Shown here one piece after another: positions 1 through 64,000 of a stretch of 64,000 nt of DNA. The stretch is from the IMG/VR virus record IMGVR_UViG_3300035182_000347, positions 1 through 64,000 of that record; one strand, written 5' to 3'. Every line of letters begins with the position of its first letter. Position 1 is the first letter of the stretch. The stretch is from a virus. The translations under genes were made by a program, and so were the position numbers. The notes below the pieces were generated by a model that had not been told where the DNA came from, made no database searches, and saw only the letters and a program-made list of their open reading frames with translations.

Positions 1-61
1 ATGACTCAGCTCTTGGTGCAACAGCGACCGCTCGAAAACACAGTTATTCAGGAGGATTTAG

Positions 62-292
62 ATGGATATTATTGATCGAATTTATGCTGAACGTGAAGAA
101 GGGTCAGACCCAGATTTAATCTATGATGCCTCGGCAGAGATATGCAGGCTGCGCGATGCCATCCGCCAGACACTCGACGCAAACTGGCACATGGCGGACG
201 GCGATGTCTGTTCGCTGCTGGCGATAAAGGACGCTCTACGCGAGTCTGGAGTACCGTGGCGTGGCGACGTGTTAGCAGGAAAATGTAAATAG
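62..292 (+). CDS. hypothetical protein (76 aa)
   Basis: Small soluble protein that I do not recognise. It is rich in acidic and Arg residues and has no membrane segment. The start is supported by a strong AGGAGG ribosome binding site at about 51-56. It is the first complete gene in the window. The 61 bases before it hold no gene but could be the right part of a recombination site cut off by the window edge. Its 3' end carries a GTTAGCA sequence after an arm resembling the attC arms further along, but no matching left half is clear. Confidence 0.6.
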   Translation: MDIIDRIYAEREEGSDPDLIYDASAEICRLRDAIRQTLDANWHMADGDVCSLLAIKDALRESGVPWRGDVLAGKCK

Positions 293-367
293 TCTTGTTA
301 GTGGATTGCATGTTGAGAACAACCTGCAAATTCTGACAAGAGCAAAAAACAGATCGAAAGGTAATAA

Positions 368-1057
368 GTGAAAAAACTCCGAGTGCTTATCGCCTGTGAA
401 TACAGCGGGCGCGTACGGAACGCTTTTATGGCCTTAGGGCACGATGTGCTATCGGCTGATTTTGAACCGGCCGAGGACGACAGCCAATACCACTATCGGG
501 GCGATTGCTTTGATCTGATAAATGACCAGCACTTTGATCTGATGATTGCGCATCCGCCATGCACTTATTTAAGCAGGAGCGGAATACATTGGACGACGCG
601 CGGACTACGCGACCCGAGACTAACAGAAGACGCCTTGGCGTTCGTGCGACGGCTGATGGATGCACCGATAGCCAAAATAGCCATTGAGAACCCGGTGGGC
701 GTGATTTCGAGCAGGATCAGGAAGCCAGACCAGATTGTGAACCCGTATCAGTTCGGCGAGGACGCGAGCAAGAAGACATGCCTTTGGCTTAAGGGATTGC
801 CGCCGTTAAGGCCGACGAACTTTGTAGAGCCGCGCTTGGTGTGCTGCGGGACCGAAGTGCCGAACGCCGATAAGTACGCCTGCCCGAATTGCAATGGCGA
901 CAAGGTGGCGCGACCACGGTGGGGCAACCAGTGCGACAGCGGCCAGAACAAACTAGGCCCGAGCAATGACCGCTGTAAGGAGCGAAGCCGCACCTACCAA
1001 GGCATTGCAACTGCAATGGCGGAACAGTACACATTATTCGTTTGTGGCAACGTGTAA
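368..1057 (+). CDS. DNA cytosine methyltransferase-like protein (229 aa)
   Basis: Probable phage DNA methyltransferase of the C5-cytosine-like group. Residues 1-10 form a Rossmann strand (KKLRVLIACEYSG), HPPCTYLS at 62-69 has the Pro-Pro-Cys catalytic motif, and ENPVG at 107-111 resembles the ENV/ENP motif. A Cys-rich stretch (CCG..C..C) near 158-175 could bind zinc. At 229 aa it is far shorter than restriction-type C5 enzymes, as is common for phage proteins annotated this way. The GTG start is chosen because AAAGG lies 7-8 bases upstream. Likely role: modifying phage DNA against host restriction. Target sequence and activity cannot be read from the sequence. Confidence 0.7.
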   Translation: MKKLRVLIACEYSGRVRNAFMALGHDVLSADFEPAEDDSQYHYRGDCFDLINDQHFDLMIAHPPCTYLSRSGIHWTTRGLRDPRLTEDALAFVRRLMDAPIAKIAIENPVGVISSRIRKPDQIVNPYQFGEDASKKTCLWLKGLPPLRPTNFVEPRLVCCGTEVPNADKYACPNCNGDKVARPRWGNQCDSGQNKLGPSNDRCKERSRTYQGIATAMAEQYTLFVCGNV

Positions 1058-1071
1058 TGGAAGGATAGGGG

Positions 1072-1350
1072 ATGGTTAATGCAATGATTGACGATAATGA
1101 ATTAAAGCGGATTTTCTGCCAATCCTGTGCTGCTGAACCTTTGGCAGAGGGGTGGGCTGAGCTTGTTAAGTTCGGTCGATCTGTTGCTGTTGCCGCACTT
1201 GAAGATGCAGCAACGTTGATTGAACTGGAATATGCGCCAGATAAAAAGGCACATGACAGGCTAAAGCAAATTGCGCAGCATGTTCGCAATTTGACGGAGC
1301 TAAACGATTCAGGGGGCTGCGCGGCTTCTTGCGCAGCTTCCATGCAATGA
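1072..1350 (+). CDS. hypothetical protein, C-terminus encoded by an attC-like site (92 aa)
   Basis: Small helical protein of unknown function. GGAAGG lies about 8 bases before the ATG, and the gene starts 15 bases after the methyltransferase gene, so the two are probably co-transcribed. The last 17 codons run through the attC-like site at 1299-1360, which gives the tail a Cys/Ala-rich character (GGCAASCAASMQ) that probably has no function. Run-on into the recombination site is typical of integron cassette genes. Confidence 0.55.
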   Translation: MVNAMIDDNELKRIFCQSCAAEPLAEGWAELVKFGRSVAVAALEDAATLIELEYAPDKKAHDRLKQIAQHVRNLTELNDSGGCAASCAASMQ

Positions 1351-1360
1351 TGGGTTCGGC
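1299..1360 (+). other. attC-like recombination site 1
   Basis: Left box GCTAAAC (1299-1305), hairpin CTGCGC...GCGCAG, then CCATGCAATGATG and right box GTTCGGC (1354-1360). The right arm closely resembles that of the site at 1671-1740. Both outer boxes are degenerate. It overlaps the 3' end of the preceding gene. Confidence 0.6.
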
Positions 1361-1387
1361 GTCTTGCCGGATCCGACTTTTGAGAGG

Positions 1388-1669
1388 ATGAACGTGAACA
1401 AAGCAAAATACTTTGACAGTGCGTACCCAGGAAGCATGTCGGAGCGCGAAGACGGTAGCTATGTGGAGAAGTCGGACAGTGAAACCCTTGCCGACGCGCT
1501 ATTGAAAAACCTATACGCGGCACAGCGCGAGGCCGAAGACTGGAAAGATGCGGCGATTCATCTTGAAAAGCGGATAAAGGATATTGGCGACTTTGCCCAT
1601 GACCGAAGCAAAGGCCCGGCAATCGAGGACGATCTTTGGGAAGTACGGCGAATGGCCTACGGCCTATGA
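1388..1669 (+). CDS. hypothetical cassette protein (93 aa)
   Basis: Charged helical protein, unrecognised. The middle (ADALLKNLYAAQREAEDW..AAIHLEKRIK) is likely a long amphipathic helix or short coiled coil. The ATG at 1388 is preferred over the upstream TTG at 1364 because GAGAGG sits just before it. The gene is bracketed by attC-like sites at 1299-1360 and 1671-1740, so it makes one complete cassette. Its stop codon lies 1 base before the left box of the second site. Confidence 0.6.
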   Translation: MNVNKAKYFDSAYPGSMSEREDGSYVEKSDSETLADALLKNLYAAQREAEDWKDAAIHLEKRIKDIGDFAHDRSKGPAIEDDLWEVRRMAYGL

Positions 1670-1670
1670 C

Positions 1671-1740
1671 GCCCAACGCCTGAATTCAGGTGCGATGCGC
1701 GGCTTCATCGCGCAGCGTCCCATGGAATGACGAGTTAGGG
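1671..1740 (+). other. attC-like recombination site 2
   Basis: Left box GCCCAAC (1671-1677, fits RYYYAAC), left arm GCCTGAATTCAGG, an inner GCGCGGCTTCATCGCGC hairpin, right arm CCCATGGAATGACGA, and right box GTTAGGG (1734-1740). Order and dimensions (70 bp) are those of an integron attC site. Confidence 0.8.
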
Positions 1741-1766
1741 GCTACGAAATTACTTCGCCTGACACC

Positions 1767-1794
1767 TTGACAATATATATCCACTGGATATAAT
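1767..1794 (+). promoter_or_regulatory. sigma70-type promoter
   Basis: Perfect TTGACA (1767-1772) and perfect TATAAT (1789-1794) with a 16-bp spacer in AT-rich DNA, directly after attC-like site 2. It should drive the genes at 1843 and 2160 and perhaps following cassettes. Confidence 0.8.
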
Positions 1795-1842
1795 AACTCA
1801 CATAGGGCAGCATTTTGCAGCCCGCAAAAAGGAGTAACCACC

Positions 1843-2160
1843 ATGTCGAAGAAGTTTCGTTTTCTTTCCTCTGCCTTGGCCGCTTTCGAGCGTGCCGCGG
1901 GCGCCCCTGAATACCGGGATTATGACCGAGGTTTTGACGACATCGCCTTGCGCGATGCACCGGCTCCGTTTCGTGTCTTCGAATATGACACGGACGAAGT
2001 TCACGTCAAGGAGTGCCCTGAGTACCAGCACGACTGCTGGCGTGAGGGTTGCGGAACATCATGGAGCACAGGTGGTGAGCGAGGCGTATGTCTCATCGAT
2101 GCCGCCGGCATCACCTGGAGAGATGCCGGGATCATGGTTCGTGGCGGGCTGGGATTCTGA
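1843..2160 (+). CDS. hypothetical protein (105 aa)
   Basis: Unrecognised soluble protein. It has one Cys-rich segment (ECPEYQHDCWREGCGTSW, about 66-83) that could bind a metal. AAAAAGGAG lies 8-9 bases before the ATG, and the strong promoter at 1767-1794 reads into it. It shares a 4-base ATGA overlap with the HTH gene at 2160, suggesting translational coupling and a joint function. Confidence 0.65.
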   Translation: MSKKFRFLSSALAAFERAAGAPEYRDYDRGFDDIALRDAPAPFRVFEYDTDEVHVKECPEYQHDCWREGCGTSWSTGGERGVCLIDAAGITWRDAGIMVRGGLGF

Positions 2161-2381
2161 TGGCTGCCAACGCCGAAACAATACGCGCAGCCAGAGAGAA
2201 GGCCGGTTTGTCTGCCCGCGAGGCTGCTTCCATCGTGGGCGTAACGACGCTCACCTGGCAGCGGTGGGAGGGCCAGTCCAGCCGGGCTACGGAAATTCCG
2301 TATGCTCATTGGTCGTTTTTTCTTTTGTCTGTGGGGGCGCACCCGGAATTTATCCTCACGCCAGCCACTAACGCAGGTTAG
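2160..2381 (+). CDS. small HTH (XRE/Cro-type) DNA-binding protein (73 aa)
   Basis: Residues 5-35 (AETIRAAREKAGLSAREAASIVGVTTLTWQRWEG, discussed here in parts) fit a Cro/CI-type helix-turn-helix. 'AGLSAREAASIVG' covers the first two helices and 'TLTWQRWE' the recognition helix. The start overlaps the stop of the preceding gene (ATGA), which supports it over longer upstream starts. Likely role: transcription repressor of its own two-gene unit or of other phage promoters. The operator is not identified. Confidence 0.65.
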   Translation: MAANAETIRAAREKAGLSAREAASIVGVTTLTWQRWEGQSSRATEIPYAHWSFFLLSVGAHPEFILTPATNAG

Positions 2382-2383
2382 CC
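2366..2383 (+). other. minimal attC-like junction (a)
   Basis: CACTAAC-GCAG-GTTAGCC. This is the left and right outer boxes of an attC site separated by only 4 bases, placed over the end of one gene and just before the next ribosome binding site. It can fold as a short stem with a 4-base loop. Confidence 0.4.
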
Positions 2384-2399
2384 GGCTGGAGGTTGAAAA

Positions 2400-2684
2400 G
2401 TGAAGCGATTTCGCAGACCAAAACTGAAGGATGGGCAACTGCTAGTGTATTGGGGGAAGCTGCCGCACGATGAGCCGGATGTGATTTATTCGTGGCAGGG
2501 CGACAGCAGCATGAAACGAGACAATGCTCTGCTGTACTACCACTTCAGCGGCCAGCGGCCAGACCCGATGGCAAAACCGCTGTACAGCAAGATGGAACCG
2601 AGTTTGCTGGAGGAGTTGGAGCGGCGCGGATATGACCTTACGACGCTTCGATTCAGCATCATGAAGAAGACGGCTAACGCCTAG
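2400..2684 (+). CDS. hypothetical cassette protein (94 aa)
   Basis: Basic soluble protein that I do not recognise. The GTG start follows a TGGAGG ribosome binding site with 6-base spacing. The stop codon lies inside the following attC-like site (2672-2739), so the last residues (TANA) come from site DNA. No catalytic motif is visible. Confidence 0.6.
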   Translation: MKRFRRPKLKDGQLLVYWGKLPHDEPDVIYSWQGDSSMKRDNALLYYHFSGQRPDPMAKPLYSKMEPSLLEELERRGYDLTTLRFSIMKKTANA

Positions 2685-2739
2685 CTAACCGGAGCAGGCG
2701 GCTTTATCGCCTGCGTCCGTGTTGAGAGACATATTAGAG
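2672..2739 (+). other. attC-like recombination site 3
   Basis: Left box GGCTAAC (2672-2678), left arm CGCCTAGCTAACCGG, an inner GCAGGCGG...CGCCTGC hairpin, right arm GTGTTGAGAGACAT, right box ATTAGAG (2733-2739). Arms and hairpin are almost identical to site 6 at 3873-3939. Confidence 0.75.
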
Positions 2740-2751
2740 GATGGTGGAATT

Positions 2752-2964
2752 ATGATTGAGAAACTGAAGTGGACCGATGTAACCAAGAAGCTGCCGGACG
2801 ATGCCGGTACGGTGTTGCTTTGGGTGCGATCCGCGAGGCCGTTTTCTAACCCCGGCTGGATGACTGGTTATTTCGACGAGGGCGAATGGCACGATAGCGA
2901 AACCGGGTACGCGGTGCATATCATCGTCACGCACTGGGCGGAACCGAATGGCCCTGGTGCATAA
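2752..2964 (+). CDS. DUF551 family protein (70 aa)
   Basis: Matches my memory of DUF551, a small phage and prophage family of unknown function: an early Trp/Pro motif (WTDVTKKLPDD), a central VLLWV strand, and a C-terminal VTHWAEPNGP resembling the family's THWMPLP ending. The ATG at 2752 is preferred to the upstream in-frame start at 2719, which lies in the attC-like site. GAGGATGG precedes it. The stop codon is inside the next attC-like site. Confidence 0.65.
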   Translation: MIEKLKWTDVTKKLPDDAGTVLLWVRSARPFSNPGWMTGYFDEGEWHDSETGYAVHIIVTHWAEPNGPGA

Positions 2965-3020
2965 CGTGTAGCTTAGTGGAGCGACGCTTTACCAGCGTAA
3001 GCTCGAACGTAGGGTTAGCC
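2959..3020 (+). other. attC-like recombination site 4
   Basis: Left box GCATAAC (2959-2965), hairpin GAGCGACGCT...AGCGTAAGCTC, right box GTTAGCC (3014-3020). 62 bp. It contains the stop codon of the DUF551 gene. Confidence 0.65.
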
Positions 3021-3057
3021 CACTGCCCTTGAAGTGTGGCGCAACAAAGGAAATACC

Positions 3058-3333
3058 ATGTATGTAAGTTTAGAAATGCCAAAGTACAGATGCCACAAGG
3101 AAGTATGGGCGCTGAAAATTTCCAGCATCGTTGATCCGAATCTACCAGAAAATGAGAGCGACGGCAGCAGGATGATCCACCCAACCGACACGAGGTATGC
3201 ACCGTTTCGTGTGCCGCATGGGTATATGCGAAAGCACAATCCCGAGGTGGGCGGATACTACATTGTATATGCAGACGGGTATGAGTCTTACTCTCCAGCA
3301 AAGGCTTTTGAGGATGGATACTCGCTGGTTTAG
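3058..3333 (+). CDS. hypothetical cassette protein (91 aa)
   Basis: Unrecognised small protein with a Lys/Trp-rich N terminus and a Gly/Tyr-rich C-terminal half (VGGYYIVYADGYESYSP). AAAGGA lies about 7 bases before the ATG at 3058. It forms a single-gene cassette between attC-like sites 4 and 5. No signal peptide or membrane segment. Confidence 0.6.
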   Translation: MYVSLEMPKYRCHKEVWALKISSIVDPNLPENESDGSRMIHPTDTRYAPFRVPHGYMRKHNPEVGGYYIVYADGYESYSPAKAFEDGYSLV

Positions 3334-3336
3334 GTA

Positions 3337-3391
3337 GCTAAAGCTGAAATCATGTGCTGCGAAGCCGTCCCGCTGGATTGAAGTGTTAGGT
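3337..3391 (+). other. attC-like recombination site 5
   Basis: Degenerate left box GCTAAAG (3337-3343), inner GCGAAGCCGT, right arm CCCGCTGGATTGAAGT, and a perfect right box GTTAGGT (3385-3391). The right half is nearly identical to sites 7 (4425) and 14 (9839). Confidence 0.65.
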
Positions 3392-3409
3392 TTTGTTTTG
3401 CGAAAGTGA

Positions 3410-3438
3410 TTGACACATAATTAGTTATGCGCTACATT
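3410..3438 (+). promoter_or_regulatory. sigma70-type promoter
   Basis: TTGACA (3410-3415) and TACATT (3433-3438) with a 17-bp spacer, in AT-rich DNA directly after attC-like site 5. Should drive the genes from 3487 onward. Confidence 0.7.
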
Positions 3439-3486
3439 ACTAATCATGCAAGGCGGCGGTGCCGAGCAGAAGAATAAGGAGAGATC

Positions 3487-3711
3487 ATGAGCAATGTCAT
3501 CAATCACGTTGAAGAGTCGAGAAAATACCCTAACTTCTCACAAGGTTATGAGGCGATTGGTGCCTCAGCCCAAGACGAGGCCGATCTTGTCGCGGCCGGC
3601 CGTCGCAAGTGCGACGATGGAAAGTGGTACGCGAATGGGTACGGACCCGTTCGCGGGGGATGGGGGTACTACGGAAACAACGGGGTCGGCTGCGGCCCTA
3701 TCTACCGGTGA
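3487..3711 (+). CDS. hypothetical protein with Gly/Tyr-rich tail (74 aa)
   Basis: Unrecognised. The N-terminal half is polar and likely helical. The C-terminal third (NGYGPVRGGWGYYGNNGVGCGPIYR, quoted only to show Gly/Tyr richness) is probably disordered. A ribosome binding site (AAGGAGAG) and the promoter at 3410-3438 lie upstream. It precedes a small ribbon-helix-helix gene by 50 bases. Confidence 0.55.
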   Translation: MSNVINHVEESRKYPNFSQGYEAIGASAQDEADLVAAGRRKCDDGKWYANGYGPVRGGWGYYGNNGVGCGPIYR

Positions 3712-3761
3712 CAAGGCGGAAACGTCCAGCGCACCGACCGGCGCAATACCCAGGCGAGTCA

Positions 3762-3884
3762 ATGGCAACATTAACGGTTCGCCTTCCGTCTCGAATGAAA
3801 GAAAAGGTGGTGCGCATCAGCAATGGGCGCACCGGGAAATGGGTCCGCGAGCAGATCGAGAAGGCCCGTGAACCACACGCCTAG
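3762..3884 (+). CDS. ribbon-helix-helix (CopG-like) protein (40 aa)
   Basis: Very short protein beginning MATLTVRLPSRMKEKV, the beta strand and first helix of a ribbon-helix-helix domain, followed by NGRTGKWVREQIEKA as the second helix. CopG-type repressors of 40-50 aa with this layout dimerise to bind DNA through the strand. The stop codon lies within attC-like site 6. Likely a small transcription regulator; target unknown. Confidence 0.65.
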   Translation: MATLTVRLPSRMKEKVVRISNGRTGKWVREQIEKAREPHA

Positions 3885-3939
3885 CTAACCGACGCAGGCG
3901 GGTTTATCGCCTGCGTCCGTGTTTGGCGCCGGGTTCGGC
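3873..3939 (+). other. attC-like recombination site 6
   Basis: Arms and hairpin (CGCCTAGCTAACCG, GCAGGCGG...CGCCTGCGTCCGTGTT) match site 3 almost base for base over about 45 bp. The left outer box is degenerate and the right box is GTTCGGC (3933-3939). Confidence 0.7.
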
Positions 3940-3960
3940 GGCAACTGGCACGGAGAGACA

Positions 3961-4470
3961 ATGAAACCAAAACTTAAAACTAAGATTGTACGGGTTGAAT
4001 ATTGGGATTGCGGAAATCCTGACCACCGGCACAAGAACAAGGATGTTGCACTGGCGTGCATTGAGAAGCGCGAGGCGCGAACAACCCTGAGCACGGGCGC
4101 TCGAAAATGGACAAATGAGGCATATTCAGCAGTGCTTGCCGAGCACAGGGCCGGGTCCAGGCAATGCGACCTGGCAAAAAGCCTTGGCCTTTCCCCGGAG
4201 AGCGTGCGGAAAATACTTGCAAAGGCGGAACAACTTGAACGGGCCGTAGCATCAAATGAACCGCTTGACACGTTAAGCGTGAGAGCACGCAACTGCCTGC
4301 TGTCGCAGAACCTGCGCACGGTTGAATCGGTGCGTGCTGCGCTGGCCGCCGGAATGCTTGATGACGTGCCGAATTTTGGCGATGTGAGCAAGAGCGAGGT
4401 ACGGCGCTGGCTGTATGGGTTGCCGCCGAACGCAGAAATAAGGGGCGGCGAAGCCGTCCCGCTGGATTGA
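3961..4470 (+). CDS. zinc/HTH protein with RNA polymerase alpha-CTD-like domain (169 aa)
   Basis: Three parts are visible. Residues 14-36 (C16, H22, H24, C33) resemble a small C-x-HxH-x-C zinc motif seen in phage proteins. Residues 56-90 read as a helix-turn-helix (QCDLAKSLGLSPESVRKIL). Residues 102-152 match the alpha-subunit C-terminal domain: LSVRARNCLLSQNLRTVESV, then VPNFGDVSKSEV, equivalent to the LSVR..NCL and I.NFG.KS motifs of RpoA. A DNA-binding module joined to an alpha-CTD fold suggests a transcription regulator contacting promoter DNA or RNA polymerase. The last 14 residues are encoded by attC-like site 7. Confidence 0.65.
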   Translation: MKPKLKTKIVRVEYWDCGNPDHRHKNKDVALACIEKREARTTLSTGARKWTNEAYSAVLAEHRAGSRQCDLAKSLGLSPESVRKILAKAEQLERAVASNEPLDTLSVRARNCLLSQNLRTVESVRAALAAGMLDDVPNFGDVSKSEVRRWLYGLPPNAEIRGGEAVPLD

Positions 4471-4480
4471 CGGGTTAGAT
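4425..4480 (+). other. attC-like recombination site 7
   Basis: Left box GCCGAAC (4425-4431), inner GGGGCGGCGAAGCCGTCCC hairpin, right arm GCTGGATTGACG, perfect right box GTTAGAT (4474-4480). It shares its right two thirds with sites 5 and 14. Confidence 0.8.
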
Positions 4481-4503
4481 CGCCGGTTACTACGGAGATA
4501 GAA

Positions 4504-4821
4504 ATGCGAATTGAGAACACAGAAAAGGCTAAGGTCTTCACCGTCTTAGACGCGCCGAAGTTGGACCCGATAACGGTTTTGCTGCAAGACGTTGGCCCCG
4601 GTTGCGGGCGGCTGATCATTGAGTGCTACGGCAGCGCGTGGTCTGGCTACTGGGGCGCGATGGGCGACAGGACTTTGCTGGAGTTTCTTTCGGACTGCCA
4701 CCCCGATTACATCGCAGGGAAGATGCACCCGACCGACCGCAAGCTGAAGAAAAGCGAGGTGGCGTACATGGGGCGGATTGTCGAGGCGGTTCATTCGGCA
4801 CTGCGCTCTAACGAAGGTTAG
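4504..4821 (+). CDS. conserved phage hypothetical protein (105 aa)
   Basis: The central segment (ITVLLQDVGPGCGRLIIECY, then GSAWSGYWGAMG and DCHPDYIAGKM) looks like a conserved phage family with no assigned function that I have seen in temperate phage early regions; this is recall and cannot be checked here. No known catalytic motif. The ATG follows GGAGAT. Its stop codon sits in the minimal junction at 4806-4823. Confidence 0.65.
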   Translation: MRIENTEKAKVFTVLDAPKLDPITVLLQDVGPGCGRLIIECYGSAWSGYWGAMGDRTLLEFLSDCHPDYIAGKMHPTDRKLKKSEVAYMGRIVEAVHSALRSNEG

Positions 4822-4823
4822 GC
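4806..4823 (+). other. minimal attC-like junction (b)
   Basis: CTCTAAC-GAAG-GTTAGGC. The right box fits GTTRRRY fully. Same 7-4-7 layout as the junctions at 2366 and 7400. It spans the stop codon of the preceding gene. Confidence 0.4.
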
Positions 4824-4849
4824 AATGGCGCATAAAAAGGAGAAATGCC

Positions 4850-5041
4850 ATGACATACCGAGTGATGGGGCAGATGGAAGACGGGCAGGACCATTGTTTT
4901 GCAGATGGATTCCGCACAGAGGAAGGCGCGTGTAAATGGTGCGACGCGAACGAACACCAATACCCAGAAACGCGACTCTTTGTGGAACGGGCTCCGACGC
5001 CTGGAGAACTGATTTATGGGCATCAATTCGACTATGCCTAA
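4850..5041 (+). CDS. hypothetical cassette protein (63 aa)
   Basis: Small acidic protein with a possible CxxC pair region (ACKWCDANEHQYPET) that could bind a metal. AAAAAGGAG lies before the ATG at 4850, which is preferred over in-frame starts inside the upstream gene. The stop codon falls in the left box of attC-like site 8. Function unknown. Confidence 0.6.
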   Translation: MTYRVMGQMEDGQDHCFADGFRTEEGACKWCDANEHQYPETRLFVERAPTPGELIYGHQFDYA

Positions 5042-5156
5042 CGCCCAGCTAACAGGCTCTGCGCGCGCCGACGATTGAAGGGTGATAAACGTGGAACAAG
5101 CGATGAAGATTGAAGAGACTGCCGGCGCAGCGTCCGCGTTGAGCGACGTGTTAGAT
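5036..5156 (+). other. attC-like recombination site 8 (long form)
   Basis: Perfect left box GCCTAAC (5036-5042) and perfect right box GTTAGAT (5150-5156), with arms GCCCAGCTAACAGG and GCGTTGAGCGACGT. At 121 bp it has a long central segment, within the range known for attC sites. Confidence 0.75.
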
Positions 5157-5173
5157 TTTTTGTGGAAAAAACC

Positions 5174-5201
5174 TTGACACTGTTTGATTGCGTGATACAA
5201 T
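5174..5201 (+). promoter_or_regulatory. sigma70-type promoter
   Basis: TTGACA (5174-5179) and TACAAT (5196-5201) with a 16-bp spacer, directly after attC-like site 8. Drives the three overlapping genes from 5232. Confidence 0.75.
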
Positions 5202-5231
5202 TCAATCATCAACAGAAAGGGGACCAAGACC

Positions 5232-6290
5232 ATGACCGCCAAAAACCTGACCGCCCATGAAATCCGCGCCGCCGCCGCGTCGGTGGCTGGTGCCCGCGGG
5301 ATGGGCATCGCCACCACAGCCAGTGAGGCCGCACCGGCCCTGCTGGAGCGGGCCGAGGTGGTGCTTTCGACCATGCTGGCCCGTGCGGCCGGCATGGAAC
5401 CGTCGGCCCCTGACCAGGCTGACGAGCGGCGCTACTATGCCTACGCCGCGATGGCTGCCGCCTACATGGCTGCCATCGACGAACTCCGGGCCGCGCTTGG
5501 CCTGGAGACGCACGCGGCTATCGCCGCAGCCGCGCGTGAGGTGCGCAACCAGGCGGCGCGTGACGCTGCCGAAATCCGCGCTACGCAAGAAGTCGCGGCG
5601 CAAGCGAAAATCGCGGCGACAGAACAAGCCGCCCGCACGGCGGCGTGTGACGCCATGACCACTCTGTTCGTGGATGGTCGCGGCCAGCGTGTCGCCATCG
5701 CCGACAAAACCTCGTATTCAGAGGGGAGGTTTTCAAGCCTTGGCGGCTGGAACGAAGGCGGCGACGTAATTGGCCGCCGCATGAGCATGACGGCCGAAGA
5801 CGGGCGGGACGTGACCGGCGAGGTCGTAGTTATGCCCGATGGCGAGTTTCGCCTGGAGCAGCCCTACTCCCGCTCATACCCCAATGGGGGCAAGTCCTGG
5901 CACGGTGGCAAGCTGGTGACTGTAGATACCACCGCCACCAGCGAGTGGCTGCCGGAAGGCGCGGTAGTGCCTGAGTGGCGCTCCGAGTCTCGGGTTGCAT
6001 GCGACTGGGAAGCAGCCTACCAGGCGCGGGCCGACGAAGTCATGCTTGCCGACCTGGAAGCCATGCCGGAAGCGTGGTTGCAAGGGCGGGCCAGGCTGGT
6101 AGAGGCGTTCTCCGCCGACTATTCCGCCACCTACGGCGGCCAGAACGGGCGGAAATACTCCGTGCGCACAGAATTACGCGCCGACCTGGACGAGTACCAG
6201 GCGGTACAACGCGCCGCCGATGCGGAAAAGTCCGCCCGGATGGCATCTTCACCTTTCGCGGCGCTTGCCGCACTACGGAGAGCAGCATGA
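5232..6290 (+). CDS. hypothetical Ala-rich protein (352 aa)
   Basis: Unrecognised. Residues 1-140 are very Ala-rich and probably form long helices or a coiled coil (REVRNQAARDAAEIRATQEV). Residues 145-240 are beta-rich with many Gly, and the C-terminal 110 residues are helical again. A promoter (5174-5201) and an AAAGGGG ribosome binding site precede it. Base composition is visibly more GC-rich than neighbouring cassettes, as it also is in the two following overlapping genes, suggesting the trio was acquired as a unit. Confidence 0.6.
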   Translation: MTAKNLTAHEIRAAAASVAGARGMGIATTASEAAPALLERAEVVLSTMLARAAGMEPSAPDQADERRYYAYAAMAAAYMAAIDELRAALGLETHAAIAAAAREVRNQAARDAAEIRATQEVAAQAKIAATEQAARTAACDAMTTLFVDGRGQRVAIADKTSYSEGRFSSLGGWNEGGDVIGRRMSMTAEDGRDVTGEVVVMPDGEFRLEQPYSRSYPNGGKSWHGGKLVTVDTTATSEWLPEGAVVPEWRSESRVACDWEAAYQARADEVMLADLEAMPEAWLQGRARLVEAFSADYSATYGGQNGRKYSVRTELRADLDEYQAVQRAADAEKSARMASSPFAALAALRRAA

Positions 6291-6721
6291 GCATCATCAA
6301 TCTGACCCAGCACCCCGCTACGCCGGAGCAAGTCGCGGCGGGCGTATTTGATCTGCCGCCGAATCTGCGCGGAGACCTGTCCGCGCTGCTTACCTTTGAC
6401 GCCATCCCCGGCGTCGAGGAAATCAAGGTCCGCGCCCACGACATCGGCCTGATGGCGGCGATGCTCGCCAGTGGTGCGGATCGCACCGAGGAAGTGGACG
6501 GCGAGGTAGCGGACACCGACAGGGGCGCGTTTGCGCTGCAAGCCATGATAGGCGGCGCCCCCTACCTCATGGCCCCGCTTGAATCCGCCTTGCGCGAGAA
6601 CGGCATTGAGCCGGTGTACGCATTCTCGGTACGCGAAAGCGTCGAGCAGACCCAGCCGGATGGCACTGTGCGCAAGGTCAACATCTTCCGCCACGCCGGG
6701 TTTGTTCCGGCTGTGGCGTGA
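6287..6721 (+). CDS. conserved hypothetical protein, NLTQH-type (144 aa)
   Basis: Begins MSIINLTQHPATPEQVAAGV. I associate this opening with a conserved alpha/beta family of phages and plasmids that has no firm function. A central hydrophobic segment (IGLMAAMLASGA) and a late MIGGAPYLMAPLESALRENG, then VYAFSVRESVE, suggest a Rossmann-like fold. The ATG overlaps the stop of the preceding gene (ATGA), indicating translational coupling. The same GTGA-type coupling links it to the next gene. Confidence 0.6.
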   Translation: MSIINLTQHPATPEQVAAGVFDLPPNLRGDLSALLTFDAIPGVEEIKVRAHDIGLMAAMLASGADRTEEVDGEVADTDRGAFALQAMIGGAPYLMAPLESALRENGIEPVYAFSVRESVEQTQPDGTVRKVNIFRHAGFVPAVA

Positions 6722-6903
6722 AGCCCGAAAAACCCAAGGCGAAGGGCGGGAAACGTGAAGGGGCTGGCAGGAAATCAAAGGATGGCGCAACCGATCTTGT
6801 TCAGGTCGGATTGCGCATCCAGGCAGACCAAAAGCCGAAGCTATTGCGCCTTGGGGGCAGTATTTGGGTACGCCGGAAGCTGGATGAGGCGGATGAAATC
6901 TAA
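6718..6903 (+). CDS. small basic putative DNA-binding protein (61 aa)
   Basis: Opens with a Lys/Gly/Arg tail (GGKREGAGRKSKDG) and continues with VQVGLRIQADQKPKLLRLGG, which fits a ribbon-helix-helix strand and helix. Phage proteins starting KREGAGRK commonly bind DNA. The GTG start overlaps the previous TGA. It is the last gene of the GC-rich trio and probably its regulator; that role is inference. Confidence 0.55.
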   Translation: MKPEKPKAKGGKREGAGRKSKDGATDLVQVGLRIQADQKPKLLRLGGSIWVRRKLDEADEI

Positions 6904-6916
6904 CTCCAACTTAGGC
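6898..6916 (+). other. minimal attC-like junction (c)
   Basis: ATCTAAC (fits RYYYAAC) - TCCAA - CTTAGGC (one mismatch from GTTRRRY). It covers the stop codon of the preceding gene and lies just before the next ribosome binding site. Confidence 0.35.
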
Positions 6917-6932
6917 TATAAAGGAGAAGTAC

Positions 6933-7166
6933 ATGGAACCAAAGATTGATATTGAACCAGACGCATGGGCAACGAAAGATATGTGCATAGGGCCGCATTT
7001 AGGGAATGTACGTTACGACAAATTACCTATTCAAAGTTTCAACCCGTTGCAATACACCCATGAAAAACTCTACTCAGAGAAAGCGGTAATTGGCTTGATG
7101 AAGGCCGCTTACTATGATGGCTACACGGAACGAGAGCAGGAATTAAGGGCGGTGCCGAACGCCTGA
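6933..7166 (+). CDS. hypothetical cassette protein (77 aa)
   Basis: Unrecognised. The second half (FNPLQYTHEKLYSEKAVIGL, then MKAAYYDGYTEREQEL) resembles small phage proteins that end in a YxxGY..R helix, but I cannot name the family. AAAGGAGAAG precedes the ATG. The last residues are encoded by attC-like site 9. Confidence 0.6.
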   Translation: MEPKIDIEPDAWATKDMCIGPHLGNVRYDKLPIQSFNPLQYTHEKLYSEKAVIGLMKAAYYDGYTEREQELRAVPNA

Positions 7167-7217
7167 ATTAACCGGACGCCGCTTTAGCGGCGGTCCGAGT
7201 TGAATGAAATGTTAGAA
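7154..7217 (+). other. attC-like recombination site 9 (classical)
   Basis: Left box GCCGAAC (7154-7160), left arm GCCTGAATTAACCGG, hairpin CGCCGCTTTAGCGGCG, right arm GAGTTGAATGAAAT, right box GTTAGAA (7211-7217). The arms closely resemble my memory of the aadA-type attC (TTGAACGAATTGTTAG). It is one of the clearest copies in the window. Confidence 0.85.
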
Positions 7218-7292
7218 CTGACGACTGCACACTGTTTTAAGGTGGCGTACCACCTGACATTCACGGATCGTATGCCGTGGAGAGTTCGATAA

Positions 7293-7445
7293 ATGACCGG
7301 GGAATCCACGTTTACGGTCAGCCGAAATGCCAGAACGCGAGCCGCAAGGCAGCGCACCAAAACTGGCCGGTGCGGACGATGGCAGTGTGCAGCCATGAGT
7401 TCTAACGCGGGTTATCCGCCACCCATGGAAGCGCGGCAACACTGA
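7293..7445 (+). CDS. possible small basic protein (50 aa)
   Basis: Short open frame in the 292-base stretch between the genes at 6933 and 7459. It is Arg-rich, with GGAGAG about 8 bases before the ATG. The minimal junction at 7400-7417 lies inside it. Weak evidence: it may be only a chance frame. No other gene is seen in this stretch. Confidence 0.3.
   Translation: MTGESTFTVSRNARTRAARQRTKTGRCGRWQCAAMSSNAGYPPPMEARQH
7400..7417 (+). other. minimal attC-like junction (d)
   Basis: TTCTAAC-GCGG-GTTATCC. Same 7-4-7 layout as the junctions at 2366 and 4806, upstream of the next cassette gene. Confidence 0.35.
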
Positions 7446-7458
7446 AAAGGAAACAACG

Positions 7459-7821
7459 ATGCGCGAACTGAACGAACACAAGATTAACCCCGGCAACGAC
7501 ACGCTCAAGATTACCGTGCTGGACGAACCTGGGCACGGTGGCGCAAACCACGCCTACGATATTGAGGGCGGCGAGGCGGTGCCGACACACCTGCGCTTTC
7601 AAAACGGACCGATCAACGCGGACGGTAACGGCGTGAATGGCATTACCCATGAGGCGCTGCTCGTGGTGCTGTGCGACCGCCTGCGCGGGTTTCAGGCGGG
7701 GCCGTATGCCTGCAAGGCGAACGCTTGCGCGCTGACACACTTGGAAGAAGCGCAACACTGGTTGCAGCAGCGCACCATCGAGCGTATGCGGCGAGGCGTC
7801 GAAGGCACGCATACGGTTTAA
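7459..7821 (+). CDS. Acb2/Tad1-like cyclic nucleotide sponge, putative anti-defence protein (120 aa)
   Basis: Residues 63-120 form a predicted helical hairpin: THEALLVVLCDRLRGFQAGP, YACKANACALTHLEEAQHWL, then RTIERMRRGVEGTHTV. From memory this pattern, ending RGVEGT, is that of the Acb2/Tad1 family, which sequester cyclic oligonucleotides or gcADPR made by CBASS and Thoeris. Residues 15-50 are beta-rich (LKITVLDEPGHGGANHAYDI), so the layout is closer to two-part Tad1 than to shorter Acb2. AAAAGGAAAC precedes the ATG. It sits alone in a cassette, as expected for a mobile counter-defence gene. Recognition is by motif, not by search. Confidence 0.6.
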   Translation: MRELNEHKINPGNDTLKITVLDEPGHGGANHAYDIEGGEAVPTHLRFQNGPINADGNGVNGITHEALLVVLCDRLRGFQAGPYACKANACALTHLEEAQHWLQQRTIERMRRGVEGTHTV

Positions 7822-7838
7822 TTTTGTGGGCCGCAGAT

Positions 7839-7857
7839 GGCCTTCTCTCTGCGTTTT
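7839..7857 (-). repeat. inverted copy of the AAAACGCAGAGAGAAGGCC repeat
   Basis: GGCCTTCTCTCTGCGTTTT is the reverse complement of the first 19 bases of the 40-bp repeats at 11600 and 12650. It lies in the 3' region of the Tad1-like cassette, just before attC-like site 10. Confidence 0.7.
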
Positions 7858-7879
7858 TCGCAGCCTTTCGGCCAGCGGC

Positions 7880-7937
7880 GGCTAACGCCTGAGTTCAGGC
7901 GCGGCCGGAGGCTGTCACCTGGAACGACGGGTTGTGC
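7880..7937 (+). other. attC-like recombination site 10
   Basis: Left box GGCTAAC (7880-7886), left arm GCCTGAGTTCAGG, right arm CACCTGGAACGACGG, right box GTTGTGC (7931-7937). 58 bp. Confidence 0.7.
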
Positions 7938-7964
7938 ATCTTGCGGTGATACGGAGAAAGAAGA

Positions 7965-8735
7965 ATGAACAGAATTGTTTGCCAGTTTTCCTGCGGCGCT
8001 GCCTCGGCGGTGGCGACTAAGTTGGCGCTTTCGCAGTACGGCGACCGCTGCGTGGTGCTGAATGCCTACATTGCAAACGAGCATGAGGACAACCGCCGCT
8101 TTGCCGCCGACTGCGAAAAGTGGTTTGGGCGTACGATGACCGTACTGCGTGACGAGAAGTACGACGCGGACGCTATCACTGTTTTTGAGCGGGTCGGCTA
8201 CATCAAGGGGCCGAAGGGCGCGGCATGTACCACCAGGATAAAGCGGGGTTTGCTTCGTGCGTTTGCGCAACCCGGAGACGTGCTAGTGCTCGGCTACACG
8301 GCGGAGGAACAGTGGCGATTTGACGACTTTGAAGCCAACTGGCCCGACCTCCCCGTAGTGGCTCCTCTGATCGAGCGCGGACTGACCAAGGAAGACTGTA
8401 AGGCGCTTGTTGAGCGCGCAGGGATGGTGCTGCCGATGATGTACCGGATGGGCTACGACAACGCCAACTGTATTGGCTGCGTAAAGGGCGGGCTTGGGTA
8501 CTTCCGCGCAATCCGCGATGACTTCCCCGATCAGTTCGAGCGGTTGGCGCAAGCGGAGGACAAGGTTGCCGAACTGCATGGAACGAACGCCTACATCCTG
8601 CGCCACCGATCCGGGCCGCTTAAAGGGCATAGGTTCCCGTTGCGCGAGTTACCACCGGGTCCAATTGTAAGAAACGAGGCGCTACCGTCATGCGGGTTGT
8701 TTTGCGATGCAGCAGAGCAGGAATACGCGGCATGA
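7965..8735 (+). CDS. PP-loop / PAPS reductase family protein (256 aa)
   Basis: Alpha-hydrolase (PP-loop) fold. The N terminus has a strand followed by FSCGAASAVATKLAL, a variant of the SGGxDS loop that binds the ATP pyrophosphate. Further on, CTTRIKRG and a GYTAEEQWRFDDFE segment fit the PAPS reductase/DndC-like group. Cys pairs (CIGCVKGG near 170 and CGLFC near the C terminus) may bind a metal or iron-sulfur cluster. Candidate roles are nucleotide or DNA sulfur chemistry or another adenylation step; the substrate cannot be told. GGAGAAAGAAG precedes the ATG. It is a single-gene cassette between sites 10 and 11. Confidence 0.7.
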   Translation: MNRIVCQFSCGAASAVATKLALSQYGDRCVVLNAYIANEHEDNRRFAADCEKWFGRTMTVLRDEKYDADAITVFERVGYIKGPKGAACTTRIKRGLLRAFAQPGDVLVLGYTAEEQWRFDDFEANWPDLPVVAPLIERGLTKEDCKALVERAGMVLPMMYRMGYDNANCIGCVKGGLGYFRAIRDDFPDQFERLAQAEDKVAELHGTNAYILRHRSGPLKGHRFPLRELPPGPIVRNEALPSCGLFCDAAEQEYAA

Positions 8736-8742
8736 TTTTGAC

Positions 8743-8831
8743 GCACAACGCTGAGCTAACCGGGCGCGATGAACCGGACGGCTCGAAGTAAACCCGCATT
8801 CCGCGCGCTCCGGTTGAGCGCCGTGTTGGAC
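8743..8831 (+). other. attC-like recombination site 11
   Basis: Left box GCACAAC (8743-8749), left arm GCTGAGCTAACCGGGCGCG, right arm CGCGCGCTCCGGTTGAGCGC, perfect right box GTTGGAC (8825-8831). 89 bp; the paired arms are long and clear. Confidence 0.8.
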
Positions 8832-8841
8832 GGAGGATGAT

Positions 8842-9123
8842 ATGGATAGACCAATTACATACGGTGAGCTATTCGCGCGCATGAGAATGCCTGCATCTGT
8901 TGAGTTCGATGATCCGCGCTGGTGGCGGCCAATCGGTATGGAGATTGATCGGCTGCGCGCGGCATTGAAGCCATTTTCCGCACATCCGCAATTCCAAGCG
9001 CCAGACGACTGGCCAGTGACGGTAATTGACCGGAACGAACCGACCGGAGACCCAGTTGCAGGGGTAACCGCTGGAGATTTTCGACGCGCGGCAGAGGCCA
9101 TGACGCCCAAGTCACCTGACTGA
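8842..9123 (+). CDS. hypothetical cassette protein (93 aa)
   Basis: Unrecognised. The N-terminal half has a Trp-rich turn (DDPRWWRPIGMEIDRLRAAL) leading into a helix, and the C-terminal half is polar. GGAGGATG precedes the ATG. The last residues (TPKSPD) come from attC-like site 12. Confidence 0.6.
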   Translation: MDRPITYGELFARMRMPASVEFDDPRWWRPIGMEIDRLRAALKPFSAHPQFQAPDDWPVTVIDRNEPTGDPVAGVTAGDFRRAAEAMTPKSPD

Positions 9124-9166
9124 CGCGGCCTTATCGCGGCAGGTCAGGTGGACTTCCGGGTTATGC
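9098..9166 (+). other. attC-like recombination site 12
   Basis: Degenerate left box CCATGAC (9098-9104), left arm GCCCAAGTCACCTGAC, right arm GGTCAGGTGGAC, right box GTTATGC (9160-9166). It shares its left arm and right box with site 15 at 12680. Confidence 0.65.
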
Positions 9167-9196
9167 CGCGCGAATACTACAAAGAAAGGAATGGGC

Positions 9197-9484
9197 ATGA
9201 AGATTCAAGGTCCGGTGGAAGTGGAATTGAAAATCAGCATCACAAACGAAGAACAACATGGAGTCGTAACTATCAGCATGGGGAAAGGCAGCTACCCAAC
9301 AGAAGGAGAACTGCGCGAACGGGTAGTTCAGTTTGAAAATGAAGAAATGCCGACAGGATTCCGCTTGATGACCAAGCGCGAATGGTGGGACTCTGTTTGC
9401 CCTCCGTCCTACGACGAGGACGAGGATGGTGTGCGCAACAAGACGCGCTTTGCTGTTCCAGGTGGCGATGACTACGACGCATAA
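9197..9484 (+). CDS. hypothetical cassette protein (95 aa)
   Basis: Unrecognised acidic protein. The N-terminal third reads as beta strands (QGPVEVELKISITNEEQHG) and the C terminus is strongly acidic (YDEDEDGV). The ATG at 9197 is preferred over ATG 9191 because AAAGGA lies 7 bases upstream of it. The stop codon is in the left box of attC-like site 13. Confidence 0.6.
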   Translation: MKIQGPVEVELKISITNEEQHGVVTISMGKGSYPTEGELRERVVQFENEEMPTGFRLMTKREWWDSVCPPSYDEDEDGVRNKTRFAVPGGDDYDA

Positions 9485-9547
9485 CACTGAATGTGAGGCG
9501 ACTGGCGTGGATTTATGCGGCAGGTCGACTCGACCGTACTGTTACCA
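9479..9547 (+). other. attC-like recombination site 13
   Basis: Left box GCATAAC (9479-9485), paired segments GAGGCGAC and GTCGACTC, right box GTTACCA (9541-9547, degenerate). 69 bp. Confidence 0.55.
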
Positions 9548-9558
9548 CGGAGAATGGA

Positions 9559-9834
9559 ATGGAACATATATTTAGCGACAAAATCGTTACAGCGAAGAAG
9601 CGCCATCACTGCGACGCAAGCGAACAGTGGCGACGAGCTGGCTTCACCATTGCCGACTGCGAAACGGACGAGCAGCGGCTGATGGTTGCCGCTGCCGAGG
9701 TAGACAACTGGCGCATCTTGCCTGGGCAAGCCTACCGTAGGGTGATCGGAATTCACGAAGGCGGATTGAGCACCTACAGGGCGAGGCCGGGCATGGACGC
9801 AGTGTGCAGCGACCTTGATATATGGGACGAGTGA
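9559..9834 (+). CDS. hypothetical cassette protein, possible zinc-binding (91 aa)
   Basis: The N-terminal KIVTAKKRHHCDASEQWRR and C-terminal STYRARPGMDAVCSDLDIW suggest a small fold with a Cys/His site, similar in style to phage proteins that start with a KxxHxCD motif, but I cannot name a family. GGAGA lies before the ATG at 9559, preferred over the longer upstream frame that begins in attC-like site 13. Confidence 0.6.
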   Translation: MEHIFSDKIVTAKKRHHCDASEQWRRAGFTIADCETDEQRLMVAAAEVDNWRILPGQAYRRVIGIHEGGLSTYRARPGMDAVCSDLDIWDE

Positions 9835-9838
9835 GATT

Positions 9839-9895
9839 GCCTAACGCCTGAATTCAGGGGCGGCGAAGCCGTCCCGCTGGATTGACGTGTTAGGG
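9839..9895 (+). other. attC-like recombination site 14 (classical)
   Basis: Perfect left box GCCTAAC (9839-9845), left arm GCCTGAATTCAGG, hairpin GGGCGGCGAAGCCGTCCC, right arm GCTGGATTGACGT, right box GTTAGGG (9889-9895). 57 bp; near-identical right part to sites 5 and 7. Confidence 0.85.
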
Positions 9896-9914
9896 GCGGA
9901 AATTTGGAGAAGAA

Positions 9915-10421
9915 ATGGGATACGGAGCACACGAAAAACCGAACGAAGGCGCGACCAATATTTGGCTCACACCACCGCGCATTATTGAAATGCTTGGGCC
10001 TTTTGACCTTGACCCATGCGCAGCACCGGAGCCGCGACCGTGGCCGACAGCACACGCGCACTATGCCGAGGCAGACGGTGATGGGCTGCAACGGGAATGG
10101 CATGGGGTTGTGTGGGTGAACCCGCCATACGGCGACAAGGCCGAGGCGTGGCTGCACAGGCTGGCTAGGCACGGAGAGGGCATCGCGCTGGTTTTCGCCA
10201 GGACGGAAACGGCATGGTTTCAGCGCGTAGCGCGGCACGGCTGGCTTTTGTTTTTCCCGTCAGGGCGGCTGACCTTTCACAAACCGAATGGAGAGCGCGG
10301 GGTCGGTAATGCAGGGGCACCGAGCGTTTTCCTTGCCATTGGCGAGGAAAGCAAACTGCGCCTGAGAAGCTGCGGGATGGAAGGGTTCTTCTGCGAGCCT
10401 GAGTTTTTCGCGACGCAATGA
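9915..10421 (+). CDS. phage N6-adenine DNA methyltransferase (168 aa)
   Basis: Matches the short phage Dam family. WLTPPRIIEMLGPFDLDPCA (residues 17-36) holds the AdoMet-binding DP.A motif, VWVNPPYG (67-73) is the catalytic NPPY, and LFFPSGRLTFHKPNG (about 112-126) is the conserved C-terminal strand. Such enzymes methylate adenine, usually GATC, and protect phage DNA from restriction. Length is normal for the family. GGAGAAG precedes the ATG, and attC-like site 14 lies immediately upstream. Confidence 0.85.
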   Translation: MGYGAHEKPNEGATNIWLTPPRIIEMLGPFDLDPCAAPEPRPWPTAHAHYAEADGDGLQREWHGVVWVNPPYGDKAEAWLHRLARHGEGIALVFARTETAWFQRVARHGWLLFFPSGRLTFHKPNGERGVGNAGAPSVFLAIGEESKLRLRSCGMEGFFCEPEFFATQ

Positions 10422-10422
10422 C

Positions 10423-10439
10423 GCCCAACGCAGGATATA
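10423..10439 (+). other. half attC-like site
   Basis: GCCCAAC-GCAG-GATATA. The left outer box and GCAG spacer of the minimal junctions are present after the methyltransferase stop, but no right box follows. The rest of the 245-base gap to 10666 is AT-rich, gene-free, and ends in the regulatory block below. Confidence 0.35.
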
Positions 10440-10582
10440 CACCAAGTGACCAGTAACACCCGAAAACACAGAATATAGGACACCAGTAAGCAACAGAACC
10501 AGCAGCGAAGAATGAACAATGAACTGATGTTTTCGAGCAAGACCGATATGTTGTCAACACCACAAGCGTTCTTTTGACAGCA

Positions 10583-10637
10583 ATAAAAACATTTGATGAA
10601 GAATCTTCTTGTGTTACCGGAAACGGTGGTCTATAGT
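10583..10637 (+). promoter_or_regulatory. conserved operator-like block and promoter
   Basis: ATAAAAACATTTGATGAAGA continues into an exact inverted repeat, GAAGA-A-TCTTC (10598-10608). A possible -35 (TTGTGT) and -10 TATAGT (10632-10637) follow. A near-identical block lies at 13640-13693, at the same distance from a -10. Probably a binding site for a regulator of the gene at 10667. Confidence 0.6.
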
Positions 10638-10666
10638 TACACCATCAACAACGCACGGAGCGCAAA

Positions 10667-11416
10667 ATGAAAGTCGAAATCAAAAGTCGTTTTACAGGCG
10701 AGGTTCAATTCGCACTTGAGTGCGAAGGGAACACTGTGGCCATTACGCTGGCCGAGGCCGTAAGGTTAGGCACCAACCTGTATGGCGCATACCTTAGCGG
10801 CGCGGACCTTAGCGGATCGTCACTGGGGGGCGCAAATCTTCACTGTGCGAACTTGATGGGCGCTAGCCTTATGGACGCGGACTTGATGTCCGCGGACCTC
10901 TATGGATCTGATCTCAGCAGTGCGTCCCTTGAGGACGCGAATCTCAATGGCGCGAACCTTAGGTCTGCGAATCTTTATGGGGCCTACATGAGGTCCGCGA
11001 AACTTCGCAATGCAAACCTTAGCAATACGAACCTTATGGACGCGGACTTGATGTCCGCGGATTTGGTTGCCGCCAATTTGTACGGTGCGGACTTTGTCAG
11101 TGCGAACCTATCTTGGGTGGATTTGCAGGACGCAAACATTGATGGCGCGGACCTTAATGGCGCGATCCTTAAGGGTGCCAATCTTGATGGCGCGTCCATC
11201 GGGGACGCTGGTAAGCTGACTGGCGAAAGCCCGTATTTCACTGTTATCTTTGGAGTTAATGCGGAACGCATTGAGTCGTTTCGCACAGAGAAGGGGATTT
11301 TTATCCGCAGCGGGTCATTCTTTGGCACTGCGGCGGATTTCCGGGGCAACAACCCCGCCGGCGGAGTGTACCAGGCCGCCTTGGACCTGGTTGAAGCCCA
11401 TTATCGGCTGGTCTGA
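10667..11416 (+). CDS. pentapeptide-repeat protein (249 aa)
   Basis: About residues 40-175 are A(D/N)LxG-type pentapeptide repeats (for example LSGADLSGSSLGGANL), which form a right-handed quadrilateral beta-helix. The flanks are a 35-residue N-terminal beta domain and an 80-residue C-terminal domain. Such helices often mimic DNA duplexes (as in Qnr or MfpA) or are scaffolds; neither can be chosen here. The C-terminal TAADFRGNNPAGGVYQAALD segment recurs in phage proteins of this type by my recollection. Expression is probably controlled by the inverted repeat at 10598. Confidence 0.8.
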   Translation: MKVEIKSRFTGEVQFALECEGNTVAITLAEAVRLGTNLYGAYLSGADLSGSSLGGANLHCANLMGASLMDADLMSADLYGSDLSSASLEDANLNGANLRSANLYGAYMRSAKLRNANLSNTNLMDADLMSADLVAANLYGADFVSANLSWVDLQDANIDGADLNGAILKGANLDGASIGDAGKLTGESPYFTVIFGVNAERIESFRTEKGIFIRSGSFFGTAADFRGNNPAGGVYQAALDLVEAHYRLV

Positions 11417-11465
11417 AGATTTCCGGGACCGCGTTCTCGCGGCCGGTTTCAAGTTTGGATTGGAG

Positions 11466-11666
11466 ATGAGAGTGAAAACTTCAAAGTATAGGGTGGCGGC
11501 TCTGCGAAAGCGGGCCGCCGCGATTGGCCTGAAGCGCCGTGAAATCTATTCGCATGAGGATGACTGGCCAGCAATTAAAGCGCTGGCAGAATATCTTATA
11601 AAACGCAGAGAGAAGGCCGCGAAGGTGGCGGATAACGCCAATTTAACCATTACCAATTTCACTTAG
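11466..11666 (+). CDS. small basic hypothetical protein (66 aa)
   Basis: Highly basic helical protein: VAALRKRAAAIGLKRREIYS followed by HEDDWPAIKALAEYL. It may bind nucleic acid, but I cannot name the family. Start is uncertain between ATG 11466 and GTG 11472. The 3' end carries the 40-bp repeat also found at 12650, where it is fused to an attC-like site. Here the equivalent site is lost, leaving only a GGATAAC box. Confidence 0.5.
   Translation: MRVKTSKYRVAALRKRAAAIGLKRREIYSHEDDWPAIKALAEYLIKRREKAAKVADNANLTITNFT
11600..11639 (+). repeat. 40-bp direct repeat, copy 1
   Basis: Begins AAAACGCAGAGAGAAGGCC and ends GGATAACGCC. It is 39/40 identical to 12650-12689 and codes for the C terminus (KRREKAAKVA) of the 66-aa protein. 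Confidence 0.85.
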
Positions 11667-11674
11667 GATCAGAC

Positions 11675-12130
11675 ATGACCATCACGCTTGAGGCCATCAA
11701 GGCAGAGCAGAAACGCATTGCCGCGATGATTTCGGAGTTTGAGAAGCAACCCGCTGCATTGGCATTCCCGATCAGCATCCGATTTCCCGATCTTGCGGAG
11801 GGCGAAAAGTTTGTCGGCGTCATCATCAGCGCGGACGGTAGCCGCAAGCATGCGGTGATTCTGCTGCCGGGCGAAGCCGATATCGCCAACTGGAAAACGC
11901 AACACAAGTGGGCAGAGAGCATAGGCGGCGAACTATTTGACCGTGTTGAAGGCGCTCTGCTGTTCGCCGCGATGAAGGATGAATTCAAGCCCGAATGGTA
12001 TTGGACTTGCGAGAAGCACGAAGTCGACTCGGCCTATGCCTGGGATCAGGACTTCGGACACGGCTACCAGTACGGCCACGATACGAGCTACAAGTTCAGA
12101 GCCCGAGCAGTCCGCAGGGTTTCACTCTGA
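11675..12130 (+). CDS. DUF1566-like protein (151 aa)
   Basis: The C-terminal half (KTQHKWAESIGGELFDRVEG, then YWTCEKHEVDSAYAWDQDFG and KFRARAVRRV) fits the DUF1566/Lcl C-terminal-like fold: a W..S......A......G.....K....ARAVR pattern of a lectin-like domain. It is often found in phage and secreted proteins and its function is unsettled. GGATC precedes the ATG. Probably co-transcribed with the 66-aa gene 8 bases upstream. Confidence 0.65.
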   Translation: MTITLEAIKAEQKRIAAMISEFEKQPAALAFPISIRFPDLAEGEKFVGVIISADGSRKHAVILLPGEADIANWKTQHKWAESIGGELFDRVEGALLFAAMKDEFKPEWYWTCEKHEVDSAYAWDQDFGHGYQYGHDTSYKFRARAVRRVSL

Positions 12131-12201
12131 ACACCATCGAAGTCTCACTATTGACGTAACTTCCCCCGCCATAAAAGACGGGGTTCTAGGAGCAAAATCT
12201 G

Positions 12202-12630
12202 ATGAACAACTGGAACTTCACCGGAAACATCGGCAAGGATGCCGAAACGCGATTCATCCAAAGCGGCGAGGCTGTCGTTCAATTCTCGGTCGGTGTGAAA
12301 TCTGGCTACGGCGACAAAGCCACAACCACATGGGCGCGTTGCACCATGTGGGGCAAGCGTGGAGAGTCTGTCGCGCAATACCTCACCAAAGGATCGCTTG
12401 TCGGAATCTCCGGCGAGGTCACGCTGCGCGAATTCACCAACAAGGAAGGCAACAAGCAGACGACGCTGGAAGTGCGCGTGAATGATCTGACGCTTATGGG
12501 AGGCCGAAAGGACGGCGGTAGCTCACCAGATAACGAGTCACACCAGTCAAGCGCTCTATCTAGGTCAAGGCCGCAGCCAGCAAGCGGCGGCAATGCGTTT
12601 GATGATCTAGATTCAGATATCCCGTTCTGA
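12202..12630 (+). CDS. ssb: single-stranded DNA-binding protein (142 aa)
   Basis: OB-fold SSB. NNWNFTGNIGKDAETRFI at the N terminus, TTWARCTMWGKRGESVAQYL and LVGISGEVTLREFTNKEGN match the core, followed by a disordered Gly/Ser/Pro linker and the acidic tail DSDIPF that recruits partner enzymes. It binds ssDNA during phage replication or recombination. Ribosome binding site AGGAGC is upstream. The short gap before it (12131-12201) holds a CCCCG...CGGGG hairpin that may be a terminator. If the cassettes recombine as folded single strands, as integron attC sites do, an SSB next door is notable. Confidence 0.85.
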   Translation: MNNWNFTGNIGKDAETRFIQSGEAVVQFSVGVKSGYGDKATTTWARCTMWGKRGESVAQYLTKGSLVGISGEVTLREFTNKEGNKQTTLEVRVNDLTLMGGRKDGGSSPDNESHQSSALSRSRPQPASGGNAFDDLDSDIPF

Positions 12631-12641
12631 CAATTACCTCA

Positions 12642-12734
12642 ATGCCTCAAAAACGCAGAGAGAAGGCCGCGAAGGTGGCGGCTAACGCCCAAGTCACAGG
12701 CGCGGCGGCATCATCGACGCGTCCTGTAGACTGA
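12642..12734 (+). pseudogene. gene-tail remnant attached to an attC-like site (30 codons)
   Basis: A 30-codon frame whose first part (KRREKAAKVA) repeats the C terminus of the protein at 11466-11666 at DNA level (39/40 bases). There is no ribosome binding site, and the rest runs through attC-like site 15. It is best read as the 3' end of a deleted cassette that kept its recombination site, rather than a functional gene. Confidence 0.5.
12650..12689 (+). repeat. 40-bp direct repeat, copy 2
   Basis: Same sequence as 11600-11639 with one difference (GGCTAACGCC instead of GGATAACGCC). This copy restores a proper left box and leads into attC-like site 15. Confidence 0.85.
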
Positions 12735-12744
12735 CGTGTTATGC
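12680..12744 (+). other. attC-like recombination site 15
   Basis: Left box GGCTAAC (12680-12686), left arm GCCCAAGTCACAGGCG, right arm CGTCCTGTAGACTGACGT, right box GTTATGC (12738-12744). 65 bp; resembles site 12. Confidence 0.75.
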
Positions 12745-12756
12745 ATTCGGGGTGAT

Positions 12757-13122
12757 ATGCCATACCTAAACGAAGACGGGACGATAGACACATGGAAAGG
12801 CTACATACGCAAATGCGGACACTGCGGAGCGATAGAAAAGGTATTTGATGAGGCCACAGACCAAAACGTAGGACGATATGAAGAAATCTACGCATTGGAA
12901 GCTACGATATGCAAATTGTTCAGTGGGACGCGCGGGCCGGGGTTGCCAAATGTTTTGTGCGTTGAGTGCATGACGAGGCTGATGCCAAACCTGCACAAGC
13001 TGAGGGATGCAATTGAACTAGATATTTTCGTAAATAGACTGAAAGGTGCAATAAATGAAAAACGAAAGCAAGGAACTAAAGACAACCGGACAACTACGGA
13101 CGATGCTTGCGAATGCTGCTAA
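12757..13122 (+). CDS. Cys-rich putative zinc-binding protein (121 aa)
   Basis: Contains CGHCG near residue 22 and CVECM near 75, spaced as a possible four-Cys zinc site, plus a C-terminal CECC. Otherwise unrecognised. The start at 12757 follows GGGGTGAT and lies 12 bases after attC-like site 15. The 3' end overlaps the next gene by 68 bases, which is unusual; the tail after about residue 100 is low-complexity and may be tolerated run-on. Confidence 0.55.
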   Translation: MPYLNEDGTIDTWKGYIRKCGHCGAIEKVFDEATDQNVGRYEEIYALEATICKLFSGTRGPGLPNVLCVECMTRLMPNLHKLRDAIELDIFVNRLKGAINEKRKQGTKDNRTTTDDACECC

Positions 13123-13294
13123 AGGTGTACTCAACGGAGACTTGGACATCGAGCGTGCCACGGCGCTGCACAAGCTGGCGAAGAACATCAGCGAGAGCCT
13201 GTACAGCGAAACCAAGATAGCAATGTTCAGCCATGAGATCGGCAGCGCCATTCCGAAGATGGGAGACCTACCGCTTGGCGGCAGCGATGAATAA
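13055..13294 (+). CDS. hypothetical helical protein (79 aa)
   Basis: Helical protein with GVLNGDLDIERATALHKLAK and NISESLYSETKIAMF, a pattern I associate with small phage early proteins of unknown function. AAAGGTGCAATAA precedes the ATG. It overlaps the preceding gene's end in another frame. Both frames look coding, but one of the overlapping segments may not be important. Confidence 0.6.
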   Translation: MKNESKELKTTGQLRTMLANAAKGVLNGDLDIERATALHKLAKNISESLYSETKIAMFSHEIGSAIPKMGDLPLGGSDE

Positions 13295-13307
13295 CGCAGG
13301 AAACGAA

Positions 13308-13616
13308 ATGACAACGCCTATCGCACAAGGTCCGGATGAAAATGTGGAGCAGGACGCCGCCCGTTACCGCTGGTTGCGTGACCGGATGGAGGTGCTCTAC
13401 AAAGAAACGATGTCTGGCCGGGAACCCCGCGCCACGCTGGCTATGCGCATTGGGCATGAATTTCTGGATAGCAAAATGCGCCCGGCCGCTGGGTGGATGG
13501 CCACCCTATATTTCGACGAATGCCGAGAGAAGGTGGACGCTGCAATAGACGATGCCATGAAGATGGCTAACAACCAAGCTAAGTGTCCTGGCTGCAGTTT
13601 TCCCGGTCCCGCTTGA
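13308..13616 (+). CDS. hypothetical cassette protein (102 aa)
   Basis: The segment DAARYRWLRDRMEVLYKE resembles a recurrent phage motif (ARYRWLR), and the C-terminal FDECREKVDAAIDDAMKMAN is the matching second helix. I recall this as a conserved phage hypothetical family. CAGGAA precedes the ATG at 13308. The last 16 residues (NNQAKCPGCSFPGPA and one before) come from attC-like site 16, so the CPGC there is probably not a zinc site. Confidence 0.6.
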   Translation: MTTPIAQGPDENVEQDAARYRWLRDRMEVLYKETMSGREPRATLAMRIGHEFLDSKMRPAAGWMATLYFDECREKVDAAIDDAMKMANNQAKCPGCSFPGPA

Positions 13617-13630
13617 GCGCAGAGTTAGCC
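13565..13630 (+). other. attC-like recombination site 16
   Basis: Left box GGCTAAC (13565-13571), left arm AACCAAGCTAAGTG, right arm CCCGCTTGAGCGCAGA, right box GTTAGCC (13624-13630). 66 bp; arms resemble site 11. This is the last such site seen in the window. Confidence 0.65.
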
Positions 13631-13639
13631 GCGACATCC

Positions 13640-13693
13640 ATAAAAACATTTGAGGAAGAATCTTCTTTCGAATCTTTGAATTATACGTATAAT
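13640..13693 (+). promoter_or_regulatory. conserved operator-like block and promoter
   Basis: ATAAAAACATTTGAGGAAGA with the inverted repeat GAAGA-A-TCTTC (13655-13665), then TATAAT (13688-13693). Parallel to the block at 10583-10637; the inverted repeat ends 22 bases before the -10, at the -35 position. Confidence 0.65.
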
Positions 13694-13723
13694 TAAATCG
13701 TCAACAACGAACAAGGAATGAAA

Positions 13724-13957
13724 ATGACGTCAATGTTCAAAACCCAAGAGCATCCAATGATGGTTGAGGCCACCGCTCATATTTTTACCTTGCTTAACGG
13801 TAAGGTTTATGAGTTTGTGAACATAGACGGAACAGACCAATTTGCGTTGTCTGGATCGTCCAACTATTACGACGCCGCCCAGTTTGGGCGCGCCAAAGAA
13901 AATGCGATCTCCAAGGGGGCAGTGTTCACCGAATCTCGCGGCTGGACCTTCAAGTAA
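13724..13957 (+). CDS. hypothetical protein (77 aa)
   Basis: Unrecognised small soluble protein. AAGGA lies 6-7 bases before ATG 13724, which is preferred over ATG 13718. It is controlled by the second inverted-repeat promoter. It is followed by a short CCCGC...GCGGG hairpin that may be a weak terminator, then by the gene at 14006. Confidence 0.55.
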   Translation: MTSMFKTQEHPMMVEATAHIFTLLNGKVYEFVNIDGTDQFALSGSSNYYDAAQFGRAKENAISKGAVFTESRGWTFK

Positions 13958-14005
13958 GTAAACAACCCGCTCATAGATGGGCGGGAAACAAATCAGGAGA
14001 ACACT

Positions 14006-14380
14006 ATGACCGCTTATACCCCATACGTCTATGGCGCAAGCAGCACGACTTTTGAAGCCGAAAATGCCTGCGAAGTGGCTGAAAAGATTATGCGCTCGAA
14101 CAGAATGCGAGAGGTGCTTGGCCTAAACGGCCTAGCAGGATACAACTTGCATGGCTTGAAGCTTGAAAGGGCTGTGATCACCAAGGACGGACTGACTCGT
14201 AAGCTGGTCATCCAGTGGCAGGCGATGCAGACACTGCCGCAAGAGCAAAATGGCGAGCATAACTCGATAGAAACCAAGACCGTTTATATGGAGCACGGTA
14301 TCGACAACACGCCAGAAACAGAATGGCGTTGGGTGAAGGACGGAAAAGGCAAGCTAAATGCTCAAATTTTCCAATCCTAA
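14006..14380 (+). CDS. hypothetical protein (124 aa)
   Basis: Unrecognised. The N-terminal YTPYVYGASSTTFEAENACE and a central Lys/Arg-rich part (LKLERAVITKDGLTRKLVIQ) suggest a mixed alpha/beta fold without membrane segments. CAGGAGAAC precedes the ATG. The 3' end overlaps the next gene by 23 bases, so the two are probably translated together. Confidence 0.6.
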   Translation: MTAYTPYVYGASSTTFEAENACEVAEKIMRSNRMREVLGLNGLAGYNLHGLKLERAVITKDGLTRKLVIQWQAMQTLPQEQNGEHNSIETKTVYMEHGIDNTPETEWRWVKDGKGKLNAQIFQS

Positions 14381-14630
14381 AATCGGTGGCTCTCGCAATG
14401 GCGCAGGCCTGGCAACCGACGCTGCCGGCCTGAAAACCGCAAAGCACACCGTAACCCTGGACGTAGTGACGGTGGATCGCCTGAAGGAATTGGGTGCGGG
14501 AAATCTGTCTCGCGGAATACGACAAGCCGCTCGGCGACTGGCGGATAAGGCAAAAAGTGAGCCGACCAACCCGATGCAGCCCGCAATGCCAAGCATCGGC
14601 TGGCAAAGCAACACAAGGAGAGAACCATGA
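14358..14630 (+). CDS. putative ribbon-helix-helix DNA-binding protein (90 aa)
   Basis: Residues 27-62 (KTAKHTVTLDVVTVDRLKEL, then NLSRGIRQAARRLADKA) fit a ribbon-helix-helix: strand HTVTLD, helix VDRLKELG, and helix LSRGIRQAARR. The flanks are disordered and basic. It overlaps the genes on both sides (ATGA-type with 14627), indicating an operon. Likely a transcription regulator of the late-region entry; target unknown. Confidence 0.6.
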   Translation: MLKFSNPKIGGSRNGAGLATDAAGLKTAKHTVTLDVVTVDRLKELGAGNLSRGIRQAARRLADKAKSEPTNPMQPAMPSIGWQSNTRREP

Positions 14631-15448
14631 GTAAGGTGAACGCATCAGACGTTTCAACCGAAGTCGAGGCTGAAATCGGCCTTCCGGTGTTGGTCGACAA
14701 CGCCGTGGATTTGGTATTTAGAGGACCGGACGGGGCCATCGATCAGGCCCTTGCTACAGCCGACCGCTCAGCGGCCATGAACGCAGGCGACCGTTCGAAG
14801 GCCACGAACATAGGCGTCCGCTCGGCTGCCGTGAACATGGGTGACCATTCGGTTGCCATTAACGCAGGCGACCGTTCGACGGCAATAAACACTGGAGACC
14901 ACTCAGAGGCCATGAACATGGGCTACCAATCGTCGGCCATGAATATGGGAGAATTTTCTGCGGCCACGAACACGGGAGAACAATCTGTGGCCATGAACAT
15001 TGGCCGCCACTCAGCGGCCATGAACACGGGCTACTGGTCGACGGCCATGAACGCGGGCGAATATTCGGAGGCCACGAACACTGGCAGCTACTCGGCTGCC
15101 GTGAACACTGGCGACCAATCGGTTGCCATGAACGCAGGCTACCGTTCGACATCCATGAACACGGGGGAATACTCAACGTCCAAGAACGAAGGCGACCAGT
15201 CGTTTGCCCTGAACACGGGCTACCACTCGGTAGCCGAGGTGATGGGCACCGGTTCGGTCGCGGCATCCCTTAGCGCCCAAGGGCGCGCCCGCGCTGCCGC
15301 TGGCGGCGCAATCGTCCTCTGCTACCGCGACGAGATTAGCGGTCGCCTAATCAATATCCGCGCCAGCATAGTTGGCGAAAATGGCGTCAAGCCGGACACC
15401 TGGTACGTTCTCGACGCCGCTGGCGGATTTATCGAGGTTACCGAATGA
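14627..15448 (+). CDS. 9-residue tandem-repeat protein (273 aa)
   Basis: About residues 46-205 contain roughly 18 tandem units of 9 residues with the pattern xxSxAxNxG (for example DRSTAINTG, EYSEATNTG), predicting a Ser/Asn-stacked beta-helix or YadA-head-like rod. A C-terminal cap follows (GGAIVLCYRDEISGRLINIR, then GENGVKPDTWYVLDA). This layout resembles phage repeat proteins of unknown function. CAAGGAGAGAACC precedes the ATG. It could be a structural or ice-binding-like rod. No signal peptide. Confidence 0.7.
   Translation: MSKVNASDVSTEVEAEIGLPVLVDNAVDLVFRGPDGAIDQALATADRSAAMNAGDRSKATNIGVRSAAVNMGDHSVAINAGDRSTAINTGDHSEAMNMGYQSSAMNMGEFSAATNTGEQSVAMNIGRHSAAMNTGYWSTAMNAGEYSEATNTGSYSAAVNTGDQSVAMNAGYRSTSMNTGEYSTSKNEGDQSFALNTGYHSVAEVMGTGSVAASLSAQGRARAAAGGAIVLCYRDEISGRLINIRASIVGENGVKPDTWYVLDAAGGFIEVTE
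14764..15240 (+). repeat. 27-bp coding tandem repeats (9 aa units)
   Basis: Degenerate 27-base periodicity encoding xxSxAxNxG inside the gene at 14627. About 18 units, diverged at DNA level but with conserved AACA-GGC triplets at the Asn-x-Gly positions. Confidence 0.8.
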
Positions 15449-15535
15449 AAACGAACTGCGGGCAGACGACGAAGGCAACGAGCAATGCCAGTCCTATCTG
15501 ACAGCGGGCCTGATTGAATACGCGGAGGAAGAGGA

Positions 15536-15901
15536 ATGCCAGTTTCTGAACTGATTGACGATCTACGCGGCCGGATAAACCCGGTATACGCGTCCCAGCC
15601 CGGAACAGAAAGCCATGAGCGCAGGCTGTGTGCCGAGGCACTGGAGGCGCAGCGCGACAGAATCAACGAACTTGAAGGAGCGATAGGCCGCGGCTACCGA
15701 ATGCTGCTATCTGAGCCTGACACGAAAGGCGCTCTATTCAAAACCGAGAACATCCTGCGGGAAGCGCTGGAGCTGGCAGCCAAAAACCTGATCTCCGTCA
15801 GAGGCCGGCACCATACCGAGCAGGCGTACAAGCTGCCGCATGAGGCGGTTGAGAAAGTAGGCACCCTGCCGGAGTCGCAACGTAATGCCAAATCGTCGTG
15901 A
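15536..15901 (+). CDS. hypothetical coiled-coil protein (121 aa)
   Basis: Mostly helical. EAQRDRINELEGAIGRGYRM is a likely coiled-coil segment. GAGGAAGAGGA precedes the ATG. It lies 16 bases before the small-terminase gene and belongs to the packaging operon. Function unknown. Confidence 0.6.
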   Translation: MPVSELIDDLRGRINPVYASQPGTESHERRLCAEALEAQRDRINELEGAIGRGYRMLLSEPDTKGALFKTENILREALELAAKNLISVRGRHHTEQAYKLPHEAVEKVGTLPESQRNAKSS

Positions 15902-15916
15902 GGATACTGTAGCGCC

Positions 15917-16420
15917 ATGCCAAAAATAGTTAGATTCGACAAGGATGAAGCCCTTACCGACTGGAAAACCGGGAAATATACGGTACGCGATCTTGCGTCT
16001 AAATATAAGGTTTCACCGGGCACAATCCATAAGCTCGTTGTCGGAGTAGACAAGTCACTAGCCCCTTTAATAAACAAAGCAGTTGAAATAAAACAAGAAC
16101 TTACAAATTTTAATGAACGGGAGATAAACAGATTTGAACAAGAAGTAAGCGAGCGTACAAAACACATTCAATTCTTCACCAGCGCTAACGCACTGATTGC
16201 CAAGACGGTCATCAATAAAGTGCAGGCGGATGGCGATGAAGCCAGCTATCAGGACTTGAATGCAGCGGCCAATGCCATCACCAAGGCCCAAGAGAATGTT
16301 CTGGGCAAGCAGCCGGATAGTGTGGTCAATGTTGGGGTGACGCAGCGGACGGTGATTCAGTCGGCAGATCGGGTGCGCGAGATTCGACAAAAGCTGATAA
16401 GGGACATCTGTGGCGAGTAG
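15917..16420 (+). CDS. terminase small subunit-like protein (167 aa)
   Basis: Probable DNA-recognition subunit of the packaging motor. Residues 10-45 form a helix-turn-helix (YTVRDLASKYKVSPGTIHKL), residues 50-80 a long charged helix, and the C-terminal part is helical for oligomerisation. Assigned from this layout and from its position: the large subunit starts inside its 3' end (11-base overlap). Length fits small terminases. Confidence 0.75.
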   Translation: MPKIVRFDKDEALTDWKTGKYTVRDLASKYKVSPGTIHKLVVGVDKSLAPLINKAVEIKQELTNFNEREINRFEQEVSERTKHIQFFTSANALIAKTVINKVQADGDEASYQDLNAAANAITKAQENVLGKQPDSVVNVGVTQRTVIQSADRVREIRQKLIRDICGE

Positions 16421-17966
16421 CCTTTCGGAAGAGGATGAGATTCTGCGGGTAATGCTGCTGGATGACTTCCAGCTATTCGTCGAGTATTTCTTCCGGGCGC
16501 AGTACGGCCGGCGCTTTGTGGTGGCCGAGCATCATGCGCAGATTACTGAGGCATTGACGCGGGTGGCGGCCGGAGAGTGCAAGAGGCTGATTATCAATAT
16601 CCCGCCTCGCGCCGGAAAGACTGAGATTGCCGTCAAGATGTTCGTCGCTTGGTGCCTGGCGCACAATCCGGCGGCGAAGTTCATCCACCTTTCGTACTCC
16701 GATGACCTAGCACTGGACAACTCCAGCTCGATTCGGGACGTGGTGAAGTCTGCCGAGTATCAGAAGCTCTTTCCGATTGCGCTCAAGGCTGACTCTGACA
16801 GCAAAAAGAAGTGGCTGACCAATGAGGCGGGCGGCATGTACGCGACGGCGGCAGGGGGCGCGATTACCGGATTCGGAGCGGGATTGATGCACCGAATCAG
16901 GACGGGAACGGAATGCGCGGCGGATGGATTTGGCGGCGGAATTTTAATTGACGACGCCTTGAAGCCAGATGATGCGTACTCGGAAACCGTGCGCGGCCGT
17001 GTTAATAATCGCTTCAACAACACCATCGCCAGCCGGGTGAATAGCCCGGATACGCCGATTGTCGTGGTCATGCAGCGGCTGCACGAAAACGACCTGACCG
17101 GCTATCTACTGGCCGGTGGAAGTGGCGAGAAATGGGAGCACCTGTGCATTCCGGCGATCAATTCGCATGGTGAGTCAATTTGGCCAGACAAGTGGTCGAT
17201 TGAACGGCTGCGGCAGATGGAAGCGGCAGACCCTTATACCTTCGCCGGGCAGTACATGCAGGTGCCGTCGCCACTTGAGGGGGGATTATTCAAGCCTGAC
17301 AACATCGCCATCATTCTGGTATTGCCGGTTGAGTCAATCGAATGGGTACGCGGTTGGGACTTCGCCAGCACCACGACGGGCGACTGGACGGCGGGCGTAA
17401 AGTTGGGCAGATTGCGCGAGGGCCGATTGATTATCGGCGATGTGGTGCGCATTCGCGTGGGTCCGGACGAACGCGATGCCGCGCTACTACATACGGCGGC
17501 GCGAGATGGCTATGAGTGCAAGCAATCCATCCCCCAAGACCCTGGGCAAGCCGGCGTAACGCAGGTCAAGTACCTCTTGCGCCAACTGGCCGGGTACAGC
17601 GTCAAGTCAAGCCCGGAGACGGGTAACAAGGTGGTGCGCGCCGAGCCGGTAGCGAGTCAGGTCAATGTCGGCAACGTGATGATGCTCAAGGCCGAGTGGA
17701 ATTCGGCGTTGATCAACGAAATGCGCATGTTCCCCAATGGTACATGGGACGATCAGGTCGACGGTCTGAGCCGGGCGTTCGGTCTGCTGATCGGGCGCAA
17801 CCCGTCAGAGATATTCATCCCTGACACCAGCATCAAGGATGTCATTGCGGCGGCTGGGACGTGTGGGCGGTGCGCGTCATTCGGTGATGGCATGTGTAAA
17901 GAGAACTTCGGACTACAGGTAGGCGCATCGGATATTGGGTGCGGGATGTTCATTGCGGGGTGGTAG
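16410..17966 (+). CDS. terL: terminase large subunit (518 aa)
   Basis: ATP-driven DNA packaging motor and nuclease. Walker A is IPPRAGKTE (about residues 62-70), Walker B ILIDDAL (about 178-184), and the ATPase coupling motif is in VVVMQRLHENDLTGYLL. The nuclease domain starts near EWVRGWDFASTTTGDWTAGV, whose WDxA is a metal-binding acid motif. The C terminus has an extra Cys cluster (CGRCASFGDGMCKENFG ... GCGMF) that looks like a zinc site and is unusual for this family. The GTG start overlaps the small subunit gene. Confidence 0.9.
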   Translation: MASSLSEEDEILRVMLLDDFQLFVEYFFRAQYGRRFVVAEHHAQITEALTRVAAGECKRLIINIPPRAGKTEIAVKMFVAWCLAHNPAAKFIHLSYSDDLALDNSSSIRDVVKSAEYQKLFPIALKADSDSKKKWLTNEAGGMYATAAGGAITGFGAGLMHRIRTGTECAADGFGGGILIDDALKPDDAYSETVRGRVNNRFNNTIASRVNSPDTPIVVVMQRLHENDLTGYLLAGGSGEKWEHLCIPAINSHGESIWPDKWSIERLRQMEAADPYTFAGQYMQVPSPLEGGLFKPDNIAIILVLPVESIEWVRGWDFASTTTGDWTAGVKLGRLREGRLIIGDVVRIRVGPDERDAALLHTAARDGYECKQSIPQDPGQAGVTQVKYLLRQLAGYSVKSSPETGNKVVRAEPVASQVNVGNVMMLKAEWNSALINEMRMFPNGTWDDQVDGLSRAFGLLIGRNPSEIFIPDTSIKDVIAAAGTCGRCASFGDGMCKENFGLQVGASDIGCGMFIAGW

Positions 17967-17972
17967 CAGATA

Positions 17973-17994
17973 GTCGTGACGCCACAATAGACGC
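17973..17994 (+). promoter_or_regulatory. late promoter-like element, leaderless type (1)
   Basis: GTCGTGACGCCACAATAG followed by ACGC and the ATG of the portal gene. GTCGTGACG plus 13 bases reaches the ATG. The -10-like CACAAT ends 6 bases before it, so transcription would start at the ATG. No ribosome binding site is present. Confidence 0.75.
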
Positions 17995-20211
17995 ATGAGC
18001 TCAGACCTTACCCATTCAGTCGCCTTTAACCATTCCGCGCCACAAGATGAGCGCACCTCTGCGCTTGCAGAGCTGCAGAAGGCGGCCATGCCAACACGCG
18101 TCATTTCGGCTGAGGTTGTTGCCAAGATGATTGAGATGGCTGATATGACCAAAGCCATCAGCCAGAATGTCGTCCCGTTCCCTGGCCCAAACCAAGGAAA
18201 GCCGGGTATGCAGTCGATTCGGCTGGATGATCGGCAGCTTGGCCTGCAAGGTGAGTATTGGGAAAAGCCGGCCGCGATGAGCTTTGATGCTCTGCGCGCC
18301 ATGGTCGATCAGACGCCCGTCCTGAACGCTGTGGTGATGACGCGGATACGCCAGGTGCAGCGCTTCTGTCGCGTGCAGGAATCCGGCGAAGGCATGGGCT
18401 TCACCATCAGACATGTGGACAAAGACCATCAGATCAGCGCTAGCGAAAAAGAATCCATAGGCCTACTGAACAAGTTCATGGCGAATTGCGGCTGGGAGTT
18501 CAATGCGCGCAATCGGCGCAAGTTGCGGCGCGACAACTTCGGAAACATGATGGGCAAACTGGTGCGGGATTCGCTGGTGCTTGACTCCTGCGCCATCGAG
18601 ACTGAGTTCAAGCGTAACCGCGATGCCGGCATGGATGGTATGGCGGCCATTGATGGCTCAACCATCCGTCTGACGGCAGAAGGCGGCTACAGAGGCAATG
18701 AGGATATTTTCGCCGTACAGGTGATTCAGGGGGCCATTCGTACCGCCTACACCTACGACGACCTGATATACGATCCGCGCAATCCACGATCTGACATCCT
18801 GGTGGGCGGCTACGGCCTGGGTGAGACGGAATTGCTGGTGCGCGTGGTCACTGGCTTCCTCAATGCCATGACGCACAACATCACAGGATTTGACCGGAAC
18901 GCTATACCAAAAGGAGTCCTGCATCTGTCTGGAGACTACACGCAAGATGATCTGGTGGCCTTCAGGCGCTACTGGAACAGCATGGTCAAGGGCACGAATA
19001 GTCAGTGGTCGGTGCCGGTGCTCATCAGTAAGGATCAGGAAAGCAAGGCCAGTTTTGAGAAGTTTGGTGTGGATTACGACGAGATGCATTTCTCGAAGTG
19101 GATGACCTTCCTGGCCAGCTTGATATGTGCCATCTACGGCATGAGTCCGGCTGAAATCAACTTCGATGCCTTCTCGGGCGGTAATTCATCGCCTCTTAGT
19201 GGCTCAGATACCGCCGAAAAGCTGGCCGACTCGAAAGACAAGGGCCTGCGGCCTCTGCTGAGCTACTTCGAGAATCTATTCACCGACTACGTAGCCAATG
19301 ACTTCAGCGACAAGTACGTGTTCCGCTGGACCGGGCTGGATGACAAAGATGTCGAGACCAAGGAAAAGCGCGCCGGCTTGATTTTGACGCTGAACGAAAT
19401 GCGCGCCCAGGAGGGGTATGACGCAATCGAAGGCGACCTGGGCGATGCGCCATTGAATCCATCGCTGATTGGCCCATGGCTGCAGATGCAGCAACAAGCC
19501 CAGCAACCGGATACCGGAACCCCGCCAGAAGACGGGCAAGGCGGCGACGATCCGCCCGAAGGCTTTGGTGGTGGCGATGGTGGCGGCGACTTCGGCCAGA
19601 AACCGGATGGCGATGATGATCAAGCTCAGGACGGCGCTCCAACCAATGAAGACAGCGAAGAAGAAGCCTTTGGCAAGGCCATCAAGCCGACCGGGAACCC
19701 CGGCGTTGGCCTTGATGATGATGTGTTCTTCGACCACGACGAGCATGGCCCAACGTCCGGAAAGGTAGTAGCCGTCGGCAAGGACGGATTCACCGTCAAT
19801 CATGAGCTTACCGGGAAGACCGGTGTGCTGTGGGACAAGTTCCTAGGCCACAAGAAGCGAGCCGAGCGCAGGCTGATCCCAGTCATGCAAGGCGAGGACG
19901 GCATGATTGCCCGCGATGCAGCCACCGGCAAGCGGACATTCCTTGCTGGCGAACTGCCAGACGACGGGCAAGACGAAGAGATTGTCGGCGAACACATGCA
20001 GAAGGCGATGCAGATCATGGCCAGCAGCCAGTCAGACAAGGTTGATGCCGTGGCGGCGCTGGTTGAACGCATGGCTGAACAGTCACCAGACATTCAGGGT
20101 TTGGTTGATGGCCTGGGCGCTGTGATACAGAAGGCCATGGCCGACTCCGCAAACCAGCACGCCGGGCAACTCTCCGCGCTGGCGATTGCGGTTGAAAAAC
20201 TAGCTCAGTAA
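17995..20211 (+). CDS. portal protein with C-terminal extension (738 aa)
   Basis: Residues 1-490 are portal-like: an N-terminal clip, IDGSTIRLTAEGGYRGNEDI and WMTFLASLICAIYGMSPAEI (the conserved crown/stem segment of SPP1/HK97-type portals), then FSGGNSSPLSGSDTAEKLAD. Residues 490-560 are a disordered Gly/Asp/Gln-rich linker. Residues 575-640 (TSGKVVAVGKDGFTVNHELT) look like an SH3/KOW-like module, also present in the kinase-fusion protein at 25774. The last 70 residues are helical. The portal forms the dodecameric DNA gate. Its start has no ribosome binding site and directly follows promoter element 1. Confidence 0.8.
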   Translation: MSSDLTHSVAFNHSAPQDERTSALAELQKAAMPTRVISAEVVAKMIEMADMTKAISQNVVPFPGPNQGKPGMQSIRLDDRQLGLQGEYWEKPAAMSFDALRAMVDQTPVLNAVVMTRIRQVQRFCRVQESGEGMGFTIRHVDKDHQISASEKESIGLLNKFMANCGWEFNARNRRKLRRDNFGNMMGKLVRDSLVLDSCAIETEFKRNRDAGMDGMAAIDGSTIRLTAEGGYRGNEDIFAVQVIQGAIRTAYTYDDLIYDPRNPRSDILVGGYGLGETELLVRVVTGFLNAMTHNITGFDRNAIPKGVLHLSGDYTQDDLVAFRRYWNSMVKGTNSQWSVPVLISKDQESKASFEKFGVDYDEMHFSKWMTFLASLICAIYGMSPAEINFDAFSGGNSSPLSGSDTAEKLADSKDKGLRPLLSYFENLFTDYVANDFSDKYVFRWTGLDDKDVETKEKRAGLILTLNEMRAQEGYDAIEGDLGDAPLNPSLIGPWLQMQQQAQQPDTGTPPEDGQGGDDPPEGFGGGDGGGDFGQKPDGDDDQAQDGAPTNEDSEEEAFGKAIKPTGNPGVGLDDDVFFDHDEHGPTSGKVVAVGKDGFTVNHELTGKTGVLWDKFLGHKKRAERRLIPVMQGEDGMIARDAATGKRTFLAGELPDDGQDEEIVGEHMQKAMQIMASSQSDKVDAVAALVERMAEQSPDIQGLVDGLGAVIQKAMADSANQHAGQLSALAIAVEKLAQ

Positions 20212-20302
20212 GAGCCTTCTGGCGACGGAATAGTGAAGGCTTTCGCGGCGGAGATTAAAAACGCAAACACCTTAAACGCAGCAATCAAAAAGGAGTAAAG
20301 AC

Positions 20303-20686
20303 ATGCCTAAATGGGTACATTCTGACGTATTGGATGGTGGTTTGAATGCCATCAAGACAGTTGCGATAAAAATGATGCTGATCAAAGCCTACACGGCCGG
20401 CGACAGCTATACGACGGTCGCCACGACAAACAAGTTGGCTGAAGTAACGGTTGCTACGGGCGACTTCACCCTATCGAGCAGCGGAAACAATCGACTAATC
20501 ACTACAGCGACAAAGAGCGCTTCCGCGACGGTGAGCTCGGGGGCTACACCCGACCTGCATATTGCCTTTACGGATGGCGTATCGAAAGTGCTTTGGGTTA
20601 CTGACGAAACCTCGGATCAGGTGATCACCAGCGGCAACACGGTAAACTTCCCTGCGCTGACCTATACCAGCAACCAGCCGACTTGA
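20303..20686 (+). CDS. putative structural protein (127 aa)
   Basis: Beta-rich, Ser/Thr-rich sequence (KLAEVTVATGDFTLSSSGNN, then TKSASATVSSGATPDLHIAF) typical of phage head or fibre decoration proteins, but with no recognised family. AAAAAGGAGTAAAG precedes the ATG. It lies between portal and other repetitive structural genes. Confidence 0.6.
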   Translation: MPKWVHSDVLDGGLNAIKTVAIKMMLIKAYTAGDSYTTVATTNKLAEVTVATGDFTLSSSGNNRLITTATKSASATVSSGATPDLHIAFTDGVSKVLWVTDETSDQVITSGNTVNFPALTYTSNQPT

Positions 20687-20703
20687 TCTCAGCTGACAAC
20701 GCC

Positions 20704-20886
20704 ATGAGTCACGCACTGGAATTCACCAGCGAAACCGACCTAGATGCCGTATTTGTTTGCGCGACCTGCGGACAAATGGTTGGCTTCAATAAATCGGAAA
20801 CGAGCGATCCGCACGCCGTAAAAGTCGGCGCTGACTGGACGGCACCTGCAAACCCCGATCAATGGATGTCGCCATGCACGCAATAA
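20704..20886 (+). CDS. small Cys-containing hypothetical protein (60 aa)
   Basis: Short protein with CATCGQMVGF near the middle and a C-terminal Cys; it could bind a metal, possibly as a dimer. The ATG at 20704 follows the previous stop by 18 bases with no clear ribosome binding site, suggesting translational coupling. It overlaps the next gene by 25 bases. Confidence 0.5.
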   Translation: MSHALEFTSETDLDAVFVCATCGQMVGFNKSETSDPHAVKVGADWTAPANPDQWMSPCTQ

Positions 20887-22094
20887 GCCGAGGCAAGCCA
20901 ACTCACGCTGACAAGCTAGAACGCTGGCTCGGCAAGGATCAGGTCGAGCGTATTTCGCGCGAGTTCAAATCCTTCTACTGGCCTGTGCCGGTCAATGGCG
21001 TACCGGGCAAGGTGTTCGTCATGCCAGGCGGTGACTTCGCCGGAGAGATTCAGGCCGGCAGTTTCATGTCAGCGGCGGACGGCGCAGCCATGACCATCAA
21101 GAAACTGAAAGCCAAGATTGACGCCAAGGTGCGCGCAAGCAAGGCGCTGATGACGCTGGCCGACATCCTGCACGCCGAAGATCGGCGCATGTTTTCCGTC
21201 GGGGCCTTCGCCTCGATTGACGCCGTGGTCGCCGCCTATACTGGCGGAAAAGGTCAGTCCGTCATGTTCCAGAAAACCGGCGTTGCCTCGAACGCCATCG
21301 GAAACGCCAACGATCTTTGGACGCGGGCAGGCTTCCCTAGTGCAGGCGCAGCAGGATCGGCAGCACCGGTCGGCAAAGGCTGGTCGAAGAATGACAATGG
21401 TGCGTTACCCTACCTCAACACGGCCAGTGTTGATGCGAACCACTACTTGAATTGGGCGTTGACCGCCTCCGTAGCCAATAACTCGCTATTGCTCTACGAC
21501 CGCCTGTTCTCGGTTGCCAAGACCATGAACAGCACGACGGCCGAAGCGGTAACCGGTGTGCCGTCGCGCTACCAGAATACGTCGAGCAGCGCCGTAGAGT
21601 ACGCGGGCGGAAACTTCATCACCATCTCCAACCCGACAACGGTGCTTGCATCGACGGCGCACAACGTTACGGCGGCTGGTACTGCCGTCTGGAACTACAC
21701 CAATCAAGTGGGGACGAGCGGCAGGAACCTCAACCACAACGGCACGGCCGTTCAGACGCTCGCAGGAGTGTCTGCCTGCGTGGTGGGTGGTATCGACCTT
21801 GCAGTGGGCAGTTGGTTCATTCCGTTGGCTGCTGGTGACAGCGGCATTGCCTCGCTGCAACAGATGCAACTGTCGGCCTCTGTGGCGACCGGAACACTTG
21901 ACGCTGTGATCGGTCATCCGATTGCCATCAATGCCTGCCCGATAGCGAACATTGCCTGCCTGGACGATGGCCTTTATACGGCTATGAACCTGACCACTAT
22001 TCTTGACGATGCCTGCCTGTCGTTCATCGAATTGCCGAAGCCGGCGACCTCGGCCACGAACTATAGCGGCCTGCTGCGTTATGTAAGCGAGTGA
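20862..22094 (+). CDS. putative phage structural protein (410 aa)
   Basis: The first 90 residues are a charged helical domain (ERWLGKDQVERISREFKSFY). The rest is Ala/Ser/Thr/Asn-rich beta structure (STTAEAVTGVPSRYQNTSSS, then NFITISNPTTVLASTAHNVT) such as is seen in fibre or head-decoration proteins. No family recognised. Start may be ATG 20862 or ATG 20874; neither has a good ribosome binding site. Neighbours suggest a virion component. Confidence 0.6.
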   Translation: MDVAMHAISRGKPTHADKLERWLGKDQVERISREFKSFYWPVPVNGVPGKVFVMPGGDFAGEIQAGSFMSAADGAAMTIKKLKAKIDAKVRASKALMTLADILHAEDRRMFSVGAFASIDAVVAAYTGGKGQSVMFQKTGVASNAIGNANDLWTRAGFPSAGAAGSAAPVGKGWSKNDNGALPYLNTASVDANHYLNWALTASVANNSLLLYDRLFSVAKTMNSTTAEAVTGVPSRYQNTSSSAVEYAGGNFITISNPTTVLASTAHNVTAAGTAVWNYTNQVGTSGRNLNHNGTAVQTLAGVSACVVGGIDLAVGSWFIPLAAGDSGIASLQQMQLSASVATGTLDAVIGHPIAINACPIANIACLDDGLYTAMNLTTILDDACLSFIELPKPATSATNYSGLLRYVSE

Positions 22095-22102
22095 GGTGAC
22101 GC

Positions 22103-24052
22103 ATGGCGGCACGTGACTTGCTCCGGCTCCGGCTCCGGCTCCGGGGCGGCGGTGTCATACTTGCACCGAAAGGCGACTCGCTTGCCCCTGCTGTGCTGCC
22201 GATTAAGTTTCCCGGAGCGCAACTGGTCGGAGCGGCGTCTGTTCAATCGAACGCAGCAGCGACCGGTGTACTTTCGCAAACTCATAACCTTGTCGGCGCG
22301 ACCAGCACGCAAGGCGGCATATCGGCGGCCGGGATCGTTGTCCAGCTACACGATCTCATTGGAGCGTCAAGCTCACAACCGAATGCAACGTCGACGGGAT
22401 CGGCGACGCTGGTATATAACCTCGCTGGAACGCCGGCCTCGCAGTCATCGATAGCAGCGACCGGCGCGGTAACTCAAACGCACGTCATTTTTGGGGCCAC
22501 AACGGATCAGGCGGGTGTTTCGGCTACTGGCGTAGCTACGCAAGCGCACCAACTGGCCGGATCGACTACCGCGCAAGCAAATACCACCAGCACCGGTGCG
22601 CTGGAAGCCACTTCCATAAGTTTATCCGGTGCGCCGTGCTCTCAAGGGGCTGTCGGCAGTACGGGCTCAGCTTCGCAGTCTCATGTTATAGCGGGCGCAG
22701 CGTCAAATCAGGCGCAGGCTTCTGCTACTGGAGCTATTGCGCAAGTTCATGCGCTGGCAGGGAGCGCCTCTGCACAAGCCAACTCAGCAGCCACAGGAAT
22801 AGAAACACAGATTCACGTTTTAGTTGGCGCTCCCGCAATCCAGGCTAACGGCAGCGGTATCGGCGTCATCACTCAACTGGCTCAGCTAGTCGGCGCGACG
22901 AGTACGAATTCCAGTACATCATCAGCGGGCGCAGTTGCGCAAATCCACACCTTGCTTGGCGCTGCCTGCACACAAAGCCAATCAGCGGCAACAGGCGCGG
23001 AGACGCAAATTCACGTCTTGGCGGCAGTGTCATGCAGCCAGTCCAGCGCGAGTGGCACTGGTTCGATCACGCAAGCTGTGCAATTGTCAGGCGCAACGAA
23101 CGGGCAAACAAATGCGGCCGGTACTGGAAATATTGCGCAGGTGCATGCGATTTCTGCTGCAGCCTGCGTGCAGGGCGCTGTGGCAGCGATTGCGGCTATT
23201 ACGCAGGTGCATGCGCTTTCTGGCGCAGCAAGTGCAAATAGCGCATCAAGTGCGTCCGGTGCGGTAGCGCAAGTTCATTCGCTGGTTGGTACAGGAAGCG
23301 CGCAGACTAATGCGACCAGTGTGGCGGCTCTGGGCGAATTGATCATCTACATAGCCGGGGCTACGAGCTCGCAGGGCAATGTTTCGAGCAGCGCGACGGT
23401 AACACAGGCGCAGATGCTGGTCGGCGCGAATTCAGCGCAATCCGCCGTCTCACCAGGTCCGACTATCACGGCGTCTTATGTCTTGACCGTTGGCGCTTCC
23501 GCTCAAGCAAATAGCGCGCTCTCTGGCGCGGTGACACTGGTACAACAACTGGTTGGCTCTGCGTCATCGCAAACGAATCAGACATCAACAGGTCAAGTTA
23601 GTAACGAGATAATTTTGGCTGGTGCACCATGCAGTCAATCTGAAAGCTCGGCGGCGGGGGTTGTCGAACAAACTCACATCCTATCGGCCGGGGCGGCTAC
23701 TCAGATAGTGCTATCGAGCGGCATGGCGATAACGCAGGAACACGCCATCATCTGCGCGCCAAGCGTGCAGGACAGCATTGCCGACTCATCAAGAATCGTT
23801 CAGGAATACCTGTTGTATGGTGCAAGCGGACTACAAATAAATAGTGCAGCCGCAGCCGTTGTGGCGATTACCTTTCTGCGGTACAAAACGCTCGCCAGCG
23901 TCTCGGCCAATAGATCGATGGTTGAGGCGTCTGCCAACAGGACGCTAGCCAGCGTATCGACCAATAGATCGATGGTTGAGGCGTCTACCAACAGGACGCT
24001 AGCCAGCGTCTTGGCCAACAGATTATTTTCAGAAACAACTATCGAGGCATAG
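22103..24052 (+). CDS. 22-residue tandem-repeat structural protein (649 aa)
   Basis: After a short Arg/Leu-rich start it is almost entirely about 25 tandem units of 22 residues with the pattern L-x-G-A-x-S-x-Q-(6x)-T-G-x-(3x)-Q-x-H-x (for example LVGATSTQGGISAAGIVVQL). This predicts a regular beta-solenoid or fibre shaft. The C terminus has two and a half copies of an 18-residue repeat (ASVSANRSMVEA). Probably a fibre or surface rod of the virion. GAGG precedes the ATG. Repeat variation may change length by recombination. Confidence 0.65.
   Translation: MAARDLLRLRLRLRGGGVILAPKGDSLAPAVLPIKFPGAQLVGAASVQSNAAATGVLSQTHNLVGATSTQGGISAAGIVVQLHDLIGASSSQPNATSTGSATLVYNLAGTPASQSSIAATGAVTQTHVIFGATTDQAGVSATGVATQAHQLAGSTTAQANTTSTGALEATSISLSGAPCSQGAVGSTGSASQSHVIAGAASNQAQASATGAIAQVHALAGSASAQANSAATGIETQIHVLVGAPAIQANGSGIGVITQLAQLVGATSTNSSTSSAGAVAQIHTLLGAACTQSQSAATGAETQIHVLAAVSCSQSSASGTGSITQAVQLSGATNGQTNAAGTGNIAQVHAISAAACVQGAVAAIAAITQVHALSGAASANSASSASGAVAQVHSLVGTGSAQTNATSVAALGELIIYIAGATSSQGNVSSSATVTQAQMLVGANSAQSAVSPGPTITASYVLTVGASAQANSALSGAVTLVQQLVGSASSQTNQTSTGQVSNEIILAGAPCSQSESSAAGVVEQTHILSAGAATQIVLSSGMAITQEHAIICAPSVQDSIADSSRIVQEYLLYGASGLQINSAAAAVVAITFLRYKTLASVSANRSMVEASANRTLASVSTNRSMVEASTNRTLASVLANRLFSETTIEA
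22121..22144 (+). repeat. hexanucleotide microsatellite (CTCCGG)x4
   Basis: Four perfect CTCCGG units coding for Leu-Arg pairs at the start of the 22-residue-repeat protein. Gain or loss of units would keep the frame. Confidence 0.9.
22201..23880 (+). repeat. 66-bp coding tandem repeats (22 aa units)
   Basis: About 25 degenerate units inside the gene at 22103. They are conserved mainly at the GGCGC (Gly-Ala) and CAA/CAG...CAT/CAC (Gln...His) positions. Confidence 0.75.
23888..24020 (+). repeat. 54-bp tandem repeat, 2.5 copies
   Basis: Units 23888-23941 and 23942-23995 differ at only a few positions; a partial third unit runs 23996-24020. It codes for TLASVSxNRSMVEASxNR. Recent duplication is implied by the high identity. 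Confidence 0.85.
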
Positions 24053-24054
24053 CC

Positions 24055-24381
24055 ATGAACACACTCATTACGGGAGACGACACGCAAGTGCCGATGACTC
24101 TACTGAAAAATGGAGAGACGTTCGCGATTAATCCGGCCGCGATCATAAAGGCGCGCTTGGTATCCACGAATCATGTCTATCCACTGACGGACGACATTGA
24201 ACAATCATTCTCCGATCCAGGCGGGGATTGGTCTAAGTCGTTGGTCATGATTCAGTTGCCAGGAAGCGCTACGGTGCACGTCGGGCAGCAAGGGCCGGCG
24301 CTACTCGAAGTGCAAGTAGATGACAACGGGAAAGTGACATGGTTCACGGACATCAACATTGTTCTCGGGCAGATACCGTAA
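24055..24381 (+). CDS. hypothetical protein, BppU-N-like (108 aa)
   Basis: Beta-sandwich-like sequence: DDTQVPMTLLKNGETFAI at the start and ALLEVQVDDNGKVTWFTDIN near the end. The 'what is specified, what is allowed, ramp to units of measure' layout resembles N-terminal domains of baseplate or upper-fibre proteins. It follows the repeat protein by 2 bases and may connect it to the virion. Family assignment is tentative. Confidence 0.5.
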   Translation: MNTLITGDDTQVPMTLLKNGETFAINPAAIIKARLVSTNHVYPLTDDIEQSFSDPGGDWSKSLVMIQLPGSATVHVGQQGPALLEVQVDDNGKVTWFTDINIVLGQIP

Positions 24382-24494
24382 TGGGCAACATGAACAACCT
24401 GGACTTTGGCGACCTGCTTCTGAAGGGTGCGCGCTGCCTAGCTTGTCGTGACGCCACACTAGGCGCATGTGCGAAAACCACGATGCCCTACTGA
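24381..24494 (+). CDS. possible 37-aa Cys-containing protein
   Basis: The ATG overlaps the preceding TAA (TAATG). It encodes CLACRDATLGAC near the end, which could be a small metal site. The promoter element at 24445 lies inside it and the 3' end overlaps the next gene by 28 bases. The frame may exist only by chance. Confidence 0.35.
   Translation: MGNMNNLDFGDLLLKGARCLACRDATLGACAKTTMPY
24445..24466 (+). promoter_or_regulatory. late promoter-like element, leaderless type (2)
   Basis: GTCGTGACGCCACACTAGG, 13 bases from GTCGTGACG to the ATG at 24467. -10-like CACACT ends 6 bases before the ATG. No ribosome binding site. Confidence 0.75.
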
Positions 24495-25582
24495 AAGCCA
24501 AGCCACCAGACGATCACGACATCTGGGGGCCGCATGAGTCCCCCTTTATTCGCGACCTGATCGAGCGCTGGACAAGCGACGGGCTGGAGCGATTCGGCCA
24601 GACAAGCGCAGAATTGCTGTTGTGGGTAGCGGGCAAGATGCACAAGCCTGGCCCGTCTGTAATTCGTCCCGGACCCATGCTGCGCTGGTCGGCTGAAGAC
24701 CTGGCCAGAGTCAAGCAATTCCTTGAGGCATTGCCGCCTGAAGCCTTTACCATCAATGAATGGATGCTGGTAGTCGACTATCTGTTCCAGCGCTACCTGC
24801 CAGCCGACGCCATGATGCAAGAATCGCAATGGCAGATTGCGCGAGCCTCAATGATGGGGCGCGTGCAATCGAACATTGCCGCCATGTCTGCCGCCTCTGC
24901 TGCGCATATTGCCATGACGATTCCGGCCAGCGTGCCAGATATTGAGACGCAATTCGGCATCAGCGAGATACAGAGAGCCGCGATTGAGTTCGGTCAGGCG
25001 CGGTGCGCGCAGTACGTAACCAACGTCACCGACGGTCTTCGCGGCCGCATCAAGCTGGCCATTACTGACTGGCAGGAGCAAAAGTTCCTCGGCACGCCAT
25101 CAAAAATTGCCAAGCAAGACCTGCAATCCAAGCTGCTGGATCAGTTCGGCGAGGCCAATCGAGACTGGCGAAGGATCGCCATCACGGAAGCCGGCGAAGC
25201 GGCGAATCAGGGGTTCATCGGGGCGCAACCGTTCGGGACGCAGGTCAAGCGGATTGAGCAGTACCGGGGTGTATGCCCGTTTTGCGCCTCTATCGACGGC
25301 AAAATCTATACCGTGGTATCGCCAGATAAGCACGACAAAGATGGCGATACCGAGGTCTGGGCGGGAAAGAACAACATCGGCCGATCAGCGGCACAGCGCA
25401 AGCGCACGGCGGATGGCTGGGTGAATCGAGTAAAGAATGAAATGCTGTGGGCTCCGGCAGGGCTTGCGCATCCGCATTGTCGCGGGCGCTGGGTTCGAGT
25501 CAATCTTCCCACACTCCCGATTGATGCTGAATTATCTAGTTGGCTACGACAACAAACTGAAGCGAGAAAAAAGAATGGCTGA
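24467..25582 (+). CDS. minor head protein, Mu F / SPP1 gp7-like (371 aa)
   Basis: Head morphogenesis protein. ITEAGEAANQGFIGAQPFGT, then YRGVCPFCASIDGKIYTV and LAHPHCRGRWVRV form the conserved C-terminal core with Cys/His residues. The N-terminal half is helical. Such proteins act with the portal in capsid assembly and are often ejected with DNA. It lies 4 kb after the portal with fibre-like genes in between, which is an unusual order. Confidence 0.75.
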   Translation: MCENHDALLKAKPPDDHDIWGPHESPFIRDLIERWTSDGLERFGQTSAELLLWVAGKMHKPGPSVIRPGPMLRWSAEDLARVKQFLEALPPEAFTINEWMLVVDYLFQRYLPADAMMQESQWQIARASMMGRVQSNIAAMSAASAAHIAMTIPASVPDIETQFGISEIQRAAIEFGQARCAQYVTNVTDGLRGRIKLAITDWQEQKFLGTPSKIAKQDLQSKLLDQFGEANRDWRRIAITEAGEAANQGFIGAQPFGTQVKRIEQYRGVCPFCASIDGKIYTVVSPDKHDKDGDTEVWAGKNNIGRSAAQRKRTADGWVNRVKNEMLWAPAGLAHPHCRGRWVRVNLPTLPIDAELSSWLRQQTEARKKNG

Positions 25583-25787
25583 TGAGGTCGATCAAGCAAA
25601 TGACAGGGCGCTGCGGGATAACGACTTATGCGTGAGTATGGCACGCGATGCGGCGGCGAGAATACCTGTGGGCGAGGCTGGTGATTGTGATACCTGCGGG
25701 TCTTGGAATGGACGCCTTGTTGGCGGCATGTGCTCCCCATGCCGAGATCGTTACTCACGAATGGAGGCTATCAATGGAAAACCGTAA
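25575..25787 (+). CDS. TraR/DksA-type zinc finger protein (70 aa)
   Basis: Begins MADEVDQANDRALRDNDLCV, the helix with the D-x-A tip typical of TraR, and has the C4 zinc motif CDTCGSWNGRLVGGMCSPC. TraR-type proteins bind in the RNA polymerase secondary channel and reprogram host promoters. The short length (70 aa) fits TraR. Start is fixed by this N terminus and overlaps the end of the minor head gene. It may help switch transcription towards phage late genes. Confidence 0.8.
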   Translation: MADEVDQANDRALRDNDLCVSMARDAAARIPVGEAGDCDTCGSWNGRLVGGMCSPCRDRYSRMEAINGKP

Positions 25788-27843
25788 AATGATGATCATC
25801 GTAACCGGCGAACTCGCCAAGTCGTATGTGTCTGCACATATCCGCACCCTACCCAGCGGCAAAGTGATTCAGATTAAGGCGCACAATGACCGGCGCAGCA
25901 AGAAAGTCGAGCCAGGCGAGGATTCGCGCACGCCGGATATGTTCAGGTCGCCATCGAAGCCCATGCCCAAGCGCGACATTCCTGACGAGTGCTGGCGCAA
26001 TCCAGAGAAATGCACGCCAGATTTGTTCAGCGGGGATACGGAGCTAGAGGAAACGCAGAAAGTAGGCGCTGGCGGGACGGCGGTACCGAAGGAAGGATTG
26101 GAAGTTGTTCCGCTGAAAGACGTTCTTGCTAATCGTGAAGCGGAATTGGATGCCGTAGAGGCGGATTACGCAGAACAGCTAAAGGGATTTATCGGTGATC
26201 TTTCCGCATTGGATAGCAAAGTAACGCCTGTTCGAGGAAAAAAGGAAAATAAAGATGCCTTGAATGAACGCGCTGGCAAGGCACGTCGGGATTACGAGCA
26301 AAGGATGCGCGACATAAGCATCAAGTACGATAAGATCATCAAGTTGCACCCGGAAGAGATTGCACGCAGAGCAGAGTCAAAACGCATCAACGAAGCCGCT
26401 GCCGCATCCTTACCTGCGAAGATGGGCGCTGGAACTACAGACCGGATGACCAAATCCAAGCCGCGCACCCTGTTCGTTAAATCCCACATCAAGCAATTCA
26501 CCCGCAAAGACGGCACCATCGTCAAAGAACACTACGACAAGCGTACCAAGAAAGCGGAAGCCCTCGTCCCAGGACGCAATCCTGGTGCGCCAGACGAAGG
26601 CAAAGACCCGGAAGACATTCGCGGTTCAGCCCACGGCTACGGCACCCACAACATCGAGGAAGGCGACGCCTTGAAATTCAATGCTGGCGACTTTAAGGGC
26701 GGCGGCAGGGTCAAGTCCGTCGGCAAGGATGGCGCAGTTGTCACTGACGAATCCGGACGCGATCATAACGTGCATTGGCATGAGGTGACGGGATTCAAGG
26801 CGGATCGTGGCGACGGCGGGAAGAAGTCTCCTTCTGATGGCGGCAAGCCCGTGAAAGAAGGCGACGATGAGCCAAATAAGGGTCAAGGGAAGGCGTCAAC
26901 GGTTCTTGGCAAGCAAGAGCCAATCCCAGCCGAATCCTTCAAGGCCAGCGACTATGCAAAGTCGCATGATCAGTCCGACGTGAGCGTCGATAGCATTCTG
27001 GCGAGCTTCCCGGAAGACACGAAGGGGAAGATTGCGAAGGCGGCTGATCGGCTGGCGAACATCGAAGAGACGTTCAAAATGTTTCACGCCGACGGAGAGT
27101 GGACTACTGAGCGGCAAGAGCTGCACAGGAAAATCATGTTTGACGGCGTGGTTGGAAAGGATGAAAACGGGGATGAGGTGAAAATACCTGGGATTCTATC
27201 GCCCGAACGGCAAAAGGCAGCGCGACCACAGGACGGTGATCTGCCCACATTCGTTCTTCTTGGCGGCAGGGGTGGATCGGGGAAGAGCTCTCTCAAGGGG
27301 CTGGTCTATGATCCCGAGCAATGCATCGTCCTGGATGCGGACCATATCAAGTCCATGCTTCCGGAGTACGAAGGATGGAATGCCGCGCAAGTGCACGAGG
27401 AATCCGGCGAACTATTCGATATGGCCGCTGAGTATTCCAGGATCATGGGGCTGAATGTAGTCCTGGACAAGACCATGAAGACCGCCAAATCAGCTGTCTC
27501 CGACGTGCATAAATTCAAAAAAGCAGGCTATCGGACGGAGGCGCATTACATGCACCTGCCGCGCCAAGAGGCAGCGAAGAGGGCTGTTAAGCGGTTTCTA
27601 GATGGCGGCGAGTCTGGTCGGTACGTGCCAGTTGAAATAGTGCTGAGCAACACAGGCAACGAAGATTCTTTTGATCAAGTCAAAGGCATGTGCGATGCCT
27701 GGTCTTTCCATGACAACAACGTGCCTCGCGGATCAAAGCCGATTCTGATTTCCCAGCATGGCGACCCCATTATGAAGCGCAAAGATGTATTGAAGAAGTC
27801 ACTCGGCAAGCGTATTATCTTTGTGAGGAGTGTAGCAAAATGA
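25774..27843 (+). CDS. multidomain protein with zeta-toxin-like kinase domain (689 aa)
   Basis: Residues 1-45 and 225-260 hold two copies of a motif shared by several proteins here (HIRTLPSGKVIQIKAH; FTRKDGTIVKEHYDK). Residues 90-210 are coiled coil. Residues 290-340 are a KOW/SH3-like module (GGGRVKSVGKDGAVVTDESG) as in the portal. Residues 488-689 are a zeta-toxin-type P-loop kinase: FVLLGGRGGSGKSS (Walker A), VLDADHIKSMLPEYEGW, and NVVLDKTMKTAKSA. Zeta kinases phosphorylate UDP-sugars or nucleotides; in phages they occur in polyvalent proteins that are co-injected. GGAGG precedes the ATG. Confidence 0.7.
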   Translation: MENRKMMIIVTGELAKSYVSAHIRTLPSGKVIQIKAHNDRRSKKVEPGEDSRTPDMFRSPSKPMPKRDIPDECWRNPEKCTPDLFSGDTELEETQKVGAGGTAVPKEGLEVVPLKDVLANREAELDAVEADYAEQLKGFIGDLSALDSKVTPVRGKKENKDALNERAGKARRDYEQRMRDISIKYDKIIKLHPEEIARRAESKRINEAAAASLPAKMGAGTTDRMTKSKPRTLFVKSHIKQFTRKDGTIVKEHYDKRTKKAEALVPGRNPGAPDEGKDPEDIRGSAHGYGTHNIEEGDALKFNAGDFKGGGRVKSVGKDGAVVTDESGRDHNVHWHEVTGFKADRGDGGKKSPSDGGKPVKEGDDEPNKGQGKASTVLGKQEPIPAESFKASDYAKSHDQSDVSVDSILASFPEDTKGKIAKAADRLANIEETFKMFHADGEWTTERQELHRKIMFDGVVGKDENGDEVKIPGILSPERQKAARPQDGDLPTFVLLGGRGGSGKSSLKGLVYDPEQCIVLDADHIKSMLPEYEGWNAAQVHEESGELFDMAAEYSRIMGLNVVLDKTMKTAKSAVSDVHKFKKAGYRTEAHYMHLPRQEAAKRAVKRFLDGGESGRYVPVEIVLSNTGNEDSFDQVKGMCDAWSFHDNNVPRGSKPILISQHGDPIMKRKDVLKKSLGKRIIFVRSVAK
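26059..26081 (+). repeat. dispersed 23-bp repeat, copy r1
   Basis: AAAGTAGGCGCTGGCGGGAC plus GGC, within the gene at 25774 (codes for VGAGGTA). One of six copies. Confidence 0.75.
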
Positions 27844-28031
27844 GCGCCAAAGAAAATGCAACAAAAGATCCATTATGGAAGTCTCACCCCGAATTGTTTG
27901 ACGGGTATGACGGTACCGAGCGCGATGGCGAGCGTCAGAAACAGTTCTCTGACTATTGCGCCGAAATGATGAAGTCAGCGCCTGATTACATCAAACAGGC
28001 CGTCGCAGACGGGCAAGGAAAATCAGCCTAA
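27840..28031 (+). CDS. hypothetical acidic protein (63 aa)
   Basis: Short protein starting in the ATGA overlap with the kinase-fusion gene, so translationally coupled. HPELFDGYDGTERDGERQKQ is polar with no known motif. Directly followed by a rho-independent terminator. It might be a partner or antidote of the zeta-like kinase, by analogy with epsilon-zeta pairs, but it does not look like epsilon; this is only a suggestion. Confidence 0.6.
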   Translation: MSAKENATKDPLWKSHPELFDGYDGTERDGERQKQFSDYCAEMMKSAPDYIKQAVADGQGKSA

Positions 28032-28036
28032 CCAAT

Positions 28037-28056
28037 CCGCCCTTCGGGGCGGTTTT
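28037..28056 (+). terminator. rho-independent terminator
   Basis: CCGCCC-TTCG-GGGCGG followed by TTTT. Ends the transcript containing the kinase-fusion gene. Confidence 0.85.
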
Positions 28057-28075
28057 GCCTTTACGGGAGGTGAAG

Positions 28076-28633
28076 GTGTCGCGGTTCGATCAAGCCCTGC
28101 AACTTGCCACTGAAGCCCATGCCGGGCAGGTGCGCAAGAGTACCGACATCCCCTACATCACACACCCGGTAGCCGTCTCCGAGTTGATCCGCAAGTATGG
28201 CGGCGATGAAGATCAGGCGATTGCCGGCCTATTGCATGATGTACTGGAAGACGGTGGTCCGCAATACCGCGAACCAATCAAGGCACACTTCGGCGAGCGC
28301 GTGCTGGGCATGGTCGAAGCCTGTACCGATGGCGTGCCTGATGCAACCGGAAATAAGCCGCCATGGAAGGCGCGCAAGGTGGCGTACCTTGAGCACTTGT
28401 CAGAATCAGCCGGTGATGCGCTACTGGTCTCCGCTTGCGACAAGCTGCACAACATGCAATCCATCCTTTCGGATCGCCGCGACATTGGCGACAAGGTATT
28501 CGACCGATTCACCGCCAGCAAGGCGGAAACGCTGTGGTACTACGGCGAATTGGTGGCAACACTGACTGACCGCGTGCCGGCCAATCTCGCGCATGCCTTG
28601 CGCGCAGCCAACAAGGAACTACAGCAGGCCTAA
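28076..28633 (+). CDS. SpoT/MESH1-like HD hydrolase (185 aa)
   Basis: HD-domain hydrolase resembling the (p)ppGpp hydrolase half of SpoT. QLATEAHAGQVRKSTDIPYI gives the first metal His, YITHPVAV the second, and AGLLHDVLEDG the HD motif. Length equals a stand-alone small alarmone hydrolase. GGGAGG lies 6 bases before GTG 28076, which decides this start. It probably degrades host (p)ppGpp or a related nucleotide signal during infection. Family fit is clear; the substrate is inferred. Confidence 0.75.
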   Translation: MSRFDQALQLATEAHAGQVRKSTDIPYITHPVAVSELIRKYGGDEDQAIAGLLHDVLEDGGPQYREPIKAHFGERVLGMVEACTDGVPDATGNKPPWKARKVAYLEHLSESAGDALLVSACDKLHNMQSILSDRRDIGDKVFDRFTASKAETLWYYGELVATLTDRVPANLAHALRAANKELQQA

Positions 28634-28656
28634 AAAGTCGGCACTGGCTGGGCGGC
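28634..28656 (+). repeat. dispersed 23-bp repeat, copy r3
   Basis: AAAGTCGGCACTGGCTGGGC plus GGC, overlapping the end of the HD hydrolase stop region and ending 5 bases before a GTCGTGAC element. Confidence 0.7.
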
Positions 28657-28661
28657 GAGTA

Positions 28662-28683
28662 GTCGTGACTGCATCATCGCGTA
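28662..28683 (+). promoter_or_regulatory. late promoter-like element (3)
   Basis: GTCGTGACTGCATCATCG. Here the expected start point falls about 20 bases before the ATG at 28705, and no ribosome binding site is evident in that leader. Confidence 0.65.
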
Positions 28684-28704
28684 AACCCACTCTGCGATGC
28701 CGTC

Positions 28705-31700
28705 ATGCTCAATTCAGCGAACGTCAGAATTATCCTGGTCATCAAGTCGCAAGGCATGCTCTTCGACATGCCGATTCAAGTTGGCTCATCCGTCGATAAG
28801 CATGGTCGCTTCCGGCAGGCGCACACCCGCATTCAAAAGGTGCGCGCAAAAGAACTTCCTAGCGTGCGGGAGCCCATCGCTGAAGAAATAAAGCCGAATA
28901 CGCGGCTGGCTGCGTGGCTCGATAAGCATGGCGGAATTGGATCGGTAGCGAAGATCGTCGCCGAAGCTCCAGATGCCGCGCAGGCCAAGATGATTGACCT
29001 CATGGCGGGCGTTGGCAAACTTACTCCGGAGCAAGCGCGCAAGCTGCTCGATAGCGCCATACCGAACGACAGCCAGGCGGATTTGTTTGCTCAGGCACCA
29101 AAAGCAACTGATGGGACGGACGATCTGTTTTCTCAGCCAGCAACCGTCAAGGGCAAGTGGAAACTGAAGTCCCCTCCTCCCGCAGAAGAAAGCCATGCTC
29201 AAGCCACCGAAGCCATCGAAACAGAACCGCCAAAAGCGCCCGAAGAAAAACCCGCCGCAAAGCTGACGGAAGCGCAAAAAGTCGGCGCTGGCGAGACGGC
29301 AAAGCTCGACTATGAAGGATTCCGCAAAGAGTACGAGGAGCTTTTCAATCGCATGATGTCCTACTCGCCCAATGAAGTAGGGTCTGGCATCTATGCGGAT
29401 AAAATGGCGAAGCTGTCTGATGATTACCCGGAGTTCATGGATCGGTTCGACCGCAACGACGATGAGATTCATAACCTGAAGCGCATCAAGGCCATCAATG
29501 AGCGGCAGGGGCTTGATCTTGATGTTGCTGGGATGGCATCTCAAACACTGAAGGAAAGCGGGCGATTGCCCGAGGTATTTGCTGATGTACCAAGCGCACA
29601 ACCAGTAACGGCACCGCCTCACGGCGAGGCCATCCAATTCGGCGTCCAGGCCGGCATCACCAAGCAAGCCAGGCGTGACCTGAATGCGCAAGCCGTAGCC
29701 ATCGTGCAGCGCGGCGGACCATTCTCAGATGACGACAAAGCCATCTTGCGGCAATACTCCGGAAACGGCGGCTGCGGCGATTCGCTCAACGAGTATTACA
29801 CTCGGCAAGACGTGGCCGCGGCCATGTGGGTGGCGCTGCAAAGCATGGGCGTGATGGGCGGCAGCGTATTGGAGCCGTCGTGCGGGCCCGGTGTGTTCCT
29901 GCATACCGCGCCGAATAGTTTCAAAGTCACTGGCGTAGAAATGGATGGCGTTTCGGCACAAGTGGCGAAAGCCCTGCATGGTGACCGCCATGAAATCCAG
30001 AATGCCAGCCTGGAGCGCTTCGCCGTACAGGATAACAGGCAGTTTGATGCCGTCATCGGCAATGTGCCATTTGGCTTGCGTGGCAGTCTGATCAGGGATG
30101 ACAAGCCGCACCTGAAGACCGCCGAAGCCTATTTCTGCGACACGGCCATGGACAAGTGTAAGGCAGGCGGCATAGTGGGCCTGATCGTCCCTACGGGCGT
30201 TATGGATTCGCGCACTAATCGCAAGTTGCGCGAAATGCTGCTGCGCAAGGGTCAGTTTCTCGGCGCGCAGCGCATGCCCAATACGGCATTCGAGCATGCG
30301 CATACCGAGGTGACTACGGATATTATCTGGCTGCGCAAGTATCCAGACGACGTATCCGGGGCGCTATCAAGTTCGCCAGTCGGTCAATCGCAACTCAAGT
30401 CACTGGGCATTTGGGATGATGAGTTCCTGTCCGGAAGCTACTTCACCGGGCGCGGAGCAGCGAACATTCACGGCAGTATGGAAGCTGGCTGGCGGGCCAA
30501 GGCTGGCATTGGCGCGGACATTACCGTGACCGGATCAATGAAAGATGTGGCCGACTCGCTGGCGATGTTCAAGCCGGAAGTGGCGGCGAAAATTCCCACC
30601 GTGCCAGATATTATGGATGCCGTAGGCGCTGACGAGAAGGCGCGGGCAAAGGTGCTGGGCGCAACCATGACGCGCCCTTACGAGAAGCAAGGTAAAGCGG
30701 GCGATACGAAGACAGTCGACGGCATCGCCTATGTACTGCAAGGCCGCCCGCTGCGCTGGCACCGTGTGGATGAGGTGGTACAGTCCGAGGCGCTGATACA
30801 GGGGCGGGATATTGCGGCACGTATCGAAACGTTGATAGCCGGAAGTGCGCCAGTTGATCGGGACCAACTGCAAAAAGACCTGCATGCCTGGGTGGCTGCG
30901 CATGGTGTTCCGGCGAAGAACAAAGATGTTCTGCTTGGCGCGCAACAAGACAAGTCGCTATACCGCCTGATTGGTGCCGTTAATAGCCAGGGTGAGCTAT
31001 CCGATTGGGTGACCGGCAAGGCGGCCAAAAAGGTCGCTGGCAATTTCGAGGCGACGGTGCAATCCCTGCTGAATGACCATGAAACTGCCGCCGTGCGCAG
31101 CATCGCACTGTCGGCCGGCATCCATGAAGAGGAGGCACTAGACCAGCTCTATGGCTCACCCAAGTACGCGATTGACCCAGCAACAGGCGAATGGACTACG
31201 CAGGACATTTACCTGTCTGGCGACTTGTGGGCAAAGTCAGATGCCGCAAAGGAATCGCTGACCAATATCGACCTAGCCCCGGAGATGCGCAGCAAACTGG
31301 AAAAGCAGTCCGCGATGCTGATGGAAGCGATTGCACCGGTCTCGCTGGAAGATGCATTCATTCAGGTGAATTCTGCTTTCCTGCCAACGTCGATTCTCTC
31401 ATCCTTCCTGACGTGGCGAAACAAGGAAGGACCGCAGGCGAGAGATTGGTCAAAATCCCTCGATCCGGTCGAGGTGACATTTGCGGATGGCGTCTACACC
31501 ATCGAAGGCGGCAACAAGTGGGGCATGCAGAAAGACCTCGACAAGTACCTGAACCGCACCGGCCTGCGCAAAGACGATAAGCACACCATTGATGACCTGA
31601 ATGTTGAATTCAAGGAATGGCTTTGCGCATCGCCGCAGTACCGCGAGCAAGCTGAAGACCTCTACAACCGAAAGTTCAGAGGGTTTGCTGAGCGTGAGTT

Positions 31701-34700
31701 CAGTAATGAGCCGATGGACATTCCGGGGATGAATACGGAAGGGTTGAAGGATTACCAATGGGGAACGCTGCGCTGGGCGCTGAATGCCGGCAAGGGGATC
31801 ATCGCCAGCGACGTGGGACTCGGGAAGGCCCAGCCGCTAGACGCGAAGATTCTGACGCCAACTGGCTGGAAGTTGATGGGGGAAATGCGCGTCGGAGACG
31901 AAGTGATTGCTGGCGACGGAACAGTGACGCATGTGACTGGCGTATTCCCGCAAGGCGAGAAAGAGATATTCCGCGTCACCATGTCGGACGGGGCGACAAC
32001 CGAGTGCTGCGATGAGCACTTGTGGCTTACCCAGACCACAAAAGAACGCAACAACGAAAGGCGCAGACTTGGCGAAAGCGGGAAGCCAAAAGTCCGCCAG
32101 CTATCAGATATTCGCGCAACGCTGCAAAACCTTGGACGAGAGAAGAATCACGCCATCCCAATGATTGGGCCGGTTGAATTTGCAGCCCGCGATGTGAAGA
32201 TTGACCCGTATCTGCTTGGCGTTCTCATAGGCGACGGGAGCCTCGCTAGATGCACCCCGCAGATAAGCAACCCTGAGCCTGGAATTATTGAGGCGTTGCG
32301 CGATAAGTTGCCAGATGGATACGCGCTCAATAAGCAAGCAACAAATGGCGATAGATGCGCCTCATACAACCTATGTAAGTCTGGAACAAATACGCTCCCG
32401 AGGAATGGCTTTACGTCGTCCATAGAGGGATATGGCTTAAATAAATTGAGCAACGGGAAGTTTGTCCCAGATGACTACAAGTACAACACAAGCGATGTTC
32501 GCGTAGCCATACTTCAGGGGCTAATGGATACCGATGGGTACGTCGACCGTAGGGGCGTGACCGTGCAATTCACCTCAGTTTCTGAGCGCCTAGCAAATGA
32601 CGTGAAGTTTTTGGTGAACAGCATCGGCGGGAATGCGACTATCAAGAGCAAGATTCCGACATTCACCTACAAAGGCGAAAAGAAGCAAGGCCAGCGTGCC
32701 TACACGGTACATCTTCGCCTACCTCCTTCAGTCTCTCCGTTCCTGCATAGCGTGAAGCGGGAGAGAGTCGTTCCGAAGAGCAAGTATCGGCCGGTACGGT
32801 ACATCGTTGCCGCCGAATCAGTTGGTATGAAGCTGGCTCAGTGCATCGCTGTCGCACATGAAAGCCACCTGTACGTCACCGATGATTTCATCGTCACACA
32901 CAATACCGTCGCATCGCTCATGCTGGTCAAGACGCTGGTCGCAACAGGCCAAGCCAATCGCCCGATGATTGTCGTGCCTAAGTCGGTGCTGTCCAACTGG
33001 GCCGCCGAAGCTGAAAAGTGGTTTCCAGGCAGCAAGGTTCTGCTGATTGGTGCTGATGGCGATAATGCCCAAGAGCGTAAGCGCAAGTACCACGACATGC
33101 AGCAGAATCACTACGACTTCATCATTGTGTCCGAGCCGTCGTTCGAAGAACTTGATCTTGATCCGGCGACCAAGGTCGAATACAACGCTAGAGATTTTTG
33201 GGTACAGCGCGGCGACAGGCTGGGGAGTGCAGGAGACAAGCGAACCAACAAGATCAGGGAAGCCTGGAATCAGTCGCGCGCCGGGCAGGAGTTCAGCGGG
33301 AAGGATAGAACGGACGCGACCTACTTCAACCAGATGGGCGTGGACGCCATCGTATATGACGAAGCGCACCATACAAAGAACCTTGTTGGCGTGAAGTCCC
33401 GCTTTGGTGAGTCTCCGAAGTATCTCGGTGGCGGCGGGCTATCGATGCGCTCGCTCGACTTCAATCTTAAATCGCGCTGGCTGATGGATCACAACAACGG
33501 CAAGAACGTGTTTTTGTGCACGGCAACGCCTACCAAAAATAGCCCACTGGAAATATTCAGCATGATCTCGCATGTTGCGCCAGAGTTATTCGAGCGAATC
33601 GGCGTGCGCAACAGCGAGGAATTTCTCGACCGCTTTGCAAAATTCGAGAACGGCATGGCGCTGGACACGGGCGGCACAATGAAAGAGGCGCTGATTACCG
33701 CTGGCTTCCAGAATATGGACGAGCTGCGCGCCATCATGAAGCGTGCGATTCGGCGCAAGACGGCCGATGACGTTGGCCTCAAGCTCCCGCAACGCCAGGA
33801 CGTACAGCACATGATCCAGATGGACGACGCCCAGCAGGCCAAGTATGCTGAGTTGCGTGAGTTAGCGGCGGAGGCTGGCAGCAGAGACGCGACGGGCGAC
33901 TCGCACATTTTCAGCATCATGGACAAGATGAACAAGGCGGCGACGGATATGTCTTTGCTTGATTCCGACTACGATGCCACCAAGTCACCAAAGTACGTCG
34001 CCTGTGCTGCCGAGATTGTCAAAAACATGAAGGACGGCGGACAGATCGTGTTTTCAGATTACGTCGACTCGCACGAAAAGATTGCGGCGGCACTGGTGGC
34101 GTCCGGCATTCCGCGCAAGCAGATCGGCATCCTCAACGCCAAGGCGGCATCCTCGTCGGAAAAACGCCAGAAGATTGCCGACGACTTCAATGCCGGAAAG
34201 CTGCGCGTGGTGATCGGCAACACGGCGGTGATGGGAGAGGGCTTGAACCTGCAAAAAGGCACCAGCGATATTCACCACCTCGACCTGCCATGGGAGCCAG
34301 CCTCGATGCAGCAGCGCAATGGCCGCGGCTTGCGGCAAGGAAACACCAATGCCGGCGTGCGCATCCATAACTACTTGGCGCGCGGCAGCTTTGACGGTTA
34401 CCGCCTGCAGGCCATCATGGCGAAAAAGGATTGGCAGGACGCGGTATGGAATGGCGGCAATGAGGTGGAAAACCTCAACAAGCAAGACATCAATCGCGAA
34501 GAGCTGATGATCATGCTGGCCGCTGACCCAGATCAGGCCCGCGAAGCCTACGAGTCGAATAACAAAGACAAGGAGGCGCGACTGATTGCCGGCAAGACGG
34601 CAGAGTCGGCGCAGCGCTTCGACAAGTTTCAGGAGATCAAGCGCAGTTTCAATGCCATCAAGGACAAGGATACGCAAAGCGCCATACGACTCAAGGCCAA

Positions 34701-36075
34701 AATGGACAAGGAATACTCTGCCCTGCGGGCGGATCGCTACTTCACTGCCAAGGCAGCCTTGGACATGGATCAGGTCATCGTTAATTCATCCGGGGTCATG
34801 CTGCATTCAGGGGCCGGGATCGACCTGGGTGATGAAGGGCGCTATGTGGTGACCGAGGTTGATCCGCGCAAGGGCGATGTATCGATGCGGCGCTACGGCG
34901 ATGAAACAGGGCTCTTCAAGCGAGTGATAGCAGCAAGGGACATTGCCAAAATCAAGCCATTCGCCTTTAGCAAAGACGAAGAGAACGAGGAAATTGCCCG
35001 CAAGATTGCATCAAAGCCGCTGGAGATCAAATCGATGGATGATGTCTATAAGCTGCCTGACGGAGCAATTAATGCCAACCGCGACAAGATTCAGGCGCAG
35101 TTATGGGAGGGCTTGCGCAACTACAGCATCCACTCTTATGGCGTTATTCCGCTGATCGAAAAGTCGACCGGGAAGGTGGTTACGGCCAATAGCTACGATG
35201 TGACCAGCAAGTCGCCGAAGTACAGCGAAGCGGAATACGATATTCTGACGCCGACGATTGAGAACAAAGCCAAGCTGCTGGAAGCGTGGAAGGATGCCGA
35301 GCGCAAGGCAGAATTCAGCACGCAACATTACCAAGCAAAGCGCGGAAAAAGCACATCGATAGCAAGACGCGCCTATGGGACGTCCATCACCTATGAAAAC
35401 CCGCTCTCGGACATCATCAAGAAAGTGACCGGCGGCAGTGGACAGTATTACGACGACGACCACCCAGCCATCAAAGCGGTGCGCGAAGAATTGCATGCGG
35501 AGCAGTTGCAGCGCATGCGGCGCGCAACCACGTTTGACGATGCGCTACAGGCCGCCAAGCCGCTGGGCGAAATCAAGTTCGCGCAATCAGGCTACGACGC
35601 GCGAGTCGATTTACCAAAAAAGGCTATTGCAATTCTGTGGGCTAAAGCTCGCCAGCAAGGCATCCTTGGCGAGAAGATTAACGAGCATCTATTGAACGGA
35701 CGGGGCAGCTACTTTATTAAGAATGGCCACAATCAAATCCATCAGGCATTGCTCGAAATGGCGAACAGTTCAGGCCATGATGATTTGGTGCATGCGATTG
35801 CCGATGCCGGAATCCGGCACCACAAGGGAGCGGATCACGCTGCGGCGCTGAACGGGCTGGCGCAAGGCTTTGCCCATTCTGTTGATAAGGTGGCCGCCAT
35901 GCAAAAACTCGCCGATGCAGCCGGAATGATGGACCGAAAGCGCAATCAGGGATTCGTGGGCGGGGCTTTAGTCGCACCCTCGTGGAATAAAGAAGAAGGC
36001 GAGCAAACCATCCGCGATAAACTGAGCGAAATGCTTGAGGAAGCGCAAAAACGCGAACAGGGGAAAGTGAAGTGA
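28705..36075 (+). CDS. giant polyvalent protein: DNA methylase plus SNF2 helicase, with intein (2456 aa)
   Basis: N terminus (NVRIILVIKS, KHGRFRQAHTR) carries the motif shared with neighbours. Residues 350-600 are an N6-methyltransferase-like domain: VLEPSCGPGVFL (388-399) binds AdoMet, and NVPFG at 452-456 replaces NPPF/Y. Residues 1010-1041 and 1401-1900 are an SNF2-type helicase: GLGK|TVASL motif I split by an intein, DEAH at 1552, ATPTKN, GEGLNLQ and QQRNGRGLRQG near 1869. Residues 1950-2456 are an uncharacterised helical tail. Such methylase-helicase polyvalent proteins are thought to be injected with phage DNA to protect or process it. Mature size after splicing would be 2097 aa. Confidence 0.8.
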   Translation: MLNSANVRIILVIKSQGMLFDMPIQVGSSVDKHGRFRQAHTRIQKVRAKELPSVREPIAEEIKPNTRLAAWLDKHGGIGSVAKIVAEAPDAAQAKMIDLMAGVGKLTPEQARKLLDSAIPNDSQADLFAQAPKATDGTDDLFSQPATVKGKWKLKSPPPAEESHAQATEAIETEPPKAPEEKPAAKLTEAQKVGAGETAKLDYEGFRKEYEELFNRMMSYSPNEVGSGIYADKMAKLSDDYPEFMDRFDRNDDEIHNLKRIKAINERQGLDLDVAGMASQTLKESGRLPEVFADVPSAQPVTAPPHGEAIQFGVQAGITKQARRDLNAQAVAIVQRGGPFSDDDKAILRQYSGNGGCGDSLNEYYTRQDVAAAMWVALQSMGVMGGSVLEPSCGPGVFLHTAPNSFKVTGVEMDGVSAQVAKALHGDRHEIQNASLERFAVQDNRQFDAVIGNVPFGLRGSLIRDDKPHLKTAEAYFCDTAMDKCKAGGIVGLIVPTGVMDSRTNRKLREMLLRKGQFLGAQRMPNTAFEHAHTEVTTDIIWLRKYPDDVSGALSSSPVGQSQLKSLGIWDDEFLSGSYFTGRGAANIHGSMEAGWRAKAGIGADITVTGSMKDVADSLAMFKPEVAAKIPTVPDIMDAVGADEKARAKVLGATMTRPYEKQGKAGDTKTVDGIAYVLQGRPLRWHRVDEVVQSEALIQGRDIAARIETLIAGSAPVDRDQLQKDLHAWVAAHGVPAKNKDVLLGAQQDKSLYRLIGAVNSQGELSDWVTGKAAKKVAGNFEATVQSLLNDHETAAVRSIALSAGIHEEEALDQLYGSPKYAIDPATGEWTTQDIYLSGDLWAKSDAAKESLTNIDLAPEMRSKLEKQSAMLMEAIAPVSLEDAFIQVNSAFLPTSILSSFLTWRNKEGPQARDWSKSLDPVEVTFADGVYTIEGGNKWGMQKDLDKYLNRTGLRKDDKHTIDDLNVEFKEWLCASPQYREQAEDLYNRKFRGFAEREFSNEPMDIPGMNTEGLKDYQWGTLRWALNAGKGIIASDVGLGKAQPLDAKILTPTGWKLMGEMRVGDEVIAGDGTVTHVTGVFPQGEKEIFRVTMSDGATTECCDEHLWLTQTTKERNNERRRLGESGKPKVRQLSDIRATLQNLGREKNHAIPMIGPVEFAARDVKIDPYLLGVLIGDGSLARCTPQISNPEPGIIEALRDKLPDGYALNKQATNGDRCASYNLCKSGTNTLPRNGFTSSIEGYGLNKLSNGKFVPDDYKYNTSDVRVAILQGLMDTDGYVDRRGVTVQFTSVSERLANDVKFLVNSIGGNATIKSKIPTFTYKGEKKQGQRAYTVHLRLPPSVSPFLHSVKRERVVPKSKYRPVRYIVAAESVGMKLAQCIAVAHESHLYVTDDFIVTHNTVASLMLVKTLVATGQANRPMIVVPKSVLSNWAAEAEKWFPGSKVLLIGADGDNAQERKRKYHDMQQNHYDFIIVSEPSFEELDLDPATKVEYNARDFWVQRGDRLGSAGDKRTNKIREAWNQSRAGQEFSGKDRTDATYFNQMGVDAIVYDEAHHTKNLVGVKSRFGESPKYLGGGGLSMRSLDFNLKSRWLMDHNNGKNVFLCTATPTKNSPLEIFSMISHVAPELFERIGVRNSEEFLDRFAKFENGMALDTGGTMKEALITAGFQNMDELRAIMKRAIRRKTADDVGLKLPQRQDVQHMIQMDDAQQAKYAELRELAAEAGSRDATGDSHIFSIMDKMNKAATDMSLLDSDYDATKSPKYVACAAEIVKNMKDGGQIVFSDYVDSHEKIAAALVASGIPRKQIGILNAKAASSSEKRQKIADDFNAGKLRVVIGNTAVMGEGLNLQKGTSDIHHLDLPWEPASMQQRNGRGLRQGNTNAGVRIHNYLARGSFDGYRLQAIMAKKDWQDAVWNGGNEVENLNKQDINREELMIMLAADPDQAREAYESNNKDKEARLIAGKTAESAQRFDKFQEIKRSFNAIKDKDTQSAIRLKAKMDKEYSALRADRYFTAKAALDMDQVIVNSSGVMLHSGAGIDLGDEGRYVVTEVDPRKGDVSMRRYGDETGLFKRVIAARDIAKIKPFAFSKDEENEEIARKIASKPLEIKSMDDVYKLPDGAINANRDKIQAQLWEGLRNYSIHSYGVIPLIEKSTGKVVTANSYDVTSKSPKYSEAEYDILTPTIENKAKLLEAWKDAERKAEFSTQHYQAKRGKSTSIARRAYGTSITYENPLSDIIKKVTGGSGQYYDDDHPAIKAVREELHAEQLQRMRRATTFDDALQAAKPLGEIKFAQSGYDARVDLPKKAIAILWAKARQQGILGEKINEHLLNGRGSYFIKNGHNQIHQALLEMANSSGHDDLVHAIADAGIRHHKGADHAAALNGLAQGFAHSVDKVAAMQKLADAAGMMDRKRNQGFVGGALVAPSWNKEEGEQTIRDKLSEMLEEAQKREQGKVK
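29278..29300 (+). repeat. dispersed 23-bp repeat, copy r2
   Basis: AAAGTCGGCGCTGGCGAGAC plus GGC, inside the giant protein gene (codes for VGAGETA). It shares further upstream bases (CGCARAAAGT) with copy r1. Confidence 0.75.
31828..32904 (+). other. class 3 intein with LAGLIDADG endonuclease (359 aa)
   Basis: Inserted exactly after the Lys of helicase motif I (GLGK|T). It begins AQPLDAKILTPTGWKLMGEM, with Ala at position 1 instead of Cys/Ser. Trp1107 in DEHLWLT (block B), Cys1380 in AQCIAV (block F) and Thr1398 in VTHN (block G) form the W-C-T set that marks class 3 inteins. The final residue is Asn1400 and the first extein residue Thr1401. LLGVLIGDGSL (near 1170) and LQGLMDTDGYVD (near 1270) are the two LAGLIDADG helices, each with its acidic residue, so the homing endonuclease looks intact. 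Confidence 0.9.
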
Positions 36076-36992
36076 ATACCAAACAAGTCTTCCGCATCAA
36101 GCCAGCGCCAATCATTTTGCTATTCAAATCCGTCAGTCGCGGCGACAAATATACGCTTGATATGTTTGGCGGAAACCAAGGCGGTCTATTCACTGCGCCA
36201 TCGAACGTGCATGGCTACACCGACAAGAATGGACGTACCGTCGCTCCGCACACAGCAGGGCATAAGCATAAAATAATGCTTGCAAAGCCGAAAACGGAAA
36301 CGCAGAATAAAGACGTTGGCGCAACGCCAGCAGCGCAAGCAAGCGCAAGTCGTGCGACGGACAATCAGTCGCTGGAGATGAAGATGAGCAATACTTACAC
36401 GTTCCACCAAGATCATTCAATAAAAGACTTGCGCGGGAAGACGTTCACTGTGGCGAAATTTGACAAGATATTGAACAACGGCAAGCGAGTGGACGCGGCC
36501 GTTTTCAAGGAATCGTTTCAAGGAAAACCGATCATGGCGCTGGTATCTGGAAAGCCTGAGCTTGAGGCTATGCTAGCAGCGAAGAATGCAGAAAAGGAAC
36601 GGAAAGCCGCCGCTGATCGCGCTGCTGCCGCCGCTGATCGCGCTGAATTGGAGGCGGCAGTTCCAGGCGTTACCGAGTACGAATCGGCGATGCGGAAGTA
36701 CCAAAACGCACAGGCAGACTATGAACGCGCCTCTGAGCGCGGATACCCCGCGAAAGAAGCCGCTGCTGCATCTGCTGCTGATGTTGAGTTGCGGGCAGTC
36801 ATGAAAAAATACCCGGCGACCGCATTATGGCGCAAGGTCCAGGGGTACGTTAATGCCAGTAATTACGACAAGCAAGGTGCTGGCATGGCGGCAGATAGCG
36901 CAATCAGGTCAGGCACGCCAATAGCCGATGCTGTCGAAGAAATGGAAGCGGCGTGGAAGTCTGACGCCGAGCGCGCCATGTGGAATTCATGA
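36072..36992 (+). CDS. hypothetical multidomain protein (306 aa)
   Basis: Opens with APIILLFKSVSRGDKYTLDM and GYTDKNGRTVAPHTAGHKHK, the N-terminal motif shared with other proteins here. Residues 100-170 (YTFHQDHSIKDLRGKTFTVA) are a small alpha/beta module that I do not recognise. Residues 170-250 are an Ala/Glu/Arg coiled coil. The GTG start overlaps the previous TGA. With the two following coupled genes it forms an operon tail of the giant methylase-helicase gene. Probably co-packaged, by analogy. Confidence 0.6.
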   Translation: MNTKQVFRIKPAPIILLFKSVSRGDKYTLDMFGGNQGGLFTAPSNVHGYTDKNGRTVAPHTAGHKHKIMLAKPKTETQNKDVGATPAAQASASRATDNQSLEMKMSNTYTFHQDHSIKDLRGKTFTVAKFDKILNNGKRVDAAVFKESFQGKPIMALVSGKPELEAMLAAKNAEKERKAAADRAAAAADRAELEAAVPGVTEYESAMRKYQNAQADYERASERGYPAKEAAAASAADVELRAVMKKYPATALWRKVQGYVNASNYDKQGAGMAADSAIRSGTPIADAVEEMEAAWKSDAERAMWNS

Positions 36993-37288
36993 AAATTCAC
37001 CTACACTTTCCCGATGGCGGGATTGCCGCCATCAATGAACTCGGCCTACGTCAGCGCAACCCTGAGAAGTTGCGCCTCGTCACTGATCACCCGGCGAGCA
37101 GTTACGGTATCGGCGTGATTCTGCGCGGCAATACTGGCGAGATATTGGATGGCCGCTCATTTGCTGCCCTCAATAAAGCCTTTGGAGCGTGGATCGAATG
37201 CGATAGCGCCGATACTAAACGCAGAGTAGAGAATGCGCTGGCAACGGCCGCCGCCGAGCTTGATGACTTCATAAAGGTTTCACCATGA
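36989..37288 (+). CDS. hypothetical protein (99 aa)
   Basis: Mixed alpha/beta small protein (MKIHLHFPDGGIAAINELGL at the start). The ATG overlaps the preceding stop and the stop overlaps the next ATG, so it is tightly coupled in translation. No family recognised. Confidence 0.6.
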   Translation: MKIHLHFPDGGIAAINELGLRQRNPEKLRLVTDHPASSYGIGVILRGNTGEILDGRSFAALNKAFGAWIECDSADTKRRVENALATAAAELDDFIKVSP

Positions 37289-37620
37289 TCAACCCCATGC
37301 TTCCACCTGACCAGATTGCCGCCAATATCCGCAAGGTGCTGGACAACAAGATTGAGACGTATCACAACTTCGGCGTCTACTGGTATTTCGTCAAAGCATT
37401 CCTGAAGCGATACTACGATCAGATGCAAATGCCTATTCTGGGTAATTTTGAACAGGCCGATGTCGTCTCCAGAATGCCGCAGTACGACAACTTCGCGGAC
37501 GCTATGCATGATGCACTGCTGTTCTGGCGAGCGAACTACGAAAACAACGGCAATGACGCGACCAGCATTGCGCCAGATGATGAGCCAGTGACCTTGTTTG
37601 ATGAGGATATCGGAATGTAG
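37285..37620 (+). CDS. hypothetical protein (111 aa)
   Basis: Helical protein rich in aromatic residues (NFGVYWYFVKAFLKRYYDQM) without being a clear membrane segment. The acidic C terminus (PDDEPVTLFDEDIGM) is a possible interaction tail. Coupled to the previous gene by ATGA. The stop codon abuts the inverted dispersed repeat r5. Confidence 0.6.
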   Translation: MINPMLPPDQIAANIRKVLDNKIETYHNFGVYWYFVKAFLKRYYDQMQMPILGNFEQADVVSRMPQYDNFADAMHDALLFWRANYENNGNDATSIAPDDEPVTLFDEDIGM

Positions 37621-37641
37621 CCGTACCGCCAGCGCCAACTT
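37620..37641 (-). repeat. dispersed 22-23 bp repeat, inverted copy r5
   Basis: GCCGTACCGCCAGCGCCAAC plus TT, the reverse complement of the repeat consensus, between a stop codon and promoter element 4. Confidence 0.7.
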
Positions 37642-37644
37642 CCC

Positions 37645-37666
37645 GTCGTGACGAGATCATGGCGTG
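37645..37666 (+). promoter_or_regulatory. late promoter-like element, leaderless type (4)
   Basis: GTCGTGACGAGATCATGG, 13 bases from GTCGTGACG to the ATG at 37667. -10-like GATCAT ends 6 bases before it. No ribosome binding site. Confidence 0.7.
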
Positions 37667-40600
37667 ATGGAAAAGATCATTCTGCTCATCAAGGCGCAAC
37701 CAACGCCAGCACAGGCCGAGGCCGGCAACTACAAAAAGCGCAAACTCGCATGGCGCGGCCTGACCATCTCAATTGAGAATGAGGCCGGCAGCGTCCGCAA
37801 GGGCGTCGGCTGGCGGACGAAGATGCTGTACCCATACGGGTACATCAACCGCACCGAAGGAAGCGACGGTGATCAAATCGACGTTTATATCGGGCCGGAT
37901 GAGGCTGCCGATACCGTCTATGTGGTGCATCAGCGCAAGTATGGCGACTGGGGCAGGTACGACGAGGACAAGTGCATGCTCAATTTCTCGTCAGAGTCGG
38001 CGGCGCGCGCAGCCTATCTGAAGCACTACGATGATCCGCGCTTCCTTGGGCCGATTACCGCCATCCCGGTGGATGAGTTTGTCGATAAATCGCTGGCGGC
38101 AAACGGGCGGATGGTGAAGTCCATTACCCTGATTTTCCCCAATGGCAATCGGCATCTAGTTGCTGGTGGTGATTGGGCATTCGATAACACCCTCGCCAAA
38201 TCCGATCTTTCTCCTGGGCAGCGTTGGATAACTGTTCATTCACACTCACACGGTGAAGGCAAGGGTACGCCCGTCCTAGTGCAAGAGGTTCCGCACAGCC
38301 CAGGCGTATATCACGTCATTGGCGGTGCTGGCGGCAAGCTCAACATGCTCAAGATGACCGGCATCAAGCCACAATCAAGCTACAAGGAGCATTTGGCAAA
38401 GAAAGCCAAGGAGAAAGCTGATCAGAAAAAGAAGCTGCGCGAACGCGACAAGGAGATGGGCATCGAGAAGGGCAAAGGCAAGGCGCGCGAAGCTGTCATG
38501 TCGCAAAAGCATGAGGCGCAAAAGGGATTCATCAAGAAAGTGGCCGAGAAAATGGGCTGGAAGGATGAAGACCTTGCGCCCAATATACCGGCGAACGTCT
38601 CCGATGTGACGCGCAACAAGCTCGAAGCGAAGCACCATAGCGAATTGTTGAGAAAGGCGCACCAGGCGGTTGATTTGCAGCGGCAGAATCTGCTGACTGA
38701 TGTGGTGGCGCGGCAGGAGGCCGGCATTGCACCAGAGCCCAATGAGCACGACGATTCGACGCTTTCCACAGCGGACCTTGACGACACGCGGCCACAAGCG
38801 AAATCCGGGCTGGGCTTTTCCGCCCACTACGCCGAGCGCGCCGAAGCGCAAGGGGCAACGCAGGAAGTCATCCAGAAGGAAGCCGACGAAAAGAAAGCCG
38901 CTCGGCAGGCCATGCTGACCGATGGCCAACGCTCAGACATCAAGCATCGCGGCACGGTGCAGGCCCAGATCAAGGAAGAAATCAAGGCCATTCGCGAGCC
39001 CGTCACGAAAGACGTAAAAGCCGTGCTAGCTGACGCCAAGAGCGCGGTGGAATTGCTCAAAGCGCAGAATCAACTCAAGGCCATTGAGAAGTCGGCCGGC
39101 GCTGCCATGAAGGACATTGACGAAGCGAAAGAAGTCAAAGCCTACAACCTGGAAGTGTCGGCACCGGATGATGCCTCAATCGAAGAGGGCATCGAAAACG
39201 ACCTGCGCACCATTCGCACCAAAGCCTTCCTTTCAGCCATCGATAAAGAATTCGATGATCCAGAAAAGCAGATTCGTCAACATGTCGGCGCGGGCGCGTT
39301 CAACTCGGTCAACTCTCTCGCCATCACCAAGGGCGGCGCGGCGCTGGTAGATCGCTCCGTGGTCGATGTGCTCGGTATAAGTGGTGCAGCTCAGGTATTA
39401 GTGCGGCGGCTGTATGCTGACTTGCCGGCCGACGAGATGGAAAAGCTCGTGGGCGAAATGGAGGATTACCATCTACATCACTACATGGAAACCTCGCAAG
39501 ACGCGCTCAAGGAAGCGAAAGACCTGCATGATGCTGCAAAGGAAATTCAGCTTGGCGAAGCGTCGCATGGCGATGATTTCGAGGCGGCGCGGGAGATCGG
39601 CGCACGGCGTAAGGCTTGTATCGAGCAAGCTCATCAGATACTTGGGACTGCGCTGGGTGAAATGGAGGCCAATGCCGCGCTGGTAGTCGCCCTCAAGGGC
39701 GGGCGCAACGACAATCCGCTGGAAGTGCCGCTTGGCAAGATAGCCGACGAAGATGCAATTCGCCAGGCACGCGCCATCGGCCTGCAACGCGGCGACTACA
39801 GCATCACCAAGATCGCCGGCAATCAGGTATTGACCGTGACACCGGGGGGTATGGACCGCCTTGCAAAGCCGGTCGACAAGGCCGAATTGGAGCGCACGCG
39901 CAACACGCTGGACATCATCAACGGCGGGCAGGATGAAGACGACTGGCTACCCATGGGATTCTCGAACCGGCCAGACTTGGCGCTTGACCTGAAACCGGGC
40001 GTGGCCGCGACATTGGCGCAACCCTTCGCGCCATCGGCCGACCTGGAACAGTCGCTGCGCGACTACATCGGCGGGCGCACGGCCGACGGCGATTCTCCGA
40101 GTGACATCGTGGCCGATATTCAGTCATCGGATTTTTTCGACAAGGCCGGCAACAACGAAGCCTACCGGGCGGCGCTGGATGCGGTGGCACCACTCAAGGG
40201 CAAAGACGGCAAGATGGCGCGCGCCGAATCACTGGCCGACGCCTTCAACCAGTACGCCGATACCTTTGTCGGAGGCAAGGCTTCAACCTTGCAGCGTCAG
40301 AACTTTACCCCTGACGCAGTGGCGCAAGATGCACTGCATCGCGCTCTCGCAGACGAGCCAGCCGGAGTCGTCGCCTACAAGCCCATTGGAGAGCTGTCGC
40401 ACGACGATCAGGCAGTCTTGCGCAAGTATTTTTACGCCAATGTAGCTCACGAAAGCCCGGAAGCGGCCAACTTGCGCGAGCGTCTTGAGACCATTGGCGC
40501 GCACGAACCAGAAAAAGAGTCGGTCGATATGTTTGGCGACACGACGATCAATCAGGAATGGTACGACTGGAAAGCGCAACGCGATACGCTGGCCGAAGAG

Positions 40601-42703
40601 GTCAATAGCGCCTCGCTGAACTGGCAGAAGTACGCCAGCGCCATGAACGGGCATGAGAAGGCCTACGCGACCATGCAGGACATGATTCGCTCGAAGATCG
40701 GGCAGTCATTCCAGCAGCACTACAACACGCTGAATCCATCCGCGCCCATGAAGCTCGGCCGGCAGGTCATACGCAACAACCTGAATCACCTTGACGCGGT
40801 TGATCCGCAGGCGCGCGCTGCACGCGAAGAGCAAGAGCGGCAACTGATCGACCGCCTGCGTGAACGCAACCAGGGCAAGTACGCCAGCGGTAGCGTCTCT
40901 GACAAGCTAGATGCCGAACGCGAACAGAAAGAAGCCTTCGAGCAGTCGCAAATGGGCTTCTTCTCGGCTGAGGCGGAACCGGATATGTTTGGCGATGCGC
41001 CAAAGCCGGCAAAGCCGCTGGCGGTAGATGAGCGCCATACCCTCGGGCATGCCGCAGAACGCACGCTGGCCGGCATGATGGGGGTGGTCGGGAAGAACTT
41101 CAAACCCGGTCAGCCGGTGAAGATATTCAATCCCACCATGTCCGGGACGGATGGGGTGCTACGGCAGCGCGCCATCAAGTTCATCGAGGCGAACAAGCGC
41201 ATGTCTCTCGCAGCCGGGACAGGCAGCGGAAAAACTTCCATGATTCTGGGGGCGTACTCTCACTTGCAGGCGCAAGGCAAGGCGAAGAAAGGCATCATCG
41301 TTTGCCCCAGCACCGTGATAGGCGGCGTGGGTGCCGATGCCTTGCGCTTCATGGAGCCTGGCAAATTCAAGTTTCACTGTGACCCCGGCGCATCTTTCGA
41401 GGAGCGGCTGGCCTCCTACAAAGACCCGGAAACGCATTTCTCGGTCGTTACGCATCAATCATTCCGCGATGACCTGCTGAAAATGGCTTCGATGAAGTCG
41501 GGTGAGGAATCGGGTGCGATTGCCGAAAAGATGAGCACCATGAGCCGCAAGGAGCGCGCTTCCTTCATCAAGGACGTGCTCGCGCACCACGGCGTGAATT
41601 TCGATTTCTCGGCCATTGATGAAGGGCATAACCTGCTTGATCGCGCCGGCAAAGATAATTCCATGATGTCGAACGTCATTGGTGGCGTCACGGATAATAC
41701 GGAGTACATGATCAGTTCCACGGCTGACGTGGTAAAGAATGACCTCAGCGAACTGCACTCAGCATTGGAAAAGATTGACCCGGAACGCTACAAAGATCGC
41801 GATGCCTTTATGCGCCAGTACGGCGTCAATACCGAAGGGGCGAAAGAAGCCCTTAGGCGTGAAATGGTCAATCGCGTCCTGCCGTTCAAGATTGAGCCAA
41901 AGGTGCGCACCGACAAGAAAGAGATTGCAGTCACGCCATCGCCGGAACAGTCCGCGGCGCTGGCCGACCTGGACAAGAACATCGGCAAGGCGCGCATGGC
42001 GCGCATGGAAGGCAAGGTTGATGTAGCGGCCGTCAAGGCCATCTCGCCACGCCAGTTCAAAGACGCGCCGGTAGAACAGCACGAAGCCATCGCCAAAGAG
42101 CTATCGCAAAGCCTGGGCATCATCAAAGGCTCGGCGGTACGGGCGATTCTCGACGCTTACCCTAAATCATCCAAGATCGATGCGCTGGCGAAGATCGCCA
42201 ACGAGCGCAAGGGCAAGCCCGGCGTGGTATTTGCGCATAGCCTGGAGGCCGTCGAGAACATCAAGAAGCGCCTTGAGGCGGATGGTCACCGCGTCGTCAC
42301 GCTGACAGGCGGCGATTCATCGGCGGAGAAGGCGGCAAAGATTCGCGGTTTCAATCCAGACAAAGGAGACCGCACGCACGACATCATGGTGGCGTCGGAC
42401 GCCGGCAGCACTGGGGCAAACCTGCAATCGGGACAATGGCTGACTCAGTTTGACTCACCCATGACGGCCATGGTGCATGCTCAGCGACAGGGCCGCATTA
42501 ACCGCGTTGGGCAGCGCAATAATGTCGAGCTGATGGATTTGGTTTCCGATCACCCTTCGGAGCGAAAAGCCCGCGAACGCCTGAAAACCAAGTATGCGCT
42601 GCGCGACATGCTGACTTCGCCCATGGACAATCTGGACGATACCGGGCTTGCCGCCTTCCTGAATCAGCGCAAGGTGATACAGCAAAATGCCGAGCTGTTT
42701 TGA
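37667..42703 (+). CDS. giant polyvalent protein: pyrophosphatase-like domain plus helicase (1678 aa)
   Basis: Begins MEKIILLIKAQPTPAQ. Residues about 25-140 (YGYINRTEGSDGDQIDVYIG, VHQRKYGDWGRYDEDKCML) match the inorganic-pyrophosphatase-like domain found in polyvalent proteins. Residues 150-700 are mostly charged coiled coil. Residues 1150-1678 are a helicase: GTGSGKTSMILGAY (Walker A, 1184), DEGH at 1318, VASDAGSTGANLQSGQWL and QRQGRINRVGQ near 1606. The DEGH box and arginine finger region look intact. The start at ATG 37667 has no ribosome binding site. Likely packaged in the virion and acting early on DNA; this is inference. Confidence 0.75.
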   Translation: MEKIILLIKAQPTPAQAEAGNYKKRKLAWRGLTISIENEAGSVRKGVGWRTKMLYPYGYINRTEGSDGDQIDVYIGPDEAADTVYVVHQRKYGDWGRYDEDKCMLNFSSESAARAAYLKHYDDPRFLGPITAIPVDEFVDKSLAANGRMVKSITLIFPNGNRHLVAGGDWAFDNTLAKSDLSPGQRWITVHSHSHGEGKGTPVLVQEVPHSPGVYHVIGGAGGKLNMLKMTGIKPQSSYKEHLAKKAKEKADQKKKLRERDKEMGIEKGKGKAREAVMSQKHEAQKGFIKKVAEKMGWKDEDLAPNIPANVSDVTRNKLEAKHHSELLRKAHQAVDLQRQNLLTDVVARQEAGIAPEPNEHDDSTLSTADLDDTRPQAKSGLGFSAHYAERAEAQGATQEVIQKEADEKKAARQAMLTDGQRSDIKHRGTVQAQIKEEIKAIREPVTKDVKAVLADAKSAVELLKAQNQLKAIEKSAGAAMKDIDEAKEVKAYNLEVSAPDDASIEEGIENDLRTIRTKAFLSAIDKEFDDPEKQIRQHVGAGAFNSVNSLAITKGGAALVDRSVVDVLGISGAAQVLVRRLYADLPADEMEKLVGEMEDYHLHHYMETSQDALKEAKDLHDAAKEIQLGEASHGDDFEAAREIGARRKACIEQAHQILGTALGEMEANAALVVALKGGRNDNPLEVPLGKIADEDAIRQARAIGLQRGDYSITKIAGNQVLTVTPGGMDRLAKPVDKAELERTRNTLDIINGGQDEDDWLPMGFSNRPDLALDLKPGVAATLAQPFAPSADLEQSLRDYIGGRTADGDSPSDIVADIQSSDFFDKAGNNEAYRAALDAVAPLKGKDGKMARAESLADAFNQYADTFVGGKASTLQRQNFTPDAVAQDALHRALADEPAGVVAYKPIGELSHDDQAVLRKYFYANVAHESPEAANLRERLETIGAHEPEKESVDMFGDTTINQEWYDWKAQRDTLAEEVNSASLNWQKYASAMNGHEKAYATMQDMIRSKIGQSFQQHYNTLNPSAPMKLGRQVIRNNLNHLDAVDPQARAAREEQERQLIDRLRERNQGKYASGSVSDKLDAEREQKEAFEQSQMGFFSAEAEPDMFGDAPKPAKPLAVDERHTLGHAAERTLAGMMGVVGKNFKPGQPVKIFNPTMSGTDGVLRQRAIKFIEANKRMSLAAGTGSGKTSMILGAYSHLQAQGKAKKGIIVCPSTVIGGVGADALRFMEPGKFKFHCDPGASFEERLASYKDPETHFSVVTHQSFRDDLLKMASMKSGEESGAIAEKMSTMSRKERASFIKDVLAHHGVNFDFSAIDEGHNLLDRAGKDNSMMSNVIGGVTDNTEYMISSTADVVKNDLSELHSALEKIDPERYKDRDAFMRQYGVNTEGAKEALRREMVNRVLPFKIEPKVRTDKKEIAVTPSPEQSAALADLDKNIGKARMARMEGKVDVAAVKAISPRQFKDAPVEQHEAIAKELSQSLGIIKGSAVRAILDAYPKSSKIDALAKIANERKGKPGVVFAHSLEAVENIKKRLEADGHRVVTLTGGDSSAEKAAKIRGFNPDKGDRTHDIMVASDAGSTGANLQSGQWLTQFDSPMTAMVHAQRQGRINRVGQRNNVELMDLVSDHPSERKARERLKTKYALRDMLTSPMDNLDDTGLAAFLNQRKVIQQNAELF

Positions 42704-42704
42704 C

Positions 42705-42726
42705 ATCGTGACGGCACAATAGGCAA
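42705..42726 (+). promoter_or_regulatory. late promoter-like element, leaderless type (5)
   Basis: ATCGTGACGGCACAATAGG, 13 bases to the ATG at 42727; -10-like CACAAT ends 6 bases before it. It overlaps the stop codon of the preceding gene by position only. Confidence 0.75.
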
Positions 42727-45054
42727 ATGCCTACCTACACACATGACCGCATGCCGGCGCTGCTGGCCTACTACGGCGACAAGCTCAAGCCCAAGGACAA
42801 ATCGCCGCTGACATTCATGAAAGCGCACTTTGGTATTGCGGATGATCCGCTGGTGAAGGCCGTCGACAAGAAAGACACGCATACCTTGTCGATGTTTGGC
42901 CCGAATGATTCTGTGCAATACCAGGTGCGCAGTGACGGGCGCGGGCAGCGCTATCACCATACGATCAAGCAAGAGGATGAGCAGTCCGGCGAGGATGTGG
43001 GCGACGGGGAATCGAGCAAGGATGGACGCATTACCGAAAAGACCGGATTGTTTGACGGAGAAACGATTACCGACGCAAAAGGCTTGCCATATCGAGTGCA
43101 TTATCAGCGCAAAAGCCTGATTATTGCGCATCCGATTATCAACGGAAAGGCGCAAGTCAATAGAGATACCGCCATCCGATTCTGGGTTGACGCTGCGCGC
43201 ATCCCGGCCGGAGAAAATGATAGGACTGATCCGGTCTATCGCGCCAATGAATTCATCAAATCACCGTCTGGCGCGGCGGGCTTTGTAGGCTCAACTCCTG
43301 ATGCCGGTGAATTGGCCCCCATGGTTAGCCAACAGAGTGATTCAACTATAGCCCAGCCAGCACCCGAAGGTAATGTCGTCAAAAAGTTTGGGGCGCGCGA
43401 AGAAAGCGACCAAGACAGGTCGTGGCGCGAGTGGGAGGAAAACTACGCGAAAGTCAGCGGCGCAGCCGACCTAACTACGCTCGACACAAAATCAATCGAG
43501 CGCGCGCTTGGCTATGGCGAATCGTTTGTGCAGCGCGAAAAACGGAAGGGGTGGGATGGTGGTGCGGTAAATTTTGACCTGATACGATCTATCGAAGTTG
43601 ATCTTTACGCATTCAAGAGCGAACTCAAGGCGCGCGGTCTATACAAATCCTTCCCCCTCATCCTCTTCACCAAAGGCGGCAAGCCCGGCGCTCCAGGCCT
43701 GTACGAACGCGCCATCACCGGCAAGGACGGCATCAAGCGCATCCATTGGATGAAGTTGCCGGGCGGCACAAAGACGGCGCATAATGACGCACAGGCTGAA
43801 CTGTTCAATCCAGATGGAACACCGTACCAATCACTTGAGACTCGCCGAGGCACCACCGACAAGCAACGGCACGTCGGCATGGATGCCCTCGCGGCGCTTA
43901 AGCGACGGGTCAATCTTCTACGGGATAATCGAGGATCGGCCGCCACCCTACTTGGTGCTCGTCTCTACGCCGGATTCGTCGCGTCAGGCGGGAATCAACT
44001 CACCGGCCAGAAGATAACCTCTCCCGCCGATCTGGCCGCGCTGGCGCAGGTCTATCGTGATCCGCGCTTCGAGACATTCCGCTGCATCTACCTGAAGGAC
44101 AACGAGGTCGTCGGCGAAACCGCTTATTCATCGCGCCTGCCGGGTGCGGTTCTCATGCCGGAAGATTACAAGCGGCTTATTAAAAACGACAAGCAGCGCT
44201 TTGGGGCTAATGGGTATTACATACTGCACAATCACCCGAGCGGGGAGTCGCGGCCATCGAAGGCCGATGAACAACTGACGGTCGACCTGAACGCGGCGGT
44301 ATCGGGAATGCGGGCGCACGTCATCATTGACCACAACGAGTATTCCGTAATCGAGAAAGGCGGCGCGGTACGCACGCATCAAGCGCCCGAGCTATCCGGC
44401 ACGGACTATCACGCCACGCCATCAATCGACCATCCACTGCTAGGCACAAAGCTCGGATCGCCAAAAGACGTTGCACTGGCCGCTAAGACGCTGCAACAGG
44501 AACTGAAGGCCGGCGCTCCGGTGCTGATCATGACCAAGGGCTACCATTCGGAAGTCGATTTGATCGCGTCTGCCCCGCTATCACTAATGATGCAGAAAAC
44601 AAGTCGCGTCAAGGCGTGGCTACGCGGCACTGGCCGTGCAGCAGGAGCCAGTGCCTATGCCTTCCTGGTCGTATCAAATTCCGACTACCAATCTCATTAT
44701 GCTGCCTTGTCCAGTCTCATTGAGGATGGGATTGTGACTGATGTTGTTTCGGAAAGCGGTATGTCCACTCGCGAGAAAAGGCCGCTAATGATCATCAATG
44801 ACGATGTTTTCAGGCCGAGAAAGGCCGGCCGCAAGGTCGCCGAGCCGCAATGGCTTGAGGATGATCTGGTCGCGCAAGAACGCTACCTGACCGACGGCGC
44901 GAAGGCGCTGGGTTATGCCACGATAGACGATATGGCCGTTGCCGACTACTCGGCATTCGAGCGTTTGGCGATGGATTGGCGCGCTGAACATCAGATAGAG
45001 GATGCGCTATATCAGCCGGCATCTGGATACAATCAAGACGGGAAAAAGCCATGA
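42727..45054 (+). CDS. multidomain protein with RadC/JAB domain (775 aa)
   Basis: The N terminus contains LVKAVDKKDTHTLSMFGPND and a DGRGQRYHHTIK motif like those of neighbouring proteins. A second such motif (ITGKDGIKRIHWMK) is near residue 337. Residues 430-550 form a RadC-type JAB domain: YLKDNEVVGETAYSS, then YILHNHPSGESRPSKADEQL with the HxHPSG...SxAD metal-protease signature at 501. The C-terminal 200 residues are uncharacterised. JAB domains in phage polyvalent proteins may cleave host modifier conjugates; the RadC role itself is unsettled. Leaderless-type start. Confidence 0.7.
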   Translation: MPTYTHDRMPALLAYYGDKLKPKDKSPLTFMKAHFGIADDPLVKAVDKKDTHTLSMFGPNDSVQYQVRSDGRGQRYHHTIKQEDEQSGEDVGDGESSKDGRITEKTGLFDGETITDAKGLPYRVHYQRKSLIIAHPIINGKAQVNRDTAIRFWVDAARIPAGENDRTDPVYRANEFIKSPSGAAGFVGSTPDAGELAPMVSQQSDSTIAQPAPEGNVVKKFGAREESDQDRSWREWEENYAKVSGAADLTTLDTKSIERALGYGESFVQREKRKGWDGGAVNFDLIRSIEVDLYAFKSELKARGLYKSFPLILFTKGGKPGAPGLYERAITGKDGIKRIHWMKLPGGTKTAHNDAQAELFNPDGTPYQSLETRRGTTDKQRHVGMDALAALKRRVNLLRDNRGSAATLLGARLYAGFVASGGNQLTGQKITSPADLAALAQVYRDPRFETFRCIYLKDNEVVGETAYSSRLPGAVLMPEDYKRLIKNDKQRFGANGYYILHNHPSGESRPSKADEQLTVDLNAAVSGMRAHVIIDHNEYSVIEKGGAVRTHQAPELSGTDYHATPSIDHPLLGTKLGSPKDVALAAKTLQQELKAGAPVLIMTKGYHSEVDLIASAPLSLMMQKTSRVKAWLRGTGRAAGASAYAFLVVSNSDYQSHYAALSSLIEDGIVTDVVSESGMSTREKRPLMIINDDVFRPRKAGRKVAEPQWLEDDLVAQERYLTDGAKALGYATIDDMAVADYSAFERLAMDWRAEHQIEDALYQPASGYNQDGKKP

Positions 45055-45293
45055 GCCACGAACAGGCCACCGCCGAACTGCGCAAGCGCATTGGCCAAAC
45101 AACCGCCCTCCTGCACCAATGCAAGGCGCAAGATTGGGCGATTACCGAAGGCGCTACCAACAGGGCAAGGCAAGTCGAATCCCGTCTCGCGGAACTGCGT
45201 AGGACGGCGATTACCGATCCTGCTGCCGCCAACGAGTATATGGAGCTGACAAAGGAGAAGGGCGCGCTGCTGCGCACACTGGCGAAGTCGTGA
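45051..45293 (+). CDS. hypothetical coiled-coil protein (80 aa)
   Basis: Helical protein (TAELRKRIGQTTALLHQCKA, AANEYMELTKEKGALLRTLA). ATG overlaps the stop of the RadC-domain gene. Promoter element 6 overlaps its stop codon. Function unknown. Confidence 0.6.
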   Translation: MSHEQATAELRKRIGQTTALLHQCKAQDWAITEGATNRARQVESRLAELRRTAITDPAAANEYMELTKEKGALLRTLAKS

Positions 45294-45304
45294 CGCCATC
45301 CTGT
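45287..45304 (+). promoter_or_regulatory. late promoter-like element with leader (6)
   Basis: GTCGTGACGCCATCCTG. Unlike the leaderless copies, the ATG at 45342 is about 35 bases beyond the predicted start and has an AAAGGA ribosome binding site. Confidence 0.65.
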
Positions 45305-45341
45305 TTCCAGTCAACTACTTCCCCCATTAAAGGATTCAATT

Positions 45342-45650
45342 ATGACACTCTCCACTGATGCCGTAAAACGCCTGAAAACCGCCGTTACCTCCAATGCCGT
45401 TGGCGCAGAACTCGCTGCCGCCATCGATGCCTCCGGAAGCGGACCTGCCGCACTGGTCGCTGCATTGGCCGCATCAACCAATCTGCCGGCCGCCGCCTGT
45501 GCCGGCGCTGCAACCCCCTCGGCAACCAATGTCAATGCCGCCATAGACACCGTTTCCGCCGTTGCCGAAACGCGACTCGACAATCTGGAGATCAAGGTCA
45601 ATGCGATTCTCGCAGCCCTCAAGGCGGCGAACCTAATGGCATCGTCCTGA
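45342..45650 (+). CDS. Ala-rich putative head fibre or structural protein (102 aa)
   Basis: Ala/Thr/Asn-rich sequence (AALAASTNLPAAACAGAATP) ending in a heptad-like helix (VAETRLDNLEIKVNAILAAL) that could trimerise. It resembles small phage head-fibre or tail-fibre connector proteins but no family is certain. It has its own promoter element, a good ribosome binding site and its own terminator, consistent with high expression. Confidence 0.55.
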   Translation: MTLSTDAVKRLKTAVTSNAVGAELAAAIDASGSGPAALVAALAASTNLPAAACAGAATPSATNVNAAIDTVSAVAETRLDNLEIKVNAILAALKAANLMASS

Positions 45651-45672
45651 ACATTGATCACGCTCAGCAAAC

Positions 45673-45699
45673 AGCCAGCTTCGGCTGGCTTTTGCTTTT
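45673..45699 (+). terminator. rho-independent terminator
   Basis: AGCCAGC-TTCG-GCTGGCT followed by TTTGCTTTT, immediately before promoter element 7. Confidence 0.9.
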
Positions 45700-45706
45700 A
45701 AGGAAG

Positions 45707-45729
45707 GTCGTGACGCCACACTCTCGGAC
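45707..45729 (+). promoter_or_regulatory. late promoter-like element, leaderless type (7)
   Basis: GTCGTGACGCCACACTC, then 14 bases in total to the ATG at 45730. It directly follows a terminator, which supports a promoter role. Confidence 0.75.
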
Positions 45730-46614
45730 ATGATTACCGACGATCAACTACTGGCCACACTGCCCGATTTCGTGCGCTTTGACACGATGATGAAGGCCCG
45801 CCCTGCGACCGAGGGAGACGAGCGCCTTGTCTATGTCGAAGCCTCCACCGAGGCACGCGACCAAGAAGGCGAAGTCGTTCTGTCGAAAGCACTGAAGGAT
45901 TCGCTCGACGTATTTATGAAGTTCGGCGTAGTCGACCTGGATCACAAGTCCATGCCGTCGGTCGCGCAGAAATATGGCATCCCGCAAGAGGATTGCCCGA
46001 AGTGGATCGTTGGTCAACCGGTGGCAGTGCGTTTTGACGGTGACAAGACACTGGTCAAGGCCAGGCTCCGGCAAGGCGATACCCCGCTGGCCGCGCAAGC
46101 CAATCAGATTTGGGATGGGCTCACCAAGCTCAATCCGCCAGATCGATACTACGCGTCGGTGGGTGGATCAGTCCTAGCGCGAGAGATTCGCATTGATCCA
46201 ACGACAAAAGATCGCATCCCCGTCATCACCAAGACGCGATGGAACAATCTGGCCCTGAGCCTGCAGCCGGTTAATCAACACCTGGATGCCGCATCTACGG
46301 TGCCGATTGGCACCTTCGCCAAAGCCTTTGGTGGATTCGTGCTGAAGGCCCTTGAAGCCGGCTACGCTACGGACGCATCAGCCATGACTGGCGGGCAAGC
46401 GCTGTCCATGCAGTCGCTGGACCGCGGCATTGCCAGCTACTTTGATTTCCGCGAGCGCATCTCGGCGGATATTCGCGCCGGTAAAGTTGGTCGTGACGTT
46501 ACAAAGTACGCCATGACTTCGTATGGCCTTTCTGCTGACAAAGCATCCACTTGGGCAGAGAAATTCCTGCAAGACATTACCCGTTCGTCGGCCAAAAACC
46601 GGCGTCTCACATAG
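45730..46614 (+). CDS. prohead protease (294 aa)
   Basis: Residues 30-190 fit the herpes/HK97-type prohead serine protease: VYVEASTEARDQEGEVVL, MKFGVVDLDHKSMPS with the catalytic His, and RYYASVGGSVLAREI with the likely Ser. The C-terminal 90 residues are helical and may be a scaffold segment. It cleaves scaffold and capsid delta regions during head maturation. The next two genes are scaffold and major capsid, the standard order. The promoter element at 46490 lies near its 3' end. Confidence 0.75.
   Translation: MITDDQLLATLPDFVRFDTMMKARPATEGDERLVYVEASTEARDQEGEVVLSKALKDSLDVFMKFGVVDLDHKSMPSVAQKYGIPQEDCPKWIVGQPVAVRFDGDKTLVKARLRQGDTPLAAQANQIWDGLTKLNPPDRYYASVGGSVLAREIRIDPTTKDRIPVITKTRWNNLALSLQPVNQHLDAASTVPIGTFAKAFGGFVLKALEAGYATDASAMTGGQALSMQSLDRGIASYFDFRERISADIRAGKVGRDVTKYAMTSYGLSADKASTWAEKFLQDITRSSAKNRRLT
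46490..46512 (+). promoter_or_regulatory. late promoter-like element inside a gene (8)
   Basis: GTCGTGACGTTACAAAGTAC with 14 bases from GTCGTGACG to an in-frame ATG at 46513 in the protease gene. Placed about 110 bases before the scaffold gene, it could boost scaffold and capsid transcription. Confidence 0.5.
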
Positions 46615-46624
46615 GAGAAATACA

Positions 46625-47236
46625 ATGTCGTATGAACTGCTGCTGAATGACCTAGAGGCGCTGCAAAAGAGCTACGCCGCCGATGAAGACGATAAGGCCA
46701 TTCGGGCCGCCGCTGAAGGTAACGACGAGGAACTTGATGAAGATGGCAATCCCATCGCCAAGAAGCCTGCCGCCAAACCCGATGGCGACGAAGGCAAGCC
46801 GTTTGGTAAATCATTCACGTTGATTGCTGAGGATGGCACAGAAGCCGAAGCGATTGATGGCACTGATCTGATCAAGTCGCTGCAAGATGAGGTGGTCGCA
46901 CTGGGCCAATCCGCCAAGGATGAAAAAGAAGACCTCACCAAGTCAATCACCATTCTGTCTAATGTCATCAAGAGCCAGGGGTCATTGATCAAGTCGCTGC
47001 AAGAGGATGTCGCCAAGCTGTCGAATCAAGGTGCCGGCCGCAAGTCGATCATGGCCCCTACGCAAGACATGGCGAAGAGCATGCAGCCCATCAGTACCGA
47101 AACCTTCATGATGAAAGCCAATGCCGCCTTCAATGCCGGGCGGATCAGTGGCAAGGAATTGACCGTGTGCGATGTATCCATGCGCCACAACGAATCCATT
47201 GAACCGGCGCTAATCAGCAAGATTTTTGCCGAATAA
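46625..47236 (+). CDS. putative scaffold protein (203 aa)
   Basis: Acidic, coiled-coil protein (DGTDLIKSLQDEVVALGQSA, ITILSNVIKSQGSLIKSLQE) with a Pro/Asp/Glu-rich linker, between protease and major capsid genes. This position and composition are typical of capsid scaffolds. AGGAGAAATACA precedes the ATG at 46625; longer upstream frames overlap the protease and are less likely. Confidence 0.7.
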   Translation: MSYELLLNDLEALQKSYAADEDDKAIRAAAEGNDEELDEDGNPIAKKPAAKPDGDEGKPFGKSFTLIAEDGTEAEAIDGTDLIKSLQDEVVALGQSAKDEKEDLTKSITILSNVIKSQGSLIKSLQEDVAKLSNQGAGRKSIMAPTQDMAKSMQPISTETFMMKANAAFNAGRISGKELTVCDVSMRHNESIEPALISKIFAE

Positions 47237-47264
47237 ACGATTTACAACCTTCAGGACAATCAAA

Positions 47265-48773
47265 ATGAACCCGCAAGAACTCATGCAACAATTTGCCAGC
47301 ATGCAAGCTGGTGGTGCCCCGGTACTCGGCGGCTCGGTCGGCGGCGCATTGGGCGATGCCCAAGAGCTGCAAAAAGCCTTGACTGCCAGCAATTACCAAA
47401 CCGACGTAGCCAGCCTTACAGGCGGCGGCGCAATGGGCGTGCAATCGCTCGATACTGCCATGAAGACCGTCGTGCAGGAAGAAGAGCACTTCGTCCTGTT
47501 CAAGAAGCTCCAGCAGTCTAACGCCACCAACATCGTTGATGAATACACCCGCCAGAACAGCATCGGCGGCGTATTGGGCGGCTCCACCAATAGCCAGATG
47601 GGCGTTGTGCGTTCGGCGCAAGGCGAGTACAGCCGCGAAGTGGGCATGGTGAAGTTCCTCATGACGCTGCGTCAAGTCGGCTACGTGCTGAACATCGGCA
47701 AAAACATGGTCGAGCCGATGGCTGTTGAAGAGCGCAACGGCGCACTGCAACTGCTGACCGATGCCGAGTACCTGCTATTCCATGGCAATGCCGCTGCTTC
47801 GCCGACGCAATACGATGGCATCTTCACCCAGATCGAAGCCGCCATCGCCGCTGGCAAGGTCAGTTCCGATCATGTGGTCGATATGCAAGGCGTCAAGCTC
47901 AATACCATCGAGCCATTCACCAAGCTGCAGGCTGCCATTCAAGACTACGGCAACTGGGGTCGCATCACCGAGACCTTCCTGCCTACGGCAGTGCAAACCG
48001 ACCTGAACATGGGCCTTGATCCCGCCTTCCGCTGGAATGCACAGCCGAATGCCGTCTCCACCATCGGCGCACACGTCGAAGGTATCCGCCTGACCGAAGG
48101 CGTGTTAAAGACCAATATCGACACCTTCCTGCATCACGGCGAATTCCCGATGGCCAAGCCGATTGAGCTGACCTGGCCGGCAACCGCTACCGCCAACGTC
48201 GCCTTCAAGCCGGCGTCCGTTACGGTCGATGCCACCACCAGCGACGCCTCCAGCTCGTTCAATACAGCCCGCGCCGGCAACTACTACTACGCGGTCGCTG
48301 GTGTTGGCGCGAATGGCGAAGGCTTGACGGCAGTTACGTTATCAGGTCAAACATCCATCGCTTCTGGCAAGAAAGCCGTGCTGACCATCACCGCATCGGG
48401 CGCAGCCAGCGAAAGTGGCTACGCGATTTACCGTTCGCGCCAGGATGGCACCAACGCCGTGTCCGACTTCCGCCTGGTCAAGATCATCCCGAAGGCGGGC
48501 GCAACGACCACCTTCACCGATCTGAACAAGGACATTCCAGGTACGGTATCTGTGCCCTGCTTGAACATGAACCCGTCGTCCGATGCCATCGGCTGGCGTC
48601 AGTTCCAGCCGATGACCAAGATTCCCCTGCCGTTCGGTGTTGGCGGCGTCCCTGTGAATTCATGGTTCCAGTTCCTGTTCGGCTACCTCCGTGTGACCAA
48701 ACCCAAGCATCACGGGTTCATAAAGAACATTCTACCCAGCTCGGCGACGTGGTTGCCGCACACCACGGTTTAA
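47265..48773 (+). CDS. major capsid protein with Ig-like insertion (502 aa)
   Basis: Major capsid candidate: N-terminal helical segment, then EEEHFVLFKKLQQSNATNIV, TRQNSIGGVLGGSTNSQMGV and a long HK97-like body (ALQLLTDAEYLLFHGNAAAS). Residues about 332-430 (NYYYAVAGVGANGEGLTAVT, SGYAIYRSRQDG) look like an FN3/Ig-like domain placed near the C-terminal end of the capsid fold and could be displayed on the surface. It sits after protease and scaffold and before a strong terminator. AGGACAATCAAA precedes the ATG. Confidence 0.75.
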   Translation: MNPQELMQQFASMQAGGAPVLGGSVGGALGDAQELQKALTASNYQTDVASLTGGGAMGVQSLDTAMKTVVQEEEHFVLFKKLQQSNATNIVDEYTRQNSIGGVLGGSTNSQMGVVRSAQGEYSREVGMVKFLMTLRQVGYVLNIGKNMVEPMAVEERNGALQLLTDAEYLLFHGNAAASPTQYDGIFTQIEAAIAAGKVSSDHVVDMQGVKLNTIEPFTKLQAAIQDYGNWGRITETFLPTAVQTDLNMGLDPAFRWNAQPNAVSTIGAHVEGIRLTEGVLKTNIDTFLHHGEFPMAKPIELTWPATATANVAFKPASVTVDATTSDASSSFNTARAGNYYYAVAGVGANGEGLTAVTLSGQTSIASGKKAVLTITASGAASESGYAIYRSRQDGTNAVSDFRLVKIIPKAGATTTFTDLNKDIPGTVSVPCLNMNPSSDAIGWRQFQPMTKIPLPFGVGGVPVNSWFQFLFGYLRVTKPKHHGFIKNILPSSATWLPHTTV

Positions 48774-48789
48774 TCGCCGACGAAACCAG

Positions 48790-48813
48790 CAGGGGCTTAG
48801 GCCCCTGTTTTTT
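48790..48813 (+). terminator. rho-independent terminator
   Basis: CAGGGGC-TTAG-GCCCCTG followed by six T, after the major capsid gene. Confidence 0.9.
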
Positions 48814-48834
48814 CTCGTTTTAAGGAGAACTAAA

Positions 48835-49092
48835 TTGGCAAAAGTAATCTGCGCTCGCCCTAATGCCAGCAACTTGATCAACGGCGTGCCGTTTGAGGCT
48901 GAAGATGGGTTCATGGTCGCATACAACGTCAGCGATGAAGTGGCTGCGGTATTTGCTGAATGCGATGGATACCTCATCGAAAGCGATGGCAAAACTACTG
49001 CCGATGCGGATCAAACGGAAGGCGAAGACCAATCGTCAAATGGTGGTGCTGCCCGTCGCGGCCGCAATCCCAAAGAAGTACCTGCCGCCTGA
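48835..49092 (+). CDS. small head protein, TTG start (85 aa)
   Basis: Reads MAKVICARPNASNLINGVPF if started at TTG 48835, which follows TAAGGAGAACTAAA with good spacing; no ATG exists in a suitable place. The first 50 residues are a small beta domain and the rest is an acidic disordered tail ending in basic residues. The layout resembles small head-completion or decoration proteins encoded next to capsid genes. A terminator follows. Confidence 0.6.
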   Translation: MAKVICARPNASNLINGVPFEAEDGFMVAYNVSDEVAAVFAECDGYLIESDGKTTADADQTEGEDQSSNGGAARRGRNPKEVPAA

Positions 49093-49120
49093 AGCCGGCC
49101 AGCGTGCCGATCTCACACGA

Positions 49121-49147
49121 AACCCGCTCACGAGGCGGGTTTTTTTG
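49121..49147 (+). terminator. rho-independent terminator
   Basis: AACCCGC-TCACGAG-GCGGGTT followed by T run, just before promoter element 9. Confidence 0.9.
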
Positions 49148-49152
49148 TTGCC

Positions 49153-49174
49153 GTCGTGACGCCATAATCAAGCC
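49153..49174 (+). promoter_or_regulatory. late promoter-like element, leaderless type (9)
   Basis: GTCGTGACGCCATAATCAAG, 13 bases from GTCGTGACG to ATG 49175. The -10-like CATAAT is the closest to TATAAT among all copies and ends 6 bases before the ATG. Confidence 0.8.
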
Positions 49175-50056
49175 ATGAAGCCAATCATCCTACTCATCAA
49201 GGCCATCGATAAACGCGATACGCACACGGGCAGCCTGTTTGACGAGCGCGTTGAAACGCATACGCGCAAGGATGGCGTGGTGCAGCGGTACCACGTCAGC
49301 GCCGTCCCGCAGATCGTCACTGTGGCGCGAATTAACACCATTCACGACAAGCGGCAGCTGGTAGACAAGCGCGACATGCTGCGTGACTTTTTGAGCACCA
49401 AGCCGGAGTCGCCGAACGCCGATAGTTGGCGCAAGCAGATTGCAGAAATTGACGCGCAGATTAGCCCGCACGCTGACCCGAAGAAAGAGTCTGCCAAGAA
49501 GCAAACCCCGGATATGTCCGGCTGGAGCGAACACCAGCAGGCCGCCTACGGTCTGCGCAAGGAGTACGAAGACACATTCATGTACGCGAGCCCGAAGGAG
49601 CTGGGTGAGTTCAAGCGGAAAATCCGGCGCGTAGCGAAGACCATCCCAGAGAGCGATGAGAGGGCCGTTACGCAGGTCGACCTACTGGTCACGCGCGTAT
49701 GGGGTGCCGACTTCGATCCAAGGCGGGCCGACGTTGAATTCGCCAAACCAGCCAATCAATCGCTTCCAGCACCAGAAGGAAGTCACTCTGCCGCCGTCCC
49801 GCCAGCGCCGACTTATGACGCTGCGACAATGGAAAGCATGATCGCCGTAGCCGCTGACTCATTGGCGAAGCTACGCAAGGTCGATGTATTTCGGGTGCTC
49901 GAAAGCAACAGCCGCAACACGCAACTCGCAAGGTACATCGCCGCAAACCGTCAAGACTTGGCTATTGAGGTCAGAGAAGTCATGGAAGACGAATTTGGCA
50001 TCAAGGACTGGATGACCAAATCCATGCGATTCCGAATCATCCAGAGGAACCCATGA
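49175..50056 (+). CDS. hypothetical protein with shared N-terminal motif (293 aa)
   Basis: Starts MKPIILLIKAIDKRDTHTGS followed by ETHTRKDGVVQRYHVSA, the motif also seen in the giant proteins. The rest is helical and charged; no enzyme motif. The inverted dispersed repeat r6 lies in its coding sequence. It shares a 4-base overlap with the head-tail connector gene. Placed among head genes, it may be an internal head protein; this is inference. Confidence 0.6.
   Translation: MKPIILLIKAIDKRDTHTGSLFDERVETHTRKDGVVQRYHVSAVPQIVTVARINTIHDKRQLVDKRDMLRDFLSTKPESPNADSWRKQIAEIDAQISPHADPKKESAKKQTPDMSGWSEHQQAAYGLRKEYEDTFMYASPKELGEFKRKIRRVAKTIPESDERAVTQVDLLVTRVWGADFDPRRADVEFAKPANQSLPAPEGSHSAAVPPAPTYDAATMESMIAVAADSLAKLRKVDVFRVLESNSRNTQLARYIAANRQDLAIEVREVMEDEFGIKDWMTKSMRFRIIQRNP
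49793..49814 (-). repeat. dispersed 22-23 bp repeat, inverted copy r6
   Basis: GCCGTCCCGCCAGCGCCGAC plus TT, the reverse complement of copy r1 with one difference. Codes for AVPPAPT in the gene at 49175. Confidence 0.75.
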
Positions 50057-50814
50057 GCCTATTCCCCACCAAATCCACCATCGTGTCTGAATTGCGCGCA
50101 GACCGCCTTGTTTTGGCTAGCAAGTATTTCAAGGCATCCGCACTGTCAGACGACTACCTCTACAGCAAAGTGCTCACGGCGGAAGCGCAGGCAGCGCGTA
50201 GCTTGCGTGTGCCACTGGAGCCCACCACGTTCTTTGCTGGCGAACCCACTGCCGAAGAAATCACGGCGGCCGGCACCAATCCATGGCAGGAAGAATCGGC
50301 TTATGACTACGAGCCCGGTTTATGGAACCCAGATGACTGGGGCTACCTGGTGCTGCGACAAAAACCCGTCATCAGCGTATCGTTGATCGAATTCGTCTAT
50401 CCGTCGCCCGTCGCAGGAACTTTTGCCATTCCCGCCAACTGGATTCGCCTCGACAAAAAGGCTGGGCATATCCGCTTTGTGCCGGCCGGGGCATCGGTCA
50501 TGTCGGGCGCATTCGGGTCAATGATCCTCTCCTTGGTGGCTGGCGGGCGAAATGTGCCGCAGATGATTCGTGTGCGCTACGTCGCCGGCCTGAGCAATGC
50601 GGCAACCGCGTACCCTGACTTGATCAACCTAATCAAGAAAATGACCGTCCTGAGCATCATGAGCGATGCCTTTACGGAGCAGTCTGGATCAATCTCTGCC
50701 GACGGACTCAGCCAGTCGTTTTCGGCCGATCTGGATAAATTCAAGGGTAGCATTGATGGCGAGCTGGATACGCTGCGGCAGTCGATTCACGGCATCCGAA
50801 TGGCGGTGCTGTGA
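50053..50814 (+). CDS. head-tail connector protein (253 aa)
   Basis: Fits a head-completion adaptor: helical N terminus (LYSKVLTAEAQAARSLRVPL), central beta part with LRQKPVISVSLIEFVYPSP, and ATAYPDLINLIKKMTVLSIM near the C terminus, the helix that usually binds the portal. ATGA overlap with the gene before; stop overlaps the next ATG. Position after capsid genes and before neck genes agrees. Confidence 0.65.
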   Translation: MSLFPTKSTIVSELRADRLVLASKYFKASALSDDYLYSKVLTAEAQAARSLRVPLEPTTFFAGEPTAEEITAAGTNPWQEESAYDYEPGLWNPDDWGYLVLRQKPVISVSLIEFVYPSPVAGTFAIPANWIRLDKKAGHIRFVPAGASVMSGAFGSMILSLVAGGRNVPQMIRVRYVAGLSNAATAYPDLINLIKKMTVLSIMSDAFTEQSGSISADGLSQSFSADLDKFKGSIDGELDTLRQSIHGIRMAVL

Positions 50815-51443
50815 TGCAGCTTGACCCCGGCGCTTTCAATGACTTCCTGAATTGCATTGGCCAGAACATGTCATGGCGACGGGCATTTGCTTGCCCCTGC
50901 CTGAATCCGAACTCGGGATCGCCTAACCCTGTCTGCCCATCCTGCAATGGCAAGGGGCGCACCTGGGCCGTGGCGGTTACTGGTATGTCCGGCATTGCCG
51001 GCATGAAGGTACAGCGCGAGTGGGCGCAGTATGGCCTATGGGAATCCGGCGATGTGGTGCTAACCATTCCGTCGGATTCTCCTTTGTACGCGATGGGCCC
51101 ATTTGACCGGGTGGTTTTTACCGATGCCAGCGAACCGTTTTCCATCAGCATGACGCGCGGCGACAATGACGTTCTGCGCTTTCCGGTTGTCGCGATTGAC
51201 CGGGTTTTCTGGCTCAATGGATCGAGCGCTATCGTTGAAGGCGGCATTCCAACGGTGAGCACTGCCGGTGTTCTGACATGGGCCACTGGCGAGCCAGCAG
51301 CAGGAACGCAATACAGCATCACTGGTCGCCAGCGGCCGGAATACTTCATGTTTCAGGAAATGCCGTCTGACCGGGCGTTTCACTCCGGGGCCGCGCTGCC
51401 TCGTCGCGTAACCTTGCGTAAATATGACCTCTATGGCAGGTAA
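50814..51443 (+). CDS. neck protein with zinc-like motif (209 aa)
   Basis: N terminus has FACPCLNPNSGSPNPVCPSC, a four-Cys arrangement followed by NGKG, then a beta-rich domain (VVLTIPSDSPLYAMGPFDRV). I recall similar short-Cys proteins among neck genes of myoviruses, without a firm name. The ATG overlaps the stop of the connector gene. The 3' end overlaps the next gene by 20 bases. Confidence 0.55.
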   Translation: MQLDPGAFNDFLNCIGQNMSWRRAFACPCLNPNSGSPNPVCPSCNGKGRTWAVAVTGMSGIAGMKVQREWAQYGLWESGDVVLTIPSDSPLYAMGPFDRVVFTDASEPFSISMTRGDNDVLRFPVVAIDRVFWLNGSSAIVEGGIPTVSTAGVLTWATGEPAAGTQYSITGRQRPEYFMFQEMPSDRAFHSGAALPRRVTLRKYDLYGR

Positions 51444-52215
51444 CGATATTCAGCTGGAGCTTTCCAGCCTTAAAGATTTTCCTGCGGCCATGAAGGGAGT
51501 GCTGGATGTGGCCATTGCCGGCGCGATGGTTAATATCGCTACGCAGATCAAGGCGGATTGGCAGGAGACTATTCAGCGATCTGGAGGCAAAGGCGGCCTT
51601 AATGCATGGGAGCGCGACACCTACGCCAATAGCCTGAAATGGGAGGCATCCGCCTACTCCGCCCGGATATGGTCTGACTGGAAGCTTTCTGACGAGGTGG
51701 AGGCCGGACGCCCGGAGCGCGACATGAAGATGATGTTGCGCACTAGCACCAAGGTTCGACAAACCAAGGCCGGCAAGCGCTATCTCATCATCCCATTCCG
51801 GCATAACGTACCTGGCAGCAACGCCCATGCACAGTCAATGCCAAAAGAGGTGTATGCCGCGGCAAAGGAACTCACCAAGTCGCACGTTACCGGCATGGGG
51901 CTGCGCCGCTCGGCATCCGGTCATCTCGTTGCCCAGCGCACCTACCTGTGGGGCGGTAAGTTGCCGGAAGGTCTTGCGCCAAAACTGCAATCCAAGTCGG
52001 ACCATTACGCCGGCATGGTGCGCATGGATACCTCATCAGGTAAGCAGAAATCCTCAGCCTACCTCACCTTCCGCGTCATGTCGGAATATTCATCTGGCTG
52101 GATCATGCCGGCGAAGCCTGGGTTATTCATCGTGCAAGGCGTTGTTGACCGCATGCGCGGTGCAGCCAGCCAATCACTGAATGATGCAATTCTGAATATC
52201 GCGCATAGCGCCTGA
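51424..52215 (+). CDS. head-tail joining or tail completion protein (263 aa)
   Basis: Helical N terminus (LKDFPAAMKGVLDVAIAGAM) and mid-region beta structure with AYLTFRVMSEYSSGWIMPAK, then a C-terminal helix, a layout seen in minor tail/neck (HK97 gp10-like) proteins. No catalytic motif. Start may be ATG 51424 or ATG 51433. Assigned mainly by position. Confidence 0.5.
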   Translation: MTSMAGNDIQLELSSLKDFPAAMKGVLDVAIAGAMVNIATQIKADWQETIQRSGGKGGLNAWERDTYANSLKWEASAYSARIWSDWKLSDEVEAGRPERDMKMMLRTSTKVRQTKAGKRYLIIPFRHNVPGSNAHAQSMPKEVYAAAKELTKSHVTGMGLRRSASGHLVAQRTYLWGGKLPEGLAPKLQSKSDHYAGMVRMDTSSGKQKSSAYLTFRVMSEYSSGWIMPAKPGLFIVQGVVDRMRGAASQSLNDAILNIAHSA

Positions 52216-52230
52216 AAGTCGCGAATTCAG

Positions 52231-52248
52231 GTCGTGACTTCAGAATAC
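52231..52248 (+). promoter_or_regulatory. late promoter-like element (10)
   Basis: GTCGTGACTTCAGAATACAG upstream of the gene at 52265. The -10-like part is weaker, and a short leader would precede the start codon. Confidence 0.55.
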
Positions 52249-52264
52249 AGTCAAACCACAAATC

Positions 52265-52723
52265 ATGCGAGGCACCGTGAAAATCGTTTTCATCTATGGC
52301 AATCAGCTGCCCTCTGTGCTGAGCAAGGCCTTCACCGGCTCGACCTGTTATCACGTCGGCTTCACCGATGGCGCGCGCTTCTGGGACATGAACCTGCTGC
52401 GCCGTCGCCGGCTGTGGCCGTGCTATCCGGCAGAGCGCGTGATTCTTGCCGAGTGCCCCGTCGATGTTCCTGCGGACTACCTAGAGCACATGCTCGACAT
52501 CGATGATGCCACGTATGGATGGCGCGATTATTTGCTGTTCGTGCTGCGCCCGCTGTATCACCTATTCGGCAAAAGCACGCGTAATGCCGGAGGCGTGATC
52601 TGCTCTGAAATGGTTGCCAATGACCTGATCGCAATGGGATGGCCAGTTCGATTTTCCGAAGTTCCAAGCCCCGCAGACCTTGAACTCTCAATCCTCGGAA
52701 AAAAGGACGCCATTCATGGTTGA
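52265..52723 (+). CDS. permuted papain-like (NlpC/YiiX-type) protein (152 aa)
   Basis: Probable cysteine peptidase/amidase of the circularly permuted NlpC/P60 group. CYHVGFTDGARFWDMN has the His step and GGVICSEMVANDLIAMGW the nucleophile Cys followed by Ser-Glu. In phages such proteins can aid cell-wall entry or lysis. Start may be ATG 52265 or GTG 52277, the latter with GAGG 4 bases upstream. It stands at the head of the lysis gene group. Confidence 0.65.
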   Translation: MRGTVKIVFIYGNQLPSVLSKAFTGSTCYHVGFTDGARFWDMNLLRRRRLWPCYPAERVILAECPVDVPADYLEHMLDIDDATYGWRDYLLFVLRPLYHLFGKSTRNAGGVICSEMVANDLIAMGWPVRFSEVPSPADLELSILGKKDAIHG

Positions 52724-53006
52724 AAAATGTAACGCACAACAAGGCGATTGCCCGCAGGCATCGCAGCAGGCATCGCAGCAGGCATCTCAGGCGGCAGATG
52801 CCGCCGTTAAAAGGGTGTTTGCCATTTTGGGCGTCGATATTGACAAACCAGAGTCGGTCGAGGAATTCCGCGAAGACCTGCGATTCGGCAAGAAGCTGCG
52901 GCGAGTGGCCGACCAGAGCTTGCTGGCGCTGTTCGGCGTCGTCATGGCTGGCCTGGCTGCCGCTGTCTGGGCTGGAATTGTCTCCAGTATTCCGAGGGGG
53001 CACTAA
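52716..53006 (+). CDS. small membrane protein, holin candidate (96 aa)
   Basis: One transmembrane segment near the C terminus (LLALFGVVMAGLAAAVWAGI) and an N-terminal Gln/Ala/Ser repeat (QASQQASQQASQ) coded by near-perfect 12-base repeats. It overlaps the preceding gene by 8 bases. With the next two genes it forms a group of small membrane proteins before the endolysin, so it is a holin, antiholin or related candidate. Confidence 0.6.
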   Translation: MVEKCNAQQGDCPQASQQASQQASQAADAAVKRVFAILGVDIDKPESVEEFREDLRFGKKLRRVADQSLLALFGVVMAGLAAAVWAGIVSSIPRGH

Positions 53007-53085
53007 TGACTTTTCCTCAGCGCCACAATCAGCGCGTATGCGCGAGTCATCAATTGCCGTTCCGTGCCGAGTGAGAGGTTATCTT

Positions 53086-53295
53086 ATGATGATCCCGAAT
53101 TGGAAGCGCGTCTTGCGCAAGGCATGGAGCATCCGGCTGATGGTGCTCGCCGGGTTCCTGTCTGGCTGCGAGGTCATCCTGCCGATGTACCAGGAATCTA
53201 TCCCGCGTGGCACCTTCGCCATGCTGTCGATGCTGGCCATTGGCGGCGGATTTATTGCGCGGATCGTCTCACAGAAAGGCATGAGAGATGAATAA
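53086..53295 (+). CDS. DUF7940-like putative holin (69 aa)
   Basis: Sequence WKRVLRKAWSIRLMVLAGFL then MYQESIPRGTFAMLSMLAIG matches my memory of a small two-helix phage membrane family near lysis genes. GAGAGG precedes the ATG. Two membrane segments with a short loop suit a class II holin. It overlaps the next gene by 8 bases. Confidence 0.65.
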   Translation: MMIPNWKRVLRKAWSIRLMVLAGFLSGCEVILPMYQESIPRGTFAMLSMLAIGGGFIARIVSQKGMRDE

Positions 53296-53473
53296 GTATG
53301 GCTCCCGCAAGTTCATCATTGCCGTGCTGGTGCTGGTTACCGCGACATGGTTACGGATCGAGGCACTGATCGAGTCCACCGACTTCGTGAGGCTTGCCAT
53401 TGCTGTCCTGGGTCTGTATGGTCTGTCGAATGTCGGGCAGAAAGTGTGGGGCAAAGATGCAGCTGCGCAATAA
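53288..53473 (+). CDS. small membrane protein, holin candidate (61 aa)
   Basis: Two hydrophobic stretches (KFIIAVLVLVTATWL and FVRLAIAVLGLYGLSNVG). AGAGATGA precedes the ATG. It overlaps both the upstream holin-like gene and the endolysin gene, so the lysis genes are translated as a block. Confidence 0.6.
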   Translation: MNKYGSRKFIIAVLVLVTATWLRIEALIESTDFVRLAIAVLGLYGLSNVGQKVWGKDAAAQ

Positions 53474-53933
53474 GAGGCTTACCGCTGCTGCCGCTATTGC
53501 CGCGGCTGCCGCCATTCAGGCTGAGGGATTGCGTCAGGTGGCTTACTACGATCCCCCCGGAATCCTGACCGTTTGCTATGGCTCAACCACAGACGTGCAG
53601 CCCGGCAAGGTGTACTCGCTAACCGAATGCCGCGCCAGGCTCGATCATGACATGCAGGCCGCCGTCGAGATGGTGGAGCGCTGTGCGCCAGGCCTTGGCG
53701 AAAACCAACTCGCCGCCTTTGCTGATGCGGCTTACAATATTGGGCCGAAAGTCGCTTGCGACACCAAAAACTCTACAGCGGCACGCCTTCTCAGGTCAGG
53801 CCAGATCGGCGCGGCCTGCGCGCAACTACCGCGCTGGAATAAAGCGCGCGTGGCTGGGGTGACGGTCGAACTTCCGGGGCTGACGAAGCGCCGGCAGGTG
53901 GAATACGCTTTGTGCATGCGTGGGCTGACGTGA
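53457..53933 (+). CDS. GH24 endolysin with SAR-like N terminus (158 aa)
   Basis: Phage T4/P21-type lysozyme that cuts peptidoglycan. The catalytic triad is E23, D32 and T38 in AEGLRQVAYYDPPGILTVCY (E-x8-D-x5-T). The first 22 residues (KRLTAAAAIAAAAAIQA) are a weakly hydrophobic Ala-rich segment like a signal-arrest-release domain, so the enzyme may be exported by Sec and held in the membrane until a pinholin or holin acts. Several Cys (C40, and later) could control activity. Length is normal. Confidence 0.85.
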   Translation: MQLRNKRLTAAAAIAAAAAIQAEGLRQVAYYDPPGILTVCYGSTTDVQPGKVYSLTECRARLDHDMQAAVEMVERCAPGLGENQLAAFADAAYNIGPKVACDTKNSTAARLLRSGQIGAACAQLPRWNKARVAGVTVELPGLTKRRQVEYALCMRGLT

Positions 53934-54124
53934 CCAGCGCCCTAATAAAGCACTGCACCGTGGCGCACTGCGCTTGGCGTGATCGCTGCGCGAACCATGC
54001 ACCGCAGACGACGAGAACGACGGGGATGATCTGGCTAATAAAGGCGGAGGATGCCTGCGACTGGTATGAACAAAAGCCGCCAAAGGCGTGGGGCCACGGC
54101 CGCGATAACGAGGAGAACGACTGA
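53930..54124 (+). CDS. small Cys-rich hypothetical protein (64 aa)
   Basis: GTG start in the GTGA overlap with the endolysin stop. Three Cys near the N terminus (HCTVAHCAWRDRC) suggest a metal site. Its stop overlaps the ATG of the spanin gene. Conserved small genes at this position in lysis cassettes are known, but I cannot name this one. Confidence 0.55.
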   Translation: MTSALIKHCTVAHCAWRDRCANHAPQTTRTTGMIWLIKAEDACDWYEQKPPKAWGHGRDNEEND

Positions 54125-54687
54125 TGCCGGATATCCGAATCATGCTGATGATTGCAGCTGTGGCGCTTTCAGCGCTGGCCGGCTGGGCAACGCGCGGCTG
54201 GAAGGAAGATGCCGCTCGGCTGGCGGCAGAGCGTGCGGCAGTGAAACAGTTGCAGGAAGTGTCCGGCCGGTATGGCCAGGCGCTCAACAATGCAAACGAC
54301 GCGCTGGCGAAGGACCACCTGCAGTCCAGCGCAGAACGGCATGATTTCAACAGGAGATTGCGCGATGCGAGAAAAAATGGAACGAAACTCGTTGGGTTTG
54401 ACGCCAGGCTTGACGCTGGCGGACCGACTGATTTTGGCGGCCGGGTGCATTTTGACCCTGTTTTTGTCCAGCTGTGGGACGACGGCCTTGCCGTTGGCCT
54501 GCCCTCCGCCTACCGCACCGCCAGCCCTGACCGATCCGGTACCGGGTCCGATCTACTTGACCCCGAAGACCTCCTCGATAACGTCGCTGAAAACGGAGAG
54601 CAGTGTAACGAAATTAGGAACAGGCTTTTGGTCGCAAAGCAATGGGCTGTCGAAATAGGGGCGGCGAAGCAAGGTAAATCCCAATGA
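54124..54687 (+). CDS. i-spanin, Rz-like (187 aa)
   Basis: Inner-membrane spanin subunit: one N-terminal membrane segment (MLMIAAVALSALAGWATRG), then a periplasmic coiled coil (DAARLAAERAAVKQLQEVSG to RRLRDARKNG). The second half is unusually long and polar, probably because it is read across the embedded Rz1 gene. It fuses outer and inner membranes at lysis together with Rz1. ATG overlaps the preceding stop. Confidence 0.75.
   Translation: MPDIRIMLMIAAVALSALAGWATRGWKEDAARLAAERAAVKQLQEVSGRYGQALNNANDALAKDHLQSSAERHDFNRRLRDARKNGTKLVGFDARLDAGGPTDFGGRVHFDPVFVQLWDDGLAVGLPSAYRTASPDRSGTGSDLLDPEDLLDNVAENGEQCNEIRNRLLVAKQWAVEIGAAKQGKSQ
54365..54658 (+). CDS. o-spanin, Rz1-like lipoprotein nested in Rz (97 aa)
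   Basis: Entirely inside the Rz gene in another frame. After a basic start it has a hydrophobic segment ending in a lipobox (ILTLFLSSC), then Pro-rich sequence (CPPPTAPPALTDPVPGP), the hallmark of Rz1 outer-membrane lipoproteins. Start may be ATG 54365 or ATG 54377. It partners with the Rz-like protein to form the spanin. Confidence 0.75.
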   Translation: MREKMERNSLGLTPGLTLADRLILAAGCILTLFLSSCGTTALPLACPPPTAPPALTDPVPGPIYLTPKTSSITSLKTESSVTKLGTGFWSQSNGLSK

Positions 54688-55508
54688 TCACTTTCGCCAT
54701 CCCGCTTCCTGTAGGCAATGCCAACAAGATCATTCTTGCGCCGATTGCCGGGGCGACGAAATGGAAACTGCTACGCAAAAGCGAGGACACCTTTACCGGC
54801 CACGACGATTCGGGCGCGCTGCTGGTGCATGAAGGCACAGAAATCTATTTTCTCGATACTGCCTCAATTGCCAATGGTCAGGCGTACTACTACCGCGCTT
54901 ATTACCTGATAGGGGCAACATGGATCGCCTCTGCGACAGTCAGCGTTACGCCGGCCTGCACCTTTGTTGGCGCGATGGATGTGATGAACACCTTGCGCGA
55001 CCGATTGGATTCCGGATTGCGGTCGCTGCTCGCCAGAAACATCGTCGCGCATCCAAAGGGACATATCCCTGTCCTGCTTGCGCCGCCCGCGCTGGAAGAT
55101 TCGACCTTCCCAGTCGTGACGCTACATTTGACTTCGGAAACATCGTCCGATCACTTCATTGGCGACTTGCTGGGTCGGGATGTCAGGCTGGATAACGGCG
55201 ATTGGCAAGAAGGAAGCGGATGGTGGCAGCGCGTGCAGGTATCCATTGTCGGCTGGAGTCAAAACCCCGACGAACGCGCCATGTTGCGGATTGCCGTCCG
55301 CGATGTGGTGCTGGCCAACCTGGAAGTGTTTGCCGCCGTAGGGATGATGCAGATCGAGTTTAGCCAGCAGCAGATTGAGGATTTCGCGAGTTACGGTGCC
55401 CCGATGTACGAAGCCATGGGAAACCTGACCTGCACCACACCAGTAATGGTGACATCGACGGTCAATCCGATTGGCGATGTGACCATAACGCAAGGCGTTA
55501 CGAACTAA
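54684..55508 (+). CDS. tail terminator-like protein with N-terminal FN3-like domain (274 aa)
   Basis: Residues 1-90 look like an FN3-type beta domain (TKWKLLRKSEDTFTGHDDSG, GQAYYYRAYYL). Residues 95-274 resemble tail terminator/minor tail proteins: MDVMNTLRDRLDSGLRSLLA, then WWQRVQVSIVGWSQNPDERA. It would cap the tail and join it to the head. A GTCGTGACG element lies in its coding sequence at 55113. ATG overlaps the spanin stop. Confidence 0.6.
   Translation: MITFAIPLPVGNANKIILAPIAGATKWKLLRKSEDTFTGHDDSGALLVHEGTEIYFLDTASIANGQAYYYRAYYLIGATWIASATVSVTPACTFVGAMDVMNTLRDRLDSGLRSLLARNIVAHPKGHIPVLLAPPALEDSTFPVVTLHLTSETSSDHFIGDLLGRDVRLDNGDWQEGSGWWQRVQVSIVGWSQNPDERAMLRIAVRDVVLANLEVFAAVGMMQIEFSQQQIEDFASYGAPMYEAMGNLTCTTPVMVTSTVNPIGDVTITQGVTN
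55113..55130 (+). promoter_or_regulatory. internal copy of the late promoter-like element (11)
   Basis: GTCGTGACGCTACATTTG inside the tail-terminator gene, 660 bases upstream of the sheath gene. It matches the conserved half fully and the -10-like half partly; function is uncertain. Confidence 0.35.
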
Positions 55509-55518
55509 GGAGATGGAA

Positions 55519-55758
55519 ATGGAAAATACACCCACGGAATATGGCGAAGATGTTGCGGAGTCGGTCACGACGCCACAGAGCGAAGTTGCCGAATTTGACC
55601 TTACGCTGCAAGAGTTCTGCATGCGACTGTCGAACATTGACAAGCGTGTTGAGCTGATAGGCGGCTTTGAGCACTCGGAGCGTGTTGCCGGCCGGGCGAA
55701 GGATACCGAATCCGCCTATCGCCAGCGCTACACCGCCTTCATCAATCGCCCTGCTTAA
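55519..55758 (+). CDS. hypothetical protein before the sheath gene (79 aa)
   Basis: Small acidic protein (DLTLQEFCMRLSNIDKRVEL) with a helical C terminus. The ATG at 55519 is preferred over ATG 55513 since AAGGAG lies 6 bases upstream. Proteins of this size often precede the sheath gene in Mu- and P2-like phages, with no known function. The sheath gene follows by 14 bases. Confidence 0.6.
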   Translation: MENTPTEYGEDVAESVTTPQSEVAEFDLTLQEFCMRLSNIDKRVELIGGFEHSERVAGRAKDTESAYRQRYTAFINRPA

Positions 55759-55772
55759 TCTAGGAGACTATC

Positions 55773-57488
55773 ATGGGTGTTTTCTTCAATGGCCGGCTGT
55801 GGATCAGCCCGGCAACAATGAGCGTAGTCGATGACTCCGCGATGTACAACAAAAACCTGTCGGTCGGCAATGTGCTGGCTTTGGTGGGTCGATCCGAGGG
55901 CGGGAAGCCTGCTACCGCATTGCGATTCGGTTCCGCCGAAGAGGCGCGCGCCGTCCTGCGGTCTGGAGATCTACTGAAGGCGGTTGAAAAGGCATTCGAC
56001 CCGTCAAGCCAGACCTATGGACCCTCGACCGTGATTGCGTTGCGCGTGAATCCTGCCACTCAAGCTGCGCTGACTCTGAAAGATGGCACTGCGGCCGATG
56101 TCATTGATCTGCTCTCGACCGACTACGGCCTCTACACCAACCAGATCAAGGTCAAGGTTGAAACTGCGTCGACCAAGGGCAAGAAACTGACAACGCAGTT
56201 TGGAGACAGTTATTTCTCGGCCGATAACGTCTACCGTGATGCCTTCTCGGTGGTTTATACCGGGGCACAAGTCACCGCGACGATCAGTATCACTGACTCG
56301 ACCGTCACGCTCTACGCGCCGGCTGCCACATCCGTGGCCACCATTGACCTCAACAGCTACAACACGATTGTCGAAGTCGTGGATCGCATCAATGCCGTTT
56401 CCGGCTTCGCGGCGACCGTGCTCGATGGCAATGCTGAAAAAGCATCGCTCAGTGCACTGGACGCCATCACTGCGCAAAGCGTTAAGACTACGGACTATAC
56501 CGTGACAGCCAACCTGCAGGCGATTGTCGACTGGCTCAACGGCACGGGCGAGGGGTATGTCACCGCGACGCGTAAGGCCAATGCCGGGACAGTTCCGGCC
56601 AATATCGCCTTCACCTATCTGGCAGGCGCAACCGATGGCTCGGTAACCAACACCGAGTGGGGCAACTGCTTCACCGCGCTTCAGTCCGAGGACGTTCAGT
56701 GGGTGGTTCCGGTTTCATCCGATCCGTCGATTCACGCCATGACGGACACGCACTGCTCGTACATGAGCAACATTGCCCGCATGGAGCGCCGCTGCATCGT
56801 GGGGGGCGATACCGGAGCAACGGATGATGCCGCGATTGCCGCTGCCAAGGCGCTGAACGACGACCGCACATCGTATGTGCATCTCGGCTTCTACGACTAC
56901 AACGATGCCGGGAAGCTGACCCTTTACCCGCCCTACATCCTTGCCGCGCAATTGGCGGGAATGTTCTCTGGCGTCAACCCAGGAACCGCCCTGACCAACA
57001 AGTCGATCAAGGTTCGTGGCCTGGAGCGCAAGCTGCGCAACCCGACCGATACCGACAATTTGATTGAGGGTGGCGTGCTGTGCGTGGAAGACACCCCGAA
57101 GGGCTACAAGGTGGTGAAATCCATCTCTACGTGGCTCATCAACGACAACTACAACCGCGTGGAAGTCTCTACGGGCGTAGCGTGCGACTTCATCTCCCGT
57201 AACGTTCGCAATATTCTGGATGATCTGCGCGGGATGAAGGGCACGCCGGTACTGTTGGCAAGCGCGGTCTCTCGCGTCAAGTCGACGCTGGACAAGCTGG
57301 CAGAACCGGAACCGATGGGCCCGGCTGTTATTGTGGGCGACAAGGAAAATCCAGCCTACAAAAACGTGACGGCCAGTCTTGAGGGCGACGTGATGAAGGT
57401 TTCCTTTGAGTGCCATCCGGTGATCAGCGTGAACTACATTCCCGTGGTGATCTACGCCGTGCCGTACAGCGGAAGCGCATCGGCCTAA
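55773..57488 (+). CDS. contractile tail sheath protein (571 aa)
   Basis: Tail sheath: LSVGNVLALVGRSEGGKPAT near the N terminus, a variable middle, then the conserved C-terminal core (FDYNDAGKL-like region, KSISTWLINDNYNRVEVSTG, and CHPVISVNYIPVVIYAVPYS at the end, where the last strand enters the neighbouring subunit). Length is in the usual range. This gene makes the phage a myovirus. GGAGACTATC precedes the ATG; a terminator follows. Confidence 0.85.
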   Translation: MGVFFNGRLWISPATMSVVDDSAMYNKNLSVGNVLALVGRSEGGKPATALRFGSAEEARAVLRSGDLLKAVEKAFDPSSQTYGPSTVIALRVNPATQAALTLKDGTAADVIDLLSTDYGLYTNQIKVKVETASTKGKKLTTQFGDSYFSADNVYRDAFSVVYTGAQVTATISITDSTVTLYAPAATSVATIDLNSYNTIVEVVDRINAVSGFAATVLDGNAEKASLSALDAITAQSVKTTDYTVTANLQAIVDWLNGTGEGYVTATRKANAGTVPANIAFTYLAGATDGSVTNTEWGNCFTALQSEDVQWVVPVSSDPSIHAMTDTHCSYMSNIARMERRCIVGGDTGATDDAAIAAAKALNDDRTSYVHLGFYDYNDAGKLTLYPPYILAAQLAGMFSGVNPGTALTNKSIKVRGLERKLRNPTDTDNLIEGGVLCVEDTPKGYKVVKSISTWLINDNYNRVEVSTGVACDFISRNVRNILDDLRGMKGTPVLLASAVSRVKSTLDKLAEPEPMGPAVIVGDKENPAYKNVTASLEGDVMKVSFECHPVISVNYIPVVIYAVPYSGSASA

Positions 57489-57525
57489 TCGCAGCGCGCA
57501 GTACCCCAGGCGTTCAGCCGAAACA

Positions 57526-57566
57526 AACTCCCCGGTGGGCAATTTGCTCCCCGGGGAGTTGCATTT
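57526..57566 (+). terminator. rho-independent terminator
   Basis: AACTCCCCGG (57526-57535) pairs with CCGGGGAGTT (57551-57560), followed by GCATTTT. It separates the sheath gene from the tube gene's own promoter element. Confidence 0.75.
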
Positions 57567-57627
57567 TGGGCGGTCGCTTTGTCGATGCAGGCCATGCCAC
57601 CGAAATTGTCATCGTAACCGTCCACCA

Positions 57628-57645
57628 GTCGTGACGCCATGATAG
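57628..57645 (+). promoter_or_regulatory. late promoter-like element with leader (12)
   Basis: GTCGTGACGCCATGATAG, followed by a leader of about 25 bases with GGAGG before the ATG at 57673. It lies downstream of a terminator. Confidence 0.7.
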
Positions 57646-57672
57646 CCCAATCTACCCCACGGAGGCTCCATC

Positions 57673-58098
57673 ATGGCAACTACGAACGTCCAAGCAAAAT
57701 CTGCCAACCGAATCGCCATTCTCTACGACGGCAAGCAAGTTGGCGCGTGCAAAAGCGTTTCCTTGCACGAGAGCTACAACCACGAAACCGTGACCGGAAT
57801 TGGCGACATCCACGTCATCGAGCATGTGCCGACACTGGCTGCCTATTCGGTGCAGATCGAGGCGATGGTGCTGGAAAAAGAAGCCTTGCGCTCGGCGCAA
57901 ATTCTCACTGAAGACGGCGATGATACCCTTGTCGGCCGCGTCTTCGACATCTCCGTGATTCACCGTGATACTGGCGAGGAGTTGCGCAAGTTCTCCGGCT
58001 GCACCTACGATTCCGGCGACATTCGCATCACTGCCAATCAGGTCATCAGCACCAGCGCCCAATTCAAAGCGCTGCGCGTTTCTGGCATGGGAGCGTAA
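57673..58098 (+). CDS. tail tube protein (141 aa)
   Basis: Small beta-rich protein (ANRIAILYDGKQVGACKSVS, SVQIEAMVLEKEALRSAQIL, GCTYDSGDIRITANQVISTS) directly downstream of the sheath, as expected for the inner tube of a contractile tail. A separate promoter element and strong GGAGG agree with the need for many copies. The family call rests on position and beta pattern. Confidence 0.75.
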   Translation: MATTNVQAKSANRIAILYDGKQVGACKSVSLHESYNHETVTGIGDIHVIEHVPTLAAYSVQIEAMVLEKEALRSAQILTEDGDDTLVGRVFDISVIHRDTGEELRKFSGCTYDSGDIRITANQVISTSAQFKALRVSGMGA

Positions 58099-58101
58099 TT
58101 C

Positions 58102-58506
58102 GTGCGACCAGCCAAAGATACCGACTTTCTGGTTGATCTTGAAGGCGTTGGCAAGTTCCGCTTTGCGCGCCGCACCTTTGGTGACCGCATCAAGATTCGT
58201 GGCGAAATTGCTCGCATGTCGCGTGACTTTGGCGACGATCTTGATTCGGTTGCCGAGGTCTCGGTAGTCGCCATCTATAAAACGCTGATCGTCTCATGCC
58301 CGAAAGGCTGGGAGGATATTGAGGCGATTGATCTGGTTGAGCATCCAGAAGCGGAGGAGCAGGCATGGCAGCTTTTCATCAAGCTGAACGACGCCGAAGA
58401 CCGATTTCGCGAAGAGCGAAACAAGTCGCACAAAAAAGATGGGCAAAAAAATAGCGCACTCGATTCCGTTCTGGTTTCGACAGCGGTATCACCTGCCGCC
58501 AAATGA
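58102..58506 (+). CDS. tail assembly chaperone, short form (G-like) (134 aa)
   Basis: Located between tube and tape measure, where the tail assembly chaperone is expected. GTG start 3 bases after the tube stop. DFLVDLEGVGKFRFARRTFG at the start and EAEEQAWQLFIKLNDAEDRF near the end are typical. The last 68 bases overlap a second frame (58439-58705), and an A-rich slippery sequence GGGCAAAAAAATAG lies at 58441-58454, indicating a frameshifted longer form. Confidence 0.75.
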   Translation: MRPAKDTDFLVDLEGVGKFRFARRTFGDRIKIRGEIARMSRDFGDDLDSVAEVSVVAIYKTLIVSCPKGWEDIEAIDLVEHPEAEEQAWQLFIKLNDAEDRFREERNKSHKKDGQKNSALDSVLVSTAVSPAAK

Positions 58507-58705
58507 TCCTCGCTTCCTCGCTTTAACCCCGGAGGAGGTCGAGACTGAATTCTGGGCTTGCCAGTACGCCGAAAAGCCAGCCACGGAAGATTACGAAGAC
58601 GACTCGATTGATATTGAGGAAATACTTGCTCAGGCTGATCGGGAAGAGGCGGCGCTGCGCGCGGCGAAGTCTGACGAATGGGAAGAGGTAATCAACGATG
58701 GCTGA
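58439..58705 (+). CDS. tail chaperone frameshift extension (T-like) (88 codons)
   Basis: Probably translated only as a fusion to the 58102 product. Its frame is reached from the short form by a -2 (or +1) shift at the run of seven A at 58445-58451, as in phage Mu (-2), and not by the commoner -1 shift. It has no ribosome binding site at ATG 58439. It contains an acidic helix (DDSIDIEEILAQADREEAAL). The start of the tape measure gene overlaps its end by 8 bases. Confidence 0.65.
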   Translation: MGKKIAHSIPFWFRQRYHLPPNDPRFLALTPEEVETEFWACQYAEKPATEDYEDDSIDIEEILAQADREEAALRAAKSDEWEEVINDG

Positions 58706-61583
58706 AATCAATGTCAAGGTGGCGATGGAGGGTGGGCTGAATGCGCCCGGCCAGACTCCGCAGCAACCGGCTGGTACAGGTCGGCCTGAACCAGGCAAAC
58801 CAAATAAAGAAAGTCCAGCCGATGCCGCGCTTGAACGAGAGAAGCGCCTTGAAGCGGCCGCTCGGCGTGAAATCATCAAGCGCATGGGCAAGGCGACGGA
58901 CGAGCAAGTCCGCTCCGTGCGGGCAGGCGTTGCCGAGTTGGCGCAGTTTGATCGACGCATACGCAAGTTTGGCGGCGATCTGGAAAAGCTGGTCCAAGGC
59001 TACAGCAAGACATTCGTCAGCCCGTCATTAGGGGCGCAGCATCACCGCGACCTGATGAGGCGCTTGGGCCTGCCAGAGCAAGGCATGCAACAGGCGGGCG
59101 GCATCATGGGTATGCTGGGAACGGCTGCTCGCGGCATGATTAGGGCTACCGGCATTGGCGGGGGCGTTGCTGGCGGCATCATGAATAGTTCCATTCAGCA
59201 GGCGCAAGACATGGATGGTGGGGCGGCGTCGGCTGGCGGGATAAGCATGCTCGCAAAGGGGGCCGGTGTTGCGGCGCTGGCCTATGCCGGAATCAAGGTC
59301 ATCCAGAAAGTTGGCGAGAAAGTTGGCCAGGCGCAAGACGAGGCGATTGGCTACAGTGATCTGCGGCGCGCACTCGGCGGCAATGTCGAGGCCATGGAGA
59401 CACTGCAAGGCTCGGTCAATAAGTCCGTCCTGAATCTTGGGGTGCTGACCAGTGATGCGCTGGCGCTGGCAAAGAACTACTCAACGTCGTCTCAGGTCTA
59501 CGGCAAGGCATCCGGTGAAGTCGGGCAAGCCGTCGGCATCGGGGTGGGGCTATCGCGCGGCATGGGGATCGACCCGGCATCAGGCGTTTCATTCCTGGGC
59601 GGCATGCGCCACTTTGGCGCATCGGATGGTACCGACAAAGACAATCGCCGACTGGCGCTTCTGATTGGCGATGCGGTAGGGAAAACGCGCGCCTTCAGCA
59701 AAGCCGACGACGTATTGCAGGCCATCTCGTATTATGTCGAGACATCAACTCGGCAAACCTTTAACAGAGCCAACACCGAAGGCTATGCAGGGTTCCTTGG
59801 GGCGCTTGGGTCGCTGAAACTCCCCGGACTGGATGCAGCCGGGTCGGCAAACATCATGGGCAAGGTGGCTGCCGGCTGGAATGGAGGTGGTGAAGCCGGG
59901 CAAAACTTGCGCCTTGGGTGGCTACAAAAGCATGGCGTAACTGCGCTCGAAATGGGGGCGATTGATGATGCCGGGCCGTGGGCGCTACCCAGCAAGGCAT
60001 TTGATGAAAATTCGTCGTATTACAAGGCGGCGGAAGCCGGGTTAAAGGGTGCAAAAACCAATGAAGACAAGGCAAAGTATCGCGCCGAAATGGAGCGCGC
60101 AAAGCAGATATCTGCCAGCATGTCCGCTGGCGGGCAGGAAAAAACGGCGCTAGTTCAGGAGCTTGAATACATCAAGCAGCAGCAGCCGAACATGCTGCGC
60201 CAGAGCATCATGGGAAAGCTCAACCTGAGCTGGTCAGAGGCTGGCGTAATCAAGTCTGCACTGGATAGCGGAGACCTTGGGTCACTGGATAAGAAGGTTG
60301 AAGCAGCTCTAGGCAAAAACAGAAATGGGTTCGTTGGGGCTGGCAAGTCGATGTCCGAAATCGATCCCAACAAATTCAGCGAACTGGCAATGATCCAGTT
60401 CGGCGATGAAAAGTCACTCAAAGCCATGCGCGACAAGGACCTGAACAGGGGCGATGCCACCGCCACCGAGAAGTCTGCGCTGGTGGGCGCGAAAGATACC
60501 GATGCCCTACGTGAAGTTTTGACGCAATTCGAGGCATTCCGCGACACCAGCGACAAAGGCGAAGAGGCGCGCAAGGCCGCTGTCAATCTCGACAATCAAT
60601 TCAAAGCCTACGCTGCATCAATCATCCCACTGACCAATGCTATTCAGCAGGGGGTATTTGCGCTATTGCCATCTTGGGTAAAGACGAACGAGCTCAAGCA
60701 GATTGAGGCAGATGTGGGCTTCCAGCGCAAGATTGATGCGGCGGCTGGTGATCAAGGCAAGATCAAGGCTATCACAGATGAAGCCGTGGCCATAGCCAGA
60801 AAGGGGCAGATGTCGAGCGAGGAGGAGCAAGATAGGCGACACGCAGTAACCCATCTTTTTGGAAGCGCGGCGGAGAGAGGCGAAAAAATTAAGGCGATTA
60901 CAGAGGAGCGCGACCGGAGAAACGCGATAATCCCATCCCAAATCCAGTCGCTTGTAAGCCGAATTGACGAAAACGCTGCGACCATGGCGTCATCACATGG
61001 CGTAGCACCCAATCAGCGCGATATAAAAGCACGCAAAGGCATGCAGCTCACCGCCGAGGAGCTGGCCTACCTGGCAGAAACGGACAAGTTGCTTGGCGCA
61101 AAACCGGGAACGTCTGCCGCGCAAATACAGGTGGAAAGCGGCAATAACCCAGATGCTATTTCAAAAACCGGGGCATGGGGTTTGGGTCAGATCATGCCAA
61201 GAGAGCGCGCCATCATGGAGCAGCGCATGGGGCGGAAGATTAAGACGCGCAAGGATCAGCTTGAGGCGCACCGCTTGATGATGCTCGAAAACAAAAAGAA
61301 ATACAAAACCGTTGAAGACTCTTTAAGGGCGTACAACGGCGGGTGGTCGCCGGATACGTGGTGGAATAGAGAAACGTCAGAATACGTTGGTAAAGTCGCC
61401 GCAGCGCGTGGCGACACGGATGCCCAAGTCCCAGCAGCCGCCAGGCCGGCTAATGCCGCTATTGTAGCCTCCGGCAGCGTCGATATGTCGCTGACACTCA
61501 ATGGGCCAAGCATCACCCCTACGGAAGTTCAAAAGAGAATCCCGCTTGGGTTCAAGGGCTCGCTTGCAGGGTTGCCGGCATGA
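58698..61583 (+). CDS. tape measure protein with lytic transglycosylase domain (961 aa)
   Basis: Tail length ruler: Pro/Gly-rich N terminus, Gly/Ala-rich hydrophobic segments (AGGIMGMLGTAARGMIRATG, SMLAKGAGVAALAYAGIKVI), and long helical parts. Residues about 805-905 form an SLT lytic transglycosylase: AAQIQVESGNNPDAISKTGA with catalytic Glu, GLGQIMP, and SLRAYNGGWSP. The domain probably opens peptidoglycan when DNA is injected. GATTAATC-like spacing before ATG; overlaps the chaperone frame. Confidence 0.8.
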   Translation: MAEINVKVAMEGGLNAPGQTPQQPAGTGRPEPGKPNKESPADAALEREKRLEAAARREIIKRMGKATDEQVRSVRAGVAELAQFDRRIRKFGGDLEKLVQGYSKTFVSPSLGAQHHRDLMRRLGLPEQGMQQAGGIMGMLGTAARGMIRATGIGGGVAGGIMNSSIQQAQDMDGGAASAGGISMLAKGAGVAALAYAGIKVIQKVGEKVGQAQDEAIGYSDLRRALGGNVEAMETLQGSVNKSVLNLGVLTSDALALAKNYSTSSQVYGKASGEVGQAVGIGVGLSRGMGIDPASGVSFLGGMRHFGASDGTDKDNRRLALLIGDAVGKTRAFSKADDVLQAISYYVETSTRQTFNRANTEGYAGFLGALGSLKLPGLDAAGSANIMGKVAAGWNGGGEAGQNLRLGWLQKHGVTALEMGAIDDAGPWALPSKAFDENSSYYKAAEAGLKGAKTNEDKAKYRAEMERAKQISASMSAGGQEKTALVQELEYIKQQQPNMLRQSIMGKLNLSWSEAGVIKSALDSGDLGSLDKKVEAALGKNRNGFVGAGKSMSEIDPNKFSELAMIQFGDEKSLKAMRDKDLNRGDATATEKSALVGAKDTDALREVLTQFEAFRDTSDKGEEARKAAVNLDNQFKAYAASIIPLTNAIQQGVFALLPSWVKTNELKQIEADVGFQRKIDAAAGDQGKIKAITDEAVAIARKGQMSSEEEQDRRHAVTHLFGSAAERGEKIKAITEERDRRNAIIPSQIQSLVSRIDENAATMASSHGVAPNQRDIKARKGMQLTAEELAYLAETDKLLGAKPGTSAAQIQVESGNNPDAISKTGAWGLGQIMPRERAIMEQRMGRKIKTRKDQLEAHRLMMLENKKKYKTVEDSLRAYNGGWSPDTWWNRETSEYVGKVAAARGDTDAQVPAAARPANAAIVASGSVDMSLTLNGPSITPTEVQKRIPLGFKGSLAGLPA

Positions 61584-63064
61584 AAGTTCACAAGCCGCTT
61601 ATCAAGGTCACACTGATCAAGACGCGGGCGCGCAATTTTGTCACGGGGCTGCTACCCGCCTCCGGTGCCAGATACAAAACGCCGCGTATTCTTGATCTGA
61701 CACCCTACTTATCTGATGGCGGCGTGGTCACGCACAAAAATGTTCGTGAGCCTGCTGGGTCATTCACCGTCAGCCTGCTGCCGCGACCATACTCGCACAA
61801 TGGCGTGCCATTGCTTGAGTCGCTGGACATGCTGATCGAGCCAATGGATATTGTAGAAATCCGCATGGCGCACAATCCTCCAGATCAAAGCCTGCCGCAA
61901 GAAGAGCGCTTGAAATGGCCGCCCATCATCATGCGCGGCTTTGTCTCTCGGGTGGCAAAATCAGAATCAATCAGCAATGGCACTCCAGCGCGCTCAATCA
62001 TGATCAGCGGGCAGGATTTCGGAAAGATTTTGCAGATCATCCAGATTTACTACCTCAACAACTCGGTAGTCGGCGATAACCTGGTATCGGCGCTCAAGTT
62101 CTTCCAGAAGTACGCGCCAAGTGGTGATGTGAAGAACGAAAAAGCCAGCGATTTTGTTTTGAAGCTGCTGAAAGAGGTTATCAATCCGTATTTGTCTGTA
62201 ATATCAGCGCTGACCGAGAAAAGCGGCGGCGTGCCATCGGAAATGAAGCCAGATATAAGCGCGGAAGGCGTGGTTTCCCCGTTTGGCGTGGGCGGCGCGC
62301 AAGACATGACGATGCACCAGTTGCTGACCAAGTTCCTTGATGTTGGCGCATACAACGAGCTGTACATCGAAGATCGCGGGCCGGACGTGTATCTCGTATT
62401 GCGGCCAATGCCATGCTGGGGCGGCGACGGACTTCCTTATAAGCCAGAAGACGCCATCCCATCAATTGCCAAGATTGGTTTGGGGGATGTGGTTAGCACA
62501 CAGTTGATGCGGAGCGATGAGGGCCTATACAACATCTTTGAGGTCACGTCGTCTCGGGTGTCCGTGGTGGATAACGGCATTTACCGTCTTATCGCCATGA
62601 GCTCGGAAGCAGGCAATCCGTTGCGGCTTCAGGTGCAAAACCACGAGGCCGCATTTTTTGGCATTCGTCGCGTCGCCGTTGATGTCATGCTGAACAACCC
62701 GGCACTGGTGACAACTGACGCAGACAAAAAAGAAGCTAGCGGGACAAGCCTGAAGAATGCCGAGCAATGGATTCAAGATCGGCGTGAACGACTATTTCTG
62801 CTGAACAAGGACGCCTCGGTATTCGAGACCGGATCGCTGCGACTCAAAGGCAACGAAAACCTGCGTGCCGGCATGCGGCTGGAAGTCGCACATTCCGGCG
62901 GCATGATCGTCAGCTACTACGTACCAGCCATTACCCATGAATTTATTCCAGGCCAAGGGTTTTTCACCACGGCTCAGGTAGAGCGCGGCAATAGTTTCAT
63001 TCTGTCAGCCGGAATCAACCAAGCGCCCGATCTTCGGCGGCGCGACCTGGGGGGCGTTAGATGA
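61580..63064 (+). CDS. baseplate hub protein (494 aa)
   Basis: Hub protein related in layout to gpD/gp27-type proteins: RKFIMRGFVSRVAKSES-like beta barrel region (IIMRGFVSRVAKSESIS), MISGQDFGKILQIIQIYYLN, and a C-terminal LRAGMRLEVAHSGGMIVSYY then EFIPGQGFFTTAQVERG, typical of the last hub domain. ATG overlaps the tape measure stop and its stop overlaps the spike gene's ATG, in the usual order. Confidence 0.75.
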   Translation: MKVHKPLIKVTLIKTRARNFVTGLLPASGARYKTPRILDLTPYLSDGGVVTHKNVREPAGSFTVSLLPRPYSHNGVPLLESLDMLIEPMDIVEIRMAHNPPDQSLPQEERLKWPPIIMRGFVSRVAKSESISNGTPARSIMISGQDFGKILQIIQIYYLNNSVVGDNLVSALKFFQKYAPSGDVKNEKASDFVLKLLKEVINPYLSVISALTEKSGGVPSEMKPDISAEGVVSPFGVGGAQDMTMHQLLTKFLDVGAYNELYIEDRGPDVYLVLRPMPCWGGDGLPYKPEDAIPSIAKIGLGDVVSTQLMRSDEGLYNIFEVTSSRVSVVDNGIYRLIAMSSEAGNPLRLQVQNHEAAFFGIRRVAVDVMLNNPALVTTDADKKEASGTSLKNAEQWIQDRRERLFLLNKDASVFETGSLRLKGNENLRAGMRLEVAHSGGMIVSYYVPAITHEFIPGQGFFTTAQVERGNSFILSAGINQAPDLRRRDLGGVR

Positions 63065-63873
63065 TCGATGAACTGGGCAAGGTGGTTGCCATCCACCCTG
63101 AATCGAACTGCGTGGACGTGGTTCTCTACCGGACGGGACTACGCTTGCCAGCGGTTCGCGTGTTAGGCGACATGGCGACCGGTCAGACTGGGGTTGCCAA
63201 TCTTCATGTACCTGACTGCAAGGATGGCTTTGATTCAGCCAACACCGGCAAGCGGGACATTGTGGCTGCGATTGCCTACTACAAAGAATTTCCGATGGTT
63301 GTTGGCTTCATGTTCCCTGAAGTGGCGGAATGCCTGTTTGCGCGCAATGATTTCAAGGTCGACCGCCATGCATCGGACGTGTACTCAACCATTGACGCCG
63401 ATGGCAACATGGAGACCTATCACCCATCTGGAACCTACCTGCGCATCGGCACGTCTCCCGCTCACGAGGATTTGACCGGAAAGGATTACGACGCCATCTG
63501 GAAAATCGAACGCAATACGCAAAAGGCCGTGCATGTGCATCTCGTGGTCGCCAATGCTGGCGCGGTAAAGGCGACGATTGATATTGACCAAAATGGAAAT
63601 ATCACAATCTCCAATGCTGGGAATACCCAAATCAACACGTCTGGCACGCTTGCCGCGGTTATCGGTGGAGAAACCTCAATCACTACGCCAAAGGTCACGA
63701 TGACAACTTCAGAGCTGATGGTGACTGGGAAGATTACAGCCAACGGCACGATTACCGATCTGGCTGGTAGCAGCGGCAAGAGTATGAGCGGAATGCGCGC
63801 CACTTACAATTCGCACACGCATCCGGAAAACGGTAACGGCGGACCAACGAGCGCACCGAATCAGCCCATGTAA
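63061..63873 (+). CDS. baseplate spike protein, gpV-like (270 aa)
   Basis: Membrane-piercing spike: N-terminal OB-fold (LGKVVAIHPESNCVDVVLYR, VRVLGDMATGQTGVANLHVP), an intermediate beta domain, then a repetitive beta-helix (IDIDQNGNITISNAGNTQIN) and a C-terminal tip SHTHPENGNGGPT. The HxH motif at the tip binds iron in related spikes. The 27 residues before the window-edge gene follow after repeat r4. Confidence 0.8.
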   Translation: MIDELGKVVAIHPESNCVDVVLYRTGLRLPAVRVLGDMATGQTGVANLHVPDCKDGFDSANTGKRDIVAAIAYYKEFPMVVGFMFPEVAECLFARNDFKVDRHASDVYSTIDADGNMETYHPSGTYLRIGTSPAHEDLTGKDYDAIWKIERNTQKAVHVHLVVANAGAVKATIDIDQNGNITISNAGNTQINTSGTLAAVIGGETSITTPKVTMTTSELMVTGKITANGTITDLAGSSGKSMSGMRATYNSHTHPENGNGGPTSAPNQPM

Positions 63874-63895
63874 AAGTCGGCGTTGGTGAGATGGC
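63873..63895 (+). repeat. dispersed 23-bp repeat, copy r4
   Basis: AAAGTCGGCGTTGGTGAGAT plus GGC. It starts at the stop codon of the spike gene and ends 2 bases before promoter element 13. Confidence 0.7.
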
Positions 63896-63897
63896 GC

Positions 63898-63919
63898 GTC
63901 GTGACGTTATCGTCAGCGC
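63898..63919 (+). promoter_or_regulatory. late promoter-like element, leaderless type (13)
   Basis: GTCGTGACGTTATCGTCAGC, 13 bases from GTCGTGACG to ATG 63920; -10-like TATCGT ends 6 bases before it. No ribosome binding site. Confidence 0.7.
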
Positions 63920-64000
63920 ATGGCTACCCAAAGCAATCCAGACAAGCTAGGTGCAAAAGAGCGCCCTATCGCCTTTGTTCTGCACGACACTAATCCTGGC
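63920..64000 (+). CDS. partial gene, probable baseplate or tail protein (27 codons, runs off the end)
   Basis: ATG immediately after promoter element 13, reading MATQSNPDKLGAKERPIAFV and on to the window edge without a stop. Position after the spike gene suggests a baseplate component; the fragment is too short to classify. Confidence 0.6.
   Translation, partial: MATQSNPDKLGAKERPIAFVLHDTNPG

What the first reader, a model, noticed from the sequence alone, without database searches (positions are those of the whole stretch)
7459..7821. Probable Acb2/Tad1-type signal sponge carried as a cassette
The 120-aa protein has the helical hairpin and RGVEGTH ending that I associate with Acb2/Tad1 proteins, which sequester CBASS or Thoeris signalling nucleotides. 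It sits alone in a cassette next to site 10. If right, cassette exchange would let phages swap counter-defence genes, and unknown neighbours in the array become anti-defence candidates.
Basis: partly seen in the sequence, partly recalled or inferred. Interest (0 to 1): 0.72.

Follow-up and report, generated by a model that had tools for sequence, protein, structure and literature searches.

The report
Phage signal sponge carried as cassette
A phage carries a gene for Tad1, a protein that soaks up bacterial alarm molecules, inside an integron-type gene cassette, and nearly the same cassette sits in several unrelated phages, so phages appear to trade a counter-defence gene as a ready-made module.

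Summary
ORF 7459-7821 encodes a Tad1 homologue. Solved Tad1 chains are the best sequence matches in the PDB (E 3e-17), and an AlphaFold model finds only Tad1 structures by fold (7uaw, E 1.4e-8). It has Tad1's N-terminal beta domain, so it is Tad1 rather than Acb2. The generic Pfam hairpin model scores it below threshold.

The gene lies between two attC sites (7158-7215, 7881-7936), found by a model built only from other contigs. They belong to a one-orientation array of at least nine sites at 1.7-12.7 kb of a Phabquatrovirus-like myophage with no integron integrase found. Nine other viral contigs encode 94-99% identical Tad1. All are attC-associated and form one clade; 39 more distant homologues are not. 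DNA homology is confined to the cassette, starting at the G|TT crossover, while flanks differ and backbones belong to unrelated phages.

One such contig carries an intact intI next to its tad1 cassette. A second contig, 99.9-100% identical on both sides, lacks that tad1 stretch.

attC arrays in phages were already reported (Qi et al. 2023), and Tad1 is a known family. New here: a signal sponge on a cassette that has spread between phages, with a phage-borne integrase beside one copy. Ligand binding and recombination were not tested.

The parts
7459..7821 (+). tad1: 120-aa Tad1 homologue (N-terminal beta domain plus C-terminal helical hairpin)
   Evidence: phmmer vs PDB Tad1 E 3e-17; AlphaFold pLDDT 87 and Foldseek top 20 hits all Tad1; 40% identity to SBSphiJ7 Tad1
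7158..7215 (+). complete attC site upstream of the tad1 segment (bottom strand folds); crossover G7211|T7212
   Evidence: attC model from other contigs, 33.5 bits, E 3.2e-9; ssDNA fold z -3.6
7216..7402 (+). gene-poor leader segment between the complete attC and the tad1 cassette, bounded by 24-nt inverted repeats 7211-7234/7383-7406; short ORF 7293-7445 reads into it
7400..7417 (+). stemless attC remnant (TTCTAACGCGGGTTATCC); homology to other tad1 cassettes starts here at G7411|T7412
7412..7458 (+). 5' leader of the tad1 cassette (AAAAGGAAACAACG ribosome-binding region), 85-91% identical in L002, L003, L005
7822..7885 (+). hairpin between the tad1 stop codon and the R'' box (likely terminator); a hairpin of varying sequence sits here in all tad1 cassettes read
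   Evidence: structure read from the sequence
7881..7936 (+). attC of the tad1 cassette; crossover G7931|T7932
   Evidence: 30.4 bits, E 2.9e-8
1672..1738 (+). attC site of the same array
   Evidence: E 1.1e-6
2673..2730 (+). attC site of the same array
   Evidence: E 2.4e-4
3338..3390 (+). attC site of the same array
   Evidence: E 1.3e-8
4429..4478 (+). attC site of the same array
   Evidence: E 2.7e-13
5037..5154 (+). long attC site of the same array (L'-R' end 5126-5154 detected strongly, R'' end 5037-5083 weakly)
   Evidence: E 2.7e-4 and 0.21
9840..9893 (+). attC site of the same array
   Evidence: E 5.5e-15
12681..12744 (+). attC site of the same array
   Evidence: E 1.9e-5
6287..6721 (+). 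neighbouring cassette ORF, 144 aa, C-terminus resembles the ring nuclease Csx20 (candidate second anti-signal gene)
   Evidence: NCBIfam NF040559 E 9.5e-7, 29 bits, below cut-off 70; PADLOC Csx20 E 1e-6; fold search inconclusive
16410..17966 (+). phage terminase large subunit, the backbone that the array precedes

Best explanation
The gene encodes a Tad1-type sponge. During infection it should oligomerise and bind cyclic ADP-ribose signals of Thoeris, and probably cyclic di/trinucleotides of CBASS, without degrading them, so the host's abortive-infection effectors are not switched on. The gene is the cargo of an integron gene cassette (crossover, leader, ORF, hairpin, attC) in an array in the phage's early region. 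Cassettes are gained and lost by integron integrase acting on folded attC bottom strands. In this phage the integrase must be supplied in trans, by the host or a co-resident phage; at least one relative carries its own intI beside the tad1 cassette. Shown here: homology, predicted fold, attC sites, cassette-limited homology among different phages, and presence/absence between near-identical phages. Inferred: signal binding, anti-defence effect, integrase catalysis.
For: Tad1 identity. Of 34 family-invariant positions that could be aligned to CbTad1, 26 are identical, including F78, N88, R105 and R109, which correspond to CbTad1 F82, N92, R109 and R113 after removing one N-terminal tag residue (I recall these as ligand contacts but did not verify it). 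Cassette: attC model hits; homology limited to the cassette, with 60 nt upstream of the crossover at 55-65% identity against a random 58 +/- 4%, leader 85-91% and ORF 89% for window vs L002/L003/L005; attC-associated Tad1s form one clade, found in 92% of bootstrap trees. Different backbones: Phabquatrovirus-like G006/G007/G008, G004 with an unrelated terminase, L006 with DnaB/NinB, G009 with intI. Gain or loss: L125 vs L128, flanks 99.9% and 100%, 2.77 kb with tad1 replaced by about 0.37 kb, breaks at an attC R'' box and 63 nt before intI. IntI: 466 bits vs cut-off 265, best PDB match IntI4 E 1e-91.
Against: The Pfam hairpin model is below its cut-off, while an experimentally named Tad1 passes it (34.2 bits). 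No intI was found in the 69-kb record, which is probably incomplete. The site just upstream of tad1 is stemless, so the cassette may be locked in this phage. No binding or recombination data exist for this protein or these sites.
Confidence: 0.82

Rival explanations
1. The tad1 unit spread by ordinary phage mosaicism (homologous or illegitimate recombination using attC sequences as short homologies), and the attC sites are passive remnants without integrase action.
For: No intI in the window record; stemless attC remnants; Qi et al. (PMC9892861) suggest such routes for phage CALINs.
Against: Homology edges fall at the G|TT crossover in several independent contexts while attC flanks differ in sequence; an intact intI is adjacent to one tad1 array; near-identical phages differ exactly in the array.
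Confidence: 0.14
2. The protein is a Tad1/Acb2-like sponge with a shifted target, for example CBASS cyclic nucleotides only, or another signal, and not Thoeris gcADPR.
For: Tad1 homologues vary in cyclic dinucleotide range according to the review PMC12043709; identity to CbTad1 is 43% over the aligned part.
Against: Predicted fold and many invariant residues are shared with gcADPR-bound CbTad1; that review states that gcADPR and CTN binding are conserved among Tad1 homologues.
Confidence: 0.2
3. Assembly chimera: a bacterial integron fragment joined to a phage contig.
For: Metagenome assemblies; no second contig spans the window's tad1 junction.
Against: The array's left flank recurs in independent contigs L051/L057; tad1-attC arrays recur in several phage contigs with terminase, portal, NinB or replication genes; the cassette-borne clade was not found in sampled bacterial genomes, where the best of four hits was 67% identical, nor in plasmids.
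Confidence: 0.04

Closest known systems
Tad1 (Thoeris anti-defence 1): CbTad1 (7uav/7uaw/8smd), CmTad1 (8kbb-8kbd), SBSphiJ7 Tad1
   Same: Sequence, domain layout, predicted fold, conserved pocket-region residues
   Different: Shorter beta-domain loops; below the Pfam hairpin cut-off; carried on an integron cassette
Acb2 (anti-CBASS 2)
   Same: Shares the C-terminal hairpin domain (Pfam PF24729) and the sponge principle
   Different: According to PMC12043709 Acb2 lacks the N-terminal beta-sheet that this protein is predicted to have; no Acb2 structure appears among the fold hits
Phage CALINs and integrons (Qi et al. 2023, PMC9892861)
   Same: attC arrays without intI in virulent phages; complete integrons in temperate phages; methyltransferase cassettes proposed as counter-defence; IntI1 recombines phage attC
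   Different: No signal sponge mentioned in the parts of the paper read; here one cassette is traced across unrelated phages, with gain or loss between near-identical phages and an intI in a phage early region
IntI4 (2a3v) and TIGR02249 integron integrases
   Same: The relative's integrase matches over its full length, 466 bits
   Different: Lies in a phage early region between a cassette array and a RusA or SSB gene; array genes read towards intI

Membership tests
Tad1 | Sequence homology to characterised Tad1 over both domains | tested here: met
   PDB Tad1 E 3e-17 over residues 23-119; SBSphiJ7 Tad1 40% over 94 aa, E 8e-23
Tad1 | N-terminal beta-sheet plus two long C-terminal helices | tested here: met
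   AlphaFold pLDDT 87, strands 2-4, 17-20, 32-36, 43-46, helices 64-80, 86-111; Foldseek hits only Tad1 below E 0.001
Tad1 | Score above the Pfam PF24729 hairpin cut-off | tested here: not met
   17.6 vs 27 bits, while SBSphiJ7 Tad1 scores 34.2. This is a detection threshold, not a defining property; 33 of 36 relatives match weakly
Tad1 | Conserved ligand-pocket residues | tested here: inconclusive
   F78, N88, R105, R109 invariant in 36 homologues and identical in CbTad1; their role is recalled, the primary papers were not held
Tad1 | Hexamer assembly and binding of gcADPR and cyclic nucleotides | not testable with these tools
   Needs biochemistry
Acb2 | Short helical protein without an N-terminal beta domain | tested here: not met
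   Beta strands predicted in residues 2-46
Integron gene cassette | ORF followed by an attC with R''/L''...L'/R' layout, crossover G|TTRRRY | tested here: met
   attC 7881-7936; junctions at G|TT in other contigs
Integron gene cassette | Mobility as a unit | tested here: met
   Same cassette in different phages and flanks; by comparison only, not by experiment
Complete integron | intI gene with attI in the same element | tested here: not met
   No TIGR02249 match in the 69-kb record; the window array is a CALIN. One relative (G009) has intI

The most novel reading that the evidence does not exclude
Phages in these communities run their own integron system: phage-encoded or borrowed IntI shuffles attC cassettes between unrelated virulent and temperate phages, and the shared pool includes anti-signalling genes (Tad1, perhaps a Csx20-like ring nuclease), a phage mirror of the anti-phage defence cassettes of bacterial integrons.
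Probability: 0.45. Interest if true: 0.86.

Novelty: new variant of a known kind. Interest (0 to 1): 0.68.

Why it matters
It gives a concrete route by which phages can acquire a counter-defence gene as a pre-packaged module, and it makes phage attC arrays a place to look for further anti-defence genes. The near-identical phage pair with and without the tad1 stretch, and a phage-borne integrase, make the idea directly testable.

Tried and rejected
A strict regular expression and an R''/R' complementarity scan missed most attC sites, because R'' and R' in an array come from different cassettes; I replaced them with a model. RNAalifold found no consensus structure because stem lengths vary, so the model is sequence-only. 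Rfam has no match here. No Tad1 of this clade in bacterial genomes or plasmids. Bordetella phage PHB04, an isolated relative, shows no attC of this type in the 82 of 94 kb scanned. The Csx20-like neighbour: no significant fold match, kept only as a lead. The primary Tad1 papers were not held.

Full report
Observation. The ORF at 7459-7821 (+), 120 aa, is as described. It is the only sizeable gene between two attC sites. The window is 64 kb of a 69,432-base viral record. Its tail sheath is 68% identical to Bordetella phage vB_BbrM_PHB04, a 94-kb Phabquatrovirus, so the record is probably a partial genome of a related myophage.

What the protein is. phmmer against the PDB returns Tad1 chains at E about 3e-17 over residues 23-119. 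PHROG 2428 matches at 2e-32. The experimentally named Tad1 of Bacillus phage SBSphiJ7 shares 40% over 94 aa. The Pfam Acb2/Tad1 hairpin model scores only 17.6 bits against a cut-off of 27, whereas SBSphiJ7 Tad1 scores 34.2; 33 of 36 relatives match the model weakly, so I read this as limited model sensitivity. AlphaFold on 36 homologues gives pLDDT 87, pTM 0.74, four strands and two long helices. All 20 Foldseek hits below 0.001 are CbTad1 or CmTad1. Residues F78, N88, R105 and R109 are invariant and shared with CbTad1. I recall F82/N92 and R109/R113 of CbTad1 as contacts for gcADPR and cyclic trinucleotides; this is memory, not a test. The N-terminal beta domain separates it from Acb2 as described in PMC12043709.

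The cassette. I aligned 18 attC-like sites from other contigs, built a sequence-only model and scanned the window without filters. Nine hits have E < 3e-4, all on one strand, all at 1.7-12.7 kb, including 7158-7215 and 7881-7936. Several more degenerate sites are visible by eye. Immediately before tad1 is a stemless remnant, TTCTAACGCGGGTTATCC, at 7400-7417. The strict cassette is therefore 7412-7931; if the remnant is dead, the movable unit would be 7212-7931. A hairpin of varying sequence precedes the attC in every tad1 cassette read.

Mobility. Forty-eight other viral contigs encode Tad1 relatives. The nine closest (94-99% identity, L002-L010; three of them, L007-L009, have identical protein sequence) are the ones with attC sites in the fetched DNA or at the cassette edge; the other 39 had no model hit. 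The tree places the attC-associated proteins on one side of a branch (92% of bootstrap trees). For window vs L002, L003 and L005, identity is 55-65% in the 60 nt before the crossover (random 58 +/- 4%), 85-91% in the leader, 89% in the ORF, and 53-70% after the R'' box. Carriers include Phabquatrovirus-like phages (G006/G007 sheath 67%, G007/G008 terminase 74-75%), a phage with an unrelated terminase and a portal gene (L005), phages with NinB or DnaB, and G009. L051/L057, which share the window's left flank at about 95%, carry a different array without tad1.

Integrase. No intI was found in the window's record. G009 (L010/L116/L125) carries an intI (466 bits, cut-off 265; best PDB match IntI4 at E 1e-91) one ORF downstream of its tad1 cassette, next to RusA. 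Four other viral contigs have the same intI at 100%. One of them, L128, is 99.9% identical to L125 over 5.2 kb upstream and 100% over 1.3 kb including intI. Yet 2.77 kb with tad1 in L125 is replaced by about 0.37 kb without an obvious gene in L128. The breaks are at an attC R'' box (GCTAACG) and at AAC|TTAAATTCGACG, 63 nt before intI. L128 also encodes a phage-type integrase, suggesting a temperate phage. These are natural comparisons; which lineage gained or lost cassettes is not known.

Neighbours. 6287-6721 matches the C-terminus of Csx20, a confirmed cA4 ring nuclease (PMC12409355), below cut-off. Its fold search has no hit under 0.001, although cA4-bound Cam1, a SAVED protein and ring nuclease Sso2081 appear among the weak top hits. 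7965-8735 is PAPS-reductase-like, and 368-1057 and 9915-10421 are DNA methyltransferases. Sigma-70-like promoters with 10-12 of 12 matches start about 20-30 nt after the attC crossovers near 1738, 3390 and 5154.

Known and new. Qi et al. 2023 reported integrons and CALINs in phages, showed IntI1 recombination of phage attC, and suggested methyltransferase cassettes as counter-defence. My searches of the held library found no paper describing a signal sponge or other anti-signalling gene on a phage cassette; subscription journals are mostly missing, so this is not proof. That bacterial integrons carry anti-phage defence cassettes, used in the novel case, is from my own knowledge. Filed as a new variant of a known kind.

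Noticed in passing
L116:6645-7661 (-), L125-L129: Intact integron integrase in phage contigs, 100% identical in five of them. Upstream sequences of three kinds all join at AAC|TTAAATTCGACG, 63 nt before intI, possibly an attI-like or collapsed site.
   Followed up: partly
window 6287-6721: Neighbouring cassette ORF whose C-terminus resembles the ring nuclease Csx20; possible second anti-signal gene near tad1.
   Followed up: partly
window 2371-2386, 4808-4823, 7400-7417: Stemless attC remnants (CTAACG..GGTTA) where the hairpin is missing but both outer boxes remain; may lock cassettes in place.
   Followed up: no
window 1767-1794, 3410-3438, 5174-5201: Sigma-70-like promoters (12, 10 and 11 of 12 matches) starting about 20-30 nt after attC crossovers, so some cassettes seem to bring their own promoter.
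   Followed up: no
window 11600-11639, 12650-12689, 7839-7858: A 40-nt element before attC-like boxes occurs twice (98%), and 20 nt of its inverse complement lies in the tad1 3' hairpin.
   Followed up: no
window 7965-8735: Next cassette encodes a PAPS-reductase-like protein with a weak SspD match.
   Followed up: no
window 28705-36075: 2456-aa methylase/helicase-like ORF appears to contain an intein-like insert interrupting its helicase motif region (read by eye).
   Followed up: no
window 14729-15273 and 10667-11416: 27-nt repeats encoding MNTGD/S-type nonapeptides, and a pentapeptide-repeat protein in the array region.
   Followed up: no
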